Positions 1-64,000 of a stretch of 64,000 nt of DNA are shown here, one piece after another. This DNA is from Anaerobaca lacustris. GTDB lineage: Bacteria; Planctomycetota; Phycisphaerae; Sedimentisphaerales; Anaerobacaceae. Under the pieces are notes generated by a model. It saw only the letters and a program-made list of their open reading frames with translations. It did not search any database and was not told where the DNA came from. The position numbers and the translations under genes were made by a program. Location of the stretch: the NCBI RefSeq assembly GCF_030012215.1, contig NZ_JASCXX010000002.1:124001-188000 (forward strand), given 5' to 3'. Numbering within the stretch: position 1 is the stretch's first letter; each line of letters starts with the position of its first letter.

Positions 1-1
1 T

Positions 2-3000
2 GGCACCGGTGGCTTCGGTGGCACCGGTCAGGACGGACAGGACGGCCAGGATGGTGGAGACGGCCAGGCCGGCCAGGACGGCCAGGACGGCGGGCCGGGC
101 CTGAACGACGGCCCGGACGGCAACGGCGGCGCGGGCGGCGCCGGTGGCGCGGGCGGCAATGGTGGCCCCGGTGGCGCCGGTGGTGACGGCGGCAAGGGCG
201 GCGACGGCGGCGAGGCCCTCGGCGGCGCCATCTACTTCGGCGCCAACTGCCGACCGACGATTCGATTCCTTACCGTCACCGGTTGTGAAACCCTTCAGGG
301 CCTTGGAAATGCCGGCGGTCCGGCCGGCGCCGGTGGCGCCGGGGGCAACGGCGGCGTGGGCGCTGAGGGTGGCGCCGGGGGCACGGGCGAAACCGACGGC
401 GCCGAGGGCGCTGCCGGTGGCGACGGTGTCGGCGCCGATGGCGGCGCCGGTGGCGCCGGTGGCGAGATGGGGATCAACGGGCTGCGTTCGTGGGCCGGAG
501 CGATCTTCTTCGCCGAAGACTGCCACGTGGAAATGCACGACACGGCGATCAGCGGCAACTCGGCCCTCTGGACCGTGCCGACGATCTCGTATATCGGCGG
601 TGACGGTGGCGCCGGTGGCGCCGGCGGCAGCCCGGGCGGCAACGGGGGCGCCGGGGGCCCGGGTGGCAACGGCGAACCGGCTGGTGCCGGTGGTGCAGGC
701 GGTGCCGCAGGGGCCGATGGCGGGCCCGGTGGCGCCGGGGCAGCGGGCGTGATCCTTCGCAGCTTCACGACCAACTTCGGCGGCGCCAATGCCTATCTGT
801 CCAACTGTACCGTGGCCCTGACCAACACCACGATCAGCGGCAACCTCATCGAGGCCGACAGCGGCGGCGGCGAGTACTACGCCAACGACTGCACGGTCGA
901 GATGACGCGCTGTACCATCGAGGGCAACACGGCCGGCGTCCACGGCGGCGGCCAGGCATTCGAGGCAGGCGCCTCGATCGTCCTGGATCGAAGCAGCTAC
1001 TTCGACAACGAGGCCGGCGCCAACGGTGGCGGTCTGTTCCTCAGCTACAACGGCCGGCTCGAAGTCCGCGACAGCATGTTCATGGGCAACCGCACGGTGG
1101 CCTTGGGTGGCTACGGCGGCGGCATCTACGGCGGCGGCGTCTGGGACGAAGATCGTCTGGACTACTTCAACGGCGGCGCCCTGGACATTCGCAACAGCGA
1201 GTTCTCGAACAACGAGGCCGGCTACGGTGGCGGGCTCTACTGGTACGGACAGGACGCCAGCGTTCGGGTCGCCACCTCCGTGATCCGCGACAATACGGCC
1301 GCCGAAGGCGGTGGTCTCTACTGGAGTCGGGGCACGCCTGTGATCGAGAATTGCAGCATTCGAGGAAACCAGGCGACCGGGCCGCGGTACAACGTGTTCA
1401 CGCCGGCGCCCACGCCCGATCCGAACGATCCGACCACGTGGCCTCCTTCGAACGTCTGGCCCGATCCGGACGACCCGAACTCGATGTTCGATCCGAACGA
1501 TCCGTTCACTCCGCCGGACATCGTCGAAGTCAGGAGCACCGGGCTGGGGCTCGGTGGCGGTCTGGTTTGCTGGTCGTCCAATGCCCTGATCCAGAACTGC
1601 TTCATCAATGAGAACGCGGCACAGGGGACCGGCGGCGGTGTCTTCTTCGGCGGCGACCCCTACACCCCGAGGTTGAAGAACTGCCTGATCAAGGGCAACA
1701 GCGCCACGGTCGACGGCGGTGGCATCGCCTCGCACTGGTTCGCAGCGCCGATGATCGAGAACTGCACGATCGCCGAAAACCGGGCCCTGGGGACCGGCGG
1801 CACCGGCCGCGGCAAGGGCGGCGGCATGGCCTGCTCGCACAGCAGCAATACGGTGCTGATCAACAGCATTCTGTGGGCCAATCAGGCCGCGCAGGGTTCG
1901 CAGATCTCGATCGGCAGCGAAAGCGATCCGGTGTACATCCAGCGTCCCGCGACGCTGACCGTCTCTTACAGCGCCATTCAGTACGGACGGCCGGGCGTGC
2001 ACATCGAGTCCGGCCGGACCCTCAATTGGCTCCAGGGCAACATCGAGTCCGATCCGTTGTTTGTCGATTCCTACTTCCTCAGCCAGATCGCGGCCGGACA
2101 GAGCCAGAACAGCCCCGCCGTCAATGCCGGCAGTGCCACCGCGGCCCAGCTTGGCCTGGCCGATGCGACCACGCGAACCGACGGCGTGCCCGACGCCGGC
2201 GTCGTGGACATGGGCTTCCATCACCCCATCGCCATGGCGCTGTTCACGATGACGGCCGAAGTGCTGCCCAATCCGATTGATGGACAGCTTCACGGCTCGA
2301 TCAGTCCGGCGTTCGCGGTAGCCTATGAAGGGGCCGCCAACAACGTCGTGAACCTGGTGGCTACGCCCGAACGGGGTTACACGGTCAGCAAGTGGACGGG
2401 GACGGACAACGACGCTTCGACGGCGCTGACCAACACCGTCACCCTCACAAGGGACCGCCGCGTCACGGTGACGTTCGAGAGGCGGCGATCGCACATGGTC
2501 ACGGTGCCGGGCGATTATCTGACGATTCAGGATGCCGTTCTGGCGGCGATGGAAGGCGACACGATCGTGGTCGATCCGGGGACCTACTACAGTGGGTTCG
2601 AAGGCATTGCCCTGGCCATTGACAGGGCCGTGACAATCACGTCAAGGAACCCGGAGGACCCGAGCGTTGTAGCCGCGACGATCATTGACGGTCTCAACAC
2701 GTTGGACAACACCGACTATAGCAATATCGGCGTGGTGTTCGGGCCGGAAGCGGACCGCAACACCGTGCTCAACGGATTCACCATTCAGAACTGTGGGGGC
2801 TTCGCCCAGGACGGGCTCGACGGCGACCGTGACGATGGCCGGCCCAACGGCGGCGACGGTGCACCGATTCAGGGTGCGGCCGTCATCGTGCTTCCCGGTG
2901 CGGCGCCCGTGATCAAGAATTGCGTCTTCCGCAACAATGTGGCCATCGCCGGCAACGGTGGCAGCGGCGTGGATGCCGACGACACGGCCAACGCCGGTCG

Positions 3001-5782
3001 CGGCGGCTGGGGCGGTTGGGCCCGCGGCGGCGCCGTCTACCTTGCCGTCGGCACCAACGCGAAGTTTGTCAACTGCACTATCGAGAACAACTTCGTCCGG
3101 GGCGGCGACGGCGGCAATGGCGGCAACTACTCCGACGATGGCGGCCGGGCCAATTACGGTGGCAACTACGTCCCGCCGGCCCCGATCGACATCGATCCGG
3201 ACAGCTTTGCCGTCACGGTCGCGTCGCAGGACCTGTGGCGGGTATGGCAGTGGGACGACGCCTTCAGCGTCGAGACCACGTTTGGCACGCGGCCGTACTC
3301 TGCCGCCACGGGGATCATCAACAACACCGGGGCGTACTTTGGGCCCCAGCGCTGGTATTCCGGCTATGGCGGCGGCGTCTACATTGACCAGAGCAGCAGC
3401 GCCGAGTTCATCTCCTGTACGATCCGGGGCAACCGTTCCTACGGCGGCATCAGCGGCCAGGGCGGCGCGACCAGTTCGGGCCGATTCGAGGAGCCGTTGA
3501 TCCCGTTCCAGATGCCGTCCTACGGCGCCGGTGTCTATTGTGCGGCCGGGGCGAACGTGGTCTTCACCAGTTGCACCTTCGAGGACAACGTGGCCTCCCC
3601 GACGACGGCCGGGCAGGACCCAAACTTCAGCCTCGATCCGTACGTCAGCTTCGGCGGCGGCGTCGCAGCCGAAGGCACAGCCAACTTGACGTTCATCGAC
3701 TGCAACTTCGTTGACAACACCGCCGTCACCGGGGCCGGCATCTACGTCGTCGATTCGGGTGTCAGCGTCGTTGACTGCAACGTGGCGCAGAACACGGCCC
3801 TTCGCGGCGGTGGCCTGGCCGGCATGGGCGGGTCCATCGGTGTGGCCGGAGGCCGTTTCTGGAACAACTGGGTGGTCGGTGACGTGAACGATCCGAACGA
3901 TCAAACCAATGTCCCTGTCGGCGGTGGCATGTTCTTCTCGGCGGCCAGTGCCCTGGTCGAGGACTGTGAGATCGCCGGCAACATCTCGGACGGCTCCGGC
4001 GGCGGAGTGTATCTGCGAGGCCAGAGCGCCGTGCAGATCGTCAACTGTCTGATCCGCAACAACCGGGCCTTCCGCGACGGCGGCGGCGTCTCGACCAACT
4101 GGTACGCCGAACCGACGATCCGCAACTGCACGTTCGTCACCAACGCGGCGCCGGGCATGCCCGACGATCCGAACAACACCGGGTTTGGCGGCGCCATCTT
4201 CTGCGGCTACCTCAGCCACGCGACAGTGGTCGACTCGATTCTCTGGGGCAACGTCGCCCGTCTGGGCGGGGAGTTGGCCGTGGGCAGCGGGTTCGAATTC
4301 AGTCCGCTCTGCGGCACGCTTCGCGTCTCGTACAGCAACATCCGCGTCGGGGCCAACGATGTCTGGGCCGACCCGGGTTGTACGCTTGCCTTCGGTGACG
4401 GCATCCTCCGCACCGACCCGCTGTTTGTCAGCGGCATCCTGGGCGACTTCTATCTGAGCAACCGCAACGCCGGCCAGTCGCGAACGAGTCCGGCCGTCAA
4501 TGCGGGCAGCGACTTCGCCGGCAACGTCGGCATGTCGCGGTCCACGACCCGCACCGACCACGTCCCCGACACCGGTCGGGTGGACATGGGGTATCACTAT
4601 CCGTTCCTCGAGCCGTGCAAGTTCTGCGATCTGGTCTTCGACGGGATCATCAACTTCCAGGACTTCGCCGCCTTTGCCACCCGGTGGCTCGACGAGAACT
4701 GCTCCGAGGCGAACGGATGGTGCGGCCAGGCTGACGTGACGTTCGATTCCCGTGTGAATGCCCGCGATCTGATGGTCCTGGCCGACTGCTGGCTGGTTCA
4801 GGATACAACGCCGCCGGCGCCGAACCCGGCCGAGTGGGACGAGTTGCCTCGTTTGTCCGGCGGCACGGCGCGGATGGTCGCCAAAGAGGCGATCGACGCG
4901 TGGGGTTGGCCGGTCGAGTACTACTTCGAGAACGTCAGCGGCGGTGGCCACGACAGTGGCTGGCAGAGCAGCCGGATCTACAACGACACGGGCCTGTCGA
5001 GCGCCGGGCAATACGGCTACCGCGTCAAGGCACGCGACGCGCTGGGCAATGAGACGAGGTTCTCGGCGGTCCGCTACGCCGGCACGGCCGACAGGGTCCC
5101 GCCCGCGCCCGAGCCCTACATCCTGCCGAATGCGGTGGTGACGTCGCAGACGATCACGATGACCGCCACGGAAGCGTACGACATCAGCGGCGTGCAGTAC
5201 TTCTTCGATACGAATACGCCGGGCGCCAACGATAGCGGATGGATCGATACGAACACCTACACCGATGCCAACCTGGCGCCGGGGATGACGTACTGCTACC
5301 GCGTCAGGGCCAGGGATATGTCGGCCAACCAGAACGAGACCCCGTACTCCGCCTGGCGATGCTTCACGACGGCGATCCCGGATGAAACAACGCCGCCGGA
5401 GCCGAACCCGATGGCGTTCGACCCGAACGGTCTGCCGCGCGAGTACGACTTCGACGGCTCTGCGAATACGGCGTTCGACTACTACGTAGAGATGATGGCG
5501 GTGACCGCCACCGACGACAGCGGCGTGGTCGAATACTACTTCGAGTGCAAACAACACAGCCGGGTCTACCCCGATGGCTTCAGCAGCGGTTGGCAGGCCG
5601 ATCCGGTCTGGCGCGTTCCCGTCGGCAGACAGGGACAGGGGCTCGAGTTCCGTGTCCGGGCCCGCGACGCCTCGGGCAACATGACGGCCTGGTCGCCGTG
5701 GGTGATGGCGCTGCCCAGGCCGAACCAGCCGGCTTTGGAGGACGCCGAGGCCGCCGCAGGGGGTGGGGCGGCTGCACAATAG
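2..5782 (+). CDS. Giant secreted beta-helix protein with Gly-rich patches and dockerin-like module (5' end outside window)
   Basis: The frame is open from the first bases of the window to TAG at 5780-5782, so 1926 residues of a longer protein are visible and the N-terminus is missing. Order of parts: Gly-rich GGAGG/GGNGG patches (about nt 2-230, 320-470, 600-750) between beta-strand segments; a first parallel beta-helix with repeated NCTI/GGG rungs (about 780-2200); an InlB-B-like repeat (about 2230-2490, GYTVSKWTG); a second beta-helix opening with VPGDYLTIQDAV (about 2500-4600); a dockerin-like module with two calcium-loop-like segments (about 4615-4805); and three Ig/fibronectin-like modules each opening with a PPAP/PPEP-type motif (4805-5720). 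Both helix halves end in closely similar text (SPAVNAGS ... VDMGxHxP), which indicates internal duplication. A role as a surface or extracellular carbohydrate-binding/adhesion protein is inferred; no catalytic residues were identified. Confidence 0.85.
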   Translation, partial: GTGGFGGTGQDGQDGQDGGDGQAGQDGQDGGPGLNDGPDGNGGAGGAGGAGGNGGPGGAGGDGGKGGDGGEALGGAIYFGANCRPTIRFLTVTGCETLQGLGNAGGPAGAGGAGGNGGVGAEGGAGGTGETDGAEGAAGGDGVGADGGAGGAGGEMGINGLRSWAGAIFFAEDCHVEMHDTAISGNSALWTVPTISYIGGDGGAGGAGGSPGGNGGAGGPGGNGEPAGAGGAGGAAGADGGPGGAGAAGVILRSFTTNFGGANAYLSNCTVALTNTTISGNLIEADSGGGEYYANDCTVEMTRCTIEGNTAGVHGGGQAFEAGASIVLDRSSYFDNEAGANGGGLFLSYNGRLEVRDSMFMGNRTVALGGYGGGIYGGGVWDEDRLDYFNGGALDIRNSEFSNNEAGYGGGLYWYGQDASVRVATSVIRDNTAAEGGGLYWSRGTPVIENCSIRGNQATGPRYNVFTPAPTPDPNDPTTWPPSNVWPDPDDPNSMFDPNDPFTPPDIVEVRSTGLGLGGGLVCWSSNALIQNCFINENAAQGTGGGVFFGGDPYTPRLKNCLIKGNSATVDGGGIASHWFAAPMIENCTIAENRALGTGGTGRGKGGGMACSHSSNTVLINSILWANQAAQGSQISIGSESDPVYIQRPATLTVSYSAIQYGRPGVHIESGRTLNWLQGNIESDPLFVDSYFLSQIAAGQSQNSPAVNAGSATAAQLGLADATTRTDGVPDAGVVDMGFHHPIAMALFTMTAEVLPNPIDGQLHGSISPAFAVAYEGAANNVVNLVATPERGYTVSKWTGTDNDASTALTNTVTLTRDRRVTVTFERRRSHMVTVPGDYLTIQDAVLAAMEGDTIVVDPGTYYSGFEGIALAIDRAVTITSRNPEDPSVVAATIIDGLNTLDNTDYSNIGVVFGPEADRNTVLNGFTIQNCGGFAQDGLDGDRDDGRPNGGDGAPIQGAAVIVLPGAAPVIKNCVFRNNVAIAGNGGSGVDADDTANAGRGGWGGWARGGAVYLAVGTNAKFVNCTIENNFVRGGDGGNGGNYSDDGGRANYGGNYVPPAPIDIDPDSFAVTVASQDLWRVWQWDDAFSVETTFGTRPYSAATGIINNTGAYFGPQRWYSGYGGGVYIDQSSSAEFISCTIRGNRSYGGISGQGGATSSGRFEEPLIPFQMPSYGAGVYCAAGANVVFTSCTFEDNVASPTTAGQDPNFSLDPYVSFGGGVAAEGTANLTFIDCNFVDNTAVTGAGIYVVDSGVSVVDCNVAQNTALRGGGLAGMGGSIGVAGGRFWNNWVVGDVNDPNDQTNVPVGGGMFFSAASALVEDCEIAGNISDGSGGGVYLRGQSAVQIVNCLIRNNRAFRDGGGVSTNWYAEPTIRNCTFVTNAAPGMPDDPNNTGFGGAIFCGYLSHATVVDSILWGNVARLGGELAVGSGFEFSPLCGTLRVSYSNIRVGANDVWADPGCTLAFGDGILRTDPLFVSGILGDFYLSNRNAGQSRTSPAVNAGSDFAGNVGMSRSTTRTDHVPDTGRVDMGYHYPFLEPCKFCDLVFDGIINFQDFAAFATRWLDENCSEANGWCGQADVTFDSRVNARDLMVLADCWLVQDTTPPAPNPAEWDELPRLSGGTARMVAKEAIDAWGWPVEYYFENVSGGGHDSGWQSSRIYNDTGLSSAGQYGYRVKARDALGNETRFSAVRYAGTADRVPPAPEPYILPNAVVTSQTITMTATEAYDISGVQYFFDTNTPGANDSGWIDTNTYTDANLAPGMTYCYRVRARDMSANQNETPYSAWRCFTTAIPDETTPPEPNPMAFDPNGLPREYDFDGSANTAFDYYVEMMAVTATDDSGVVEYYFECKQHSRVYPDGFSSGWQADPVWRVPVGRQGQGLEFRVRARDASGNMTAWSPWVMALPRPNQPALEDAEAAAGGGAAAQ

Positions 5783-5819
5783 CCGCGGTCCGAAAGGCCG
5801 CGTAACGAAGATTTCGCTT

Positions 5820-5852
5820 AGCCCCGGTCGTCAGTGGCCGGGGCTGAGTTTT
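5820..5852 (+). terminator. Intrinsic terminator after the beta-helix gene
   Basis: A perfect 8-bp stem (AGCCCCGG at 5820-5827 pairing with CCGGGGCT at 5838-5845) with a 10-nt loop is followed by GAGTTTT. It starts 38 nt after the stop codon. Confidence 0.6.
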
Positions 5853-5950
5853 GCGCTGCCGCAAAGCGACCGGTTGTGTGGCGTGATATGAAGCGGGCCG
5901 ACGCAATGGATCGTTGCGCCGGCCCGATGGGATCGAGGCAATTGTATGGG

Positions 5951-7279
5951 CTACTTGATCCTGGCCTTGAGGGCCTGGTAGCCGTAGTGCATCATCAGAT
6001 GGTCCAGGATGATCAGCGCCGTGAAGTTCTCGGCCACCGGCCAGATCCGCGCGACGATGGTCGGGTCGCGTCGCGTGATGGCCGCCAGTTGCGTGTTCTC
6101 CTGGGTGTATTTGTCGATGGTCTTCTGCGGCTTGTCGATTGTGGGCGTCGGCTTGACCGCCAGGCGCGCGACGATGGGCTGGCCCGTGGTCAGCCCGCCC
6201 GTGATGCCGCCGGCGTTGTTGGACTCGAAGACCACCTCGCCGTCGACGGCCCGCATCTGGTCGTTGTTCTGATAGCCGGTCATGTCCTTGACCGCGAACC
6301 CCGCGCCGATCTCGACGCCCTTGACCGCGCCGATGCCGAGCATGCGGCCGAGTTCGGCGTCGAGCTTGTTGAAGACCGGCTCACCCAGTCCCACCGGGGC
6401 GCCGAGGACGACCACTTCGACCAGTCCGCCGGCCGAATCGCCGCCGGCCGAGATCCTGTTGCAGGCGTCGACCATGGCCTGTCCGGCGTCGATGTCGGGA
6501 CAGTTGACCACCGCGTGGACCCCGTACTTGTCGCGGACCTCCGCGGCGCTCATCTGCGGGGCCTTGTCGCGAATCGGGTCGATCTCCTGCTCGATCTGGG
6601 CCATGACCGCCGCCTTCTCCAGGAACCGCATGTCCATCGTGATGCGGCCCTTGACGTAGACCTCCTGATAGAACGGGTCGAGGGCGTGCCGCATCGCCTT
6701 GTAGCGGTCGGTGGATTCCAGCGCCCGCTCGTAGGGCACGTCGGGACATCGGACGCCGGCGATCTCCTTGACATAGGAGAAGACCTCGATCCCGCATTGC
6801 TTGAGGATCTTCTTGGCGACGTAGCCGGCCGCAACGATCGTCGATGTGTACCGCCCGCTGAAGATGCCGGCGCCGATCGCGTCGTCGTCCGGGCCGTACT
6901 TGACGAAGCTCGCATACGAGGCATGGCCGGGTCGCGGCGTGCGGTTCGTGTCCTGGTACTGCTTGATGTGGATGAAGTGCCGGTCCAGATTCGGGATCAG
7001 GATGACCAGCGGTGTGCCGTTGGTGTGGTTCTTGTTGCCGGCGTTCTCGATCGTGTCGGCGGCGTTGAGACCCGCGTAGATGATCGGCAGGTCCGGCTCC
7101 TTGCGCGGGCTGCTCAGCTCGTCGGCGCCGGGCTTTCGCAGCAGGAGATCGCCGTAGATTTCCTGCTCGGTGAGCAGCATCCCCGGCGGCACGCCCTGGA
7201 GCGTACTGGAGAGCCCTTCCTGATACGAACCGCCTGCGACGGTAAGCTGAAAGTTGTGTCCAAGGTGACATCCAAGCAT
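5951..7279 (-). CDS. aroC: Chorismate synthase-like protein, divergent
   Basis: 442 residues, longer than the usual 350-400. Chorismate synthase converts 5-enolpyruvylshikimate-3-phosphate to chorismate using reduced FMN. Family landmarks: RPGHA at residues 116-120, an SGRYT segment where most enzymes have SSARET, VAAGYVAKKIL, the central PVGLGEPVFNKLDAEL block, and SNNAGGITGG near the C-terminus. The N-terminal signature usually read as GESHG appears here as GGSYQEG (residues 16-22), so the first catalytic histidine is replaced by Tyr19. There is also an insertion after residue 70. ATG at 7279 is preferred over TTG at 7297 because GGAAAGGGG lies at the right distance upstream. It lies 130 nt downstream of aroA on the same strand, so the two probably form an operon. 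The family call is firm; activity is less certain. Confidence 0.85.
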   Translation of the reverse strand: MLGCHLGHNFQLTVAGGSYQEGLSSTLQGVPPGMLLTEQEIYGDLLLRKPGADELSSPRKEPDLPIIYAGLNAADTIENAGNKNHTNGTPLVILIPNLDRHFIHIKQYQDTNRTPRPGHASYASFVKYGPDDDAIGAGIFSGRYTSTIVAAGYVAKKILKQCGIEVFSYVKEIAGVRCPDVPYERALESTDRYKAMRHALDPFYQEVYVKGRITMDMRFLEKAAVMAQIEQEIDPIRDKAPQMSAAEVRDKYGVHAVVNCPDIDAGQAMVDACNRISAGGDSAGGLVEVVVLGAPVGLGEPVFNKLDAELGRMLGIGAVKGVEIGAGFAVKDMTGYQNNDQMRAVDGEVVFESNNAGGITGGLTTGQPIVARLAVKPTPTIDKPQKTIDKYTQENTQLAAITRRDPTIVARIWPVAENFTALIILDHLMMHYGYQALKARIK

Positions 7280-7409
7280 TGCGAATCCCCTTTCCAAGTC
7301 GGGTTGTCAATATCAAGTGGATTTTACAATCCAGGGCCGCGCAAAGCAAGCGCACGTGCCCTTGGCAGGGAGTGTTTCGGCCTCGACGATGGCGGCGGCG
7401 GCCCGACGA

Positions 7410-8690
7410 TCAGTCCAGCAGCGTCATGTCGGCCCCGACCGACTGCATCAGGTCCACGAAGTCCGGGAAGGTCACGGCGACGGCCTCGGCCGTATCGATG
7501 GTGCACGGCGCGTCGAGCCCCATCGCGCCTATGGAAAGCGCCATGACGATGCGATGGTCGCTCCATCCGTCCAGGTGGGCCGCCTTCAGCTTGCTGTGAT
7601 GCACGACCAGGCCGTCGGGCAGCTCCTCGACACGGGCGCCCATCTTCGCCAGCTCCCGGGCCATGCACGCGATCCGGTCGGTCTCCTTCATCCGCGCCTG
7701 CGGCACGTTGACCAGACGCGTGGTCCCTTCGGCGTAGGCGCCGACCACCGCCATCGCCGGCAGGGCGTCGGGCGTGGCATTCATGTCGATCTCGACACCC
7801 TTGAGCGAGGCGGCCCTGACCGTGATGGCGTTGGCGTCGATGGAGATGTCGGCCCCCATGGCCCGCAGGTAGTCCACCACGCCCTTGTCCGGCTGGCTGT
7901 CGGCGAAGTCCAGTCCGTCGAGTGTGATCTCGTCGGCGAAGAGGGCCCCGGCGCAGAGAAAGAAGGTCGCGCTGGAGAAATCAGCCGGGACCGGCATGTC
8001 ATACGGCTTGTACCGCTGCCCGCCCTGGACGCGGAAGCGGCGCATCCGGTCGTTCTCGTAGGCGATCCCTTGCTTGTCGAGCCAATCGAGGGTCATCTGC
8101 ACGTAGCCCGGCTCGTTGAGCAGCGTCACGTCGATCTCCGTGTCACCGGCTGCCAGCGGCGCGCACATCAGCAGGCTCGTGACATACTGGCTGGTCTTGG
8201 CCTCGATGGAGGTGTGGCCGCCCTTGAGCTGTCCGCCGACGCGGACGGGGGCCTTGCCGTTGCCCTTGAGACTGACGCACTCGGCGCCGAGGTCCTGCAA
8301 TGCCTCCAGCAGGGGGCCGACCGGGCGCGTCTGGATCTGGGCGTCGCCGGTGAAGGTCGTTCTCTGGCCGCGCTCGGCGAGGGCGGCCGAACCCATCGCG
8401 ATCCGCAGGGTCGTGCCGCTGTTGAGCACGTCGATCGTCTCGGCCGGCGGGACGATCCGACCGCCGACGCCGGAGACCTTCCACAGGCTCGAGTCGCTCG
8501 TGTCGATCTCGGCGCCGAGCGCCCGATAGCAGCGCACGGCCGCCTCGCTGTCGCCCGACAGCAGGGGGTTGTGGATCAGGCTTCGGCCGTCGGCCAGTGC
8601 AGCGACAGCCACGGCGCGGATCGTGTGCGACTTCGACGCCGGGATCAGAACGCTGCCGCGCAGTCGCGACCTTCTCGAAACAAGCTGCAT
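7410..8690 (-). CDS. aroA: 3-phosphoshikimate 1-carboxyvinyltransferase (EPSP synthase)
   Basis: 426 residues, normal for the family. It transfers enolpyruvate from PEP to shikimate-3-phosphate in the shikimate pathway in the cytoplasm. Visible motifs: PASKSHTIR (residues 17-25, substrate lysine), LNSGTTLR, TGDAQIQTRPVGPLLEAL (GD...RP block), KTSQYVTSLLM, the MKETDR segment and the SDHRIVMAL segment near the C-terminus. Start: ATG at 8690 with GAGGTG just upstream; GTG at 8696 overlaps that ribosome site and is less likely. aroC-like follows on the same strand, so two consecutive pathway steps are encoded together. A good promoter lies at 8736-8763. Confidence 0.95.
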   Translation of the reverse strand: MQLVSRRSRLRGSVLIPASKSHTIRAVAVAALADGRSLIHNPLLSGDSEAAVRCYRALGAEIDTSDSSLWKVSGVGGRIVPPAETIDVLNSGTTLRIAMGSAALAERGQRTTFTGDAQIQTRPVGPLLEALQDLGAECVSLKGNGKAPVRVGGQLKGGHTSIEAKTSQYVTSLLMCAPLAAGDTEIDVTLLNEPGYVQMTLDWLDKQGIAYENDRMRRFRVQGGQRYKPYDMPVPADFSSATFFLCAGALFADEITLDGLDFADSQPDKGVVDYLRAMGADISIDANAITVRAASLKGVEIDMNATPDALPAMAVVGAYAEGTTRLVNVPQARMKETDRIACMARELAKMGARVEELPDGLVVHHSKLKAAHLDGWSDHRIVMALSIGAMGLDAPCTIDTAEAVAVTFPDFVDLMQSVGADMTLLD

Positions 8691-8735
8691 CGTCACCTCT
8701 CTGTCTGGAAGTTGCCTTAAGCGAATCGCCGCGCC

Positions 8736-8763
8736 AGTATACCGTGAGCCATCGACCCGTCAA
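8736..8763 (-). promoter_or_regulatory. Sigma-70-like promoter for aroA-aroC
   Basis: On the minus strand TTGACG (8763-8758), a 16-nt spacer and TATACT (8741-8736) lie about 45 nt upstream of the aroA start. Each hexamer matches consensus at five of six positions. Confidence 0.6.
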
Positions 8764-8787
8764 GGCCTCGGGCCGTTCAGAAGGGTC

Positions 8788-8816
8788 TTGACAGGCACGC
8801 AAGCGGCTCGGACAAT
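8788..8816 (+). promoter_or_regulatory. Sigma-70-like promoter for the Tat isomerase-like gene
   Basis: Perfect TTGACA (8788-8793), 17-nt spacer, GACAAT (8811-8816). It is divergent from the aroA promoter and about 100 nt upstream of the next + strand gene. Confidence 0.5.
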
Positions 8817-8917
8817 CCGCATGTGGTCCCTCGCGAGCCGCCCTTGGGAGGGGCCGAACGACTCGAAGGCCCTGCGACGGTCTGTGTGGGGCGCCGACAT
8901 TCTGGGAGGACGACGTC

Positions 8918-10405
8918 ATGTGCGAATCGTGTGCAGCGGGCGGTCTCGACCGCCGTGAGTTTCTGGTCGCCGGCGGGGTCCTCGGGGCCGGCGGACTGCT
9001 GTCGATGGCGATGGCCGGCCAGCCGGGCGCGGCCATTCCGGCTCCTTTGGCGAGGCGACCCAAGACGCCGGCCAAGGTCCTCGTCGCCTTCCTCTACCCG
9101 CCGGCCGACGTGGTCAACGAGGGCCGGATGGAGGATTCCTGGCGGACGCACAACTGGTTCACCTGGCCGGGCAATCAGTTCGAGCCCCAGCGGCAGGAGC
9201 GGAAGTTCACCGAGAAGATCCGCGAAATGGCCGAGCGGATCGGGGTCGCCGTTGAGTTCGCGCCGCAGGCGATCTACCAGGAAGCAAAGGTCGCCGCCTT
9301 CATCGAACGCGCCAAGTCGGCCCGGCCCGACGCCGTCCTGATCGTCAACTTCTGGAACACCTTTTCCAAGTGGTCGTTTCAGATGGCGACCGAATCGGCT
9401 CCCACGGCGATCGTCTACCACTCCGTTGGTTCGAACCATCAATTGCCGCCGGATTACCTGCGCAACGCCGAAGGCCTCTACTACATCCACTCCATCGAGA
9501 ACTGGGACGAGATCGAGCGGGGCCTCCGCGCGGTCCATGCGAAGAAGATGCTCGCGCAGAGTCGGCTGCTGCGTGTCTCGGGCAACGTGCCCTCGCCGGC
9601 GCGGGCGCACGAGCCCCGGCTGGACGTCGAGATCGTCGGGGCGCCGGCCGATGAGTTCAACGCGATCTTCGACGCCGTGACCGCCGACGAGGCGCTCGTG
9701 CGCGAGGCGATGGAGATCAAGCGACGGGCCACGCGCGTCGTGGATGTCACGGACGAGTACTTCGTCGAGGCGATGCGGGCCCACCGCGCCGTCGGGCGGA
9801 TCATGGACCGCTACGGCGCCGACGCGATCACGATCGAGTGCCTGTTCCTCAAGCACCGCAAGCCGTGCATCAGCTTCGCGATCCACAACGGCAATCTCAC
9901 CCCCTGCGGCTGCGAGAACCACCTCGACGGCACGCTGACGCTGATGCTCGGCCGCTGGCTGCTCGAACGCGCGGGTTTCCTGCACAACCCCGAATACGAC
10001 ACGAGCGAGAACCGCTACTTTGGCGCCCACTGCACGTGCGCGTGGAAGCTACACGGCCCCGAGGGGCCGTCGCAGGACTACTGGGTCCGGCCGTTCTTCC
10101 ATCAACTGCCTAAGACGGCTGCGCTCGACGTCCAGTGGACGCCCGACGAGCCGGTGATCCTGGCAAAATACCTCACCGGCCAGGACACGCTGTGCTGCTG
10201 GACCGGCCGGGTCGTCGAATCGCCGACCTCGCCGCCGACCGGCGGCTGCGCGACGCGCGTCCTGATGGACGTCGATGGACTCGACGATGTCTGCAAAATG
10301 TACCACGGCCCGCACCCGATCCTGTTCTGCGCCGGCCGCAGCGAGGCGCGGCGGATGAAGGCCTTCGCGAAAATGCATCGTCTGACGCTGCTGGGCAACG
10401 TCTGA
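8918..10405 (+). CDS. Tat-exported sugar isomerase-like protein (L-fucose isomerase-like fold)
   Basis: 495 residues. The N-terminus carries a twin-arginine signal (DRREFLVAGG, residues 11-20) followed by a hydrophobic stretch, so the protein is probably exported folded. The body resembles the L-fucose/L-arabinose isomerase superfamily: an alpha/beta N-terminal part (KVLVAFLYPP, DAVLIVNFWNTF), a central RIMDRYGADAITIECLF segment and a Cys-rich region (LTPCGCENHLDG, HCTCAW). Planctomycete genomes commonly encode such Tat-dependent proteins, but their substrate is not established. Start ATG 8918 is supported by GGGAGG about nine bases upstream. It converges on the DUF1080 gene with only 21 nt between stops. 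Confidence 0.7.
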   Translation: MCESCAAGGLDRREFLVAGGVLGAGGLLSMAMAGQPGAAIPAPLARRPKTPAKVLVAFLYPPADVVNEGRMEDSWRTHNWFTWPGNQFEPQRQERKFTEKIREMAERIGVAVEFAPQAIYQEAKVAAFIERAKSARPDAVLIVNFWNTFSKWSFQMATESAPTAIVYHSVGSNHQLPPDYLRNAEGLYYIHSIENWDEIERGLRAVHAKKMLAQSRLLRVSGNVPSPARAHEPRLDVEIVGAPADEFNAIFDAVTADEALVREAMEIKRRATRVVDVTDEYFVEAMRAHRAVGRIMDRYGADAITIECLFLKHRKPCISFAIHNGNLTPCGCENHLDGTLTLMLGRWLLERAGFLHNPEYDTSENRYFGAHCTCAWKLHGPEGPSQDYWVRPFFHQLPKTAALDVQWTPDEPVILAKYLTGQDTLCCWTGRVVESPTSPPTGGCATRVLMDVDGLDDVCKMYHGPHPILFCAGRSEARRMKAFAKMHRLTLLGNV

Positions 10406-10426
10406 CGCTGGGTCACAGGCGTTCGG

Positions 10427-11731
10427 TTAATCCAGCGGCTTGATGCGGATGTTGCGGAATTCCAGATAATCGCCGTGGCCGCAGAATCCGATGTGGCCGG
10501 TCTTGTTCTTCAGCCCCGGATGGTCGCGCCCGTCGATCGTCTTCGGTGTGCTGGCCTCCTCGATGTTCGCGTCGACGATGGTCGTGCCGTTCAGGTTAAT
10601 CGTGATGTGCGGACCCTTGGCGATTACTTCCTGGGTGTTCCATTCGCCGACCGGCTTCTGATGGCCGCGCCGGGCCGGGACCACGCCGTAGATCGAGCCG
10701 TGATACTGGTACGGCTGGAGATTGGCGTATTTCGGTGCGGTGTCATCCAGAATCTGGAGTTCCATACCCGCGTAGGCCGGGTCGCCCGACAGCGGGGTGC
10801 GAATCCCCAGCCCGTTGTTGGCGCCGGCCGTCAGCTTGAACTCGAAGCGGAAGATGAAGTCGCCGTACTGCTGGGCCGTGTACACGTTGCCCCCGGCCTT
10901 GGCCGGGTCGCAGATCATCCTGCCGTCCTGGGCGTAGTAGCCGGTGGTATTGCCGGTCCAGCCGGTCATGTCGCGGCCGTTGAACAGCGGCTCGAAACCC
11001 GCCAGCCGCTCTTCGGCAGTCAGGATTTCACGGATATAGATATTCCTGAAATAGAGAAAGTTGCCGTGGTTCTGCAGCTCGATCTGGCCGGTGGGGTAGA
11101 TCGGCTTGCTGCGGTCCCAGTGATTCTCCAGGACGACGTTGTCCACGACCAGTTCGTCGTTCAGGTAGACGGTGACCTTCTCGCCGACCATGATGATGCG
11201 AAAGGTGTTCCACTGCCCGACGGGTTTGTCGGCCGCCTTCGAGGGCTTGCTCGGGTTCTTCTGGTTGTTGTACAGGCCGCCCGAGCCGACCTGGGCGCCG
11301 ACGGACTTGAGGGCGGTGTCCCAGATCTGGACCTGGGGCGAGCCGCGCAGGTAGATGCCGCTGTCGCCGCCTTTCTCGATCTTCCAATCGACGAGCATCT
11401 CGAAGTCGGCATAATCCTTGGCGGTGCAGAGGCTGCGGCCCTTGCCGTCGAACGTCAGGACGCCATCGACCACCTTCCAGTGAGCCCGCATGTTCGCGTC
11501 GGCCTCTGCCTGCAACTCGGCGAGCTGCTCCGGCTCCAGTGGCGCGCGCCGGTCGGGGTTGTCGTACGGGCCCTTGAGCAGGCCCTTCCAGCCGGTGAGG
11601 TCCTTGCCGTTGAACAGGGCGGTGAAGCCTTCCGGCGGCTGATTCAGCGTCTGGGCCTGGGCGGCGACGGCCATCGCCAACAGCGAAACGGCGGCCAGAA
11701 CGGCGGCCCGATGGAACGTCTTGCTTCTCAT
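10427..11731 (-). CDS. Secreted protein with two tandem DUF1080 (3-keto-disaccharide hydrolase-type) domains
   Basis: 434 residues. An N-terminal signal peptide (VLAAVSLLAMAVAAQAQ, residues about 13-29) is followed by two copies of the DUF1080 jelly-roll. The first opens with GFTALFNGKDLTGWKG and closes at YFRNIYIREI; the second opens with GFEPLFNGRDMTGWTG and closes at EFRNIRIKPL. DUF1080 folds like a concanavalin/laminarinase lectin and includes 3-keto-disaccharide hydrolases; planctomycetes carry many copies for polysaccharide use. ATG 11731 has AAGGAAG upstream and overlaps the stop of the next gene on this strand as ATGA. Confidence 0.85.
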   Translation of the reverse strand: MRSKTFHRAAVLAAVSLLAMAVAAQAQTLNQPPEGFTALFNGKDLTGWKGLLKGPYDNPDRRAPLEPEQLAELQAEADANMRAHWKVVDGVLTFDGKGRSLCTAKDYADFEMLVDWKIEKGGDSGIYLRGSPQVQIWDTALKSVGAQVGSGGLYNNQKNPSKPSKAADKPVGQWNTFRIIMVGEKVTVYLNDELVVDNVVLENHWDRSKPIYPTGQIELQNHGNFLYFRNIYIREILTAEERLAGFEPLFNGRDMTGWTGNTTGYYAQDGRMICDPAKAGGNVYTAQQYGDFIFRFEFKLTAGANNGLGIRTPLSGDPAYAGMELQILDDTAPKYANLQPYQYHGSIYGVVPARRGHQKPVGEWNTQEVIAKGPHITINLNGTTIVDANIEEASTPKTIDGRDHPGLKNKTGHIGFCGHGDYLEFRNIRIKPLD

Positions 11732-12558
11732 CGCGATTCTTCCTTTCCGATGTGTGACGTGCCCCACGGCGGCCCGGACCCATGCCGCACCGACGCCGCG
11801 GGTGCACAGATACCTATGCCGACGAGTCTATGCCCATCTCGGCATCGCGTCAAGTCCTCAGGGTGGCCGTCGAATTCGGCCCGGTGCACTCGATCCGCCG
11901 GCGTTGGACGGGGCGGCGTCCGGTCCGCGTCGGCTGTCTGGGCGTCGGCGACGGGGGAAATTGGCTTTGTTTCGCACGAAGACTCCTCGGCCGCCGTCTC
12001 GGCCGGCTCCGGGTTGGGTGTCTCGGCCGGCAGGGTGATCGTCCGCAGGCGACGGACCTTCTCCAATTCGCCCACCGTGCGGTACAGGCTGTGCTCGATC
12101 CGCCGCTCGTACATGCCCAGCCGGTCGAGAACGCGGTAGTTGGTGAAGTCCTTGATCGTCACGCGGCCCAGGGCCGTGTCGCGCGGGTCGGGGCCGTCCT
12201 TCGCTCCGCTGTAGTCCGACGCCCGGATGCTCCTGGTCAGGGGGCGGTCGTCTTTGGCGAGCAGCGTGTCGAAGACCTCGGCCTGGAGCCGGTCGGCCCG
12301 CCGTAGCCGCCAGGCCAGACCGACGATCCGCTCGGCCAGGATCGCCTCCATCGCTCCGGCCGGATGGAGTTCCGCCAGCAGCATCGCGCGATACGACTCG
12401 AACTGACCGGGGTCCTCGCCGCTGATCACCGTCTTTTCCGCCAGCAGACCGTGCCGCACCGCATTCTGGGCCACCACCGCCTTGCCCGCCTCCGTCCGCG
12501 GCCCCGTCGATTTCTGCGCGTTCAACCGATTCGCCCGCACCTGCGCTTCCGTAGCCAT
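11728..12558 (-). CDS. Conserved 'ANRxNAQKSTGPRT' family protein, function unknown
   Basis: 276 residues. The N-terminus has the widespread motif ANRLNAQKSTGPRTEAGKAV followed by NAVRHGLLA. A charged helical region continues to about residue 190 (ILAERIVGLAWRLRRADRLQ, YERRIEHSLYRTVGELEKVR). The last 90 residues are low complexity and include ETKPISPVADAQ, encoded by a sequence that in other frames reads as RNKANF, which I recall as a dispersed element in related planctomycetes. ATG 12558 has GGAGGG about seven bases upstream. Its TGA overlaps the ATG of the DUF1080 gene. Function unknown; the repeat-like tail may not be part of the conserved protein. Confidence 0.6.
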   Translation of the reverse strand: MATEAQVRANRLNAQKSTGPRTEAGKAVVAQNAVRHGLLAEKTVISGEDPGQFESYRAMLLAELHPAGAMEAILAERIVGLAWRLRRADRLQAEVFDTLLAKDDRPLTRSIRASDYSGAKDGPDPRDTALGRVTIKDFTNYRVLDRLGMYERRIEHSLYRTVGELEKVRRLRTITLPAETPNPEPAETAAEESSCETKPISPVADAQTADADRTPPRPTPADRVHRAEFDGHPEDLTRCRDGHRLVGIGICAPAASVRHGSGPPWGTSHIGKEESR

Positions 12559-12664
12559 ACCCAACCCTCCACATCTATGATTTACCATCTACCATTTACG
12601 ATTCACTATTTCGTTCTATGACCATATTACTAACACGCTTCTGTTTCCGTCAACAGAAAAAGAG

Positions 12665-12678
12665 CAGGAATTTTCCTG
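12665..12678. repeat. 14-bp palindrome
   Basis: CAGGAATTTTCCTG is a perfect inverted repeat in the AT-richer stretch upstream of the ANRxNAQ gene. It could be an operator or half of a mobile-element end. Confidence 0.4.
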
Positions 12679-12697
12679 TCGGCCGAGGTGGGCGTAA

Positions 12698-12719
12698 CAT
12701 GTTGTGATATAACAACATG
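12698..12719. repeat. 22-bp inverted repeat CATGTTGT-N6-ACAACATG
   Basis: Two perfect 8-bp arms (12698-12705 and 12712-12719) flank GATATA. The size and symmetry suit a dimeric regulator operator or a small hairpin. No regulator gene lies beside it. Confidence 0.45.
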
Positions 12720-13198
12720 CGAGACTCGGAGTGGATGGTGTTTACCCGGCGTTGCCCTCGGCGGCGCGTCCGGCTATGATGGTGCTATGGTAGGGCGAAG
12801 ACATCGTTTCGGCGTTGCGGCAGCGGGAGGCGGGGCTGTGCGGGCGGTATCGCAGGAACGGGGACAGCCACGAATGGCATGACTTGTGGTGGATGAAATG
12901 GAGCATGGGGCGAACACGATCCGGCTTTCATGGGCAGTTCGCGCACTGGCGATCGGCGGAATCTATCTGCTTGCGGGCATATCCCAGGGCCCGGATGCGG
13001 ATTCAAGAACTGGTTCGGAAAGCAAAGGCGAGACGTGCAGGCGATTCGTGTACGAGAACAAACCGCCCCTGATGCGGGATAGACAGATGCCGAACATGGC
13101 AGACAGAGGGGCGATACGAGGCGGGCCAAAGAAGATATCCAAAACGGGGTACGTCCCAGGCGAGTACCTCACTGCGATGCTTGGAAAGGGACAATCAG

Positions 13199-13714
13199 AT
13201 GCACAGACTTGGCAAGTACTTCCTCTCATTAGCAGGCGAGTATCGAGTAGCCTCCGAGTTACTCAGACGCGGACTGAATGCGACGGTGACGTTCGGGAAC
13301 GCAAAATCAGCCGACGTCGTTGCCTATGGCAGAAACCGCCGTGCCACCGTGATCGAAGTGAAGACCTCGCAACAGAAGAATTTTGTCACGGGTTTCTACA
13401 ACAAGTATAGGTTGCCGGAGCAAGAACACCCGGACTTCTGGGTGATGGTGCAGATGACGCGAGATTCTGACGGCGAGCACACGGAGCGGTTCTTCGTCCT
13501 GGCGCATATGGAACTTGCCTCTATCCAAGCCGAGCGCAACCGGGCCTATCATATCAAACGCGGTGACATCAAACCCAGCGAGGCACTGTCTTGGGAACGC
13601 CATTATGAACTCTCCCAAAATGGGGTGGATAACGTCCTCTTGACCGACGTGGAAGCCGTTGAGGATCAGTGGGACAAGATCGTGACATTCTGCGATCAAA
13701 GAGACATCTGTTAG
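13199..13714 (+). CDS. Small PD-(D/E)XK nuclease-fold protein
   Basis: 171 residues. The N-terminal half has the layout of a restriction-endonuclease-like core: helix GKYFLSLAGEYRVASELLRR (acidic residue E), then SADVVAYG (motif D) and ATVIEVKTSQQ (E-x-K). These supply the D, E and K expected of a PD-(D/E)XK active site. The C-terminal half (HPDFWVMVQM, ERFFVLAHMEL) resembles the continuation seen in many small uncharacterised family members. ATG 13199 follows GGAAAGGG by eight bases; the longer frame from TTG 13181 includes the ribosome site and is rejected. It stands alone between planctomycete genes and has a lower-GC, more mixed codon use than neighbours, suggesting transfer. DNA cleavage is inferred from the motif only. 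Confidence 0.7.
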   Translation: MHRLGKYFLSLAGEYRVASELLRRGLNATVTFGNAKSADVVAYGRNRRATVIEVKTSQQKNFVTGFYNKYRLPEQEHPDFWVMVQMTRDSDGEHTERFFVLAHMELASIQAERNRAYHIKRGDIKPSEALSWERHYELSQNGVDNVLLTDVEAVEDQWDKIVTFCDQRDIC

Positions 13715-13744
13715 CCGTATCAATTCAGGTCGGCCAGTTCCTGA

Positions 13745-13762
13745 GGGACAGACCCCTATTTT
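13745..13762. repeat. GGGACAGACCCC-type motif
   Basis: A GGGACAGACCCCTATTTT motif lies between the nuclease-like gene and the addiction component. Similar GGGACNGNCCCC strings are often parts of dispersed REP-like elements. Only one copy was noticed here, so this is a weak call. Confidence 0.25.
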
Positions 13763-13791
13763 GATGGGTACAGAGCAAACGAATCGGGCCC

Positions 13792-14013
13792 TCATTTCGC
13801 CCTGTATTCCGCGAGGACCTCCTCGGCGGAGATGGTGTCGGCCGTGCCGGAGCGATAGGCGCGAAGGCGGGCGGCGATTTCTTTGCGCCAGAGATTGTCG
13901 ATGGCCTCGTCCGGCTTGTCGAGGCTGGTGAGGAGTTGATCGACCAGGGCGGCTCTCTGCACCGGGGGCAGCGCCAGAGCCTCTTTGAGCAAGTCTTTCG
14001 ATTCAGACTTCAT
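13792..14013 (-). CDS. Putative addiction module component (antitoxin-like), orphan
   Basis: 73 residues, typical for the putative addiction-module component family (TIGR02574). The pattern is LLKEALALPPVQRAALVDQL, then LLTSLD, then NLWRKEIAARLRAYRSGTAD and ISAEEVLAEY at the C-terminus. In the family it usually pairs with a RelE/ParE-type toxin just downstream. Here the next downstream sequence is the end of the nuclease-like gene on the other strand, and no toxin frame is seen within a kilobase, so it is an orphan. ATG 14013 has GGAG about eight bases upstream; the longer frame from 14079 has none. Confidence 0.8.
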   Translation of the reverse strand: MKSESKDLLKEALALPPVQRAALVDQLLTSLDKPDEAIDNLWRKEIAARLRAYRSGTADTISAEEVLAEYRAK

Positions 14014-14115
14014 TGCACGTCTCCGAATACACCACTTGACGACCAAGCCGATTGTACCCTGCCGTGGCCGACTCGGCAAGAGGCGAGGGCTGAATCGTTG
14101 CTGGGGTCGGGGTTT

Positions 14116-15936
14116 CTACTTCAAAGCGGCGGGTTCGAAGACGTTGACTTTCTGGATGGAGCCGTCGGGGTTGAATCGCATGGGAGAGAGGCAGGTTTCA
14201 CGTTTGTAGCCGGAGCCGTCCGGGATGGCGAACCGGTGGTAGGCGATGAACCATACGTCCTGGCCGGGGACCTGGACGACGGAATGGTGGCCGGCCCCCT
14301 GGACGATGCCTTCGCCTTTGAGGATCGGGTTCTCGTCGGCCTTCTCGAACGGTCCCATCGGCGAATCGGAGGTGCCGTAGGCGACGCTGTAGCGCGGATC
14401 GCGCGTGTCGTACTCCGACCACATCAGATAATACGTCCCCTTGCGTTTGATCACGAAGGCCCCTTCATTGTAGCCGGGCGGCGTGATGCGTCGAACGCCT
14501 TCGGGGTCGAAGGAGATCATGTCCTCGTTGAGCTTGACGACGTAGCAGTTGCCCTGGCCCCAATAGAGGTAGGCCGAGCCGTCGTTATCGACGAAGACCA
14601 TCGGGTCGATGGCCTGGCCGCGCCATCGGCCGCGCGGCACGAGCGGCTCGCCCAGCGGGTCGATGAACGGGCCGTGGGGCGTGTCGGCGACGGCGACGCC
14701 GATGTTCTGTGCGGCGGACGTATAGAAGTAGTACTTGCCGTTTTTGGTCGCGATGGCGGGCGCCCAGGCGTTGCGGTCGGTCCATTGGACGTCGACGCCC
14801 AGCCGGAGAATCACGCCGTGATTGCGCCAGTGCACGAGGTCCTTGGACGACATGCAACTGAACGACGTGGAGGCCCAGCCTTCGCTGCCGTCGGTGGTCG
14901 GATAGATGTAGTAGGTGTCGCCGAAGACGGCGATGTGCGGGTCGGCGTGATAGCCCGGCAGCACCGGCGGCGGGGGCATCTCGTGCCGTACCGCCCGCAG
15001 CCCGTCGGCGATGTGGCGCGGGATCGCCAGGACCGTCCCGTGCCGCTGGCCGCGCACGGTCGCGACCCGGTCGCTGATGTCCGTCCAGTTCTGCCAATCG
15101 GTCGTGCGCAGGGCGCCGTAGCGGCCTCGCGTGTAATAGTCGATGTACATCACGTAGTCGTCGCCGACCTTCGCGATGGTGGGGCCCTCGGCCCGCGCGA
15201 CGAAGGCCGGCTTCTCGATGAGCGTATACGGCCCGCGCGGATCGGCGGCGGTGGCCACGTGGATCGGTCCCCATACGCCCTTGCCCTGCATGTCACCTTC
15301 CTTGACGATCAGCACGCAGGTGTCCTCGTCGCGGACGAGGGTGGCGTCGATGTGGTCGAAGCCGGGATCGAAGAGCAGGGCGGGCGGGCTGAACGTCTCG
15401 AAGTCCTTCGTCGTGACATAGTACGTGCGGTTGTTCATCCGGTCGGCCGAGACGGTCTGCGGGAAGCGGCCCTCGACGTCGGACGACCATGTGATGATGT
15501 ACTCCTGGCGGGCCGCGTCGTAGAACGTTTCGGGGGCCCAGCAATTCCGCGTCCCCGGCGTCTGTTCCATCAGGGGCAGATACCGCTGGTCCGACCAGTT
15601 CACCAGATCGCGCGAACTGGCGTAGCCGATCCCCTTGTCGTTCCATCCGGTCGTCCAGACCATGTGGAACAGGCCGTCGGGCCCCTGCAGCACGTGCGGA
15701 TCGCGCATCAGCCGGCTGCCGACCGTCGGGGTCAGGAAGACGCCGTCGATCTGCGTCCAGCGGTACCCGTCGTCGCTGACGGCCAGGTGCAGTCCGTCGC
15801 CGTCGCCGCGAAACGAGGTGAACAGATAGACGGTTTCAGTCGCCCGCGCGGTATCCGCATTCGCTGCGCCGGCCAGGAACAGCGCGACGCATCCTGCCCA
15901 AAGAAGACGATCAAGTGTCCTGTCGCATCTGCTCAT
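14116..15936 (-). CDS. Secreted two-module glycoside hydrolase family 43-type protein
   Basis: 606 residues with a signal peptide (LLWAGCVALFLAGAANADT). Two five-bladed propeller modules are in tandem. Module 1 (about 30-310) has the blades but weak catalytic motifs (SRLMRDPHVLQGPDG, NCWAPETFYD). Module 2 (about 320-606) has the GH43 set: YHADPHIAVFGDTYYIY (catalytic Asp), AIDPMVFVDNDGSAYLYWG (pKa-modulating Asp) and NEGAFVIKRKGTYYLMWS (general acid Glu). GH43 enzymes cleave arabinose or xylose linkages; the exact substrate is unknown. ATG 15936 has AAGGAG seven bases upstream. It is monocistronic between an orphan antitoxin and an ABC exporter. Confidence 0.85.
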   Translation of the reverse strand: MSRCDRTLDRLLWAGCVALFLAGAANADTARATETVYLFTSFRGDGDGLHLAVSDDGYRWTQIDGVFLTPTVGSRLMRDPHVLQGPDGLFHMVWTTGWNDKGIGYASSRDLVNWSDQRYLPLMEQTPGTRNCWAPETFYDAARQEYIITWSSDVEGRFPQTVSADRMNNRTYYVTTKDFETFSPPALLFDPGFDHIDATLVRDEDTCVLIVKEGDMQGKGVWGPIHVATAADPRGPYTLIEKPAFVARAEGPTIAKVGDDYVMYIDYYTRGRYGALRTTDWQNWTDISDRVATVRGQRHGTVLAIPRHIADGLRAVRHEMPPPPVLPGYHADPHIAVFGDTYYIYPTTDGSEGWASTSFSCMSSKDLVHWRNHGVILRLGVDVQWTDRNAWAPAIATKNGKYYFYTSAAQNIGVAVADTPHGPFIDPLGEPLVPRGRWRGQAIDPMVFVDNDGSAYLYWGQGNCYVVKLNEDMISFDPEGVRRITPPGYNEGAFVIKRKGTYYLMWSEYDTRDPRYSVAYGTSDSPMGPFEKADENPILKGEGIVQGAGHHSVVQVPGQDVWFIAYHRFAIPDGSGYKRETCLSPMRFNPDGSIQKVNVFEPAALK

Positions 15937-16258
15937 GGTCGGCTCCTTGCACCGGCGTTTGTCGGATGACCGTGCCCCGCGCTGCCGCGAGGCGGTTTTG
16001 CCCCGGCCATCCTATCGCAAGCCCCCGGCCGTGACAAGTCGGTTCGCGGCGTGGTGGACGCCAGGGATCGGGCGCTCTTGCCCGGCCGATAGGGGACTTG
16101 CTGTTCCGGCGGCTGGCGTGCAGGAGAATCTCTGGTGGCTTCTGTGGAGCGGGACGATAGAATGGGCGTCGAAAATACGATCCAAAAGGGGCCTGCGATG
16201 CGTAGTAAGGCAGGACAAGAGAGTGTTTTGGCGATGGGGCCGCGACGGCGGCGATTCG
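15937..16258. other. Divergent intergenic region between GH43 and ABC exporter genes
   Basis: About 320 nt with no convincing gene. A TAGAAT hexamer at 16158-16163 could be a -10 for the ABC genes but has no good -35 at the right distance. It probably holds both divergent promoters. Confidence 0.4.
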
Positions 16259-17185
16259 ATGGCAGTGATTTCAGTCAGTCATATCAGCAAGACGTTCGAT
16301 CGCGTGTGTGCGGTCTGCGATCTGAGCTTTGCGGTCGAGGCGGGGAGCTGTTTCGGTCTGCTCGGTCCGAACGGGGCGGGCAAGACCACGATGATGAAGA
16401 TGATCTACGGCAAGGCCGCCCGCGATAAGAAGTGCAGCGGGGCGATCGAGGTGTTCGGATTCGATCCGGCCCGCGATGAGCTGGCGATCAAGTACCTCTC
16501 CGGGGTGGTGCCGCAGGAGAACAACCTGGACGAGGAACTGAACGTCGTTCAGAACCTGCTGGTCTATGCGAAGTTCTACGGCCTGGCGAGGCGTGTGGCG
16601 AGGGAGCGGATCGAATCGCTTCTGGCGTTTCTGGAGCTGTCGGAGAAGGCTGGGTCGAAGATCCGGGAATTGTCGGGGGGGATGAAGCGGCGGCTGGTGA
16701 TCGCCCGGGCCCTGTTGAACGAGCCGAGGCTGTTGATCCTCGACGAGCCGACGACCGGGCTGGACCCGCAGGTGCGGCATCTGATCTGGGAAAAGCTGCG
16801 GCGGCTGCGCAACGGCGGAACGACCATCCTGCTGACGACGCACTATATGGAAGAGGCGTTTCAGATCTGCGACCGGGTCCTGATCATGGACAAGGGCCGC
16901 AAGGTGATGGAGGACCAGCCGCAGAGGCTCATGGAGCAAAACATCGAGCGGTATGTGCTGGAGGTCTCGCAGGAGCAGGCGGCCGCGGTGATCGGCGGCC
17001 GGGAACTCCCTGCGGCGGTCCGGGCCGATGACGCCCAGGGGATCAGTCGGTTCTACAGCGACGATCTGGACGGTCTGAAGGTCGTCGCCGCCATGCTGGA
17101 CGGCCATCCGTACTACCTGCGCCAGGCGAACCTCGAAGACGTGTTCCTCAAGGCCACCGGGAGGGCGCTCAATGAGAAGCAATGA
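16259..17185 (+). CDS. ABC transporter ATP-binding protein, NodI/DrrA-like
   Basis: 308 residues. Walker A GPNGAGKTT (residues 36-44), Q-loop VVPQENNLDEEL, signature LSGGMKRRL, Walker B LLILDEPTTGLD and switch-histidine segment TTHYMEEA are all intact. The long C-terminal extension after about residue 220 is usual for ABC-2 exporter ATPases. ATG 16259 begins the conserved MAVISVSHISKTFD; the open frame extends upstream to 15935 but that part has no family features. Its end overlaps the permease gene by 14 nt, so the two are translated together and form one exporter. The substrate cannot be told; NodI/NodJ relatives export lipo-oligosaccharides and drugs. Confidence 0.93.
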   Translation: MAVISVSHISKTFDRVCAVCDLSFAVEAGSCFGLLGPNGAGKTTMMKMIYGKAARDKKCSGAIEVFGFDPARDELAIKYLSGVVPQENNLDEELNVVQNLLVYAKFYGLARRVARERIESLLAFLELSEKAGSKIRELSGGMKRRLVIARALLNEPRLLILDEPTTGLDPQVRHLIWEKLRRLRNGGTTILLTTHYMEEAFQICDRVLIMDKGRKVMEDQPQRLMEQNIERYVLEVSQEQAAAVIGGRELPAAVRADDAQGISRFYSDDLDGLKVVAAMLDGHPYYLRQANLEDVFLKATGRALNEKQ

Positions 17186-17963
17186 GGCGGTTCGCTATCC
17201 GGGTCTGGCGTGGAGGCTCTACAGCGTCTGGTATCGCCACATGCGCGTCTACACCAAGAACCTGGCGAGCAACGGTCTGCCGCCCTTTCTGGAGCCGCTG
17301 CTGTTTCTGGCGGGGGTCGGACTGGGTCTGGGCCGGTACATCACCGAGTCGATGGACGGGATGAGCTACCTGACGTTTCTCGGCACGGGGCTGCTGGTGA
17401 CGACGGCGATGTTCACGGCGTCGTTCGAGTGCACCTACGCCACGTTCATCCGGCTGGAGTTCGACAAGGTCTACGACGGGATGCTCGCGGCGCCGATCAC
17501 CGTCAACAACCTGATCGTCGGGGAGATTCTCTGGGCGGGGACCAAGGGCCTGTTCTTCTCGTTCGCGGTGCTGTGTATCCTGACGCCGTTCGGAATCGTG
17601 CATTTTCCGCAGGCGCTGTCGGCGCCGCTGGTCGGTTTCCTGACGGGGGTGATGTTCGCGTCGATGTCCCTGCTGGTGACCTCGTTCGTCAAGACGATCA
17701 ATCACTTCAACTTCTACATGACGGGTTTCCTCTCGCCGATGTTCTTCTTTTCGGGGGTGGTGTTTCCCATCGGCAATCTGCCGCGACCGCTGCAGTGGAT
17801 GGCCGAAGTGGTTCCGCTGACGCATTCGGTTCGGCTGGTTCGGGCGGCGTGTGTGGGCCGTTACGAGGTCGCCCTGCTGGCGGACCTGGCCTACATTGCG
17901 GTCTTCGTGGCGGTCTTCGGCACCCTGGCAGTCCGTCGGCTTCGCGGCCGGCTGGTGAGTTGA
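17172..17963 (+). CDS. ABC-2 type transporter permease, NodJ-like
   Basis: 263 residues with six hydrophobic segments (for example LEPLLFLAGVGLGLG, TFLGTGLLVTTAMFTASF, LSAPLVGFLTGVMFASMSLL, TGFLSPMFFFSGVVFPIG, ALLADLAYIAVFVAVFG). The segment FFFSGVVFPIGNLP followed by PLTHSVRLVRAA is typical of the NodJ/DrrB permeases. ATG 17172 has GGGAGG eight bases upstream, within the end of the ATPase gene. It probably dimerises in the inner membrane with the ATPase. Its stop converges on the antiporter gene about 100 nt away. Confidence 0.9.
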   Translation: MRSNEAVRYPGLAWRLYSVWYRHMRVYTKNLASNGLPPFLEPLLFLAGVGLGLGRYITESMDGMSYLTFLGTGLLVTTAMFTASFECTYATFIRLEFDKVYDGMLAAPITVNNLIVGEILWAGTKGLFFSFAVLCILTPFGIVHFPQALSAPLVGFLTGVMFASMSLLVTSFVKTINHFNFYMTGFLSPMFFFSGVVFPIGNLPRPLQWMAEVVPLTHSVRLVRAACVGRYEVALLADLAYIAVFVAVFGTLAVRRLRGRLVS

Positions 17964-18066
17964 CCGACGGCTGGCACTCCGGCGTTCCAGTGATCCGCAT
18001 CGCTGGGGGGGCGCCGTGACGCCGGTGGCCTCGTGGCGGCTCGCCTTGGGGCGGGCCGCGATGGGA

Positions 18067-19809
18067 TCACTCGGCGCAATGGATTCGGCGACCAACGATC
18101 AGCAGCACGAGCAGGACGGTTGCGGCGCCGAGGGTCAGGCCCCACGTCGACGCCAGGCCGAGGCTGCAGGGGATGTAGGCGACGACCAGGGCGATCGCGG
18201 CGACGGCGAGGCTGTACGGCAACTGGGTGCGGACGTGCTCGACGAGGTCACACGAGCTGGCCACCGAACTGATGATCGTCGTATCGGAGATGGGCGAGCA
18301 GTGGTCTCCGAAGATGGCGCCGTCGAGGATGGCGCCCAGGCTGATCGTCGTCGTCAGCCCGTAGGCGTTGCCGTCGAGTGCGAAGGCGATGGGAATGGCG
18401 GTGGGGATCAGGATGGCCATCGTGCCCCAGCTCGTCCCCGTCGCAAAAGACGTCAGCGAGGCCACCAGGAACAGCAGGGGGGCGAACCAGTGGGGCGGGA
18501 TACGCCCGGCGAGCAGACCGGTGAGGAAGTCGCCGGTGCCCAGATGCTGGCAGCAGTGCTTGAGCGACCAGGCGAGGACCAGGACGATGGACGGCAGCAG
18601 CGCGCGCCGCACGCCGCGGACCACGCAGCCGGGCAGAGCCGAGGGGGCAAGCGAGCCCGACAGTCTTCCGCAGAGAGCGGCCAGCACCATGCCGAACAGC
18701 GCGGCGCACATGAGGATGAAGTGGCTGTGCTCCGAGGCGCTGATGACCTCACGCCAGTAGTCCCAGCTCAGGGGTGAACCGCCGTCGGCCAGTCTGGCCG
18801 GCCCCGCGCCGTCGATCCAGAGGCCCGTGATGTGGAAGGCAACCAGGCCGCCGAGGGGCAGCAGGGCGTTGAGGGCCCGGCCGGCCACCAGCGGCTGGAC
18901 CGCCTGCTCCGTATCCGCCGTACCGACGCCGCCTTCGGCGGGCATTCGCCGCTCGGCCGTTCGCATGGGACCGAAATCGCGACCGGTCAGAACGTGCGCG
19001 AAAACGAAGACGAGCATCAGAAGGCAGTAGAAGCGATAGCTCAGGGCGTCGAAGAACATGGCGTAGCCCGTCTTGCCCATGCCGAGGTGCACGCTGACGT
19101 CGGCGAAGAGGCCGACCTCGTACGCGATCCACGTGCTGACGACGGCCAATCCGGAGACCGGGGCGCTTGTGGCGTCGACGAGGAACGCCAGCTTGGCCCG
19201 GCTGGTGCGGAAGCGGTCGGTGATGGGCTGCATCATCGACCCGACGATGATCGCGTTGGCATAGTCGTCGATGAAGCAGAGCAGCCCCATCGTGGCGGTG
19301 GCCAGTTGCGCGGACTGGCGGCTTCGCACGCGCCGCAGCAGCCAGACGACGATGCCCGCGAAGCCTCCGGACGCGACGACGATCTCGACCAGGGTGAAGA
19401 TCGGCGGGATGAACGAGAGGATCAGCAGGTTGGTCCCGCTGGACAGGGTGGTCGTGAGGTACGACGCGGTGGCGACGACGCCCTGGGTCCAGGCATGTCC
19501 GCTGGCCGGGGCCTGGGGGACGGCGCTGAGGAACCCTCCGACGAGGATGGCGACGCCAAGGCTGAGCATGACGTGGCGCGTCAGGAAGGCCAGCACGATC
19601 GCCAGCAGCGGCGGGGCGATGCTGTACCAGGCGGCATGGGTCTCGGCGTTGTCGGCCCGGCCGGACCATGCGGCCAGCGCGCACACACCGGCAAACACCG
19701 TCACTGCCACTGCGATCCTGGCGGTCCCGTCTGCCTTCAAAGCGTCCTCATGCCGTATCTGTCCATTGGTCGTCGTGTCGCCGGCGATCCGGCGGCCCCA
19801 ACGTGTCAT
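18067..19809 (-). CDS. Na+/H+ antiporter NhaC family protein
   Basis: 580 residues with about 12 hydrophobic segments. NhaC-type landmarks: LLCFIDDYANAIIVGSMMQP, SAPVSGLAVVSTWIAYEVGL, TSFATGTSWGTMAILIPTAI, and ILDGAIFGDHCSPISDTTI, where the last block is close to diagnostic. These proteins exchange Na+ (or organic acids) for protons across the inner membrane. The start is uncertain: ATG 19809 is chosen, 20 residues before the first membrane span; the frame extends to 19908 but no ribosome site there is better. Convergent with the ABC permease. Confidence 0.85.
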   Translation of the reverse strand: MTRWGRRIAGDTTTNGQIRHEDALKADGTARIAVAVTVFAGVCALAAWSGRADNAETHAAWYSIAPPLLAIVLAFLTRHVMLSLGVAILVGGFLSAVPQAPASGHAWTQGVVATASYLTTTLSSGTNLLILSFIPPIFTLVEIVVASGGFAGIVVWLLRRVRSRQSAQLATATMGLLCFIDDYANAIIVGSMMQPITDRFRTSRAKLAFLVDATSAPVSGLAVVSTWIAYEVGLFADVSVHLGMGKTGYAMFFDALSYRFYCLLMLVFVFAHVLTGRDFGPMRTAERRMPAEGGVGTADTEQAVQPLVAGRALNALLPLGGLVAFHITGLWIDGAGPARLADGGSPLSWDYWREVISASEHSHFILMCAALFGMVLAALCGRLSGSLAPSALPGCVVRGVRRALLPSIVLVLAWSLKHCCQHLGTGDFLTGLLAGRIPPHWFAPLLFLVASLTSFATGTSWGTMAILIPTAIPIAFALDGNAYGLTTTISLGAILDGAIFGDHCSPISDTTIISSVASSCDLVEHVRTQLPYSLAVAAIALVVAYIPCSLGLASTWGLTLGAATVLLVLLIVGRRIHCAE

Positions 19810-20012
19810 GTCCGAGGTATTTTCGGCTAAGGCGTGATGAACGCAAGAGCAAAGACGGATTCTCGTGCACTTGCCGGGCAGGGCCCGATATTTCGCGGCT
19901 GCGTTCACCTTGCAGGCGTCTTCGGGGCGTCGCGGCGTGGCGTAACGGAGGGTGAATCGGCGTTGTGTTGTGTAAAATCTGTGGTATTAGTACTGATAAA
20001 GGCGTTTTGTGC

Positions 20013-20041
20013 TTGCGTTTTTCGCCGCGTGTCGGTATAAT
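20013..20041 (+). promoter_or_regulatory. Sigma-70-like promoter for the small lipoprotein gene
   Basis: TTGCGT (20013-20018), 17-nt spacer and perfect TATAAT (20036-20041), about 80 nt upstream of the lipoprotein ATG. Confidence 0.65.
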
Positions 20042-20123
20042 GTGTCGTGGTTTGGGGCGGTGTTGGGGGCCGTGGAAGGTGGGTTCCCCAAGGCTCGGGC
20101 GCGTGGTGGATGTGGAGTGCACT

Positions 20124-20390
20124 ATGAAGAAGGCTCTTGTCGCGTTGCTCTTGATCTCTGTTGTCGCGGGTTGCACGTCGACCAATCGCAAAGGGCTGAT
20201 TGCCGCCGGGTATGCCCCGGAGTACGTCGACGGCTATGTCGACGGCTACTCGGCCGGCTGTCATACGATCGGCCATCCCTTCTACCGGTTCACGCGAGAT
20301 ACCAACCGATACAAAGAGGATCACCGTTACAAGAAGGGTTGGGAGGACGGTTTCCTCATCGCCCGATCCGACTACACCGCCGTGTGGTAG
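20124..20390 (+). CDS. Small lipoprotein, function unknown
   Basis: 88 residues. A lipoprotein signal (KKALVALLLISVVAGC) ends in lipobox VAGC, so the mature protein starts at Cys17 and has about 70 residues. The mature part is rich in Tyr, Asp and Gly (YAPEYVDGYVDGYSAGCHT, YKKGWEDGFLIARSDY), a composition often seen in short GYxDG repeats. ATG 20124 has GGAG about seven bases upstream. It is monocistronic, with its own promoter at 20013 and a terminator-like hairpin 230 nt after its stop. No named family is recognised. Confidence 0.75.
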   Translation: MKKALVALLLISVVAGCTSTNRKGLIAAGYAPEYVDGYVDGYSAGCHTIGHPFYRFTRDTNRYKEDHRYKKGWEDGFLIARSDYTAVW

Positions 20391-20618
20391 GCGCCGATTC
20401 GTTCGGTTGCGTCACTGATCCGCGTTCGTATTCTGCCGAAATCCCCGTCGGCGGTTCCCACTGATTTGGCATCAGGCCAAAGATAGACTACACTTTTCTT
20501 GGGAGGTCTCCGGTCTTCGATGGGATGGCCTCCGGTTCCGGTCTCTGGCCCAGGTCGAGGTCATAGAGGAACCGTATCCAGGCATTACATCCAGCGTGGG
20601 CTGGACAAATCGGTTGGT

Positions 20619-20661
20619 GGCACGCGCTGCTCCGCCGCCTCAAGCGCGTGCCGCCATTTTT
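20619..20661 (+). terminator. Intrinsic terminator, + strand
   Basis: A perfect 10-bp stem (GGCACGCGCT at 20619-20628 with AGCGCGTGCC at 20643-20652), 14-nt loop, then GCCATTTTT (T run 20657-20661). It lies 230 nt past the lipoprotein stop. Confidence 0.65.
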
Positions 20662-20729
20662 CTGCGCATCGCCTGATCGCTTCGAAGCGGTTTCGGTACG
20701 TCCGGTCGCGACGGCCGACGGCGAAGGTA

Positions 20730-20761
20730 GGGAAAGAGCCGCGTGGGGTCTCTCACGCGGC
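20730..20761 (-). terminator. Hairpin downstream of the SeqA-N-like gene
   Basis: An 8-bp perfect stem (20738-20745 with 20754-20761, GCCGCGTG/CACGCGGC) with an 8-nt loop. Read on the minus strand it is followed by TCTTTCCC, a weak T tract, 58 nt after the stop of the minus-strand gene. Confidence 0.4.
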
Positions 20762-20818
20762 CCAATCGTGCGGTGGGTTCATCGAGGGGCAGGCGGCAAG
20801 GGCCTGCCGAAGAGCAGG

Positions 20819-21061
20819 CTACAACAGGACGACCTGATCCTCTTCCTCGGAATACTCCTTCGACTCGTGTTTGTGCGGCTTGACCGAGGCGGTCTGCTGC
20901 TGCTCGACCTGCGGGGTCTCCAGCGGCGACCAGCGGCTCCTGGCCTTCTGGACGATCTGGATGAGCCGGCCGATCACCGAGTCGGGCGTGTCGTCGAACG
21001 GGTCCACAACCAGGCCCTTCAATTCCTCAAACAGTTCCTCGGATATCTGAATCGTCTTCAT
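20819..21061 (-). CDS. Small protein with SeqA-N/ribbon-helix-helix-like N-terminus
   Basis: 80 residues. The N-terminus MKTIQISEELFEELKGLV then DDTPDSVIGRLIQIVQKARS has the strand-helix-helix pattern of ribbon-helix-helix DNA-binding proteins and resembles the SeqA N-terminal oligomerisation domain. The C-terminal 35 residues are polar and acidic (KEYSEEEDQVVLL). ATG 21061 has a strong GGGAGGAG upstream; the longer frame from 21163 is not supported. It may be a transcriptional regulator or part of a nucleic-acid-linked module; no partner is evident. The gene upstream on the same strand is a small membrane protein. Confidence 0.65.
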   Translation of the reverse strand: MKTIQISEELFEELKGLVVDPFDDTPDSVIGRLIQIVQKARSRWSPLETPQVEQQQTASVKPHKHESKEYSEEEDQVVLL

Positions 21062-21200
21062 GGTTCTCCTCCCGTGGCAAAGTGTGTTCTTGGGTCGATG
21101 CAGCGTCGGGCTGCACGCGATCACCTCTCGGAAAGCATACGAAACGAATCCGTACGCAGCCAAACCGTTGGCCCGGTCATGTCATCGGCGCCGAACGCAA

Positions 21201-21599
21201 TCATGCATAGGCGAGATTGAGAATCGAATTGATGAGGACCACGGCGACGGAGACGGCAATGGTCAGCTTGCCGCTGGTGTGGTTGGACCTCGACCAGGAG
21301 AGGAAACCGAGGACCAGTCCCGCCAGGCCGAGGGCATTGGCGACGGCCAGGAACACGGCAATGTTTCCGATGAGGTCGGGCTGGGCCTGCATGGCGATCA
21401 GCCGCACCCGGTTGGCGCCCTGGCCGATGAGACCCCATGGCATGCTGGCGTCCGTCGCCTCGTTCTCGGTGCTGACGGTGTTGTAGTTGTAGATACTGCC
21501 GGCCGCCAGCAGGGCCTGCCCGCCGATAAAGACCCACGCCAGCAGGACCAGCGAGAGACTTCGGGTGCGTCGCTTCTTGTTGTCGTGTGTTGCAGACAT
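21201..21599 (-). CDS. Small membrane protein, function unknown
   Basis: 132 residues with three predicted membrane segments (LSLVLLAWVFIGGQALLAAG, IGNIAVFLAVANALGLAGLV, LTIAVSVAVVLINSILNLA) and a basic N-terminus (NKKRRTR), giving a cytoplasmic N-terminus by the positive-inside rule. A 45-residue loop between segments 1 and 2 has no recognised motif. ATG 21599 has GGGAG about eight bases upstream. It lies between the SeqA-N-like and CBS genes on the same strand, with 139 and 166 nt gaps, so it may be transcribed separately. Not assigned to a family. Confidence 0.65.
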   Translation of the reverse strand: MSATHDNKKRRTRSLSLVLLAWVFIGGQALLAAGSIYNYNTVSTENEATDASMPWGLIGQGANRVRLIAMQAQPDLIGNIAVFLAVANALGLAGLVLGFLSWSRSNHTSGKLTIAVSVAVVLINSILNLAYA

Positions 21600-21765
21600 C
21601 GTTCGTCTCCCTGAAAAGGGGTCTCGTTCGTTTCGCAGGGGGCGCAGGGTGTCGGTTCACGTCATCACAGCCGTCCGAGACGGCCTGCAGCGATTGGGGC
21701 CAAATAAACCATAGCAATGCATACCGCGACAGGCAAACGGATCGAGCACTGTGCGGTCCTCAGAG

Positions 21766-22797
21766 CTACGTCGGCGGGTGAGTCTCCGGCAGCGAGGGAC
21801 TGTCCGGCAAGGCTTGATCGGTCGGTTCCGTTTCGCGGGCAACATCGCCCATTGCGCCGAGCAGGCCACGCAGTTTCTCGGTGTCGTCTGTGAGGCATTC
21901 CAGGACCGTACGCAGCTCGACGTCGAGGAGCGGGTGGGCCTTCTGCAGACGCTCCATCTCGCGACGAACGGCTCGCATGATGTCTGTCTGCGTGATGACG
22001 CCGCAGACCTTTCGGGTGCGGTCCATGACAACCAGGCGGTGAAGCCGCATGGTGTCCATCTTCCTGCCGGCGCTCAGAACCGAGTAGTCCGGCGGGATGG
22101 CGACCACGGGAAAGGACATGATCTCCACGACCTGGGTCGTCGTCGGGTCTTTGTGCAGGGCCACGATGCGCTTGAGCAGGTCCTTCTCCGTCAGGATGCC
22201 GGCCAGCTCCTGGCGGTGCATCGCGACCAGGCAGGAAATGCCGTTGGCCGCCATGATCCGTGCCGCCTCGGCGATGGTGGCTCCGGTCTCGATGGTGGCG
22301 ACCTTGGCGCTCATGACCTCGGAAACCGCCCCCAGTGGGCTGATCGAGATGAGTCCTCGCATGATATCGGTCTGGGTGACGATGCCGACCAAGGCCCCGG
22401 CATCGACCACCGGCAGGCGCTTGATCCCTCTGGTCTCCATGAGCTGACCGGCGACCACCACCAAATCGTCCGGCGGGATCACTTCCACGGGACTGGACAT
22501 TCTCTGGCTGATGCGCAGCCGGTGAAAATCGGTGTCGTCCGCGGCGATTCCCTTGAGGATGTCTTTGTCCGTGAGGATGCCGATCACCATCTCCTCGTCG
22601 GTGACGACGACGCAGGAGATGTTGTTCTCGGACATTCGTTTGGCGGCGGCGAAGACGCTGTCATCGGCGTTGGCCGTGATGATCTCTCTGCCCATGATGT
22701 CGCTGACCTTCAGCCGCTTGCCGTCGCTCGGAAGCCGGCATGGAAGGATGGCATGCGGTGTGCCCGCCGCGCCGAAATGGTCCGTCGAAGTCCCCAT
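21766..22797 (-). CDS. Protein with four CBS domains (two Bateman modules)
   Basis: 343 residues. Four CBS motifs follow in order: VSDIMGREIITANADDSVFA to VTDEEMVIGILTDKDIL; MSSPVEVIPPDD to VVDAGALVGIVTQTDIM; VMSAKVATIETGATIAEA to LAGILTEKDLL; and IMSFPVVAIPPDYSV to GVITQTDIMRAV. CBS pairs bind adenine nucleotides and regulate partner domains; here no catalytic domain is attached, so it probably acts as a nucleotide-sensing signal protein. The C-terminal 50 residues are helical then Pro-rich. ATG 22797 has GGAG seven bases upstream. It is divergent from the Fe-alcohol dehydrogenase gene. Confidence 0.9.
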   Translation of the reverse strand: MGTSTDHFGAAGTPHAILPCRLPSDGKRLKVSDIMGREIITANADDSVFAAAKRMSENNISCVVVTDEEMVIGILTDKDILKGIAADDTDFHRLRISQRMSSPVEVIPPDDLVVVAGQLMETRGIKRLPVVDAGALVGIVTQTDIMRGLISISPLGAVSEVMSAKVATIETGATIAEAARIMAANGISCLVAMHRQELAGILTEKDLLKRIVALHKDPTTTQVVEIMSFPVVAIPPDYSVLSAGRKMDTMRLHRLVVMDRTRKVCGVITQTDIMRAVRREMERLQKAHPLLDVELRTVLECLTDDTEKLRGLLGAMGDVARETEPTDQALPDSPSLPETHPPT

Positions 22798-23044
22798 TGT
22801 TTCGCTCCGAAAGAAGTCAAACGTATCCACACATTGTCTCGTACTTGCGAACTCGGTCTCCATACACACCATGTACTTCGGCAAAACACTTGGGCGACTT
22901 GGCAAAAGGCTGGTTCAACGGGCCGTCTGGCGGTGAGAATACGTATTTCCCCGTAGTCCCCGGTTGTTGTGGAGCGTCCCATATGCGGGTATTCTGAGAA
23001 TCCGTGGACACCCTGACGCGACACCACAGACAGGAACCATCATC

Positions 23045-24316
23045 ATGGACCCGTTGGACAAGGCAAGAGACCTTCTGCGTCGATTCAAGGGCGACGCCTA
23101 TCTGTTTGGCGTGGGCGCGCTATATGAGATCGGCCCGTGGGTCCGCCGGGCCGGAAACAGGGCCACCCTCGTTCGGGGCACCTTTCCGGGCAGTGACGAA
23201 TACGTTCGGCAGATTCGTTCGGCGCTGGTGGAAGCAGGAGTCGAATTGGCGGCTGAGGTTCGTGGGGCCCGGCCCAACGCCCCGTATGAGGATGTCTTGC
23301 GTATCCATGAGGAGCTGGACCGGGCCGGGACGGATGTCGTCATCAGTTTCGGCGGGGGCAGCACGATCGATGCGGTCAAGGCGGCGTTGGTGCTGGGGGC
23401 GATGGGCGGGCGGATCGACGATTACTTCGGCACGGATCTCGTGACGAAGGCCCTCGAGCGGTCGGGCGCGGCCCTGCCGGCGCACGTGGCGATCCAGACG
23501 GTGGCCGGCTCGGCGGCGCACCTGACGAAGTACTCGAACGTCACCGATCTGTCCACGGGTCAGAAGAAGCTGATCGTCGATGACGCCATCGTGCCGGCGC
23601 ATCCGGCCTTCGACTACGAGACGACACTCAGCGAGCCCAAGGCCCTGACGGCCGACGGGGCGTTCGACGGGATGTCGCACATGCTCGAAGTGCTCTACGG
23701 GGCGGTGGGCAAGCCGCACTGTGCCCTGGCCGCTGAGATCGTCGAGGCGGGCCTGCCTCTGATTCTCGAACACCTGCCTCGTGTGATGGCCGATCCGGGC
23801 GACCGCCGGGGGCGAGAGGCCTTGGCCCTGGCCACCGATCTGGGCGGCTATGCGATTATGATCGGAGGCACCAACGGGGCGCACCTGACGAGCTTTTCGC
23901 TGGTCGATGTCCTGCCGCACGGGCGCGCCTGCGCGTTGATGAATCCGTACTACACTGTCTTCTTCGCGCCGGCCATCGAAGGGCCTCTGCAGCTCATCGC
24001 CGACATCTGGCGCCGCGCGGGCCTGACCGAGACCGACTTTCGCGCCCTCACGGGACGCGAATTGGGCGTCGCCGTCGCCGAGGCCATGTTTGCCTTCGCC
24101 CGACGGGTGGGATTCCCCACGCGGCTGCAAGAGGTGGAAGGTTTCACGACGGCCCACGCCAGCCGGGCGCTGACGGCCGCCAAGAGCCCGCAGTTGAGGA
24201 TGAAGCTGCAGAACATGCCCATTCCCATGACGGCCGAGATGGTCGATGACTACATGAGGCCCGTCCTGGACGCCGCGACCCAAGGCGACCTTGGCTTGAT
24301 CCGCATCGTGTCCTGA
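23045..24316 (+). CDS. Iron-containing alcohol dehydrogenase family protein
   Basis: 423 residues. The N-terminal nucleotide-binding half has DVVISFGGGSTIDAVKAA, the family's GGGS motif. Candidate metal ligands are the Asp of AHPAFDYE or ADGAFDGMSH, His of DGMSHMLE, and two His in the segment HLTSFSLVDVLPHGRA (the usual pattern is D, H, H, H). Typical reactions are NAD(P)-dependent alcohol/aldehyde interconversion; the substrate is unknown. ATG 23045 is preceded by AGGAA; the frame extends upstream to 22964 without support. It is convergent with the AbgT gene, 15 nt apart. Confidence 0.88.
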   Translation: MDPLDKARDLLRRFKGDAYLFGVGALYEIGPWVRRAGNRATLVRGTFPGSDEYVRQIRSALVEAGVELAAEVRGARPNAPYEDVLRIHEELDRAGTDVVISFGGGSTIDAVKAALVLGAMGGRIDDYFGTDLVTKALERSGAALPAHVAIQTVAGSAAHLTKYSNVTDLSTGQKKLIVDDAIVPAHPAFDYETTLSEPKALTADGAFDGMSHMLEVLYGAVGKPHCALAAEIVEAGLPLILEHLPRVMADPGDRRGREALALATDLGGYAIMIGGTNGAHLTSFSLVDVLPHGRACALMNPYYTVFFAPAIEGPLQLIADIWRRAGLTETDFRALTGRELGVAVAEAMFAFARRVGFPTRLQEVEGFTTAHASRALTAAKSPQLRMKLQNMPIPMTAEMVDDYMRPVLDAATQGDLGLIRIVS

Positions 24317-24331
24317 CCCTGTGTCGGTCGG

Positions 24332-25894
<1,563 letters not shown>

Positions 25895-26197
25895 ATCGTC
25901 ACCACGGCTGTTCGTCACGGCTGTTACGCAAGATGCACCGTATCGGGTTCCACGAACGATACGGCAAGGCCGCCGAAAGATCAAGCCCGGGTGCCTGCCA
26001 TCCCCACGCCCTGCGGGCTTGCGGCTGCCACCCGCCGATTGCGCGCGAACATGACACACGCGGCGGGGGTACAGGTTGCATCCGGCCGAGAAAACGGTTG
26101 CATGCCGGGGGCAATGGCGGCTTAATAGTAGCGACTTGGTGTGCAGCCGTCATGCTGCAACGATGATAGTACCTTTGAGGATGAAGGGAGAACGCCC

Positions 26198-27013
26198 ATG
26201 AAGGCGGCAAAAGGATGGCTCCTGGCTTTGCTGATCGGACCGATGTTCCTGGCGAGCGGCTGTGCGGAAGTGGGGATCACGGGACGACGGCAGTTGAACC
26301 TCGTGCCCGACTCGATCATCAATTCGCTGAGCGTGCAGCAGTACGCCCAGTTCATCTCGGAGAACAAGGTCAGCACCGACGCCAAGAAGAGCGCGATGGT
26401 CCAGCGCGTGGGCGAGCGGATTGTCAAAGCCGTGGACGAGTACGCCCGCATGAATCTGACGAAGGACCCGTTCGAGGGCTACAAGTGGGAGTTCAATCTC
26501 GTTGAGGACAACGCGGTCAACGCCTTCGCGATGCCGGGCGGCAAGGTCGTTATCTACACGGGCATTCTGCCCGTCACGCAGGACGAGGCCGGGCTGGCGG
26601 TGGTTGTTGGCCATGAGATCGCGCACATCTTCGCCAAGCACGGGGCCGAGCGGATGACCCAGAGCCTGGTCGTCGAGATGGGCGGCATGGCCCTGTCGGC
26701 GGCGCTCAAGGAGCAGCCCGAGACGACGAAGAATCTGTTCATGGCCTCCTACGGCATGGGCTCGCAGGTGGGTATACTGCTTCGGTATAGCCGGCTGCAC
26801 GAGAACGAGGCGGACCGCCTGGGCCTGATCTTCATGGCGATGGCGGGCTACGATCCGCAGGCGGCGGCGGCGTTCTGGGAGCGGATGTCGGCGATGAAGA
26901 GCGGCGATCAGCCGCCGGAGTTTCTCAGCACGCACCCGGCCGATTCGACCCGCATCCGCAACCTCAAGGCGCTGGTCCCCGAGGCGATGGAGTACTACAA
27001 ACCCGCCAGTTGA
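26198..27013 (+). CDS. M48 family metalloprotease lipoprotein
   Basis: 271 residues. A lipoprotein signal ends in LASGC (Cys22). The zinc site is HEIAH (residues 139-143) in VVVGHEIAHIFAKHGAERM, with the third ligand Glu in RLHENEADRLGLIFMA. The conserved PGGKVVIYTGIL and STHPADSTRI segments place it with the periplasmic, one-membrane-anchor M48 proteins (LoiP/YcaL/BepA type) involved in envelope quality control. ATG 26198 has AGGGAG eight bases upstream. It is monocistronic, convergent with the flavoprotein gene. Confidence 0.92.
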   Translation: MKAAKGWLLALLIGPMFLASGCAEVGITGRRQLNLVPDSIINSLSVQQYAQFISENKVSTDAKKSAMVQRVGERIVKAVDEYARMNLTKDPFEGYKWEFNLVEDNAVNAFAMPGGKVVIYTGILPVTQDEAGLAVVVGHEIAHIFAKHGAERMTQSLVVEMGGMALSAALKEQPETTKNLFMASYGMGSQVGILLRYSRLHENEADRLGLIFMAMAGYDPQAAAAFWERMSAMKSGDQPPEFLSTHPADSTRIRNLKALVPEAMEYYKPAS

Positions 27014-27030
27014 CGACGCGGCTCTGTCGC

Positions 27031-28293
27031 CTACGCAGTGGACGGGGCCTCATCGCTGAGCGAGCGGGCCGCCGAACGCCCGGCCAGGGCCCCGGTGGAG
27101 AAGCACATCTGGAGGTTGTATCCGCCGCAAGGGCCGTCGGCGTCGATCACCTCGCCCGCAAAGTACAGGCCCGTGCAGACCTTCGATGCCACCGTCTTGG
27201 GATCGATCTGTCGTCGATCCACGCCGCCGCACGTCACGGTGGCCTCGGCAATGGGACGCGTGCCCGTGACATTCACCGGCAGGGCCTTGAGAAGTGCGGC
27301 AATCGCTCTGCGCGTCTCCCTGCTGACCTGGCCGGCCTGGGTCTGGCCGTCGCATCCGGCCAGCGTGCAGAGCGTCGCGGCCAGTCGTCGCGGGACGAGG
27401 TCGGCCAGGACGTTCGAGATGCTCTTTCGGGCACAGGCCGACAGTTTCTGTTGAAGCTGCCCATCCAGTTGGGGCGATGGGGTCTGCGGGAGCAGGTCGA
27501 TGCACAGGCCGATGTCGCTCCCGGCGTCGGCCAGCTCGTCGGCGAGCAGACGGCTGATGTCCTGTGCGGCGGGCCCGCCAATGCCGTCTTGGGTGAACAC
27601 AATCGCGCCGACGGACGCGATCTTACGCGGGCTTCGCTCGGCGCAGATGCGCACGTCCGGGACCGCAACGCCTGCCAGACTGCCCGGCCACTTCTGCTGT
27701 GTTACGAGGGGTACGAGCGCTGCCTTCGGGGCGACAATCGTATGGCCTAAGGCCGCGGCGAACCGGTAGCCGTCGCCGGTCGAGCCGGTCTGCGGCCAGG
27801 AGACGCCTCCCGTGGCCACGATCAGTCGTTTGGCCCGGATGACATGCCGGGCGGTGGCGACGGCGAAACCGTTCTCATCCAGAGCGACTCCGATCGCGGG
27901 GCTTCCATATCGCAGTCTTGCGCCGGCCTGCTTGGCTTCGGCCAGAAGAACTTTCCGCACATCGACCGCGCGGCCTTCTGCGGGAAAGACGCAACCGTCG
28001 GCCTCGACTGTCGTAAGCAGGCCGCGATCGTGGAAGAACATTCGGACGTCCGCTGCCGACATCTCGTGGAAGCTATGGCGCAGGAACCGGCCCGCCTCGC
28101 CGAACGCGCGGACGAACTCGTCGATGGTGGCGTTATGCGTGAGGTTGCAGCGTCCGCCCCCGGTGACCAGGAGCTTTCGCCCGGCCGACGGGTTCGCTTC
28201 GACGACTGTGACGCCGGCGCGCTGGCGTGCGGCGCAGATCGCCGCCATCAATCCCGCCGGTCCGGCCCCGAGGATACAGAGATCGCTGTCCAT
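27031..28293 (-). CDS. HI0933/YhiN-type FAD-dependent oxidoreductase
   Basis: 420 residues, normal length. Motifs: N-terminal dinucleotide site ILGAGPAGLMAA (GAGPAG at 9-14), GRKLLVTGGGRCNLTH, VATGGVSWPQTGSTGDGY, and C-terminal GLYFAGEVIDADGPCGGYN with a final NLQMCFSTG. This family of flavoproteins is widespread; no physiological substrate is firmly known, and some members are annotated as aminoacetone oxidases. ATG 28293 is the natural start, directly before the FAD motif. Convergent with the M48 gene. Confidence 0.93.
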   Translation of the reverse strand: MDSDLCILGAGPAGLMAAICAARQRAGVTVVEANPSAGRKLLVTGGGRCNLTHNATIDEFVRAFGEAGRFLRHSFHEMSAADVRMFFHDRGLLTTVEADGCVFPAEGRAVDVRKVLLAEAKQAGARLRYGSPAIGVALDENGFAVATARHVIRAKRLIVATGGVSWPQTGSTGDGYRFAAALGHTIVAPKAALVPLVTQQKWPGSLAGVAVPDVRICAERSPRKIASVGAIVFTQDGIGGPAAQDISRLLADELADAGSDIGLCIDLLPQTPSPQLDGQLQQKLSACARKSISNVLADLVPRRLAATLCTLAGCDGQTQAGQVSRETRRAIAALLKALPVNVTGTRPIAEATVTCGGVDRRQIDPKTVASKVCTGLYFAGEVIDADGPCGGYNLQMCFSTGALAGRSAARSLSDEAPSTA

Positions 28294-28341
28294 GCTGTAG
28301 TTGGTTTCCTCCAGGTGTGACGCCGTGGCTGTGGATGCACG

Positions 28342-28974
28342 CTACGGTTCTGCCGCGATGTCCAGCACGCGAGGGTCGTTGCTTTCAATCCGGACGGCGA
28401 TCTGCTGTTTCGTGTCGACGCCGAGATGCTCGATACAGGCGACGAGCAGGTAATCGACCGCCTGCCGAAGGGTGGGCCGATCGGTGCGCATCGCCGCCTC
28501 GCCGACCCAGACGAGCTGCCTCTGTTGCGTCTGGTTGTCCCTCCTGAACAGCCGCAGAACGAGCCACTGGCTGTACAGCGTGTCGTAGTAGGGCGTGTAA
28601 TAGGTTGAGTGGCCGAAGCCGAAACCTCGGCTGTATCCTCCAAAGAGGAAGCCCGCCCGCATCTCCGGCGTCGGGCGGCGGTCCACCACCTCCTGCGACG
28701 TCGTGCCCACGCGGAAGACGATCTCATAGGCCGCCGTCTCCGGGCTCTCCGCGAGGGTGTATCCCTCGCCCTGGAGGAGCCGCTCGGCCTTGGCCCGGAT
28801 CTGCCTCTGGAAGATGAGGTTCTCTGCGTTGGGATCGGTCGCAACATGAATCGGCGCCTGTCGGGAGATCGGCTCGGCCAACTCGCTGTAGCCGTTGAAC
28901 TGCACGCGGTAGCTCGAACGGCAACCCGCCGCAGCCATCCCCACGACGGTCAGTGCCAGCATGATTCGTACCAT
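28342..28974 (-). CDS. Lipoprotein, DUF4136-like
   Basis: 210 residues. The lipoprotein signal (VRIMLALTVVGMAAAGC) gives Cys18 as the mature N-terminus. The rest resembles DUF4136-type envelope lipoproteins: YSELAEPISRQAPIHV, AKAERLLQGEGYTLAE, YEIVFRVGTT, and a Gly/Tyr-rich loop (FLFGGYSRGFGFGHSTYY). ATG 28974 is chosen because of the signal peptide and AAGGAC upstream; the open frame reaches 29559 but that part overlaps a divergent gene and lacks signal features. Function unknown. Confidence 0.75.
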   Translation of the reverse strand: MVRIMLALTVVGMAAAGCRSSYRVQFNGYSELAEPISRQAPIHVATDPNAENLIFQRQIRAKAERLLQGEGYTLAESPETAAYEIVFRVGTTSQEVVDRRPTPEMRAGFLFGGYSRGFGFGHSTYYTPYYDTLYSQWLVLRLFRRDNQTQQRQLVWVGEAAMRTDRPTLRQAVDYLLVACIEHLGVDTKQQIAVRIESNDPRVLDIAAEP

Positions 28975-29112
28975 ATCGAAGTCCTTTCCACCGCCATCTG
29001 CGAGTGATCTCAGTTTGCCCCGTCCCGATTGCCGGGCTTCTGGACGGCTCTTGTCATTGCTATTGTCCTCGCGAGGGCCGCTCGAATCAAGTCGCAAGAC
29101 CGTAGTCGTAGG

Positions 29113-29128
29113 ATGGGCTTCAGCCCAT
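29113..29128. repeat. REP-like palindrome ATGGGCT-TC-AGCCCAT
   Basis: Two perfect 7-bp arms separated by two bases, inside GGATGGGCTTCAGCCCATGC. Strings of this kind (TGGGCTTCAGCCCA) recur as dispersed intergenic elements in many GC-rich bacteria; that is knowledge, not something shown here. Confidence 0.45.
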
Positions 29129-29137
29129 GCCGTGTCT

Positions 29138-29150
29138 AAGGAATTTCCTT
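29138..29150. repeat. 13-bp palindrome AAGGAATTTCCTT
   Basis: A perfect palindrome ten bases after the previous element; AT-rich within GC-rich surroundings. Confidence 0.35.
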
Positions 29151-29397
29151 GTATCGAACGGCCGGGAGAGCTACAATCGGATGCATTGGTCGGCCCATCG
29201 CGTCCATGGAGCGAGGGGGCACAACCGAATGGGGGTCTCGCAGAGAACGTACCGAAATATAACCCGTTGCACTTCATGTTGGGCACGAAGCGGTCGATAG
29301 CCACTTCATGGCCGATTCGAAACGCGCAAGCTGTATTTCGCCTGGCTGGAGAGGTGTCCCTCTTACGGGGCGTAACCAGACCGAGGAACCGAGAAGA

Positions 29398-30441
29398 GTG
29401 AAACATAGCCGAGTCGTTCGTATCTGCATCGTGATGGCGACCGCATCGGTCCTGCTGTGTGGGTCCGGCTCCCGATCGTTCGTTGCAGCGCGACAACACG
29501 CTGCCATTTCTGCGGGGGGGCTTACCGGCTCGGCTCCGGCGGCGCGGCGAACGCACCATTTCCTGGTGGTTTCGGCGGATGATTCGCCGATCTCCTCAGC
29601 CTTCGGCGACCTGCTTGAGGTGATCCACCTGCGTCTGTCTCTTGCCATGATCTCGCACGGGCTGTCGCTGGATACAACGAGCGAGCCACTGGTCTGGGTG
29701 TATTTCGGCTGCCGCCAGCAATATCGCGAGCATCCGCGGGGCGCGGAGCGTGCCGATCCGGCGTTTCAGGATGCATATTATTGCACCCGAACCAATCAGG
29801 TTACGCTCTGCGCCGATGGAATGCTCAGCAGTCGAGAGATCCGCGACGAGTCGATCGCGCCGCACGCTTCGGCTTGCTCGACAACGGGATCGCAATCCCC
29901 CGACGAATTGTGCGCCTTTCAGGGCGCATCTGCGGAGCGTATCCGAATACTCACGCACGAGATGGCGCACCAACTGGCATACAACCGGGGGCTTCAGAAG
30001 CGCGGGGTGATGTACCCGTTGTGGGTTTCCGAGGGACTGGCCACCTTCTTCGAGGGTTCGGCTCTGGCCGGAGCCGACCCGGGATCCAATCCAAGCCGCA
30101 AGCGGAGGTTGGCCGAACTGGGGGCCAGGAGGACGCTGCTTCCATTGCATGAGCTTTCGGTCCTGGCGGGCCCGGGCGCCCTTCGGCCAGCACCGGCTGA
30201 CGTCTATGCCCAGTGCTGGGGTCTCATGACGTTCCTCCTGCAGCACCATCCGGACAAGTTGTCTGCCTACCTGATCGAACTCGCGCAATCTCCGATGGGG
30301 CGACGGTCTTCCGTGTCGCTGCGACAGGATTTTGTCCGGCACTTCGGCCCGATCGGTGTACTCGAGCGAAACTGGCGAGATTATGTCGCCTCTCTGCCAA
30401 GCGAGATCGCCGTCGCCGAACCCGTGACCTCCAGTTCTTGA
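29398..30441 (+). CDS. DUF1570-type putative zinc peptidase, exported
   Basis: 347 residues. A hydrophobic N-terminal segment (VRICIVMATASVLLCGSG) indicates export or anchoring. The central region has ILTHEMAHQLAYNRG (HExxH zinc motif) followed by PLWVSEGLATFFEGSA, where the Glu is the likely third ligand; this is the gluzincin layout found in DUF1570, a family frequent in planctomycetes. The C-terminal part (DVYAQCWGLMTFLLQHHPDK) is also family-like. The GTG at 29398 is taken as start because it opens the signal segment and lies after GAGGAACCGAGAAG; the frame upstream to 29308 has no signal-like content. Substrate unknown. Confidence 0.75.
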   Translation: MKHSRVVRICIVMATASVLLCGSGSRSFVAARQHAAISAGGLTGSAPAARRTHHFLVVSADDSPISSAFGDLLEVIHLRLSLAMISHGLSLDTTSEPLVWVYFGCRQQYREHPRGAERADPAFQDAYYCTRTNQVTLCADGMLSSREIRDESIAPHASACSTTGSQSPDELCAFQGASAERIRILTHEMAHQLAYNRGLQKRGVMYPLWVSEGLATFFEGSALAGADPGSNPSRKRRLAELGARRTLLPLHELSVLAGPGALRPAPADVYAQCWGLMTFLLQHHPDKLSAYLIELAQSPMGRRSSVSLRQDFVRHFGPIGVLERNWRDYVASLPSEIAVAEPVTSSS

Positions 30442-30649
30442 CCTCCTGTCGTCGTGTTCCCACCAGAACACTTCCGTTCTGCGCCGATGGGCAGAATGCT
30501 CACGGACAATCAAGTGGAAGCCTGAGTAACTGCCCGGCGTGATCCCCCGTATGTGCTCCAGAGCAGCAGGAAGGTGAAACGCTCCTTCGCATGCCGGAGT
30601 TTGGCAGTGCTCGAAGGAGAAAGCCGCAGTCAAGTAAGGAGATTTGATC

Positions 30650-32182
30650 ATGTATCGCACAGGCAGATCCGCAAGGAGAGCAGGTTTTCTGACGATGATT
30701 CTCATGCTCGCGGCCGTTCCAATCGTGGCCGTGGGAACCCCTGAGAAAGGGAAGGCGATCGCGATAACGGACTCGGAGGAGCAGTGGATGGGCTCGACGA
30801 ACGAGGCCGAGTCGGTAGGCGGGCAGATGAAGTCGCAACCCGCAGTGGCGACGCAGCCCCTCTATCAACGGCTCGACCGATTGGTCGGTACGCCTGTTCT
30901 TGATCTCCAAGGCAAGAGACTCGGCCGGATCAAGGACATCGTTCTCGACAGTCAGGGTGAATCGATCAGCTATGCGGCGTTGTCGTACGGCGGGTTCTTC
31001 GGCGTCGGCGAAAGGCTCTTCGCTGTACCGTGGTCCGAGTTCCGCAGGCATCCGGACAAAGAGGCCTACGTTCTCAACGTGAGGAAGGAGCACCTCAGGA
31101 GCGCACCGCGTCCGGCAGACAGTTACCAGATCCTGACGCCGAATCTGGCCGACTATACCGGTGCTACGAGCCCGACCGGCGCGTCGGAGGCGGCCGGCTA
31201 CGCAGAGACACACGGGTTTCGGAAGAACGACTGGCCGGACCAGGCCGATGACAACTGGGCTGAACGGATTCGCACGTCCTATCGCAAGGGACATCTGAAG
31301 TCGGGTCCGAGCCGGACGGAATCGGCGCCCGAACGGGCCGCGACGATGTCGGCCGAACGGCAAATGCCGGTCACCTCTCGCAGGGTGACGCGGTTGATCG
31401 GTATGGCGACCAGAGACTTGCAGGGGCACTCGCTGGGCCAACTCGATGGCATTGTCGTTGACACAATCCGCGACGAGATCGTCTACGGCGTCGTGATTCT
31501 GAACACGACCCCCTGGGCCCTGGATCGCGAACTGGCTCTCGTGCCCTGGAGCGTCATCGAAGTGGTGCCCGAACTCAGCGCGTTGCAGGTCAATGCCGAT
31601 GCGTCGATGCTGGAGGCAGTGGCGTTCGCCCGCGCCGAGGGTTTCCCCTATCTGGGCGACCCGCTCTATGACCAGAGCATCGAGGCGCGATTCGAGGCGA
31701 CCCCGTACTGGGAGACGCTGGGCTACGTTCCAGGAGACGGTCCGGTACTCGAAGGGACGGAGCCGGGCCGCACCGGCAGGGACCTCGACGTCTCGGTGTG
31801 GAGACCCGGCAGCGAGTACAACCAGCGCTTCGACCCCGGTCTGGTGACGACGGTGCACGGGACAATCCAAAGACTGGATGTCTTTCGTCCCAGCCGAAAT
31901 GCCGTGGAAGGGCTTCGCCTCAGCGTCAGGGCCGTCGACGGCAGGACGTGGGTCATCCACACGGGGCCGCGTTCCTACATGGAAAGCCAGGGCATCTTGC
32001 TTCACTTCGGCGACAGAGTGACCATCGTGGGCGCGCCGGCGTGGATTGCCCCCTGGCGCGGCGAAGTCCTGATGGCCTCGACGATCCATCGCGGAAACGA
32101 GACGTGGCGGCTGCGCGATGCGAACGGCATTCCACAGTGGAACGCCGGCGATCTGATCGAGACCGGGATTTCCAGCCGGTAG
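30650..32182 (+). CDS. Exported protein with two PRC-barrel domains
   Basis: 510 residues. A signal-like N-terminus (GFLTMILMLAAVPIVAVG) precedes two PRC-barrel domains: LVGTPVLDLQGKRLGRIKDI to LFAVPWSEF (about residues 75-140) and LIGMATRDLQGHSLGQLDGI to LALVPWSVI (about 245-310). A C-terminal beta-rich OB-like part (VTTVHGTIQRLDVF, GDRVTIVGAPAWI; about 395-510) follows. PRC-barrels are small beta-barrel protein-interaction modules (RimM, photosynthetic reaction centre H). An exported, duplicated form suggests an envelope role; nothing more can be said. ATG 30650 has AAGGAG seven bases upstream. Confidence 0.8.
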   Translation: MYRTGRSARRAGFLTMILMLAAVPIVAVGTPEKGKAIAITDSEEQWMGSTNEAESVGGQMKSQPAVATQPLYQRLDRLVGTPVLDLQGKRLGRIKDIVLDSQGESISYAALSYGGFFGVGERLFAVPWSEFRRHPDKEAYVLNVRKEHLRSAPRPADSYQILTPNLADYTGATSPTGASEAAGYAETHGFRKNDWPDQADDNWAERIRTSYRKGHLKSGPSRTESAPERAATMSAERQMPVTSRRVTRLIGMATRDLQGHSLGQLDGIVVDTIRDEIVYGVVILNTTPWALDRELALVPWSVIEVVPELSALQVNADASMLEAVAFARAEGFPYLGDPLYDQSIEARFEATPYWETLGYVPGDGPVLEGTEPGRTGRDLDVSVWRPGSEYNQRFDPGLVTTVHGTIQRLDVFRPSRNAVEGLRLSVRAVDGRTWVIHTGPRSYMESQGILLHFGDRVTIVGAPAWIAPWRGEVLMASTIHRGNETWRLRDANGIPQWNAGDLIETGISSR

Positions 32183-32200
32183 CGCCGACCAATCCATGAG

Positions 32201-32226
32201 GGATCGCGGTTTGCGGGCCGCGATCC
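32201..32226 (+). terminator. Hairpin after the PRC-barrel gene
   Basis: A perfect 9-bp stem (GGATCGCGG at 32201-32209 with CCGCGATCC at 32218-32226) and 8-nt loop, starting 18 nt after the stop. No T tract follows directly; a second hairpin at 32244 supplies one. Confidence 0.5.
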
Positions 32227-32243
32227 CCTTCGGCGGAGGTTGT

Positions 32244-32288
32244 GGCAGTGCGAGCGGGATCACCGTTTTGCACTGCCGCCTTTGTTTT
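32244..32288 (+). terminator. Second hairpin with T-rich tail
   Basis: An 8-bp stem (GGCAGTGC at 32244-32251 with GCACTGCC at 32270-32277) with an 18-nt loop is followed by GCCTTTGTTTT. Together with 32201-32226 it probably ends the PRC-barrel transcript. Confidence 0.5.
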
Positions 32289-32357
32289 CACGCGACAGCG
32301 TACCCGTCTTGCCCGGCACGCACGATTTGGATTGTCCTTCGAAAAGACGGGGCGTTC

Positions 32358-32395
32358 ATAACACGAAACTAACCGCGCCCTAACATTCCGCAAAC
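32358..32395 (+). promoter_or_regulatory. Pho-box-like array of four half-sites at 11-bp spacing
   Basis: ATAAC (32358), CTAAC (32369), CTAAC (32380) and CAAAC (32391) start exactly 11 bp apart, on one face of the helix. Tandem direct repeats with 11-bp period are the hallmark of PhoB/OmpR-family binding sites. A weak -10-like GATAAA follows at 32404-32409. The array lies 110 nt before the first gene of the polyphosphate cluster. Regulator identity is inferred. Confidence 0.5.
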
Positions 32396-32504
32396 GCCCC
32401 GGCGATAAACTCCACAGAGGATTGGAAAGCCGAGTCAAGGCTTTCGATCCGCTCGACCGATAAGAAGTAAGAACGAAACCCGGACGAATGATGGGGTAAT
32501 CGCC

Positions 32505-33149
32505 ATGCGGATCGCCGACATGATCGGTAGCGTCGTTGCACTCGGCCAGTCCTGCCGGTTCGATCTCGACCACGCATCTCGCGTCAGCCGGCTGGCCTTG
32601 CGGCTGTTCGATCAGCTTCAACCGTTGCATGAGATGGGCAACACCGAGCGGATCTGGCTGCGGGCGGCCGCCTTGCTGCACGATGTCGCCAAGCCCCAGG
32701 ACCCCAAAGACCATCACAAGGTGGCCCGCGATCTCATCCTCCATGCCGCCTCGTTGCCGTTCCGGGCGGAGGAGCGGACGATCATCGCCCTGGTGGCCCG
32801 CTACCACCGCGGTTCGCTGCCGGAGGGCGACCATGCCTGCTTCCGCGACCTGGACGCCGAATCCCAACTCTATGTGGCGAAGCTGGCGTCACTGCTGCGC
32901 CTGGCCGACGGACTGGACGAGGGACGCGCCGGGCTGGTGGACGACGTATTCTGCCAGATTCGCCCGCGCTGTGTCCTTCTGCGGGCGCTCAGCCGGGACA
33001 CCGTGAGCCTCAGAAAGGTGCTGAGAAAGGCCGATCTGTTCGGCCGCACGTTCGGTCGCGATGTCGTCGTCGGTGTCGAGATCGTTCCGGCGCATCTCGA
33101 TTTGGGCCTTGATTCCAAAGCGGCCCCGGCCTATGCTGCTGCGAGGTAG
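32505..33149 (+). CDS. HD-domain protein, Ppx/GppA-associated type
   Basis: 214 residues. The HD core is RFDLDHASRVSRLALRLFDQ (first His), WLRAAALLHDVAKPQDPKDH (HD pair), HHKVARDLILHAASLPF, IIALVARYHRGSLP and VAKLASLLRLADGLD. The order and spacing match the C-terminal HD part of Ppx/GppA phosphatases, here as a free-standing protein with the HD pair intact. It is first in a run of genes that includes CHAD, Ppx and Ppk1. A phosphohydrolase acting on nucleotides or polyphosphate is plausible but not shown. ATG 32505 follows a GGGG-containing leader. Confidence 0.85.
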   Translation: MRIADMIGSVVALGQSCRFDLDHASRVSRLALRLFDQLQPLHEMGNTERIWLRAAALLHDVAKPQDPKDHHKVARDLILHAASLPFRAEERTIIALVARYHRGSLPEGDHACFRDLDAESQLYVAKLASLLRLADGLDEGRAGLVDDVFCQIRPRCVLLRALSRDTVSLRKVLRKADLFGRTFGRDVVVGVEIVPAHLDLGLDSKAAPAYAAAR

Positions 33150-33183
33150 GTAACGCAAATCGAGAAGCTGTTGAGAGACCGCC

Positions 33184-33924
33184 GTGGGACGTCTGGTCAT
33201 TCTTTCGGGGCCATCCTGTGTGGGCAAGGGGCCGCTCTATGCGGCGTTGAAGAGGCTCTATCCCCGGACCGCCGGCCGGCTGGACAAGTTCGTGCTGTAT
33301 GACAGCCGGGCGCCGCGTCCGGGCGAGGTGGACGGGATCGACTTCCATTTCCGCCGTCGCGATGAGATCGAAGCCTTCCGCGACCGGCCTGATTTCCGCG
33401 TCTTCGAGGTCCGAAACGACTTGCAGGCGATGGATACGCGGGAGCTGGAGCGGATGCTGGCGGAATCGGTCGTCTTTTTTGAGGGCAATCCGTTCATCGG
33501 GTCACGGTTGCTCGATCTCGCCCAGGCGCAAGGGGTCGCCTCCCTGAGCATTTTCCTTTCGCCGTTGTCTCGTGAGGAGATCGTCGAGCTGAACGGGCGG
33601 GTCCCGAGCGTCTCTGTGCCCGAGTTCGTCACCGATGTGATGCGGCGCAAGCTCCTGCGGCGTACGACGCGACAGAAGGGGATTCTCTCACAGGCGGACC
33701 TGGAGAATATCGAGGTCCGGGCCCAAAGCGCCTATGGCGAGATGCAGCAGGCGTGGCGGTACGACCACGTCATCTGCTGCCATGACGGCGAAGACAGCGA
33801 GCACTGGGATGCGTTCTACTATCCCATCGGCGACGCGCGCAAGGCCGTGCAGGCGTTTGCCGCCCTGTTGGAAGGTGACGCGCCGGACGGCGTCGAGAAA
33901 TGGGAGCACGACCTGATCGCGTAG
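33184..33924 (+). CDS. Guanylate-kinase-like nucleotide kinase fold protein with altered P-loop
   Basis: 246 residues. The N-terminus LVILSGPSCVGKGPLYAAL matches the guanylate kinase P-loop region, and LDKFVLYDSRAPRPGEVDG with IDFHFRRRDEIE matches its GMP-binding region. The Walker A Ser/Thr after the lysine is Gly16, so the classical Mg-coordinating hydroxyl is missing. The C-terminal 60 residues (AYGEMQQAWRYDHVI) are partly family-like. Starts at GTG 33184, 34 nt after the HD gene. It may phosphorylate a nucleotide, or may have become a binding protein; phn-type ribose-bisphosphate kinases are a related possibility. Confidence 0.7.
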   Translation: MGRLVILSGPSCVGKGPLYAALKRLYPRTAGRLDKFVLYDSRAPRPGEVDGIDFHFRRRDEIEAFRDRPDFRVFEVRNDLQAMDTRELERMLAESVVFFEGNPFIGSRLLDLAQAQGVASLSIFLSPLSREEIVELNGRVPSVSVPEFVTDVMRRKLLRRTTRQKGILSQADLENIEVRAQSAYGEMQQAWRYDHVICCHDGEDSEHWDAFYYPIGDARKAVQAFAALLEGDAPDGVEKWEHDLIA

Positions 33925-33953
33925 CGTTTGAATGGAACGGAGTATGGGACCCG

Positions 33954-35036
33954 ATGGATGAAGACCGGGAACATCGCAAAGCGGCCGTGACGACGGCCGG
34001 TTCAAGTTGTCGGCTCGTGGCCTGTCAGTATCTGAGCGGGCAGCTCGACGCCCTGGTGACCCAGATGGCCGGCGTCCGGCGAGACGAGGATATCGAGCCG
34101 GTGCATCAGGCGAGGGTGGCGTCGCGACGGCTGCGCGTCGCGCTGGGGATGTTCGCCGACTGCTTCGATGCGAAGAAGGTGGGCCGGTGGCGCAAGCGAC
34201 TCCGAGGGCTGACGCGGGGCCTTGGCCCGGCGCGGGACCTGGACGTGCACATCGCTTTCGTGGAAGGCTTCCTGGCCGGCCTGGAGGAGAAGGACCGAAC
34301 GCACCGCCCTGGGATCGAGCGTCTTCTGCTGCGGCTTCGACAGGACCGTCTTGCCGCCCAGCCCGAGGCCGTCGAGACGCTGGACAGACTGAACAAGGGC
34401 GACCTGCTGGCCGAGATGCACGGCGAGATCGAGAGGGCCCGCTTCCTGCTGCGGACGCAGAGCGTCCCGTTGCAGAGTCCTGTGGTCTTCGAGCGGGCGG
34501 CCGCCCACATCCTGCGGCGTCAGCGCGGTCTATTGGCCGCGGCGCCGGTGCTGGACGATCCGGACGATGTCGCCGGCCATCATCGGGTCCGAATCGCCGC
34601 CAAGAAGCTGCGGTATACGATGGAGGTCTGCATTCCGGCTTTCGACAAGCAGCTTGCCGGTGCGATCAAGGCCGTCAAGAAAGTGCAATCGTCTCTCGGA
34701 GACATTCACGACTGCGACGTCTGGATCGCGAACCTTGGGACTTTCGTCGAGCAGGAACGGGAGCGGACGGTCGCCTATTTCGGGCATGTCCGACCGTTCA
34801 ACCGACTCCAGCCCGGACTCGAATTCCTTCGCGCCGAGCGGGCGAACCACCGCCGGCAGGCCTTCGCCGAACTCGTCGAGTACTGGCGACGCCTCGACGA
34901 CGAGCGGTTCTGGAGCGACCTGGAGACGATGCTGGAAACGTACGTAGAGATCGCGCAGCAACCCGATCCCGCTACACAGGACGAGCCGATCCATGGCACG
35001 GAAGAAGAGATCGAAAACGATAGCCCTGCTCAGTGA
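33954..35036 (+). CDS. CHAD-domain protein
   Basis: 360 residues. CHAD (conserved histidine alpha-helical domain) proteins bind polyphosphate through conserved His and basic residues. Visible signature: EPVHQARVASRRLRVALGMF with the following GLTRGLGPARDLDV, and the second half HHRVRIAAKKLRYTMEVC with SSLGDIHDCDVWI. Both four-helix halves are present. ATG 33954 opens MDEDREHRKAA; the longer frame from 33900 overlaps the previous gene and is less likely. Its end overlaps the metallophosphoesterase gene by 44 nt. It very probably works with Ppk1 and Ppx in polyphosphate handling. Confidence 0.92.
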   Translation: MDEDREHRKAAVTTAGSSCRLVACQYLSGQLDALVTQMAGVRRDEDIEPVHQARVASRRLRVALGMFADCFDAKKVGRWRKRLRGLTRGLGPARDLDVHIAFVEGFLAGLEEKDRTHRPGIERLLLRLRQDRLAAQPEAVETLDRLNKGDLLAEMHGEIERARFLLRTQSVPLQSPVVFERAAAHILRRQRGLLAAAPVLDDPDDVAGHHRVRIAAKKLRYTMEVCIPAFDKQLAGAIKAVKKVQSSLGDIHDCDVWIANLGTFVEQERERTVAYFGHVRPFNRLQPGLEFLRAERANHRRQAFAELVEYWRRLDDERFWSDLETMLETYVEIAQQPDPATQDEPIHGTEEEIENDSPAQ

Positions 35037-36369
35037 CGTTCACGGCAATCTGCCCGCGCTGGAGGCCGTGCTCGAGGACGCGGCGCACCGGCAGATCGCC
35101 GAGATCTGGAATCTTGGGGACATGCTCGGATATGGGCCGTTCCCCAACGAGGTGCTCGGACGGCTGCGGGAGGTGGCGAAGGTCAATATTGTGGGCAACT
35201 ACGATCGCAAAGTGCTCGATTTCGCGCGCAAGCGGGACAAGTGGAAGCGCAAGAAGCCTCCGGCCAAGTTCATTGCGTTTCAGTGGAACGATGCCCATCT
35301 CGACGCGGCCGGCAGGGACTTTCTCACGTCGCTGCCGGAGCAGGCCCGCCGCACGGCTGGCGGCCTCGACGTGCTGCTGGTACACGGCAGTCCGGCCTCC
35401 ATCGACGAGTTGCTTGGCTCCGATACGCCCAACCAGCGATTGCGTGAGCTGGCCCGGTTCGCCCAGGCGGACATCGTGGTCTGCGGGCATTCGCACGAGG
35501 CATTCGTCCGCCACGTCGAGGAGGTGTGGTTCGTCAATCCGGGCAGCGTGGGCCGTCCGGAGGCCGGCGACTGGCGGGCCTCGTATGCGTTGCTCGAGTT
35601 CTCCGACGGGGGCCTGAAGGTGGGGCACCGTCGTGTCCCCTACGACATCGATCGGGTGGCCCGCGCCGTTCACGCCGCGGGTCTGCCGGGCGAGTTCATC
35701 GACGTCTTCCGCAAGGGCAAGAGCCTCGACCAACTTCGCGATGACGGTGAAGCGGCCGACGGGACCCACGAGGCACAGTCTGACAAGCGTCTGGAGGCCG
35801 TCCTGGCCCTGGCGACGGATTGTCAGTACGAGCGCGAGCACACGCACCAGGTGACGAGGCTGGCCCTGGAGATCTTCGATGCCTTGCAGGAGGCTCATCG
35901 GATGGGTCCCGAAGAGCGGTTCCGGCTTCACTGCGCGGCACTGCTGCACGACATCGGCTGGGTGGAAGGCCCCCAGGGGCACCACAAGACCGCGATGAAG
36001 CTGATCGTGTCGGATCCGAGGCTGCCGTTTCGGCGGTCGGAGCGGCAGATGATCGCACTGATCGCCCGCTACCATCGTAAGGCGCTGCCGGATGTGCGCC
36101 ACAAGTATTATGGGAACCTCACCGACGCCGAACAGCATTGCGTGCGGGTGCTGGCGGGCATTCTCCGGGTGGCCGACGGCCTCGATCGCAGCCACAACCG
36201 CGTCGTACGCAGCGTTCAGTGCCGGGTGTCGGACCGGCGAATCGTTATGACCTGCGAGGTGCGAGGTCCGGCCGATGCGGAACTGGCCGCGGCGGAGAAG
36301 AAGGCCGATCTGTTCCAGGAAGCCTTCGGACGGCCTCTGGAGTTGAAGGCAGCCGGCGGGCAGGGGTAG
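34993..36369 (+). CDS. Metallophosphoesterase-HD domain fusion
   Basis: 458 residues. Residues 1 to about 235 form a calcineurin-like phosphoesterase of the YfcE/MJ0936 class: LLSDVHGNLPALEAVL (DxH), NLGDMLGYGPFPNEVL (GD), NIVGNYD (GNxD), LLVHGSP and VVCGHSHEAF (GHxH). Residues about 265-458 are an HD domain close to that of the free-standing HD gene upstream: REHTHQVTRLALEIFDALQ, HCAALLHDIGWVEGPQGHHK, LIARYHRKALP and LAGILRVADGLDRS. This joins two phosphohydrolase types in one chain, with all metal ligands apparently intact. It overlaps the CHAD gene end. Confidence 0.88.
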   Translation: MARKKRSKTIALLSDVHGNLPALEAVLEDAAHRQIAEIWNLGDMLGYGPFPNEVLGRLREVAKVNIVGNYDRKVLDFARKRDKWKRKKPPAKFIAFQWNDAHLDAAGRDFLTSLPEQARRTAGGLDVLLVHGSPASIDELLGSDTPNQRLRELARFAQADIVVCGHSHEAFVRHVEEVWFVNPGSVGRPEAGDWRASYALLEFSDGGLKVGHRRVPYDIDRVARAVHAAGLPGEFIDVFRKGKSLDQLRDDGEAADGTHEAQSDKRLEAVLALATDCQYEREHTHQVTRLALEIFDALQEAHRMGPEERFRLHCAALLHDIGWVEGPQGHHKTAMKLIVSDPRLPFRRSERQMIALIARYHRKALPDVRHKYYGNLTDAEQHCVRVLAGILRVADGLDRSHNRVVRSVQCRVSDRRIVMTCEVRGPADAELAAAEKKADLFQEAFGRPLELKAAGGQG

Positions 36370-36407
36370 GGCCGTTGCCATTGTGGCGCGGACGGAGCAG
36401 GCTGGAT

Positions 36408-37979
36408 ATGATGACGACGGACGACAAATCGAAAGCGCCGGGTGTGGCCGAGACGATGGCGGTCATCGACATCGGCTCGAATTCCATCCGCATGATGATC
36501 GGGCAGGTGGTGCCCGACGGGCGCGTCGAGATCCTCGAACGGCTGCGCCGGGTGGTCCACCTGGGCCAGGACGTCTTCCGCAGCGGGCGCATCCGCGCCG
36601 AGACCCTGCGCAGCGCCGTGGGGATTTTGCGCGATTACCGTCACGTCCTGAACACCTACGGGGTCCATCGGGTCCGCGCGGTGGCGACCAGCGCCGCGCG
36701 CGAGGCGGCCAACGGCGACACCTTCGTCGACCGCGTCCTGATGGCCGCCGGCCTGGAGGTCTCGATCATCAGCGTGACCGAGGAGGGGCGGCTCACCGTC
36801 TCGGCGGTGCGCGAGGCGGTGGGGGAGAAGCTGCTGGGGCGCGGCAGGGCCCTGGTGGTCGAGGTCGGAGGCGGCAGCACCGTGCTGAACCTGCTCAGTC
36901 GCGGAGAGATCACCGCGTCGCAGAGCCTGCCCACCGGCTCGGTCCGCATGCAGGAGGTGATGGCAACGACGACGGAACGGGCCGACCAGGCCGCCCGTCT
37001 GATTCAGGGGCAGGTCGCCAGCGCGATCTCGGCCTTTCGCAGTCTTCTGCCGCTCAAGAGCGTTCAGACCTTTGTCGCGGTGGGCGGCGACGCGCGGTGG
37101 GCGGCGACCCAGGTCGGTAAACCTCTGGGCGCCGACCGTCTCGAGGCGGTGTCGGCCGAGGCGTTGGGCAAGCTGCTCGATCGCTGCCGGCGTCTGACGG
37201 CCGACGAGCTGGCGCGGTCGTACAACCTGCCGTATACCGACGCCGAAACGATTACGCCGGCGCTGCTGGTCTATCAGGTCCTGCTGGAGGCGACGCGGGC
37301 CAAGCGGATGATCGTGACGGATGTGTCCATGCGTGACGGGCTGCTCCTGGAGTTGGCGCGCGACGCGGCGGGAACGAAGGACGACGCGGCGTATCGGGAG
37401 ATCATCCAGTCGGCCCAGGGCATCGCGCAGAAATACCAGGTGGACGTGGCCCACGCCGAGCAGACGCGCTCGCTGGCGGTGCAACTGTTCGATCAACTGA
37501 CCGGCGAGCACCGACTGGGCGAGCGTCACCGGCTCCTGCTGGAGGTGGCCGCCATCCTGCATGAGATCGGGACCTTCGTGGCCAGCCGGGCCCATCACAA
37601 GCATAGCTTCTACCTGATCGTCAACTCGGAGATCGTCGGACTGACCCAGGACGAACTGGCCGTGGTGGCCAACGTGGCGCGCTACCATCGTCGCAGCCGG
37701 CCGAAACCTTCGCACCTGGACTACATTTCACTGCCGCGGGAGCGCCGGATGATCGTGAACAAGCTGGCGGCGCTGTTGCGGATCGCCGAGTCGCTGGACA
37801 GCAGCCGGACGCAGCAGATCCAGACGCTCGAGTCCCGCATCGACGGCAACGGCCTGGTCGTTTCCGTCAAGGCCGGCGGCGATTTCACGCTCGAACGCAG
37901 GGCGATCGCGGACGTGGCGGACATGATGCTGGATATCTATGGTCTGGACGTGCGGCTGGAGGAGGCGGTCCGGCCGTGA
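36408..37979 (+). CDS. Ppx/GppA phosphatase family protein with C-terminal HD
   Basis: 523 residues. The N-terminal ASKHA domain has AVIDIGSNSIRMMIGQV (phosphate-binding loop 1), VRAVATSAAREAANG, VVEVGGGSTVLNLL and VAVGGDARWAATQ. The C-terminal domain is HD-like, with HAEQTRSLAVQLFDQLTG, AAILHEIGTFV (HE in place of HD), HHKHSFYLIV and VARYHRRSRP. E. coli Ppx and GppA carry the same HE variation. Activities are hydrolysis of polyphosphate or of pppGpp; the two cannot be separated by motif. ATG 36408 has GGAG about eleven bases upstream; a second ATG follows directly. Its stop overlaps Ppk1 as GTGA. Confidence 0.92.
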   Translation: MMTTDDKSKAPGVAETMAVIDIGSNSIRMMIGQVVPDGRVEILERLRRVVHLGQDVFRSGRIRAETLRSAVGILRDYRHVLNTYGVHRVRAVATSAAREAANGDTFVDRVLMAAGLEVSIISVTEEGRLTVSAVREAVGEKLLGRGRALVVEVGGGSTVLNLLSRGEITASQSLPTGSVRMQEVMATTTERADQAARLIQGQVASAISAFRSLLPLKSVQTFVAVGGDARWAATQVGKPLGADRLEAVSAEALGKLLDRCRRLTADELARSYNLPYTDAETITPALLVYQVLLEATRAKRMIVTDVSMRDGLLLELARDAAGTKDDAAYREIIQSAQGIAQKYQVDVAHAEQTRSLAVQLFDQLTGEHRLGERHRLLLEVAAILHEIGTFVASRAHHKHSFYLIVNSEIVGLTQDELAVVANVARYHRRSRPKPSHLDYISLPRERRMIVNKLAALLRIAESLDSSRTQQIQTLESRIDGNGLVVSVKAGGDFTLERRAIADVADMMLDIYGLDVRLEEAVRP

Positions 37980-40120
37980 ACGGCCCCAACGAAATGCTTG
38001 CGAGTGCTATGGCAAAGAAGAAAGATCTGAAATCGGCGGAGTGGTTCATCAATCGCGAGTTGAGCTGGCTCGAGTTCAACGACCGGGTCCTCCAGGAAGG
38101 GCGCAGCCGGGACGTGCCGCTGGGCGAACGGCTGAAGTTTCTGTCGATCGTCAGCTCCAACCTCGACGAGTTCTTCATGATTCGCGTGGCCGGCCTCAAG
38201 CAGCAGAAGGCGGCCGGCGTGCGGAAGAAGGACGCCAGCGGCCTGACGCCTGCGCAACAGTTGTTCTTCATCAGCGGCAAGGTCCAGGAGATGGTGGCCC
38301 AACAGACGGCCGCCGTCGCCGAGGCTTTCGAAGAACTCAAGGCGCACGACTTCCAGTTGGTGCGACGGGACGAGTGGACGCCGAAACAGCGTCAGTTCCT
38401 CGCCCGCTTCTTCGCGAGCGAAATGCTGGCGGTGCTGACGCCGCTGGCGGTGGAGGAGCTCGATCCGTGCCCGCTGCTGCCGGGGCTGCAACTGTTCGTG
38501 GCGCTGCTGGTCTGCACGTCGCGGAGCGAAGCGTCGCCGCAGAAGCTGGTGGTGGTCCCCGTTCCCGTCTCGCTGCCGCGGTTCGTGAACATCCCGGCCG
38601 AGAAGGGCGTCTATGTCGCGCCGTTGGAGGAGGTCCTCCTCGACAACGCCCGCGCCATGTTCGGCGGATGCCGGATCGGCAGGGCGGCGGTCTTTCGCAT
38701 CACGCGCGACGCCGACGTAGCCATTCAGGAGGATGAGGCGCCGGACCTGCTCAGCACGGTTCAGGATGCGGTGCACGCCCGGAAACATCGGGGCGTGATT
38801 CGCCTGGAGATCAGCGCCCGGCCCGATTCTCGCATCAAGCAGTGGCTCACTTCAACGCTGCGGCTGCTGCATCACGACGTGTATGAGATCGACGGTCTGC
38901 TCGACGCGCGGGCTTTGATGCAGTTGCTCGACGTCCCCCCGGTGCAGGGCCTTTGCGCCGCCGAGTGGCCCCCGCAGGAGCCGGCCGACCTGATCGGCGC
39001 CGAGGAGCTGTGGCCGGCGCTGCAGGGGCGTGACGTCATGTTGTTCCACCCATACGAGCGATTCGATCCGGTCGTCGAGATGGTTCAGTCGGCGGCCGAG
39101 GACCCGTCCGTCCTGGCGATCAAGCAGACCCTCTACCGGACCAGCGGGCAGTCGCCCGTGGTCGGCGCCCTGGCCCGGGCGGCCGAGAACGGCAAGGAGG
39201 TCACCGTCCTGGTGGAGCTGAAGGCCCGCTTCGACGAGGCCAAGAACGTCAACTGGGCGAGGCAGTTGGAGGACGCGGGCTGTCACGTGATCTACGGCAT
39301 CGCAGGATTCAAGACCCACGCCAAGGCGCTGCTGGTGATTCGCCGTGAGGCGGCCCGCATTCGACGTTACGTTCACCTGGGCACGGGCAATTACAACGAC
39401 CGAACCGCGCGGCTCTATTCCGACATCGGCCTGATGACCAGCGACGACGAGCTGGCGTCGGACGTCGCGGCGTTCTTCAATCTGCTCACCGGGCTTTCCG
39501 AGGCGGTCGAATGGCAGCGGCTCGTCATCGCACCGACCGACCTGCGCACGAAACTCGGCGAGCTGATCGAGCGCGAGATCCGGGTCTCGACGCCGGATCG
39601 GCCCGGCCTGATCATGGCCAAGATCAACTCCCTCGAAGACAAGGGCATCTGCCAGGCCCTGTACGCGGCGAGCCAAGCGGGGGTGGATGTCCAGCTCAAC
39701 GTTCGAGGGATCTGTTGCCTGCGGCCCGGGGTCAAGGGGCTCTCCGAGCGGATCGCCGTTCGCTCGATCGTGGACCGGTATCTCGAGCACGCCCGGGTCT
39801 TCTACTTCGCCAACGGGGGCCATGAGGAGGTCTATCTCAGCAGCGCCGACTGGATGCGACGCAACCTCGACCGGCGGCTCGAACTGCTGTTTCCCGTTCG
39901 CGACGCACGGATTCGCCGCCGTCTGACGGGCATTCTCAGGATGTTCTTCCGGGACAACGTCAAGGCGTGGGAATTGCTCAGTGACGGGCAATACCGCCGC
40001 GTCACGCGGAAGGGTCGGGCCGTCCGGGCCCAGGAGACGTTCTATCGCGACGCCGTGGCGGCGGTCCGGTCGGCCGAGCGCGCCACCGGCACGTTTCGGC
40101 CCTTGACGCGGCCGAAGTGA
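37976..40120 (+). CDS. ppk1: Polyphosphate kinase 1
   Basis: 714 residues, normal length. It makes polyphosphate from ATP reversibly. Landmarks: N-terminal INRELSWLEFNDRVLQEG, SSNLDEFFMIRVAGL, phosphoacceptor region GFKTHAKALLVIRRE (His448 the likely phosphorylated histidine), VHLGTGNYNDRTARLYSD, a second conserved His616 in ANGGHEEVYLSSADWM, and RICCLRPGVKGL-type text near residue 580. It starts with GTG overlapping the Ppx TGA, so the synthetic and the degradative enzyme are translationally coupled. Ends the core cluster. Confidence 0.97.
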   Translation: MNGPNEMLASAMAKKKDLKSAEWFINRELSWLEFNDRVLQEGRSRDVPLGERLKFLSIVSSNLDEFFMIRVAGLKQQKAAGVRKKDASGLTPAQQLFFISGKVQEMVAQQTAAVAEAFEELKAHDFQLVRRDEWTPKQRQFLARFFASEMLAVLTPLAVEELDPCPLLPGLQLFVALLVCTSRSEASPQKLVVVPVPVSLPRFVNIPAEKGVYVAPLEEVLLDNARAMFGGCRIGRAAVFRITRDADVAIQEDEAPDLLSTVQDAVHARKHRGVIRLEISARPDSRIKQWLTSTLRLLHHDVYEIDGLLDARALMQLLDVPPVQGLCAAEWPPQEPADLIGAEELWPALQGRDVMLFHPYERFDPVVEMVQSAAEDPSVLAIKQTLYRTSGQSPVVGALARAAENGKEVTVLVELKARFDEAKNVNWARQLEDAGCHVIYGIAGFKTHAKALLVIRREAARIRRYVHLGTGNYNDRTARLYSDIGLMTSDDELASDVAAFFNLLTGLSEAVEWQRLVIAPTDLRTKLGELIEREIRVSTPDRPGLIMAKINSLEDKGICQALYAASQAGVDVQLNVRGICCLRPGVKGLSERIAVRSIVDRYLEHARVFYFANGGHEEVYLSSADWMRRNLDRRLELLFPVRDARIRRRLTGILRMFFRDNVKAWELLSDGQYRRVTRKGRAVRAQETFYRDAVAAVRSAERATGTFRPLTRPK

Positions 40121-40219
40121 CGGGCGATTCATGGCCTGTCGTCGGTTTTCCGGAACCGCCGGCCTCCAGTCTCGTACAATCCCCTGTTGGAGCAACCCTG
40201 TATCGTTGAGGTGGAGTCC

Positions 40220-40378
40220 ATGGCCGGCAAGAAGCTCTGTGAGCTTGTGAAGGAGGGTTTCCACAAGGAGGACCCGAAGGCATACAAGGGCCTTCTCCGC
40301 GGCGCCAAGCATGCGTGCAAGCGGTGTGGGCGGGCGGCGACCAAGGCCAAGTGCCTCTGCAAGCCCACCCGAATCTGA
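40220..40378 (+). CDS. Small CxxC protein, probable zinc-binding
   Basis: 52 residues, rich in lysine, with Cys7, Cys33, Cys36, Cys45 and Cys47. The segment ACKRCGRAATKAKCLCKP looks like a treble-clef or zinc-ribbon-like site (CxxC ... CxC). ATG 40220 has GGAG close upstream; the frame to 40187 is not needed. From memory, near-identical small proteins (KLCELVKEGFHKEDPKAY) are common in planctomycetes with no assigned role. It follows ppk1 by 99 nt. Function unknown; possibly nucleic-acid or ribosome associated, given its charge. Confidence 0.7.
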   Translation: MAGKKLCELVKEGFHKEDPKAYKGLLRGAKHACKRCGRAATKAKCLCKPTRI

Positions 40379-40567
40379 GTCGGTTATCGGTCGTCCTTTC
40401 TCCATCCGCTCCCCGGCGGCTCATTTCTCCGAGGCAAAGCGCGCGGCTTTGCGCAAATATCGCCGTATCATTCCTCCCGGCTGCGTGGCGCCGGTTCTGC
40501 CGTCAAGTCGCCGTGCCAATCGGCCGATGCTACGGGCTGAGCCGTGACCTACTTGGAGATACGACGA

Positions 40568-40948
40568 ATGGACGATCACAACGAGCGCCGACAGGAGAAC
40601 CGGCTGGGCTACCAGTGGCCGGTCTGGTTCAGCGAGGATTTCACCGAGACGCTGTCGCAGGGACTGATGATCGATGTCTCCAGCGGAGGGATCGGATTCA
40701 ATTGCGAGTCGAACGCGGATTGCCCGCGCCAGGGCCAGCACCTGACGGTCCGCTTCAGCATTCCCCGATTCGAGGGCGACGATCCGACGGCGACGGTCAG
40801 CATCACCCGCACGGGCGAGGTCCGTCGCGTCGAGCGCACCGCGGGAGGACTGTGCCGGGTGGGCATTGAATTCGACACCCCGCTGGGCCTGCGGCCGGCA
40901 GAGGTCAGCTCGCTCAACGCCATGTGCGGCAACGATCCGGGCGCATAG
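40568..40948 (+). CDS. PilZ domain protein
   Basis: 126 residues. The c-di-GMP binding pattern is present: RRQENRLGYQWPV (RxxxR) near the N-terminus and DVSSGGIGF (D/NxSxxG), 27 residues later. The remainder is the usual beta-barrel (LTVRFSIPRF, GEVRRVE, RVGIEFDTP). A free-standing PilZ protein is likely to carry a c-di-GMP signal to a partner. ATG 40568 is chosen with GGAG about ten bases upstream; the GTG at 40544 is possible. It lies between the CxxC and ferritin-like genes. Confidence 0.88.
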   Translation: MDDHNERRQENRLGYQWPVWFSEDFTETLSQGLMIDVSSGGIGFNCESNADCPRQGQHLTVRFSIPRFEGDDPTATVSITRTGEVRRVERTAGGLCRVGIEFDTPLGLRPAEVSSLNAMCGNDPGA

Positions 40949-41001
40949 CCGAGCGCACCGCCCGGCCCGATGGGCCGGATGGCCGCGATTTTCGCCGAGA
41001 A

Positions 41002-41028
41002 CTAACACGGCGCTAACCGTCGTTTAGC
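41002..41028 (+). promoter_or_regulatory. Pho-box-like repeat upstream of the ferritin-like gene
   Basis: CTAAC at 41002 and CTAAC at 41013, followed by TTAGC at 41024, start exactly 11 bp apart. The same spacing and half-site as the array at 32358. A weak TAGTAT -10-like hexamer follows at 41039-41044. Confidence 0.45.
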
Positions 41029-41154
41029 AATCCCGCCGTAGTATCCATTGAGCGGTCCGGGCCCTTCGGATGGGGCGGACGCTCGGAACAGAGCCTTTTG
41101 CAGGACGAACGGCCCCGCGAGGCCGTCAACAAGACCCTGCGGGAGCATGGCAGC

Positions 41155-41697
41155 GTGGATACGCAATTCAACGTCTTCGAAGTTCTCCGGATTGCGGAGG
41201 AAATCGAACACAAGGCGGCGAAGTTCTATCTGAATGCGGCGCAGCGGTTCAGCGACCCGCCGCGGCGCAATATCTGCTACAATATCGCCTCGTGGCGGGC
41301 CAGCCACGAGCGGGCCTGGGCGCGCCTGCGAAGTGAATACTCCGATAGGACCGGGGATTTCGGCACGTTCGATCCGGACAACTACGTTCGGTCCAACCCC
41401 CAGGTGATGGCGGGTCTGCCGTGGTTCGGCGCACGGGACCAGTTCACGGGGCATGAGAGCGCCTCGCAGATCGTTCGCGACGCTATTCGACGCAGCGAGA
41501 GCGTTTTGATCTTCTATCATGGCCTCAAGGAATTCGCACGCGACCCGGCCGGTCGCGGCATGATCGACGCCATGACCGACGAGGAAGATCGCCACATTCG
41601 TCAGTTGAATCGCTTTCTTGACCGGATGCTGGGCTCCTCGGGGCATTTCGACCGCTCGGCTCATTCCGACTCGATCGGCGCCGCCAACCATCACTGA
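41155..41697 (+). CDS. Ferritin-like (rubrerythrin-type) protein
   Basis: 180 residues. The helical core opens with FNVFEVLRIAEEIEHKAAKFY and includes ESASQIVRDAIRRSESVLIF and MTDEEDRHIRQLNRFLDRM. The ExxH metal pair of the last helix (EEDRH) is present, but in the second helix the expected ExxH reads RASH (SWRASHERAW), so the di-iron site may be incomplete. GTG 41155 with GGGAG nine bases upstream is preferred to the TTG at 41098; it also opens the conserved segment. Rubrerythrin-like proteins serve in peroxide or iron handling. A strong terminator follows at 41852. Confidence 0.78.
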   Translation: MDTQFNVFEVLRIAEEIEHKAAKFYLNAAQRFSDPPRRNICYNIASWRASHERAWARLRSEYSDRTGDFGTFDPDNYVRSNPQVMAGLPWFGARDQFTGHESASQIVRDAIRRSESVLIFYHGLKEFARDPAGRGMIDAMTDEEDRHIRQLNRFLDRMLGSSGHFDRSAHSDSIGAANHH

Positions 41698-41851
41698 TCC
41701 TTGCCGCCGAAGGTGTGTGTGCGCCGTTCTCCTTGTGCGCGCAACGCCCACCCGGGGTCTCGCCTCTATTGCCTTCCGAGATCCATTCTCTTCTTAAGCG
41801 GGCCGGTCGAACGGTCGATAGGGACCTCGGAAGAAAGCTTCCCTTTCATGA

Positions 41852-41892
41852 AACAGCTCCTGCATCTGGATAGGCAGGAGCTGTTCTTCTTT
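41852..41892 (+). terminator. Intrinsic terminator after the ferritin-like gene
   Basis: A perfect 12-bp stem (AACAGCTCCTGC at 41852-41863 with GCAGGAGCTGTT at 41874-41885), 10-nt loop, then CTTCTTTG. It separates this + strand unit from the minus-strand gene ending at 41929. Confidence 0.75.
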
Positions 41893-41928
41893 GCGGATGC
41901 AACCGGTTTTCCATGCGTCTGCCGCGAG

Positions 41929-43773
41929 TTACTCCTGCTTGTCCTCGTCCTGCTTCTTGCCGCCGAGCAGGCCGCCCAGCCCCTCGACGATGCTCTTGCC
42001 GGGTGTCTTGACGGCGTCCTTCAACTGATCGGGCACCTTGTCGCCGAGTTGCTCCTGAAGCCTGGCGTCGATCTCCTTGCCGAGCCGGTCCTTGCCGGCC
42101 TTGACGAGGGCCTGCTTGAACTCCTCGCCGAGACCCTTCGTGTCGAAGACGATACGCGGTGAATCGACGGGGCCGACGATACGCAGCGTGGTGCTCAACT
42201 CGCTCATGACGGCCAGGACCTCCGAGGTTTGCTCGGCGCCGAGTCCGAGAACGCCGTCGCCCTGTCCCTTGGCCTTGAGGTCCTTCAGCTCCACCTTGAC
42301 GGTCAGATCGACGAGGTCCTTGGTCAACTGGCCCGTGAACGATCCCGCCGCCGCCCCGGAATCGAACGCAATGCCGGCGTCTTCGCCGAGCCCGCTTTGC
42401 ACCTTGCCCAAATCGAACCCTTCGAAGGTGCCGCTAACCTGCGGCGTCCCCGTCGAATAGTCCACCTGCGCCTTCAACGCGGCCGGGGTCTCGTTCGAGG
42501 CCAGCTCCAGTGTGATCGGCTCGCCCAGCGCCTCCGGCGCATCGCTCAGGTTCGTCATGAGGATCCGGCTGTTGCCGAACAACTCGCTTTCAAGGTCCAC
42601 TTTGTCGGCGACGATTCGCTTGGCGAGCATTGTGACGGTCGGGCTGGTCGCCGCTCTGGCCTGAAGGTATTCCAGATAGGACTCGGGCGGCTGCGTCGTA
42701 TCGACGGGAGTTTTTTCCTTGCCGTCCGGCAGCCACTTGCGGAGCTGCTCGAGCTGCTCCTTGAGCTTCTTGGCGTCCTTGACGTACTTCTCGAGTTTGG
42801 CGACGTCGCTGTCGTCGACGCCGTGGCTGTTCGGGTCGAAGGGCTCTTCTTCGGCGGGCGGCACGTCGATCACCTTGCCCGGCGTCTGTCGTGCCTGGTC
42901 GAACTGCATGCCCACGACCTCGACGTTTTCCATGACGAGCCGGCCCAGAAGCAACTGGTAGATACTGGCGCCGGCCGCCATCTTCTCGATAACGACCTGG
43001 TTCTGGGTGGGCTCCTGCGCGTTGGTGACCTGCAACTCTTCGGCCGCGACGCTGCCTCCGAGCAGCGAGATGGCGAGCGTTTCGAGGTTCACCTCGGCCC
43101 CGTTGGCGTTCGTCAGGGTCTGTGCGGCATAGTTCTTGACGGTGGTATTCTGGAGGAAATGGGCGGCGGCAAAGAACGCGCCGACCACGATGATCGCCAG
43201 GACCGCACCGGCTTTGCGGATGTACTTGGTCTTGGCGAACATACTCTTGACGTCCTTGGCCCGCTTGCCGATGAGAACGCGGTCGAGGATTCGGACCCAG
43301 GTCTTGGAATAATACGTGCGGAACTTCTCGGACTTCTCGTCGGCCTTGAGCATCATGCGGCGGAAGTTGATGACCGAGAAGGCCAGGGCCAGGCCCGCGA
43401 TCGCGCCGACCACCGGGCCGATCACCAGGGCGCCGGCCAGTGCGAACCGGCTGAAATCCGTCATCCCGATGATCGGGATCGATGACAGCGCCCGGAGAAG
43501 GCCGGGAAAGTGGTCCTGGACGTAGATGCCGACGTGGTAGAGCACCGGGGCCGTCGCCAGGGCGGCGGCCTTGCCTACGCCGAGCGACAGCAGGAACAGG
43601 CCCAAGTGGACGTTGAGCACGAGCACGACAACCACCAGTGCGGTGTGCAGACCCGACCAGCCCGGCATCAGGCCGATCCAGAACCCGATCATGACCGACA
43701 ACAGGATCAGTGGGGGGGCCACGCTGCCCCGAAATACGGCCAGGAGTTTCTTGATGAAGCCTGGAAGAAGCAT
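41929..43773 (-). CDS. Fused membrane/AsmA-like protein (TIGR03546-TIGR03545 type)
   Basis: 614 residues. Residues 1 to about 145 have several membrane spans (VAPPLILLSVMIGFWIGLMP, ALVVVVLVLNVHLGLFLLSL, FALAGALVIGPVVGAIAGLA) and resemble the small TIGR03546 family. After a span at about 190 (AGAVLAIIVVGAFFAAAHFL) comes a long extracytoplasmic part with AsmA/TIGR03545-like features (YAAQTLTNANGAEVNLETLA, IVGPVDSPRIVFDTKGLG). To my recollection these families are adjacent separate genes in proteobacteria; here they are one chain. ATG 43773 has GGGAGG seven bases upstream, and a promoter is visible at 43837-43866. Envelope role inferred. Confidence 0.75.
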   Translation of the reverse strand: MLLPGFIKKLLAVFRGSVAPPLILLSVMIGFWIGLMPGWSGLHTALVVVVLVLNVHLGLFLLSLGVGKAAALATAPVLYHVGIYVQDHFPGLLRALSSIPIIGMTDFSRFALAGALVIGPVVGAIAGLALAFSVINFRRMMLKADEKSEKFRTYYSKTWVRILDRVLIGKRAKDVKSMFAKTKYIRKAGAVLAIIVVGAFFAAAHFLQNTTVKNYAAQTLTNANGAEVNLETLAISLLGGSVAAEELQVTNAQEPTQNQVVIEKMAAGASIYQLLLGRLVMENVEVVGMQFDQARQTPGKVIDVPPAEEEPFDPNSHGVDDSDVAKLEKYVKDAKKLKEQLEQLRKWLPDGKEKTPVDTTQPPESYLEYLQARAATSPTVTMLAKRIVADKVDLESELFGNSRILMTNLSDAPEALGEPITLELASNETPAALKAQVDYSTGTPQVSGTFEGFDLGKVQSGLGEDAGIAFDSGAAAGSFTGQLTKDLVDLTVKVELKDLKAKGQGDGVLGLGAEQTSEVLAVMSELSTTLRIVGPVDSPRIVFDTKGLGEEFKQALVKAGKDRLGKEIDARLQEQLGDKVPDQLKDAVKTPGKSIVEGLGGLLGGKKQDEDKQE

Positions 43774-43836
43774 GATTCAGCCTCCCTGCAATGGATTAAT
43801 CTCTTGTCTTTTGCCCTTCGATAAGCGGGAAGCCGA

Positions 43837-43866
43837 ATTATACCGGACCGCCCCATCACAACGCAA
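43837..43866 (-). promoter_or_regulatory. Promoter for the fused membrane protein gene
   Basis: On the minus strand TTGCGT (43866-43861), 18-nt spacer and TATAAT (43842-43837), about 65 nt before the ATG. The same TTGCGT/TATAAT pair is seen at 20013. Confidence 0.55.
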
Positions 43867-44002
43867 CGCAAATCGGACGCCACACGGCATCGCGACGATC
43901 ACACAAAAGGCGAATTTTCACCGCTTGTTTTGCGAAAAAGACTGGTGATTTTGGATAGACCTTACCGATAGAGAAAGTGGAAACCGTTTCATCTTTTTCT
44001 CC

Positions 44003-44034
44003 GGCGTCGTGGCGTACGCGACGCCCTTTTTTTT
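44003..44034 (+). terminator. Strong intrinsic terminator, + strand orientation
   Basis: A 9-bp stem (GGCGTCGTG at 44003-44011 with CGCGACGCC at 44017-44025, one G-T pair), 5-nt loop, then C and eight T residues (44027-44034). On the minus strand there is no T run after the hairpin, so it cannot simply be the recQ terminator. Confidence 0.7.
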
Positions 44035-44097
44035 GCGCCGGCACAGGTGGGGGCAATGCCTTTTTGGGGGGGCCGAGGCCCACGCAGCGGGGCGATT

Positions 44098-45921
44098 CTA
44101 CCGGTTTTGTGGGTCCATTTCGATGCTGTTTTCCGTGCAGTAGTCGCGGATGGCAGCCAGGACGGTCCGGCCGTACTGCTGACGCTTCGTCTCGCCCACC
44201 CCATTGATCGTGAGGAGCCCCTCGGCCGTGGAGGGTCTCTTCCGGGCCATGTCTCGTAACGTCTTGTCTCCAAAGACGATATAGGCAGGGACGCTCTTCT
44301 CGCTTGCCAGCTTTGCCCGAAGGCGGCGCAGGGCCTCGAAGAGCCCTCGATCCACTCCCTGCCACGAGTCGGCGACGGCCTTGGCCTCCCTGGCCGGCCG
44401 TTGTGCCGGCCGGAGCAAACGCGGCTTCTCCAGGCCCTTCAGGACACACCGGCCCCTGTCTGTGACCGTCAGGACGTTGTATTCGCCGCTCTTGCAGGCG
44501 CAGCCCTGACCCACAAGCTGCTCGATCCAGTCGTGGACGGTGTGCCTGGGGTAGTCCTTCAGCAGGCCGTAAGTCGTCAGGGCATCGTGATGGTTCTCGG
44601 CGATCCGCTGGTCGCGCGATCCTACGAGAACCAGGGCGGTGTAACCGCCCCCGTACCGTTCGCCAAGGCGGAGGATGCAGGAGAGGATCTTCTGGGCGAT
44701 TACGAGCGAGTCCTCCATACAGTCCAGTTCGCCCAGACATACATCACAGGCGGCACAGTCGGCCTTCTCGAGATCCTGGCCGAAGTAGCGGAGCAGGGTG
44801 CGGTGCCGACAGAACCCGCCGGTGCAGTAGTTGTACATCTCGCTGAGCTTCTCGACGGCGATCTGCTGCGCCCGCGGCTGCATATCTCGCAGCAGGCCTT
44901 TCCACACGCCGAAATCGCCGCCCGAATAGAACAGGCAGCACTCGGCTTCCAGCCCGTCTCGGCCGGCTCGGCCGCTCTCCTGCTGGTAGTGTTCGAGGGT
45001 CTTGGGCATGCCCGTATGCACCACATATCGTACGTTCGGCTTGTCAATGCCCATGCCGAAGGCGATGGTGGCCACGATGGTGTCGATCTTGTCGGTGATG
45101 AAGGCGTCCTGGTTGGCTTTGCGGCCCTCGGCGCTCATGCCGGCGTGGTAGGGGGCGGTCTTGTAGCCCCTGGCGTTCAGCTCGGCGCAGAGGCCCTCGA
45201 CGTCCTTGCGGCGGATGCAGTAGATGATGCCGGATTCGCCCTTATGGCGGTCCAGCACCTGGCACGTCTGCCTGATCCGGTCCGTGCGAGCGTGCACCCG
45301 ATAGACCAGATTGGGCCGGTCGAAGGAACCGACGATCGTCTCGGGCCGGTTCAGGTGGAGCTGCTGGCCGATGTCGGCGCGGACCTTGGCCGTGGCCGTG
45401 GCGGTGTAGGCGGCGACGGGGACCTTGGGGAAACGGTCTTTGAGAACGCCCAATTGGCGGTATTCCGGCCGGAAATCGTGGCCCCACATACTGACGCAGT
45501 GGGCCTCATCGATGGCGATAAACGAAAGCTCGGTCTGCTGCATCAGAGCGAGGAAATTCTCCGAGACAAGACGCTCCGGCGCCACGTAGAGCAGCTTGAG
45601 GGTCTTGGCCCGGATCCTGGTCCAGGCGTCGTTCCGCTCATCGGTCGTCAGCGAACTGTCGATACGGGCCGCCGGGATGCCGCATTCGGCCAGGGCGTCG
45701 ACCTGGTCCTTCATCAGGGCAATCAGCGGCGAAACGACGATGGTCAGGCCCGGAAAAAGCACCGCAGGGGCCTGGAAGCAGAGGGATTTCCCACCCCCGG
45801 TCGGCAGGACCACGATCGAGTCTCGCCCTTGCATCACGCTGTCGATGGCCTGTTTCTGGAGGGGCAGGAAGCTCTCGTAGCCCCAATACCTGGCCAATGC
45901 CGCCTTGACGTCTTTCATCAT
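44098..45921 (-). CDS. recQ: ATP-dependent DNA helicase RecQ
   Basis: 607 residues, typical. Helicase motifs: VLPTGGGKSLCFQ (I), TIVVSPLIALMKDQV (Ia), FIAIDEAHCVSMWGHDFRP (II, DEAH with the RecQ aromatic loop), AAYTATATAK (III), IIYCIRRKDVE (IV), TIVATIAFGMGIDKPNVRYV (V) and QQESGRAGRDG (VI). The RQC zinc site is CTGGFCRH-RT ... CAACDVC, and an HRDC domain ends the protein (GLFEALRRLRAKLASEKSVP, YIVFGDKTLRDMA). It unwinds 3'-5' in recombination and repair. ATG 45921 starts MMKDVKAALARYWG. A promoter with perfect TATAAT lies upstream on the minus strand. Confidence 0.97.
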   Translation of the reverse strand: MMKDVKAALARYWGYESFLPLQKQAIDSVMQGRDSIVVLPTGGGKSLCFQAPAVLFPGLTIVVSPLIALMKDQVDALAECGIPAARIDSSLTTDERNDAWTRIRAKTLKLLYVAPERLVSENFLALMQQTELSFIAIDEAHCVSMWGHDFRPEYRQLGVLKDRFPKVPVAAYTATATAKVRADIGQQLHLNRPETIVGSFDRPNLVYRVHARTDRIRQTCQVLDRHKGESGIIYCIRRKDVEGLCAELNARGYKTAPYHAGMSAEGRKANQDAFITDKIDTIVATIAFGMGIDKPNVRYVVHTGMPKTLEHYQQESGRAGRDGLEAECCLFYSGGDFGVWKGLLRDMQPRAQQIAVEKLSEMYNYCTGGFCRHRTLLRYFGQDLEKADCAACDVCLGELDCMEDSLVIAQKILSCILRLGERYGGGYTALVLVGSRDQRIAENHHDALTTYGLLKDYPRHTVHDWIEQLVGQGCACKSGEYNVLTVTDRGRCVLKGLEKPRLLRPAQRPAREAKAVADSWQGVDRGLFEALRRLRAKLASEKSVPAYIVFGDKTLRDMARKRPSTAEGLLTINGVGETKRQQYGRTVLAAIRDYCTENSIEMDPQNR

Positions 45922-45968
45922 GATCCCGCACCCGCTTGTCTGAACGTTCGGTTGAGTCCTGGGGCTCC

Positions 45969-45997
45969 ATTATACCGCCGGGAGGGGCGTCTTGCCA
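45969..45997 (-). promoter_or_regulatory. Probable recQ promoter
   Basis: On the minus strand a perfect TATAAT (45974-45969) preceded by GGCGG lies about 50 nt before the recQ start. At 17 nt upstream stands TGGCAA, a poor -35. Confidence 0.45.
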
Positions 45998-46095
45998 CGG
46001 TCTCTTGCCAGTCCGCTCACCTCGGTGCCTTGCGGGAGCCGGAGGCAGCCTTTGGGTTGTCTGGAGATATAGGTGGAATAGAAAGCAAAAGAAAG

Positions 46096-46124
46096 TTGAA
46101 CAAGGGGTCTTTAGATAATATAAT
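46096..46124 (+). promoter_or_regulatory. Consensus-like promoter of the exopolysaccharide locus
   Basis: TTGAAC (46096-46101), exactly 17 nt, perfect TATAAT (46119-46124), in an AT-rich patch rare in this window. Transcription would begin near 46131, giving a leader of about 390 nt. Confidence 0.75.
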
Positions 46125-46177
46125 ATTAACATGGATAACTTGTAGGGGGTGTGTCAGGCCTGTGCCTGCTCGGATTT

Positions 46178-46232
46178 CCTCCCCTGCGGATGAGCACCGC
46201 TGTCGCGGTGACAGCATCCGTGGCATGGGAGG
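46178..46232 (+). ncRNA. Structured leader element: three nested stems
   Basis: P1 CCTCCC (46178-46183)/GGGAGG (46227-46232); internal loop; P2 CGGATG (46187-46192)/CATCCG (46215-46220); internal loop AG/ACAG; P3 CACCGC (46195-46200)/GCGGTG (46205-46210) with TGTC loop. Three perfect 6-bp helices coaxially nested in 55 nt. It does not match any riboswitch consensus I can recall. The structure is seen in sequence; a regulatory role is inferred. Confidence 0.5.
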
Positions 46233-46345
46233 CGGTCTCGGCGCGGGTCCCGTACAAACCATGCGTGCGCCCGACCGGGCGACAGGATTCTGTTGGACTG
46301 CTCGGCGCTGAAGCGAAGGCATGGATGCGACTTGAGAGAAGGTCT

Positions 46346-46365
46346 CCCTCCGGAGGAGGGTTTTT
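46346..46365 (+). terminator. Intrinsic terminator inside the EPS leader
   Basis: CCCTCC (46346-46351), GGA loop, GGAGGG (46355-46360), then TTTTT (46361-46365). It stands about 215 nt after the expected transcription start and 160 nt before the first gene, so it would stop transcription unless bypassed. GAGA and TCTC just upstream (46335-46345) offer an alternative pairing. Confidence 0.65.
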
Positions 46366-46383
46366 GACAGGCCAGGGACGGGA

Positions 46384-46406
46384 GGAAAGACGCATTTTGT
46401 CTTTCC
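46384..46406 (+). other. Hairpin in EPS leader after the terminator
   Basis: A perfect 8-bp stem GGAAAGAC (46384-46391)/GTCTTTCC (46399-46406) with 7-nt loop. GGAC just before and GTCC just after could extend it across a four-base bulge. Confidence 0.45.
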
Positions 46407-46524
46407 GTCCGGTTCCGGCGTGCTGCCGTACAGGCGGAGCCTGATGGAGTACATAGGCCGGGGATTTGCCGGTGGCGGCGTCATCGCAGGTCCTTGGGCT
46501 CGCTGTGAAGGGAGGAGAGCTGCT

Positions 46525-47340
46525 ATGCTGATAGCTGAAGGTGATGTTTCGACACGGACGCAGTGCATTCCCAGAGCGATTAACGTGGCTGGTGTTCCCG
46601 TCGTTCCGTTCGAGTCGTACGACCAGGCCCTGGCGTGCATCGAAGCCAGCATCACGGCCCGTGAGAAGACGTTCTGGGTGGCGGTCAATCCACAGAAGTG
46701 TTTTCGCGCCTGGCATGAAGGCGACCTGCTGGATTTGCTGAATCGGGCGGACGTTGGGATCTGCGACGGCGTCGGGGTCTCGCTTGCGGCCCGCATTCTC
46801 CACGGACAGGGGATCAGGCGCTGTACGGGATGCGATCTGTTCCTGAAGATCCTGCCGCATGCGGCGAAGAAGGGCTGGCGGGTCTTCATGCTCGGCGCCT
46901 CGGCCGAATCGAATGCCGGTGCGTGTGCCAAACTCAAGGAAACGTATCCCGATCTGAAGATTGTCGGTCGCCAAGACGGATTCTTCAAGGACCCGACGGA
47001 GGTTGTTTCGAATATCAATTCGAGTGGGGCGGACCTGCTGTTCGTTGCGATGGGATCCCCGACGCAGGAGTACTGGATCGCCGAACACAGGGACAAAATC
47101 GAAGCACCTTTCTGCATGGGCGTGGGAGGAAGTTTCGACGTCGTGTCGGGCACGACTCGACGGGCGCCGGCGATCTTCCGAAGGACCGGAACCGAATGGC
47201 TGTTTCAACTCATGACTGAGCCTCATAAGAGGTTCCGGAGACAGACCGTGTACGTTCCCTTCATGCTTCGGGTGGTTTCCAAGAAACTGGCGGGGTCCGT
47301 CGGCGCGGGCCAGTGGACAGCGAGGCCCGCTCGGCAGTAG
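46525..47340 (+). CDS. WecG/TagA/CpsF family glycosyltransferase
   Basis: 271 residues. These enzymes add ManNAc or a similar sugar to a lipid-linked acceptor early in cell-surface polysaccharide synthesis. Family segments: FWVAVNPQKCFRAW (usual T/V-x-N region), ADVGICDGVGVSLAARIL (catalytic Asp), RCTGCDLFLKILPHAAKKGW, VFMLGASAESN, IVGRQDGFFKD, ADLLFVAMGSPTQEYWIAEH and CMGVGGSFDVVSGTTRRAP. ATG 46525 has GGGAGGAG eight bases upstream. First gene of the EPS locus after the long leader. Confidence 0.92.
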   Translation: MLIAEGDVSTRTQCIPRAINVAGVPVVPFESYDQALACIEASITAREKTFWVAVNPQKCFRAWHEGDLLDLLNRADVGICDGVGVSLAARILHGQGIRRCTGCDLFLKILPHAAKKGWRVFMLGASAESNAGACAKLKETYPDLKIVGRQDGFFKDPTEVVSNINSSGADLLFVAMGSPTQEYWIAEHRDKIEAPFCMGVGGSFDVVSGTTRRAPAIFRRTGTEWLFQLMTEPHKRFRRQTVYVPFMLRVVSKKLAGSVGAGQWTARPARQ

Positions 47341-48066
47341 ACGAATCGCACAGTTCTCCCACCTGGGGACAAAGTCCTGTAGGGGGCATTCACGGCCTTT
47401 CCGACGGGACGGAGCGACTCGCTATGGCACAGGTAGCGTGCTCCCGGACGACTGTATCACCGGACACAGTCCCGCGCGGTTTCCCCACAGTCCCAGAGCC
47501 CTTGCGGAATTTGCCACGTTTTGGAAAGTCGCCGGTGGTTTGTGACGAAGTACATCTCGTGTCAGGTTCGAGCGGCCGGTTGACTGTCAGCCGGTTTGCC
47601 CTGCAACAAACGACGCGCGATCGACAGGGTCGACGTCGTTTGGCAGATACGCGTTGGGTGATGCGAACAGTCGCCGACCGGATTGGAGCTTGACGAGGCA
47701 GTTGTTGCAGGACATTATCGGAACGTACGCATTCCAGGGATGGCGACGAAGTGCCGGCAGTTCTTCTCAAGGCGGCATCTCAGACAGACGAACACGGACG
47801 TATGGGCCAGGGAACGGTCCCGGGTTGGCGCTGAGGTCGCGCTGTGGGCAACCGGCGTCGATCCCGGCTGGGGTGAATCAGGGAAGACTCTCGCAGCGCA
47901 ACCGACGGAGACGGAGTCTGCGCCGCCGTGGCGCAGGACAAGGATTCGGACAATACCCGGCATGGCCGGGGTGTTTGTGCGTAAGGATCCGCAACCCGAT
48001 GAGTACGTGTATCAGCGACAAGCGCAGACCGATGAGTATGGACCGAAAGTTGAGTGTGGTGAGAAG
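47341..48066. other. Large intergenic region before the Wzc-type gene
   Basis: About 725 nt. Frames are open here but with codon use unlike the neighbours and without family features or ribosome sites. It contains a 13-bp bulged hairpin (47608-47641). It may be a second regulatory leader. Confidence 0.5.
47608..47641 (+). other. Long bulged hairpin in the Wzc leader
   Basis: AAACGACG (47608-47615)/CGTCGTTT (47634-47641) plus TCGAC (47621-47625)/GTCGA (47629-47633), with a one-sided CGCGA bulge and an AGG loop: 13 bp in all. No T run follows, so it is not a simple terminator. Confidence 0.45.
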
Positions 48067-50517
48067 ATGAGCCTGGACCAACCGAATGATCCGGCGGGGC
48101 GGGATCTGCCGCACCCTCCGGACCCGATCGCGCGCAACGAGAAGGACACACCGAATCGGGCTGATGGCAGGACGAAGATCAGCCGGGTGGTGGATGTTCT
48201 GATGAGCGACGGATCGTCCAATGAGGCCATTCAGCCGGCCGAGGTCAGCCGGCGCGGCGCGCCGCCCTCGGCGGCGGTGGTCCCTGCTGTTCCGCCGGAT
48301 CGGACGTGGGCGTCCGGTACGGCCGGCCCGGCCGGGACCTCCATGCTGGAGTTCCTGTGGTCGGTTCTTCGATTCAAATGGACGATTGTGCTGATCTCCA
48401 TTCTTGTTTCGGCGCCCATCATTGCCGCGATCTGGACGCAGATCGTTCCGCAATACCAGGCCCGAGGGGAGATTCGGGTGCGGCCGATCATTCCCCGACT
48501 GGTTTTTCGGACGGAAGAGAGCGGTCCGATCCCCTTCTACGATTCGTTTGTCAATACACAGGTCTCCATCATTCGGAGTCTGACGGTTCTGAATCGGGTG
48601 CTGGAACAAAGGGACGTCCAGGAGACGCTGTGGTATCGAGACCCGCCGCAATCGCTCAAGGAACGGCTCAGTGGAAACGTCCTTCCGCCCATGGAGCGGC
48701 TCCGGGAGAGCCTGTCCGTGCGACCCCGGCCGCGAACCGAGATCATCGATCTCTCGTTTACCGACACCAGTGCCGCCGATGCCAAGGTCATCGTCAATGC
48801 GGTCATAAACCAGTACATCCGGTACATTGGCGAGAGGTCGGATGAAACGGCCGATACGCTGTACCGTCAACTGACGGAGCAGTACAGATCGCTGGAAACC
48901 GAAATCCAGGGTCGCGAGAGGATCTCGGCGGATCTGCGCAGAGAGCTCGGTACGGAGCTGCCTCAGGAGCTGGTATCGAGCAAGAGGATGCGCCTCGATG
49001 AGACGCGGGCCCGGCTGGACGATCTGCGAAACCGCATCGCCATACTGGAATGGGAGATGCAGCAACTCGCCAATGACGATAGCAGGGAGGCCACAGAGGC
49101 CGGAAGCGAGGACCCGGATCAGCCCAGATACTACGTCGATGCCGAGTGGCGCAAGCTCGACACGGACATCAAGACGATCCAGCACCGGATGGCCACCAGC
49201 GTGATCGGGCCAAACCATCCCGCTGCGGTTCGACTGCAGAAGGATCTCGAATTCGCCGAGGAATTGCGGCGCGTGCGGGAAACGCAATTGGACGAACTGT
49301 GGCAGGACCGCCTGAGAAGCACAGCAAGGATGCCCATGACATTCGGCGAGCCTGGCGAGGTTTCCCACGGCGAGAGTTCGATGCCCTTGGAATACCAATT
49401 GGCCCGCGCTCGGCAGGAAGAGCAACTCCTGCTGACGGAGGTCGAAAAGCAGCAGGCGGAATTCAAGGGGCTGTTTGACAAAACGCAGGCGCTCGAACGG
49501 GAAAACAACGCCTTGGATCACAAGCGAACGCTGTTCTCCGCCGTGCGGCAGCGTTTGGAGGAGAAGAACATGGAACGCAACGTTCCCGGTTCGATTGAGG
49601 TGTTGATGGGAGCGTTCGCACCGTCGCAGCCGAGCCAGGATCGACGGGTTGTGTTCACCGTCATGGCGCTGGTCTGTGGCATCGGAATGGGCGGCGGCAC
49701 GGCGTTCCTCCGCGCCACCCGGAGCCAGACGATCCACGCGGCCAAAGACATCCCGCAGCCGTTGAAGGTCCCGTTCCTCGGGCACGTGCCACTGGTTACC
49801 ACCACGAAGCTGCCGGGCAAGTCGCTGTGCAACGAACTCGAACAGAACCAGGCCATGCTGATCGAGTCGATTCGCGTCGTGCGGACGGCACTGCTGGCGC
49901 GGCTGAGCGGACGCAACGGCGCCACCGTGCTGGTCACCAGCGCCAATGAAGGCACGGGCAAGTCGAGCTTCACGATGGTGCTGGGCCGCAGTCTCGCCCG
50001 GGCCGGCAAGAAGGTCCTCATGATCGATGCGGACTTTCACAAGGTGACGTTGTCGAAGCGATTCGAGCTGGCCGATCAGCCGGGCTTCGTGGAAATCCTA
50101 CGCGACAAGGCGATCGGCAAACTGCCGATCTATCCGACAGCGACGCCGGGGCTGGACGTCATGCCGGGAGGGAATCGGATCGGCAGTCAGACCACGGTCG
50201 ACGAGATCGCCAATGGCGCGTTCAAATCGTGTATCAGCCGGGTGCGCAGGCAATGCCACTACGACGTCATCCTTCTCGATGCGTCGCCGATCCTGCCGGT
50301 GGCCGATGCGACGATCCTGGCCGGGCAGGTCGACGGCACCGTCATGGTCGAACGCGAGCAGGTCTCGCACCGCGCCCACGTTCTCACCGCGATGGCCCGC
50401 CTGCACGCAGCCGGCGGCACCATGCTGGGCACGGTCTTCGTCGGCTCGGTGGAGTCCCAGGGATATGGCTATGGACACGGGTATGGATATGGACAGGGCA
50501 AGAAGAAGGGATCCTGA
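48067..50517 (+). CDS. Wzc-type polysaccharide co-polymerase / BY-kinase
   Basis: 816 residues. A Pro-rich cytoplasmic N-terminus (about 85 residues) precedes the Wzz domain: span 1 (FKWTIVLISILVSAPIIAAI), RGEIRVRPIIPRL, a coiled-coil periplasmic region (QYRSLETEIQGRERISADLR), ALERENNALDHKRTLFSAV, and span 2 (VFTVMALVCGIGMGGGTAFL). The cytoplasmic kinase has Walker A SANEGTGKSSF, Walker A' KVLMIDADFHK and Walker B YDVILLDASP. The tail ends in a Tyr-Gly cluster (GYGYGHGYGYGQG) that is probably autophosphorylated. It controls chain length and export. ATG 48067 is chosen; earlier in-frame starts exist but lack features. The toroid gene starts 8 nt after the stop. Confidence 0.9.
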   Translation: MSLDQPNDPAGRDLPHPPDPIARNEKDTPNRADGRTKISRVVDVLMSDGSSNEAIQPAEVSRRGAPPSAAVVPAVPPDRTWASGTAGPAGTSMLEFLWSVLRFKWTIVLISILVSAPIIAAIWTQIVPQYQARGEIRVRPIIPRLVFRTEESGPIPFYDSFVNTQVSIIRSLTVLNRVLEQRDVQETLWYRDPPQSLKERLSGNVLPPMERLRESLSVRPRPRTEIIDLSFTDTSAADAKVIVNAVINQYIRYIGERSDETADTLYRQLTEQYRSLETEIQGRERISADLRRELGTELPQELVSSKRMRLDETRARLDDLRNRIAILEWEMQQLANDDSREATEAGSEDPDQPRYYVDAEWRKLDTDIKTIQHRMATSVIGPNHPAAVRLQKDLEFAEELRRVRETQLDELWQDRLRSTARMPMTFGEPGEVSHGESSMPLEYQLARARQEEQLLLTEVEKQQAEFKGLFDKTQALERENNALDHKRTLFSAVRQRLEEKNMERNVPGSIEVLMGAFAPSQPSQDRRVVFTVMALVCGIGMGGGTAFLRATRSQTIHAAKDIPQPLKVPFLGHVPLVTTTKLPGKSLCNELEQNQAMLIESIRVVRTALLARLSGRNGATVLVTSANEGTGKSSFTMVLGRSLARAGKKVLMIDADFHKVTLSKRFELADQPGFVEILRDKAIGKLPIYPTATPGLDVMPGGNRIGSQTTVDEIANGAFKSCISRVRRQCHYDVILLDASPILPVADATILAGQVDGTVMVEREQVSHRAHVLTAMARLHAAGGTMLGTVFVGSVESQGYGYGHGYGYGQGKKKGS

Positions 50518-50524
50518 AAACGCC

Positions 50525-51688
50525 ATGATTCAAATTGATCAAGTCGAGGATGCCAGGGTGGCCCAGCAAACTCGGACGCTGCGTTCGCTTGCCGTCCAGT
50601 CTCTGTCACGGATGTATTGCCGCGACGAGCGTCTGTTCGCCTTTCGCTTGAAGAGACACGGCGATGCAGAAGTCCTTGAGGGACGGAGCCGACGATACAC
50701 CGCAACGGCCCTGATCGGGCTCGCGGGTGAAGACCGAAACGTGGTCAAAGAAGTGCTCGGCAACCAGAGTCCGGAGGATGTGTGCACGGCTCTGATCGAA
50801 CACCTGAATCAGACGAACGACCTCGGCGAGGTGGCCTTGACCACGTGGGCGGCCCGGATGCTGGACCACCCACGGGCCGGCGAGGCCGTACGGGTTCTTG
50901 GGCAGATGGAGCCCGGACAACGCGCCTACTGTACTGTGGAACTGGCCTGGACGGTGATGGCCCTCGTCATGGACGGCAGTGATGCCACGGATATGGCCCA
51001 GGCCGATGTCGCCGCCGAAGCGCTGCTGACGGCATTTCGAGAGGAATCCTGTCTCTTCCGGCGCTGGCCGGCGGGCAGTGTCGTGCCGAAGCTGCCGGGC
51101 TTTGTGAACGGGATTGGCGACAGGCTGCCGGCCGCGCGGACGCACGTGAGCTGCTTCGCCGACTTCGTGTACCCCGTCCAGGCGCTATCTCACTACCATC
51201 GAGTCACTGGCAACGCGCGGGCCGCGGAGGTAGCGCGTCGTTGTGCCGAACACATGTGCAACTTGCAGGGGCCCCAGGGCCAGTGGTGGTGGCACTATGA
51301 CATTCGAACGGGGGAGGTGATCGAGCGCTATCCGGTGTACTCGGTGCATCAGGATGCAATGGCCCCCATGGCCCTGTTCGCCGCAGCCCGGGCATGTGGC
51401 CGGGATTACACCGATGCGATCGACAGAGGCGTTCGCTGGCTTTTCCATCCGTCGGAGAACATCCCGTCGCTGGTGGACGCGCAGCGCAGCGTGATTTGGC
51501 GCAAGGTGGCCCGACGCGGGCCGGGAAAGCTCGTTCGCGGCCTCCAGGCGATGGCCAGTGGTTTGCATCCGAGTCTGCGCATCCCCGGCGTCGATGCCCT
51601 GTTCCCGCCGGTCGCTGTCGACTACGAAAGCCGCCCATACCACATGGGCTGGATCCTCTATGCCTGGCCTACTGACGGTGCACTGTAG
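50525..51688 (+). CDS. Alpha/alpha-toroid protein of the EPS locus
   Basis: 387 residues, almost all helical. Paired helices with aromatic-rich turns suggest an (alpha/alpha) barrel of the terpenoid-cyclase or polysaccharide lyase/epimerase type: LTTWAARMLDHPRAGEAV, VELAWTVMALVMDG, CFADFVYPVQALSHYHRVTG, QWWWHYDIRTGEVIERYPVY, SVHQDAMAPMALFAA and YESRPYHMGWILYAW. The segment WWHYD with YPVYSVHQD is typical of this fold in EPS clusters. Polymer modification (epimerase or lyase) is possible; catalysis cannot be shown. No signal peptide is seen. ATG 50525. Confidence 0.6.
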   Translation: MIQIDQVEDARVAQQTRTLRSLAVQSLSRMYCRDERLFAFRLKRHGDAEVLEGRSRRYTATALIGLAGEDRNVVKEVLGNQSPEDVCTALIEHLNQTNDLGEVALTTWAARMLDHPRAGEAVRVLGQMEPGQRAYCTVELAWTVMALVMDGSDATDMAQADVAAEALLTAFREESCLFRRWPAGSVVPKLPGFVNGIGDRLPAARTHVSCFADFVYPVQALSHYHRVTGNARAAEVARRCAEHMCNLQGPQGQWWWHYDIRTGEVIERYPVYSVHQDAMAPMALFAAARACGRDYTDAIDRGVRWLFHPSENIPSLVDAQRSVIWRKVARRGPGKLVRGLQAMASGLHPSLRIPGVDALFPPVAVDYESRPYHMGWILYAWPTDGAL

Positions 51689-51745
51689 TCAGCCGTACAG
51701 ACCAATCTGCTTCATACAGAACACAGCCTCTCTTTTGACGCCCGC

Positions 51746-53173
51746 ATGAGCATCCGCATAACAGCCCTCTACCTTGTAGTGGCCGGCCTTTCCATCTATG
51801 CGTGGAAAGACTGGTTCAAGAGCCTCTGTGGTCTGATCCTGCTGATGGGGGTTATCGAGCATGAAGACATGCCGAAGAGCATGCTGGGCATCCAGGGTCT
51901 GAACCTGTGGAATGTGCTGTTCCTGATGATCCTTTTGGCCTGGGTGGCCGCCCGACGTCGTGACAACCTCACCTGGGGCATGCCTCGCCATGTGAACATG
52001 CTGCTTCTGTTGTATTTGGGAGTGATTGTCCTTGGCTTTCTGCGCGCTGTCGCCGATCGGAGTTATCTGGACCACTATCCTCTCGCAAGCCTCATAAGCG
52101 AAGAGTTGATTAACACAGTCAAATGGGTTCTCCCCGGCATCTTGCTCTTCGACGGATGCCGCAGCCGTAAGCAGGTTGTCCTGGCCGTGGTCTGTATTTT
52201 GGTCGTGTACCTGCTGTTGTCTGCGCAGGTGATCAAGCGCATGCCGCTTGAATCGGCCCTGGGCGGTGAGAACGAGAGGATTCAACGCATCCGACTGAAG
52301 ATCTGTCTGAGCATTGGCTACAGTGCCCCCAATCTGTCCACGATACTGGCCGGCGCATCGTGGGCGATGTTGGCGGCCCTTCCACTGGTTCACAAGAAGA
52401 AGTACTGGCTCCTGCTTCTGGCGGCCGCTGGAATGGTGGCTTTTGGCCAGGCGCTGACGGGAGGCCGCGCAGGTTACCTGGCCTGGGGGGCCACGGGACT
52501 GATGCTGTGTTTGTTGAAATGGCGAAGGTACCTGCTCCTGGCGCCGGTTATGCTGATCGTGATGCCGATGGTCGTTCCCGGCACGGCCGAGCGTATGCTT
52601 CAGGGGTTTGGACAAACCGACGCGAGCGGACAGGAGACGGTCGACGACCTTTCGGTGACGTCGGGGCGGACAGCGATCTGGCCTTACGTGATCGACAAGA
52701 TCGGCGAATCACCGGTCATCGGACATGGTCGCTTGGCGATGGTTCGCACCGGCCTATACGACCAGATGACGCTGATGGGCCATGAAGGGTTTAGCCATCC
52801 GCACAACATGTACCTGCAGACTTTGCTTGACAACGGCATTCTCGGTTCGATCCCCATCTTCCTGTTCTGGGGGACGATGCTGGTGTATTCCACCCGATTG
52901 TTCCGCAGTCCCAATCGCCTGTATGCCGCGGTCGGCGGCCTGTCGCTCTCTTTGATGCTCGCCCAGTTGTTCGCCGGCATCGGCTCGCAGTATTTCTATC
53001 CGACGGCCAGCACCTTGACCGTATGGGCGGCCATGCTGCTTGCTCTGCGCGTGCACGTGGAGGAGAAGCGCGCCCAGGAGGCGCTGCAAACCGATTCGCT
53101 CTGGGACGTGCCAGTGCCGATCCCGGAACGAGAGATTGCCTATGCCCATGCCGAGGAAACCGCGTGGCAGTGA
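51746..53173 (+). CDS. Wzy-like O-antigen polymerase/ligase
   Basis: 475 residues with ten or more membrane spans. The Wzy_C/O-antigen ligase region is seen as SGRTAIWPYVIDKIGESPVIGHG followed by the extracytoplasmic HPHNMYLQTLLDNGILGSIP motif, which carries the conserved His/Asn. It would polymerise lipid-linked repeat units or ligate chains in the periplasm. ATG 51746 opens MSIRITALYL. Its stop overlaps the sulfotransferase gene by 10 nt. Confidence 0.88.
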   Translation: MSIRITALYLVVAGLSIYAWKDWFKSLCGLILLMGVIEHEDMPKSMLGIQGLNLWNVLFLMILLAWVAARRRDNLTWGMPRHVNMLLLLYLGVIVLGFLRAVADRSYLDHYPLASLISEELINTVKWVLPGILLFDGCRSRKQVVLAVVCILVVYLLLSAQVIKRMPLESALGGENERIQRIRLKICLSIGYSAPNLSTILAGASWAMLAALPLVHKKKYWLLLLAAAGMVAFGQALTGGRAGYLAWGATGLMLCLLKWRRYLLLAPVMLIVMPMVVPGTAERMLQGFGQTDASGQETVDDLSVTSGRTAIWPYVIDKIGESPVIGHGRLAMVRTGLYDQMTLMGHEGFSHPHNMYLQTLLDNGILGSIPIFLFWGTMLVYSTRLFRSPNRLYAAVGGLSLSLMLAQLFAGIGSQYFYPTASTLTVWAAMLLALRVHVEEKRAQEALQTDSLWDVPVPIPEREIAYAHAEETAWQ

Positions 53174-54147
53174 CGCGACTGGCCTACATCCTGGCGGCCA
53201 GCCATTCCGGCTCGACGCTGCTGAGCATGCTGCTCGGCTCGCATCCTCAGATCGCCACGATCGGTGAGATGAACCTCTCGCCCCAGGCGATGGGAGACCT
53301 CGACCGCTACCGTTGCTCGTGTGGGCAGTTCATTCGCCGATGCGCATTCTGGCAAAAAGTGCCCGAGGCCATGCACCGTCGCGGCGTGGCGTTCGACCTT
53401 GCCTGTGCCGGAACGGACTACCGGAGCGTTCGGTCTCGCTATGCCCAGCGTTTGATCAAGCCGATGCATCGAAGCACTGCCCTCGAGCGCATCCGCGACG
53501 TGGGCCTGTCGCTCTCTCCAGCGTGGCGCGCCGCATTGCCAGAGGTTCACAGACGAAATGCAACTCTGGCATCGACCGTTGCCGAGCTTGCCGGAGCACA
53601 GCTTGTTGTCGATTCCTCCAAGGTCGGTCTGCGGCTGAAGTACCTGCTGCGAAATCCCGAACTGGACGTGAAGGTGATCCGCCTGGTTCGCGACGGCCGG
53701 GCGGTGGCGCTGACCTACATGGACCCGGCCGGTTTTGCCGATGCCAGCGACCCGAGCAAGCGGGCCGGCGGCACGGGTGGCGACCGAGGAGACGAGCGGC
53801 TCTCCATGCGCCAGGCCGCTTATGAATGGCGCCGCTGCATGGAGGAGGCCGAGCACGTTTTGCAAGGCCTCGATCGTTCACGATGGATCGAGGTTCGCTA
53901 TGAAGACTATTGCAGCGACCCGGATGCCACGCTGGACCGGTTGCATCGGTTCCTCGACGTCGAACCCGGCGGGCAGCCCAGGGAATTTCGGTCGGTCGAG
54001 CAGCACATTGTCGGCAACGGCATGCGCCTCGACACCACCTCTGAGATTCGCCTCGACGAGCGCTGGCGAGAAATCCTGACTGAGCCCGATCTCCAAGCAT
54101 TCGACGCCGGCGCCGGCAGGCTGAATCGCCGATACGGATACGAATAG
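53164..54147 (+). CDS. Sulfotransferase family protein
   Basis: 327 residues. The 5'-phosphosulfate loop is YILAASHSGSTLLSMLLG near the N-terminus (SGSTLL in place of the usual GTT/SGTS), and the 3'-phosphate site is VIRLVRDGRAVALTYMD. The C-terminal WIEVRYEDYCSDPDATLDRL block is typical. It would transfer sulfate from PAPS, here probably onto the polysaccharide. GTG 53164 has GAGGAAA seven bases upstream; GTG 53170 is a second option. Both overlap the Wzy-like gene. Confidence 0.88.
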   Translation: MAVTRLAYILAASHSGSTLLSMLLGSHPQIATIGEMNLSPQAMGDLDRYRCSCGQFIRRCAFWQKVPEAMHRRGVAFDLACAGTDYRSVRSRYAQRLIKPMHRSTALERIRDVGLSLSPAWRAALPEVHRRNATLASTVAELAGAQLVVDSSKVGLRLKYLLRNPELDVKVIRLVRDGRAVALTYMDPAGFADASDPSKRAGGTGGDRGDERLSMRQAAYEWRRCMEEAEHVLQGLDRSRWIEVRYEDYCSDPDATLDRLHRFLDVEPGGQPREFRSVEQHIVGNGMRLDTTSEIRLDERWREILTEPDLQAFDAGAGRLNRRYGYE

Positions 54148-54165
54148 ACCCCGAGACACCACTGC

Positions 54166-55755
54166 ATGACAAGTCCTTCCGCAACAGAAGCCCCTGCGCC
54201 GCCGATCTCGAACGCCGCTGAGCCGCCCGACCTGACCGGCCGCAGCCGCATGGCATGGAATGTCATCATTAGCTGGGCCGGGCAGATGGTCTTCATCGTC
54301 GCCGGGTTCATCATGCCCCGCATGATCGACCGCAGGCTGGGCCAGGAGACACTGGGCATCTGGGACTTCTCCTGGTCCATGGTGGCGTATTTCGGCCTGA
54401 TTCAGATGGGGGTCGGTTCGTCCGTCAGCCGCTACGTCGCCAAGTACCGGGCCCGCGGCGAAGTCAGTTTGGTCAGCAGCATTGTCAGCTCGGTGATGTT
54501 CCTCCAAAGTGCAATGGCCCTGGTCATTTTGGTATTGACCGGGTTGCTTGCCTATCTGTTGCCTTCATTCTGGGGCGAGCGCCTCGGCGACGGGATCGGC
54601 GATGCCCAGGTCGTCGTGATGACCCTTGGGGCCAGCCTCGCGATCCAGATCGCTCTGGCAGCATTCACGGGGGTCATCACGGGCTGTCATCGCTGGGACA
54701 TTCACAACTACATCAAGGCGGGCTGGCATGTGGTCACGGTTGTGGCAATGATCGTCGTGCTGCAACTGGGTCTTGGCATCCGTTCGCTTGCTGTGGCCAG
54801 CCTGATCGGCCTGGCATTGGCGGACCTGAATCGGATCATCTGCGCGTTCGTGCTCTGTCCTGGCATGCGTGTCGGCTTCCGCCTGGTGCGAGCATCGATG
54901 ATTCGCAGCGCGTTCGGTTTCGGCGTCAAGACCCTTGCCCCTCGCGCCGCAGATCTGTTGCTCAATCAGACGTCGAGCATTCTGATCGCAGGTTTTCTGG
55001 GACCGGCGGCCCTCGCGCTGTACTCGCGACCCAGGTCTCTCGCACAGCACACACACATGCTGGTCAGCAAGCTGGCGTTTGTGGTGACGCCGACTGCCAG
55101 TGCGATGCACTCGGCGAGTCGACGCGCGGAGTTGCGCGAATTGCTCATCAGCTCAACGCGGTATGCCGCCTGCATCAGTCTGCCGCTGACGATCGGCCTG
55201 GCGATCATGGGTGGACCGCTGATGTTGCTCTGGATGGGGCGGGACTATGCCAATGGAACGCTGGTCGCATTGGTGGCGCTAGGCAACTTCGCGATGTTCA
55301 CCTTCATGCCGGCAATGAGTCTCCTGACGGGCATGAACGCCCACGGTCGTCCGGGCATGGTGCATCTGGCAGCCGCCGTCTGTTCGGTGGGACTGGTGTT
55401 CATGGCTTTGGGACCATTGAAACTCGGTCTCGAAGGCGTTGCTCTGGCGGTGGGCCTGCCGCTGACCGTCGCTTATGGCGGGTATGTAGTCGTCCATACG
55501 TGCAAGCACGTGGACATGCCTTGGATCGCATTCCTACGGCGTGCTTTGGGCACGCCCATATTGTGCTCGGCTCCGCTGGCCGCCTGTCTCATTGTGTTTC
55601 GCGTTCTCATGGCCGCCCAGCCTCTTCGCGCCCTATGGCTGGGAAGCCTCACCGGCGGAGTACTTCTGACGATGGCGTATTGGCGATATGTTCTGCCCGA
55701 CCGCGTCAAAGTTCGCATGTTGCGGCTCCTTGGCATGGGTGGACTGGCGGCATGA
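54166..55755 (+). CDS. Lipopolysaccharide/EPS flippase (Wzx-like)
   Basis: 529 residues, 12-14 hydrophobic segments. It opens with MAWNVIISWAGQMVFIVAGF, followed by QETLGIWDFSWSMVAYFGLI and GVGSSVSRYVAKYRARGE, which is the layout of the polysaccharide-biosynthesis/MATE flippases. FGVKTLAPRAADLLLNQTSS and LLWMGRDYANG also match. It would move lipid-linked repeats across the inner membrane. ATG 54166. Its stop overlaps the next gene as ATGA. Confidence 0.92.
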   Translation: MTSPSATEAPAPPISNAAEPPDLTGRSRMAWNVIISWAGQMVFIVAGFIMPRMIDRRLGQETLGIWDFSWSMVAYFGLIQMGVGSSVSRYVAKYRARGEVSLVSSIVSSVMFLQSAMALVILVLTGLLAYLLPSFWGERLGDGIGDAQVVVMTLGASLAIQIALAAFTGVITGCHRWDIHNYIKAGWHVVTVVAMIVVLQLGLGIRSLAVASLIGLALADLNRIICAFVLCPGMRVGFRLVRASMIRSAFGFGVKTLAPRAADLLLNQTSSILIAGFLGPAALALYSRPRSLAQHTHMLVSKLAFVVTPTASAMHSASRRAELRELLISSTRYAACISLPLTIGLAIMGGPLMLLWMGRDYANGTLVALVALGNFAMFTFMPAMSLLTGMNAHGRPGMVHLAAAVCSVGLVFMALGPLKLGLEGVALAVGLPLTVAYGGYVVVHTCKHVDMPWIAFLRRALGTPILCSAPLAACLIVFRVLMAAQPLRALWLGSLTGGVLLTMAYWRYVLPDRVKVRMLRLLGMGGLAA

Positions 55756-56927
55756 CCAGGCACATTACAGCCGTACATTTCTGGGCGGGGTGTCCGAAGT
55801 CGGCGAACTCGAAGTGGCAGCGGTTTCTGGCGGTCGTTCGGCGCTGTCATCAGGAAGACTGGCGGAACGTCCTCGTACTGTCGCGAATGCCCGACGATGT
55901 GGCGCTGGTCGAGCCATTCACCGATGCCGGCTGTGAGATCGTTCTCCAGCAGCGCTCGCCCGGGAACTTCGACGCGGGGAGCATCTGGCGAACGTTCCGA
56001 CTGCTGCGGCGTCTGAAATGCGATATCTTTCACTGCCACAACGACCATACCAGCCCACTGATCGGGGCGGCTCTGGCGCGAGTGCCGGTTCGCATCTGGT
56101 CGAAGCTCGCCATGTCGTCGCATTACGAGCAGGCCATCGCACCCACGGGCATTCATCGCATTCAGGCGAGCGTGCGTCTTTCCGGTGTGCTCGCACACAG
56201 GATTCATACGGTGTCGGACGCTGTGGGACAGGAGTTGATCGCCCTGGGTATTGCAAAGGACAAGGTGCAGACCATACGATGCCCAATCGATCTCGCTCGC
56301 TACGATGGTGCTGACGGCCTGAGTTTTCGGCGTGAGTTGGGCAGCGGGCAGCAAGACCTGTGGGTAACGGCAATTGGTCATGCTGTCTCGGTGAAGGGCT
56401 GGGACGTTCTGGTCAGGGCATTTGGACAGATGGCGGGCGAGTTTCCACAGGCGCAACTGGCGCTGGTGGGTAGCAGCGACGACAACGGTGAGCGCGATTT
56501 TGGTCAGGCGATTCGCGCCCTGGTGCAGGAGGCTGGTTTGGCGGCGAGAGTGCGATTTCTCGGCCATCGCTGTGACATCCCGGCTTGTCTGGCGGGGTCG
56601 GATGTCTTCGTCCTGCCGTCTCGCTCGGAGGGCCAGCCGTTGGCGCTGATGGAGGCGATGGCCGCCGGCCGGCCGTGCATCGCCGCTGCCGTCGGCGGCG
56701 TTCCTGAGACCATCACCCATGGCGAAACCGGCCTGCTTTTCGACCGTGAGAACGTCGAACAGCTCACGGACTGTCTCCGAAGTGTTCTGGCAGATACTTT
56801 CCTGCGTCGGCGGCTGGGTGCAGCCGCTCGGAAATCGTCATCGGCCTTCGACCTCGAAACCTATGTCGAGGCTGTCTTTGCGTTGTATTGCAGCCTGCTT
56901 GAGAAGAACGGGAGGTTCGCAGAGTGA
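55752..56927 (+). CDS. Glycosyltransferase family 4
   Basis: 391 residues, GT-B fold. N-terminal VHFWAGCPKSANSKWQRFLA with CDIFHCHNDHTSPLIGAAL, then C-terminal GHAVSVKGWDVLVRAF, FLGHRCDIPACLAGSDVFVL and the E-x7-E motif SRSEGQPLALMEAMAAGRP. The donor is a nucleotide sugar, not identifiable. ATG 55752 overlaps the flippase stop; its own stop overlaps the methyltransferase as GTGA. Confidence 0.93.
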   Translation: MTRHITAVHFWAGCPKSANSKWQRFLAVVRRCHQEDWRNVLVLSRMPDDVALVEPFTDAGCEIVLQQRSPGNFDAGSIWRTFRLLRRLKCDIFHCHNDHTSPLIGAALARVPVRIWSKLAMSSHYEQAIAPTGIHRIQASVRLSGVLAHRIHTVSDAVGQELIALGIAKDKVQTIRCPIDLARYDGADGLSFRRELGSGQQDLWVTAIGHAVSVKGWDVLVRAFGQMAGEFPQAQLALVGSSDDNGERDFGQAIRALVQEAGLAARVRFLGHRCDIPACLAGSDVFVLPSRSEGQPLALMEAMAAGRPCIAAAVGGVPETITHGETGLLFDRENVEQLTDCLRSVLADTFLRRRLGAAARKSSSAFDLETYVEAVFALYCSLLEKNGRFAE

Positions 56928-57691
56928 AATTCGCCGAATACGACTATCGGGATGTTCAAGGAGCGGATGGCTGCTCGGCGATGGACGGCGTTTGGGACGC
57001 CCACTGGCGGGGTCGTCAGGGATTGAAGGGCGATCTCAGCGACGAGCCGCTGTGGCCGACCATCCGCGAACATCTCCGTACGCCGGGACGTCTGTTGGAG
57101 GCGGGATGCGGCACGGGGCAGTGGGTGCAGTTCCTGGGGGGTCTCGGACACGATGCGGTCGGGATCGATTACGCACCAAGCGGCCTGGAGGTTGGCCGCG
57201 CCCACAATCCGAGTCTGAACCTGATTCAGGCCGACTTCCGCAGCCTTCCGTTTGATGATGGGAGCTTCGACTATGTCGTTTCGTTTGGGGCCGTCGAGCA
57301 TGACATCGAAGGTCCGGAAGACGCCTTACGGGAGTTCCATCGTGTCCTCAAGCCGGATGGCAAGCTGATGTGCTCGGTGCCGTGCCTGAATCTCTATCGA
57401 ACGATCGGCTATCCCTTGCTGGCAATCCGCAAGTGGTTGAAATGCCGGACGATGCTGCGTCGCTTGCGCGGCAAGACAGCACCGTTCGTCTTCTATGAAT
57501 ACATCTGGTCCCCGAAAGGGTATCAGACCATTCTGTCTCAATGCGGTTTCAACGTCCTGGCAATGCACGGCTATGGCAACGTCCTCAAGTCCAGGCCCAC
57601 GCAGTTGCTCGACGCGATCGCCGCAAGAGTCTGGCCCTTGTCGTCGGCACACATGATGATGGCCATCTGTGAGAAGGGGCAGATCGCATGA
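56924..57691 (+). CDS. Class I SAM-dependent methyltransferase
   Basis: 255 residues. Motif I LLEAGCGTGQWVQFLGG (SAM-binding GxGxG-type), VGIDYAPSGLEV (acidic end of strand 2), FDDGSFDYVVSFGAVEH (motif II/III) and LREFHRVLKPDGKLMCSVPC (motif post-II) identify the fold. It probably methylates a sugar of the polysaccharide or its lipid carrier. GTG 56924 overlaps the preceding stop. Confidence 0.93.
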   Translation: MKFAEYDYRDVQGADGCSAMDGVWDAHWRGRQGLKGDLSDEPLWPTIREHLRTPGRLLEAGCGTGQWVQFLGGLGHDAVGIDYAPSGLEVGRAHNPSLNLIQADFRSLPFDDGSFDYVVSFGAVEHDIEGPEDALREFHRVLKPDGKLMCSVPCLNLYRTIGYPLLAIRKWLKCRTMLRRLRGKTAPFVFYEYIWSPKGYQTILSQCGFNVLAMHGYGNVLKSRPTQLLDAIAARVWPLSSAHMMMAICEKGQIA

Positions 57692-57776
57692 CAAACGCCG
57701 AATCGTCCGGCGTCCGTGTTCAGGCCGACCGGGCATATGGTCGCTGTTGTCGGATGAGAATACTCCTACGGAGAGA

Positions 57777-59294
57777 ATGGCCGTCGTGCCTAACAGAATG
57801 AGTTGCGGGCTGCGCCTGTCAAGACCTGTCCCTGCGTTATGTCTGGCCATGGGCGGTGTGGGGTTGTTCGTTCTTGGCGTGCTCAGGTCAAGAATCCTGG
57901 GACACAAGTCCACCGCGTCGTGGATGCAAGTCGATTGCGACGCCCTCGTCGGTACTTCAGGACAAATGCATGAGATTCTGACGTTCCTGCTTGGCATGAG
58001 TGTCTTCGCGGTTGTGTGGATGTTTCTTCTGGGCGTTGTCCTGCTGGATAGACGGAGCCCAGATCTTCGCAGTGGAATCCTGCATGTCACGGGTATTCTC
58101 GCCCCCTTCGCTTGGCTGACTGTCCCTGGAGTTCTCCTGTTGTTGAGCGGGGCGCATGGTTTACGGGGAGGTCTCGTGATCGCCGGGGCGATCGTCGTCT
58201 GGGTGGTTTCTCGTACGGTTCGACGCTTGGGTGATGTAGAGACTGCTGTGGCCTCTCGGGGACCGAGTATCAGAGATGTTCGCCGCACGTTGTCTGGTTT
58301 CTTACTTCTGACGCCACTTGTTGGTGGCATGGCCTTTCTGGCGCACTCGGCTCGCCATACGGATGCCATCGATAATGGGATTCTACCGAAGGCGGCGTAT
58401 GTATTGAGTTTTGACACCGAGGAGGATTGGTGCCCTCAGGAAGATGCTGCTCGCCGCGGCGACGCCAATCCCGGAAGCGACTATATGGATTCCTATAAGT
58501 ACATTGCTTCGGGTATGCTGGAGAAACTTGCATCCGGTCTGACGGATCGAAGTATTCCAGCGACCTTCTACTGCACTCCGAACCTCGCTGCAGATCATCC
58601 GGATGTCCTCAAGAGGATCGAGGACTTGGGACACGAGGTCGGCGTGCATCTCCATATGCACAACTATCCGTCCTTCTGTGTCAACGGGGATGACGAATTG
58701 TCAAGCTATCCTCCGGATACCCAACTGGCGGCCATCATGCAGGCCCGCAGAGACATCGAGGCGGTCCTTGGCCATTCGGTCTACACCTTCCGAAGTGGTC
58801 AATGGTCCTGCGATTGCGGGGTGGAACGAGCATGCGTTCAAGCCGGGTTCCAGAGCATCAGCAATCATGAGTCAACCTATCTGCTGCCCTCAGGGATGTG
58901 GCAAGTGGCGTCGGCAAAGAACGGTGATGTCCTTGTGGAGCCGCGATTGCTGTGGGTGGCATTGAGAAGGGCCCGTGTTCCTCGGGTGATCCCGCTGTTC
59001 TCGCATCCGATGGTTCTGTTTGACCATGCGTTGGATTGCCCGCGAGAAGACAGGCTCGACACGTTCTTTCGAGAATTGGATCGGCTGCGGCGTTTGAATC
59101 CGAATCTGCCTTTCATGACTACATCGGCAGCGGTGTCGCTACTGCGATACGAGCAGCCCAGCGCACGAACGAGAGGCATTGTCACAGCAGCAAGTCTCGG
59201 GCTGATTGCCTTGTGTGTGTCAACCGCCACAGCCGGTCTGCGGGGAGGACGAATCCAGCCAGTGGAAGGTTGTGAGGAGTTGCCACAGAGGTGA
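57777..59294 (+). CDS. Membrane-anchored polysaccharide deacetylase (NodB-type)
   Basis: 505 residues. The N-terminal 200 residues have five or six membrane spans (ALCLAMGGVGLFVLGVLRSR, ILTFLLGMSVFAVVWMFLLG, LAPFAWLTVPGVLLLLSG, GFLLLTPLVGGMAFLAHS). The catalytic part starts at YVLSFDTEEDWCPQEDAA (Asp of the first motif) and has EVGVHLHMHNYPSF (HxxxH zinc motif) and VYTFRSGQWSCDCGV (third motif, RxG). A final span lies near the C-terminus (GIVTAASLGLIALCVSTATA). The start is uncertain: ATG 57777 is just after GGAGAGA; GTG 57786 and ATG 57798 are alternatives. It deacetylates or hydrolyses a surface polymer, the exact substrate unknown. Confidence 0.85.
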   Translation: MAVVPNRMSCGLRLSRPVPALCLAMGGVGLFVLGVLRSRILGHKSTASWMQVDCDALVGTSGQMHEILTFLLGMSVFAVVWMFLLGVVLLDRRSPDLRSGILHVTGILAPFAWLTVPGVLLLLSGAHGLRGGLVIAGAIVVWVVSRTVRRLGDVETAVASRGPSIRDVRRTLSGFLLLTPLVGGMAFLAHSARHTDAIDNGILPKAAYVLSFDTEEDWCPQEDAARRGDANPGSDYMDSYKYIASGMLEKLASGLTDRSIPATFYCTPNLAADHPDVLKRIEDLGHEVGVHLHMHNYPSFCVNGDDELSSYPPDTQLAAIMQARRDIEAVLGHSVYTFRSGQWSCDCGVERACVQAGFQSISNHESTYLLPSGMWQVASAKNGDVLVEPRLLWVALRRARVPRVIPLFSHPMVLFDHALDCPREDRLDTFFRELDRLRRLNPNLPFMTTSAAVSLLRYEQPSARTRGIVTAASLGLIALCVSTATAGLRGGRIQPVEGCEELPQR

Positions 59295-60478
59295 TCCAGG
59301 ACAGAAATAGGCAATCGGTTTCATCGCACAACCCGTTGCAGGTGTGCTTCGTGGCGCACTTCGCGTATGGGGCGCTGGCGGGGGGAGAGCGCGGGCATAT
59401 TGGCGGGGTGGAGCGGCAGACGTCGTTGATGGCGAAGTGGCTGGCGGGCAGGGGCCATCGGGTCAGCCTCATTACGTGGGACGAGGGGCAGACCGACGGC
59501 GAGATTATCGATGGTGTTCAGGTCTTCAAGCTGTGCCGAAAGGATGCGGGTATTCCCGGGCTGCGGTTCTTCCGGCCTCGGTGGAGCAGCTTGAACGCGG
59601 CGATGAAACGGGCCGACGCCGATGTCTATTACCACAACTGCGGCGAGTACGTCACCGGTCAGGTGGCGATGTGGTGCCGCCGGCACGGCCGCAAGTTCGT
59701 CTATTCGGTGGCCAGCGATCCGGACTGCGACGTGCGACTGCCGGAGATGCGGTCGCTCCGCGAACGCGTTCTGTATCGTTACGGCCTCAAGCGTGCCGAC
59801 CGTGTGATCGTCCAGACGCGCAGGCAACAGCAGATGCTGCTTGAAGGGTTCGCACGCGATTCGCTGGTCATCCCCATGCCGTGTCCGGGACCATCGGACG
59901 CGGAATACGCCGCCTGCGACCGCAACCGCAACGGCTCGCAGCGGGTGCTCTGGATTGGCAGGATCTGTGAAGTCAAGCGGCCGGACCGGCTGCTCGACCT
60001 GGCCCAGATGCGCCCCGAAGTTCATTTCGACCTGGTGGGGCCGGCCGGCGAGAGCGAATACGCCCGCAAGGTATGCGAGCGGGCGCGGACTCTGAAAAAC
60101 GTTACCGTCCACGGTCCGGCCTCGCGAGATCGGGTGGCGGATTTTTACCAGCGGGCGAAGGTGATGTGTTGCACGTCCGACTTCGAGGGGTTTCCCAACA
60201 CGTTTCTGGAGGCGTGGAGTTATGGCGTGCCGATCGTCTCGACGGTCGATCCGGACGGCTTGATCGCCGGCAAGAGTCTGGGTGCTGTGGGGACCGACGT
60301 TCCGCAACTGGCGGCCGGCATTCGGGAGCTTCTGGCGTCGTCGCAGCAGTGGCGACGAGCATCGCAGACCGCGCGCGAGTATTTTGCGGCAAACCATGCG
60401 ATAGACAAGGCGATGGCCCGGTTCGAGCGCGTATTCTGCGAAGTCGTCGATTCGAGCGTCAGGAGGACTGGGAGTTGA
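59291..60478 (+). CDS. Glycosyltransferase family 4
   Basis: 395 residues. N-terminal VCFVAHFAYGALAGGERGHI and GGVERQTSLMAKWLAGRGH (acceptor-domain start), DADVYYHNCGEYVTGQVAMW, then RVLWIGRICEVKRPDRLLDL and the donor motif CTSDFEGFPNTFLEAWSYG. GTG 59291 overlaps the deacetylase TGA. Its stop overlaps the next GT gene as TTGA. Confidence 0.93.
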   Translation: MIQDRNRQSVSSHNPLQVCFVAHFAYGALAGGERGHIGGVERQTSLMAKWLAGRGHRVSLITWDEGQTDGEIIDGVQVFKLCRKDAGIPGLRFFRPRWSSLNAAMKRADADVYYHNCGEYVTGQVAMWCRRHGRKFVYSVASDPDCDVRLPEMRSLRERVLYRYGLKRADRVIVQTRRQQQMLLEGFARDSLVIPMPCPGPSDAEYAACDRNRNGSQRVLWIGRICEVKRPDRLLDLAQMRPEVHFDLVGPAGESEYARKVCERARTLKNVTVHGPASRDRVADFYQRAKVMCCTSDFEGFPNTFLEAWSYGVPIVSTVDPDGLIAGKSLGAVGTDVPQLAAGIRELLASSQQWRRASQTAREYFAANHAIDKAMARFERVFCEVVDSSVRRTGS

Positions 60479-61608
60479 GGCTGGCCTTTGTGACATCTTT
60501 TCCGGACGATCCGGCGGCGCCGGCGGGGGGCGTCGAGGCCGTCAGCGTCAATCTTGTCGAAGCTCTGGCCGGAGCCGGCGATCTCGATATCGACGTGGTG
60601 ACCACCCATCGTCGCCATCGCTGCGCCCGTGTGGAGCAGTGGAACGGTGTACGGGTACATCGGTTGCCGTGGGCCGGAGGGAGCATGCTGCGAAATGCTG
60701 TCGGGCCGGGACGGCGGCAGATGCAGAGCTACCTGCGCGACCTTAAGCCGGACGTGATTCACGCGCACGATACATATGGTCTCATGGTCCAGGGGATGTC
60801 TATCCCTCGTGTGTTCACGATTCACGGCTTCATTCATGGCGACACGCTGGTTTCGGGCGAGCGTCTCACTCGACTGCGGTCCTGGATCTGGCAGCGAGTG
60901 GAGACGGCGGGGTGGGCCGATCAGCCGCACATCATCTCGATCAGCCCGTACGTTCGAGAACGCCTGCGCGGGATTGCCACCGGCGTCATTCACGATGTTG
61001 ACAACCCGATCGCCGAGCGGTTCTTCAATGTCTGCCGCGCAGAGCGACAGCTCACTATTTTCAGCGCCGCCTTGGTGGCACCTCGCAAGAACACTCTTGC
61101 TTTGGTGGATGCCGTGGCGAAATTGACTGCCGGCGGGATCGACTGCGAACTCCGCCTGGCCGGTTCTCTCGGCGACGAGACCTACGTCCGGCAGGTGCGG
61201 CAGAGGATTCAGCAGGGCGGGTTGGAACCACGTGTTTCATTGCTCGGAAAGATCGGCACGGAGCAGGTTCTCCGGGAGTTGGCCACAGCAAGCGTATTCG
61301 CGCTGGTTTCTCTGGAAGAGAATTCGCCGATGGGCATCGAGGAGGCTATGGCGGCTGGGGTGCCGGTGGTGACGTCGAATCGCTGTGGGATGCCGTACAT
61401 GGTTCGCGACGGCGAATCGGGCTTCCTGGTCGATCCGCACGATCCACATGACATCGCCCGGCGGCTGAGGCAGTTGCTTGGGGACGATGCCCTGCGGCAT
61501 GCGATGGGTGCCAAGGGCAGAGAGATTGCCCTGGATCGCTTCCATCCGGCGAGAGTTGCTGCGAGAACACGGCATGTCTACGAACAAGCGCTGACAGCCC
61601 TTCACTGA
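60475..61608 (+). CDS. Glycosyltransferase family 4
   Basis: 377 residues. GT-B fold with AFVTSFPDDPAAPAGGVEAV, LKPDVIHAHDTYGLMVQG, SAALVAPRKNTLALVDAV, and the donor E-x7-E motif SLEENSPMGIEEAMAAGVP. The start is TTG 60475, overlapping the TGA of the previous gene; AGGAGG at 60461-60466 lies eight bases before, which decides it. No ATG or GTG in the right place was found. A methylmannose or galactose donor cannot be chosen. Confidence 0.92.
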   Translation: MRLAFVTSFPDDPAAPAGGVEAVSVNLVEALAGAGDLDIDVVTTHRRHRCARVEQWNGVRVHRLPWAGGSMLRNAVGPGRRQMQSYLRDLKPDVIHAHDTYGLMVQGMSIPRVFTIHGFIHGDTLVSGERLTRLRSWIWQRVETAGWADQPHIISISPYVRERLRGIATGVIHDVDNPIAERFFNVCRAERQLTIFSAALVAPRKNTLALVDAVAKLTAGGIDCELRLAGSLGDETYVRQVRQRIQQGGLEPRVSLLGKIGTEQVLRELATASVFALVSLEENSPMGIEEAMAAGVPVVTSNRCGMPYMVRDGESGFLVDPHDPHDIARRLRQLLGDDALRHAMGAKGREIALDRFHPARVAARTRHVYEQALTALH

Positions 61609-61673
61609 ACCGGCGTTAGCAGATGGAGGGCGAGACAATCGCCACACCCAGATCGAGTTGAAAGGAGTATCCC

Positions 61674-63131
61674 ATGGCTAAGGTACTGCTGATCAACCCC
61701 CCCTGGTACGTATTGTTGGGCATGTCTTCGTCATCCGTTCCCGTTGGCTTGATCAGTCTGGCCGGCTCGCTCAAAGCGGCCGGTCACGATGTGGCTATCT
61801 TCAATCCGGATCTCTTCGGGAGTCTGTACGCGTCTGAGTTGGACCTGCTGAACACGAATGACCGATACATTCAACGGCTTGAGGATCGGTCGGATCCCGT
61901 GTGGCGCCGGGTTCGCGAGCGATTGCTGGAATTCGATCCTGACGTTGTCGGTGTGCATGTCAAGACGCCGTCCTGGGCCTCCGGATGTATGGTGGCATGT
62001 ATTGCCAAGGAAGTCAATCCCCGTGTGATGACCGTTTGTGGCGGGCCGCATGTGAGCTGCGTCCCCGAAGATGTCACTTACGCCACTGGGTTTGACTACG
62101 GCGTCCTGGGTGAGGGTGAACATGCCATGGTCCGCCTTATCGAGGCCAGTTCATGCGACGAACGGGCTCGCATCTCCGGCATTCTCGCATTCAGGGATGG
62201 ATCAAGCCGAGGTGCATCATGTGCGATGATCGAGAACCTCGATGTGCTGCCTCTGGACGGACGCGAGGCGCTGATGGATGTGGACAGCTACGACAAGCTC
62301 GGGCTTGGCGCCCTCATGACGGCCAGGGGATGCCCCTTCCCATGCAAGTACTGTGCCTCACACAAGATATGGGGAAGAAAGGTACGCTATCGTTCGCCGG
62401 AAAACGTGTTGGCCGAGATCGATCTCCTGGTCAATGAGTACGGTTTGAACTATTTCGAGTTCTGCGACGACACCTTCACTGTGAACGAGCGGCGGGCCAG
62501 GATGATCTGTGACATGCTGGCCCGGCGATATGGCAACCTGCAATGGAAATGCACGACACGCTGTGACTGCATCAGTTCAGAGCTGCTGGCATCCATGAAG
62601 CGTGCAGGTTGTTCCGAGGTCTCCATCGGAGTCGAGTCCGGCAGCCCCCGCATTCTCGATTGGATCAAGAAGAACGAAACCAGAGAACAGATAGCCGAAG
62701 GATGCCGACTGTTGCGGGCAGCCAGAATCCCATTCGTGGCGTTCATTATGATCGGATTTCCCACGGAGACAGTGGACGAAGCCTGGGAAACGCTTCATTT
62801 TGCCAAGGCTCTTGGGGCAGATTCGTTGTGCGGCAGTATCGCGACTCCGTATCCGGGCACGAGGATGTATGAATGGGCGGTCGAGGCGGACAAGGTTCCA
62901 CACGAGGGCGATTGGCACAAGTACTACCATCAGAGTGGCAGTATGGGGCTTTGGGATGTGGAGCCGGGGACCGCAAGATCGGTCATCCATGAATGGTTCA
63001 CGCAGATCGAGGCCTACAATCAGCGTCCGACTCGCTTGACCCGGCGCTTTCTGACGAAGTTCAAAGGCGATCCCGTCGGCACCATACGCCGGGCCGGCTC
63101 TGTCCTACATAGGAAACTGGCCAACCGATGA
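61674..63131 (+). CDS. B12-binding-domain radical SAM protein
   Basis: 485 residues. An N-terminal cobalamin-binding-like domain (KVLLINPPWYVLLGMSS, SLAGSLKAAGHDVAIFNPDL, VVGVHVKTPS, VCGGPHVSCVPED, GEGEHAM) precedes the radical SAM barrel. The CxxxCxxC site is ARGCPFPCKYCASHKIW (Cys220, 224, 227), followed by GYFEFCDDTFTVNERRARMI-like text and the SAM-binding SIGVESGSPRILDWIKKN. B12-radical SAM enzymes methylate or rearrange unactivated carbons. In an EPS operon it may modify a sugar or lipid. ATG 61674 has GAAAGGAG eight bases upstream; its stop overlaps the next gene as ATGA. Confidence 0.92.
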   Translation: MAKVLLINPPWYVLLGMSSSSVPVGLISLAGSLKAAGHDVAIFNPDLFGSLYASELDLLNTNDRYIQRLEDRSDPVWRRVRERLLEFDPDVVGVHVKTPSWASGCMVACIAKEVNPRVMTVCGGPHVSCVPEDVTYATGFDYGVLGEGEHAMVRLIEASSCDERARISGILAFRDGSSRGASCAMIENLDVLPLDGREALMDVDSYDKLGLGALMTARGCPFPCKYCASHKIWGRKVRYRSPENVLAEIDLLVNEYGLNYFEFCDDTFTVNERRARMICDMLARRYGNLQWKCTTRCDCISSELLASMKRAGCSEVSIGVESGSPRILDWIKKNETREQIAEGCRLLRAARIPFVAFIMIGFPTETVDEAWETLHFAKALGADSLCGSIATPYPGTRMYEWAVEADKVPHEGDWHKYYHQSGSMGLWDVEPGTARSVIHEWFTQIEAYNQRPTRLTRRFLTKFKGDPVGTIRRAGSVLHRKLANR

Positions 63132-64000
63132 GATCACATACTGTTCATTCATCAGTAAGGACCGCATCCATCCTGGACTCTGGTCTACCGCAAGAAGGAA
63201 TTGGCGTTCAACTGCGGGTGGTGCCGTATCCGTATCGGGCGATGCTGGCGATTTGCAGCGATCTGGACGAGACGCCCGACCGGCATGCGTATTGGGAGAT
63301 CATGCGATTTCTGAACACCACGGAACAGACGGCGATGGGGCCCGGCGTGGGGCTCGAGGTCGGCAATACGATCTATTTCGACATGCCACCCGACCAGTTC
63401 GCCTACTGGAACACCGACGACGCCGGCCGGGAGATGGTCCGAACACTGATTCGGAGCGGGCATGTCGATTGCCTGCACTCCTATGGCGATCTGGCTACAA
63501 CACGCGGGCATGCGGGCAGGGCGTTGGATGAGCTGGCTCGGCATGACTGCAAACTCCAGGTCTGGGTCGATCATGGCACGGCAGCGACGAATCTCGATCC
63601 GGACATCATGCACGGCCACGGCGACGAGGTCGGTCACGAGGCCTATCACGCCGATCTGACGACCGACTACGGCGTCCAATACGTCTGGCGGGGACGCGTC
63701 ACGAGCGTGATCGGACAGGATGTTCGTCCCCGCTTGCGCGGTATCTTCGATGGGACACATCCGGTGGCATCCGGGCGGACGCTGCTGAAGGAGGCGGCCA
63801 AGCACAGGCTCGCCCAGGCCGGCAACACGAAGTATGCCATGCACGGGCCCAATGAGACGCTGCGTCGTACGACGCTGCGGGATGGCAGGGGCGTGTACGA
63901 ATTCATGCGGTGCAACCCGCACTGGGGCGGCGTCAGCTCGTGCGACCAGGGCCGGCATATCGGCAAGGTTCTGACACACAACATGCTGGACCATCTCGTC
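63128..64000 (+). CDS. NodB-like/polysaccharide-processing protein, 3' end outside window
   Basis: 291 residues are visible, reading open to the window edge. ATG 63128 overlaps the TGA of the radical SAM gene. Features: LAICSDLDETPDRHAYWE near residue 40 (Asp cluster), GHVDCLHSYGDLATTRGHAG near 115 (His-rich, HxxxxH-like), LQVWVDHGTAATNLDPDIMH with GHGDEVGHEAYHADL, and YAMHGPNETLRRTTLRDG. Asp followed by His-Gly motifs resemble the polysaccharide deacetylase/NodB layout, but the match is loose. Being the last visible gene of the EPS locus, it probably acts on the polymer. Family call is tentative. Confidence 0.55.
   Translation, partial: MRSHTVHSSVRTASILDSGLPQEGIGVQLRVVPYPYRAMLAICSDLDETPDRHAYWEIMRFLNTTEQTAMGPGVGLEVGNTIYFDMPPDQFAYWNTDDAGREMVRTLIRSGHVDCLHSYGDLATTRGHAGRALDELARHDCKLQVWVDHGTAATNLDPDIMHGHGDEVGHEAYHADLTTDYGVQYVWRGRVTSVIGQDVRPRLRGIFDGTHPVASGRTLLKEAAKHRLAQAGNTKYAMHGPNETLRRTTLRDGRGVYEFMRCNPHWGGVSSCDQGRHIGKVLTHNMLDHLV

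Follow-up and report, generated by a model that had tools for sequence, protein, structure and literature searches.

A polyphosphate gene cluster of Anaerobaca lacustris with additional HD-domain proteins and a guanylate-kinase-fold protein

The window analysed here is a stretch of 64,000 nucleotides from the planctomycete Anaerobaca lacustris. It contains six consecutive genes (Table 1) which, taken as a whole, are moderately likely to form an operon for polyphosphate that also encodes additional metal phosphohydrolases and a phosphotransferase linked to polyphosphate. The locus would represent the polyphosphate operon of a planctomycete of the Phycisphaerae/Sedimentisphaerales type. Polyphosphate kinase (Ppk1) would make polyphosphate from ATP, the CHAD protein would bind the chains or granules, and exopolyphosphatase (Ppx) would trim the chains. 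The free HD protein and the metallophosphoesterase-HD fusion (MPE-HD) are most likely metal-dependent phosphohydrolases acting on short polyphosphate or polyphosphate-chain nucleotides; the MPE half would add a second hydrolytic site to the fusion. The remaining protein, GKL, would be a phosphotransferase of guanylate-kinase fold whose acceptor pocket is altered, tied to polyphosphate by its neighbourhood and co-occurrence.

Table 1. Genes of the polyphosphate cluster; positions are counted from the first nucleotide of the window
Gene product	Position	Strand	Features
Free HD protein	32505..33149	+	214 aa; PF21447 family; complete H-HD-H-H-D signature
GKL, guanylate-kinase-fold protein	33184..33924	+	246 aa; P-loop GPSCVGKGP; HDGEDSEHW motif; differs from canonical guanylate kinases
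CHAD protein, polyphosphate-binding family	33900..35036	+	PF05235
MPE-HD fusion	34993..36369	+	458 aa; SapH/YfcE-type metallophosphoesterase at residues ~8-216; PF21447 HD at ~260-455
Exopolyphosphatase Ppx-HD	36411..37979	+	C-terminal domain III with HD dyad = HE
Polyphosphate kinase Ppk1	37976..40120	+	714 aa

All six open reading frames lie where the preliminary description placed them, and their families are backed by Pfam. The genes, which may share one transcript, are tightly packed: two junctions have gaps of 34 and 41 bases, and at the other three the reading frames overlap by 25 bases (for the coordinates as listed), 44 bases and 4 bases. The mechanically called Ppx-HD frame opens at 36138, while its likely start is the ATG at 36411. 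The CHAD gene probably starts near 33954, judging by similarity to orthologues. A sigma-70 promoter scan of the locus found none, against 0.8 expected, and terminators were at background. A PADLOC search of the locus for anti-phage systems gave only two marginal hits (E ~6e-4), on MPE-HD and Ppk1; a defence island is thus unsupported.

The polyphosphate enzymes are clearly assigned. Ppk1 scores 820.9 bits on TIGR03705 (cut-off 465.85) and has four PP_kinase domains above the Pfam cut-off. Ppx scores 127.2 bits on Ppx-GppA (PF02541; gathering cut-off 27); on TIGR03706 it reaches 189.2 bits, below the cut-off of 307, and this 300-position model matches only the catalytic part. The CHAD protein scores 181.1 bits on PF05235 (gathering cut-off 25.6). 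Polyphosphate binding has been demonstrated for other CHAD members (PMC6537752).

Conservation was surveyed in 61 genomes, the organism's own and 60 relatives, and clusters were inspected in 17 genomes including the window. CHAD and PF21447 occur in the identical 18 of 61 genomes, and Ppk1 occurs in those 18 plus one. CHAD, Ppx domain III and Ppk1 are thus all present or all absent in 60 of the 61, which fits the proposal of a dedicated polyphosphate system. Ppx and Ppk1 are neighbours in every inspected cluster (17/17), and CHAD lies inside the cluster in 14 of the 17 genomes. Twelve of the 17 clusters have an HD gene placed between CHAD and Ppx. Gene order is conserved outside this genome. 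Neither outcome that the preliminary description would have counted as a refutation, an order confined to this genome or HD domains from unrelated families, was observed. The idea that the whole set forms a unit holds less widely, as the complete six-gene set is found in only four of the 17 clusters, all from one genus; GKL is absent from ten and the MPE domain from nine.

The HD domains of the free HD protein, MPE-HD and Ppx are related. All three match Ppx-GppA_III (PF21447) in Pfam, with 60.7, 55.7 and 109.4 bits respectively against a gathering cut-off of 27.3. The free HD and the HD of MPE-HD are 42% identical; each is more distant from the Ppx domain (32% and 30%). Local alignment scores are 349 for the free HD with MPE-HD, 242 for the free HD with Ppx and 259 for MPE-HD with Ppx; the maximum among 500 shuffles per pair is 61, so chance similarity is ruled out. 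None of eleven other PF01966 proteins of the same genome scores above 18 bits with a profile built from the locus-type HD set, which rules out an origin of these domains in unrelated families. A second, slightly different profile, built from the three window HD domains, gives 142-334 for its own set and 46 for E. coli Ppx. The segments HHK, ARYHR and [LI]LR.A..LD follow in the same order in all three, the last being slightly broader than first noted. The single ancestor suggested in the preliminary description is supported by these results. The free and MPE-fused HDs group together and the Ppx HDs separately. For both extra HDs, the closest solved relative by sequence is domain III of Deinococcus radiodurans Ppx (PDB 8jgo), which differs from them in its HE dyad and in being part of Ppx.

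The extra HDs also differ from the Ppx domain in their metal ligands. The free and MPE-type HDs have the complete six-ligand H-HD-H-H-D set in 21 of 21 sequences. The window Ppx lacks this set, as its dyad reads HE and its last D is replaced by E. The available text of a review describes the set as diagnostic of a dinuclear HD site, and gives the same signature for YqeK, an HD-domain Ap4A hydrolase (PMC8177086). In contrast to YqeK, the extra HDs belong to PF21447; no YqeK-named NCBIfam model matched at E <= 0.01, and the library may hold no such model. The complete ligand set suggests that the extra HDs are catalytic. It is unlikely, by comparison, that these two HDs serve as non-catalytic modules for polyphosphate binding or regulation, anchoring or adjusting Ppx and the phosphoesterase at the granule. 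Such a role would suit relatives of Ppx domain III, since the C-terminal part of Ppx is described as structural or regulatory; in Deinococcus its truncation enlarges the active cleft (PMC11234463, from the available text), and HD paralogues may accordingly bind rather than cleave. In addition, the HD preceding Ppx is encoded without an MPE half in four of 12 clusters, as a subunit might be. However, mere binding would not require that all six ligands be kept throughout while the Ppx dyad is lost (HE in 15 of 17 Ppx from the order to which the window belongs). This difference is not a general rule. Among 19 other chosen Ppx from the same phylum, ten have HD, eight have HE and one was not called by the pattern; an intact dyad is consequently no marker of a free-standing enzyme.

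The other half of MPE-HD is a metallophosphoesterase. The protein scores 98 bits on Metallophos_2 (Pfam cut-off 27) and 71.8 bits on the YfcE-type model TIGR00040 (cut-off 56.25). D15, H17, D43, N69, H131, H166 and H168, which we take to be the metal ligands, are invariant in 8 of 8 sequences. In a predicted model built on 8 sequences (pTM 0.56), the fold of the MPE domain is closest to SapH (PDB 3qfm, titled asymmetric Ap4A hydrolase; 30% identity). By sequence, SapH matches residues 9-223 of MPE-HD, which differs from it by the fused C-terminal HD.

GKL is a guanylate-kinase-fold protein but not a canonical guanylate kinase. Guanylate_kin (PF00625) gives 30.5 bits (cut-off 25.2) over residues 2-64 only, and the guanylate kinase model TIGR03263 gives 48.2 bits, below its cut-off of 160.45. 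The predicted model has the guanylate-kinase fold (Foldseek E 3.3e-12 to 8egl; TM 0.64 by query). As in Gmk, the P-loop lysine, R42, R45 and E48 are present, and they are invariant in 83 of 83 rows; R42 and R45 are presumably phosphate-side residues. Unlike Gmk, GKL has a proline two residues past the P-loop lysine and inserts in its second half. The motifs E..A..FG..YGTP and EID, which we take to be the guanine-side motifs of guanylate kinase, are replaced; they occur in none of 11 GKL rows sampled from the 83, versus 16 of 16 guanylate kinases.

These features make it highly improbable that the locus is an ordinary ppk-ppx operon with passengers, with GKL as a redundant guanylate kinase and with housekeeping roles for the HD and MPE proteins. 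Such passengers could explain the fold and the presence of GKL in just seven of the 17 clusters. Against this, a standard guanylate kinase is encoded elsewhere in the genome (155.5 bits), so that GKL is not the sole one; GKL scores poorly on the family model and lacks the guanine-side motifs; and the HD before Ppx is retained in most clusters.

Of the 10 surveyed genomes that match GKL strongly, 9 contain CHAD (the exception is G038), against 9 of the 51 others. Beyond these relatives, GKL is distributed sporadically over many phyla. Of 80 named GKL loci, 14 have CHAD or CYTH no more than two genes away, and these 14 come from five taxonomic groups; in the other 66 neither was found nearby, and in 28 of the 80 the sequence ends less than 2 kb away on one side or both. 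The 66 are not explained by weakness of the home-made CHAD profile, as 20 more divergent seeds gave the same 10 loci; further CYTH neighbours may be missed, since that profile derives from five close sequences. Among viral contigs, 16 pattern matches to GKL yielded no relatives by tblastn.

In Magnetococcales, GKL is followed by CYTH and then by a symmetrical Ap4A hydrolase of ApaH type (NF001204 above cut-off in 4 of 4). In one NPL-UPA2 locus (L104) the order is a thymidylate-kinase-like gene, an unassigned ORF, a fusion of CHAD with a SpoT/MESH1-type HD, a PF21447 HD and GKL; the same CHAD-HD_4 fusion occurs at L076. Together with the SapH-like MPE fold and the YqeK-like ligands (PMC8177086), these neighbours hint at the nucleotide signalling proposed in the preliminary description. 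As a special case of the favoured explanation, the locus would be a polyphosphate-coupled alarmone circuit, in which MPE-HD and the free HD remove dinucleoside polyphosphates or (p)ppGpp while GKL produces or recycles a nucleotide related to these. This is a tentative, minority reading: folds do not reveal specificity, the SpoT-type fusion was seen only at these two loci of one candidate phylum and ApaH only in Magnetococcales, and neither is in the window.

Parts of the cluster resemble known systems. In E. coli, ppk and ppx are adjacent and Ppx has domain III; in contrast to the window, ppk precedes ppx and no CHAD, free HD, MPE-HD or GKL is annotated within the 10 kb inspected. In Methanosarcina, ppk and ppx share one operon (PMC6821655, available text). 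CHAD genes adjoin polyphosphate enzymes elsewhere (PMC6537752), as in the folD, ppk, parA and CHAD cluster of Acidithiobacillus and the SixA, PPX, dTMP kinase and CHAD cluster of biomining archaea (PMC10892726), the latter thereby also placing CHAD near a nucleotide-kinase-fold gene. The available text of these two papers does not mention a free Ppx-III-type HD, an MPE-HD or a guanylate-kinase-like gene. The set had been thought undescribed; its CHAD-ppk and CHAD-ppx pairs are already in print, and in titles and abstract openings of the open-licence literature no description of the six-gene set was found, and biochemical studies of the six proteins or informative papers on SapH did not come up. 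Within the same scope, no guanylate kinase was found with CHAD (one paper places a guanylate kinase in a SpoT cluster), and no CHAD fusion is named in connection with ppGpp.

A connection between polyphosphate and the nucleotide alarmones is presumed in starvation and stress; to our knowledge, few dedicated genes joining them are known. The locus and its relatives offer candidates for this link: the free Ppx-type HDs with intact sites, MPE-HD, GKL and, in other bacteria, the CHAD-SpoT-type fusion. A bolder and rather doubtful extension is that GKL is a new phosphotransferase family using polyphosphate or a derived metabolite rather than GMP, where the proline past the P-loop lysine may fit an unusual donor, and that with free Ppx-type HDs (elsewhere with ApaH or the CHAD-SpoT fusion) it forms a recurring circuit coupling polyphosphate stores to nucleotides of alarmone type, for example Ap4A and (p)ppGpp. 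GKL itself represents a conserved kinase-like family whose members adjoin polyphosphate-linked genes in several bacteria that are not related to one another.

The polyphosphate (polyP) island comprises six genes on one strand, as the preliminary description claimed; their order is free HD, guanylate-kinase-like protein (GKL), CHAD, metallophosphoesterase-HD fusion (MPE-HD), Ppx with a C-terminal domain III, and Ppk1. Families are assigned by Pfam and NCBIfam, except CHAD, which is assigned by Pfam only. Neighbouring genes overlap or lie at most 41 bases apart. DUF1570 and PRC-barrel genes lie upstream, and downstream come PilZ and a gene whose weak similarity to rubrerythrin stays below cut-off (Pfam); no polyP connection was seen for these flanking genes.

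Coordinates of the island and of features in loci fetched from other genomes
Feature	Sequence	Position	Strand	Basis
PolyP island, six genes	window	32505-40120	+	ORFs read in window
GKL	window	33184-33924	+	
Ppx ORF	window	listed from 36138; start probably 36411	+	ORF reading
Apparent free-HD gene remnant	L032 (same-genus genome)	~6700-7150		
CHAD, ParA-like ATPase, GKL, CYTH	L109 ('Deltaproteobacteria' MAG)	8359-11343		
CHAD-HD_4 fusion	L104 (NPL-UPA2)	7863-9284		
CHAD-HD_4 fusion	L076 (NPL-UPA2)	1887-3308		
Distant GKL homologue	L047	8207-8932		by eye (neighbours)

Clusters were compared in 17 of the 18 genomes bearing Ppx/GppA domain III (PF21447), the window's included; G004, where the cluster is split over contigs, was left out. 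Ppx and Ppk1 are adjacent in 17/17, CHAD shares the cluster in 14, and an HD gene stands between CHAD and Ppx in 12 (8 with the MPE half, 4 without it). An upstream free HD occurs in six; in G040 the HD protein encoded ahead of CHAD is a longer one. GKL occurs in seven, and in G044 and G048 GKL and CHAD form a pair separate from Ppx-Ppk1. All six genes are found together in 4/17, all of one genus. Of the free HD gene, G003 apparently keeps only a decayed C-terminal half; the apparent remnant in L032, a C-terminal half with an in-frame stop, lies upstream of GKL.

Of 61 genomes (the window's own and 60 relatives), 18 have both CHAD and PF21447 and none has just one of the two, a pattern that suggests gain or loss of the polyP kit as a whole in the window's order; Ppk1 occurs in these 18 and in G012. 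Among 19 Ppx stretches from the phylum outside the order, some cut by contig ends, Ppk1 is found in five, CHAD in two and an extra HD in none. PF21447 is present in 167/294 phylum genomes, with three matches in the window's genome alone and two in 12. In the genomes sampled, the extra-HD form is therefore nearly confined to the window's order; among the loci inspected outside the phylum, extra PF21447-type HDs were met in NPL-UPA2 only.

The proposal that the three HD domains derive from one ancestor is borne out. All three exceed the PF21447 gathering score (Pfam), and share 30-42% pairwise identity with similarity far beyond shuffled sequences; 11 other HD proteins of the genome reach at most 18 bits against a profile of island-type HDs, which sets the three apart from unrelated HD families. 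The tree (39 domains) separates 18/18 Ppx rows from 21/21 free or MPE-fused ones (support 100/99); long branches were flagged, that of E. coli Ppx most of all. Within the latter, one group holds the upstream free HDs (6 rows, 97/90) and another 7 of the 12 HDs standing before Ppx (96/89), with the remaining rows unresolved. This pattern fits divergence from the Ppx domain and a later duplication; the tree does not order the free and Ppx forms in time.

The H, HD, H, H, D residues are all retained in 21/21 free or MPE-fused HDs. A review describes this six-residue set as the mark of a dinuclear site and ascribes it to the Ap4A hydrolase YqeK as well (PMC8177086). Because the metal ligands are conserved, these HDs are probably catalytic. 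Within the window's order, 15/17 Ppx domains have HE and 2/17 the full ligand set; the last D is replaced by E or K in 9 of the 15. HE is also found in E. coli Ppx and in Deinococcus Ppx, the closest solved relative. A simple rule of HE for Ppx and HD for free domains is undercut by 19 hand-chosen Ppx from the phylum outside the order (8 HE, 10 HD, 1 uncalled by the pattern). The C-terminal part of Ppx influences the active cleft, according to PMC11234463.

Seven metallophosphoesterase positions, which we take to be metal ligands, are invariant in 8/8 MPE-HD sequences. The predicted model (pLDDT 85, pTM 0.56) most resembles SapH, titled a streptococcal asymmetric Ap4A hydrolase (E 8e-17, 30% identity); Deinococcus Ppx is among further matches.

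A separate standard guanylate kinase is encoded elsewhere in the genome. GKL is predicted to share its fold (pLDDT 91.8; best match 8egl) but lacks the E..A..FG..YGTP and EID motifs, which presumably read guanine (0/11 GKL rows sampled from 83 versus 16/16 guanylate kinases). R42, R45 and E48 are invariant (n=83), and the two arginines presumably hold phosphate. The P-loop has proline at K+2 in 82/83 sequences, the window's included; the backbone NH at this position usually holds phosphate, and proline here is, to our knowledge, unusual for a P-loop kinase. The near-invariance of HDGEDS and ENWDAF is partly due to selection, as named loci were picked with these patterns; a distant homologue found without them keeps NHDGEGSPNW. 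The distant homologue in L047 (32% identity) may represent a mobile subfamily: judged by eye, the ORFs around it resemble integrases and, in one case (978 aa), a methylase/restriction protein, and no polyP gene was found in its vicinity.

In the named genome collection 123 GKL relatives were confirmed; the best 80 (49-79% identity, near full length) come from Bacteroidota, Acidobacteriota, Verrucomicrobiota, Bacillota, Synergistota, Armatimonadota, Pseudomonadota and others, six appearing to repeat contigs of the cluster comparison. GKL is present in 2/294 sampled genomes of the window's phylum and 2/119 of one Bacteroidota order, counting the window's genome and that order's central genome. 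This sporadic distribution points to horizontal transfer.

A strong GKL match (E <1e-60) occurs in 10/61 genomes, with CHAD in 9/10 versus 9/51 others (Fisher p 2e-5); G037 and G047, with distant homologues and no CHAD, count as non-GKL. CHAD is present in 37/48 GKL-bearing genomes chosen via the best 80 of 123 loci (controls 6/14), with CHAD or CYTH adjacent in four of the 48 loci. Of the 16 Bacteroidota among the 48, 14 have CHAD, versus 20/117 GKL-free genomes of one Bacteroidota order (p 4e-8), sets unmatched in taxonomy; all these tests ignore shared descent.

CHAD or CYTH lies within two genes of GKL in 14 of these best 80 loci (Planctomycetota 6, NPL-UPA2 2, Woeseiaceae 1, 'Deltaproteobacteria' MAG 1, Magnetococcales 4) and was not seen there in the other 66; at least 2 kb flanks GKL on both sides in 52/80. 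A broader CHAD profile recovered the 10 CHAD loci among them and no more. A tree of 83 GKL rows, 17 of them carrying this neighbour label and with SH-aLRT as its sole support measure, requires at its starred branches a minimum of five gains or losses of the label. The consecutive genes of L109 recall a published ppk-parA-CHAD group. In NPL-UPA2 both CHAD proteins are fused to a second domain, HD_4, and have GKL and a PF21447 HD gene beside them. The HD gene of L104 separates the fusion from GKL, and the second ORF upstream of CHAD there is thymidylate-kinase-like. The L104 HD_4 domain matches RelA/SpoT TIGR00691 (E 6e-16, partial model, below cut-off) and MESH1 structures (E 4e-10). In all four Magnetococcales loci (L115, L116, L117, L126) GKL is followed by CYTH and then by a gene for a symmetrical Ap4A hydrolase; the hydrolase exceeds the NF001204 cut-off in 4/4 and falls below that of the TIGR00668 apaH model.

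ApaH after GKL-CYTH and the second CHAD-HD_4 fusion raise very slightly the probability of a polyP-coupled circuit in which MPE-HD and HD would clear NpnN or (p)ppGpp and GKL would make or recycle a related nucleotide. This reading is the most interesting of those compatible with the data and stays doubtful. They raise likewise the improbable case that GKL is a new phosphotransferase family in a recurring circuit coupling polyP to alarmone-type nucleotides.

The best supported reading is a Ppk1-CHAD-Ppx mechanism with added enzymes: Ppk1 would synthesise polyP, CHAD bind it and Ppx trim it, while the free HD and MPE-HD would be two added metal phosphohydrolases (candidate substrates short polyP, NpnN or (p)ppGpp) and GKL an added phosphotransferase. 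The preliminary description knew of no account of the whole set. CHAD proteins bind polyP and often adjoin polyP genes (PMC6537752); PMC10892726 describes folD-ppk-parA-CHAD as one group and, from archaea, a cluster that joins SixA, PPX and dTMP kinase with CHAD, so CHAD with ppk or PPX is already published. The extra HDs, MPE-HD and GKL as a set were not found in the open-licence literature searched. The island is best seen as a polyP operon of a known kind to which extra hydrolases have been added, together with a kinase-like family for which that literature gave no polyP link.
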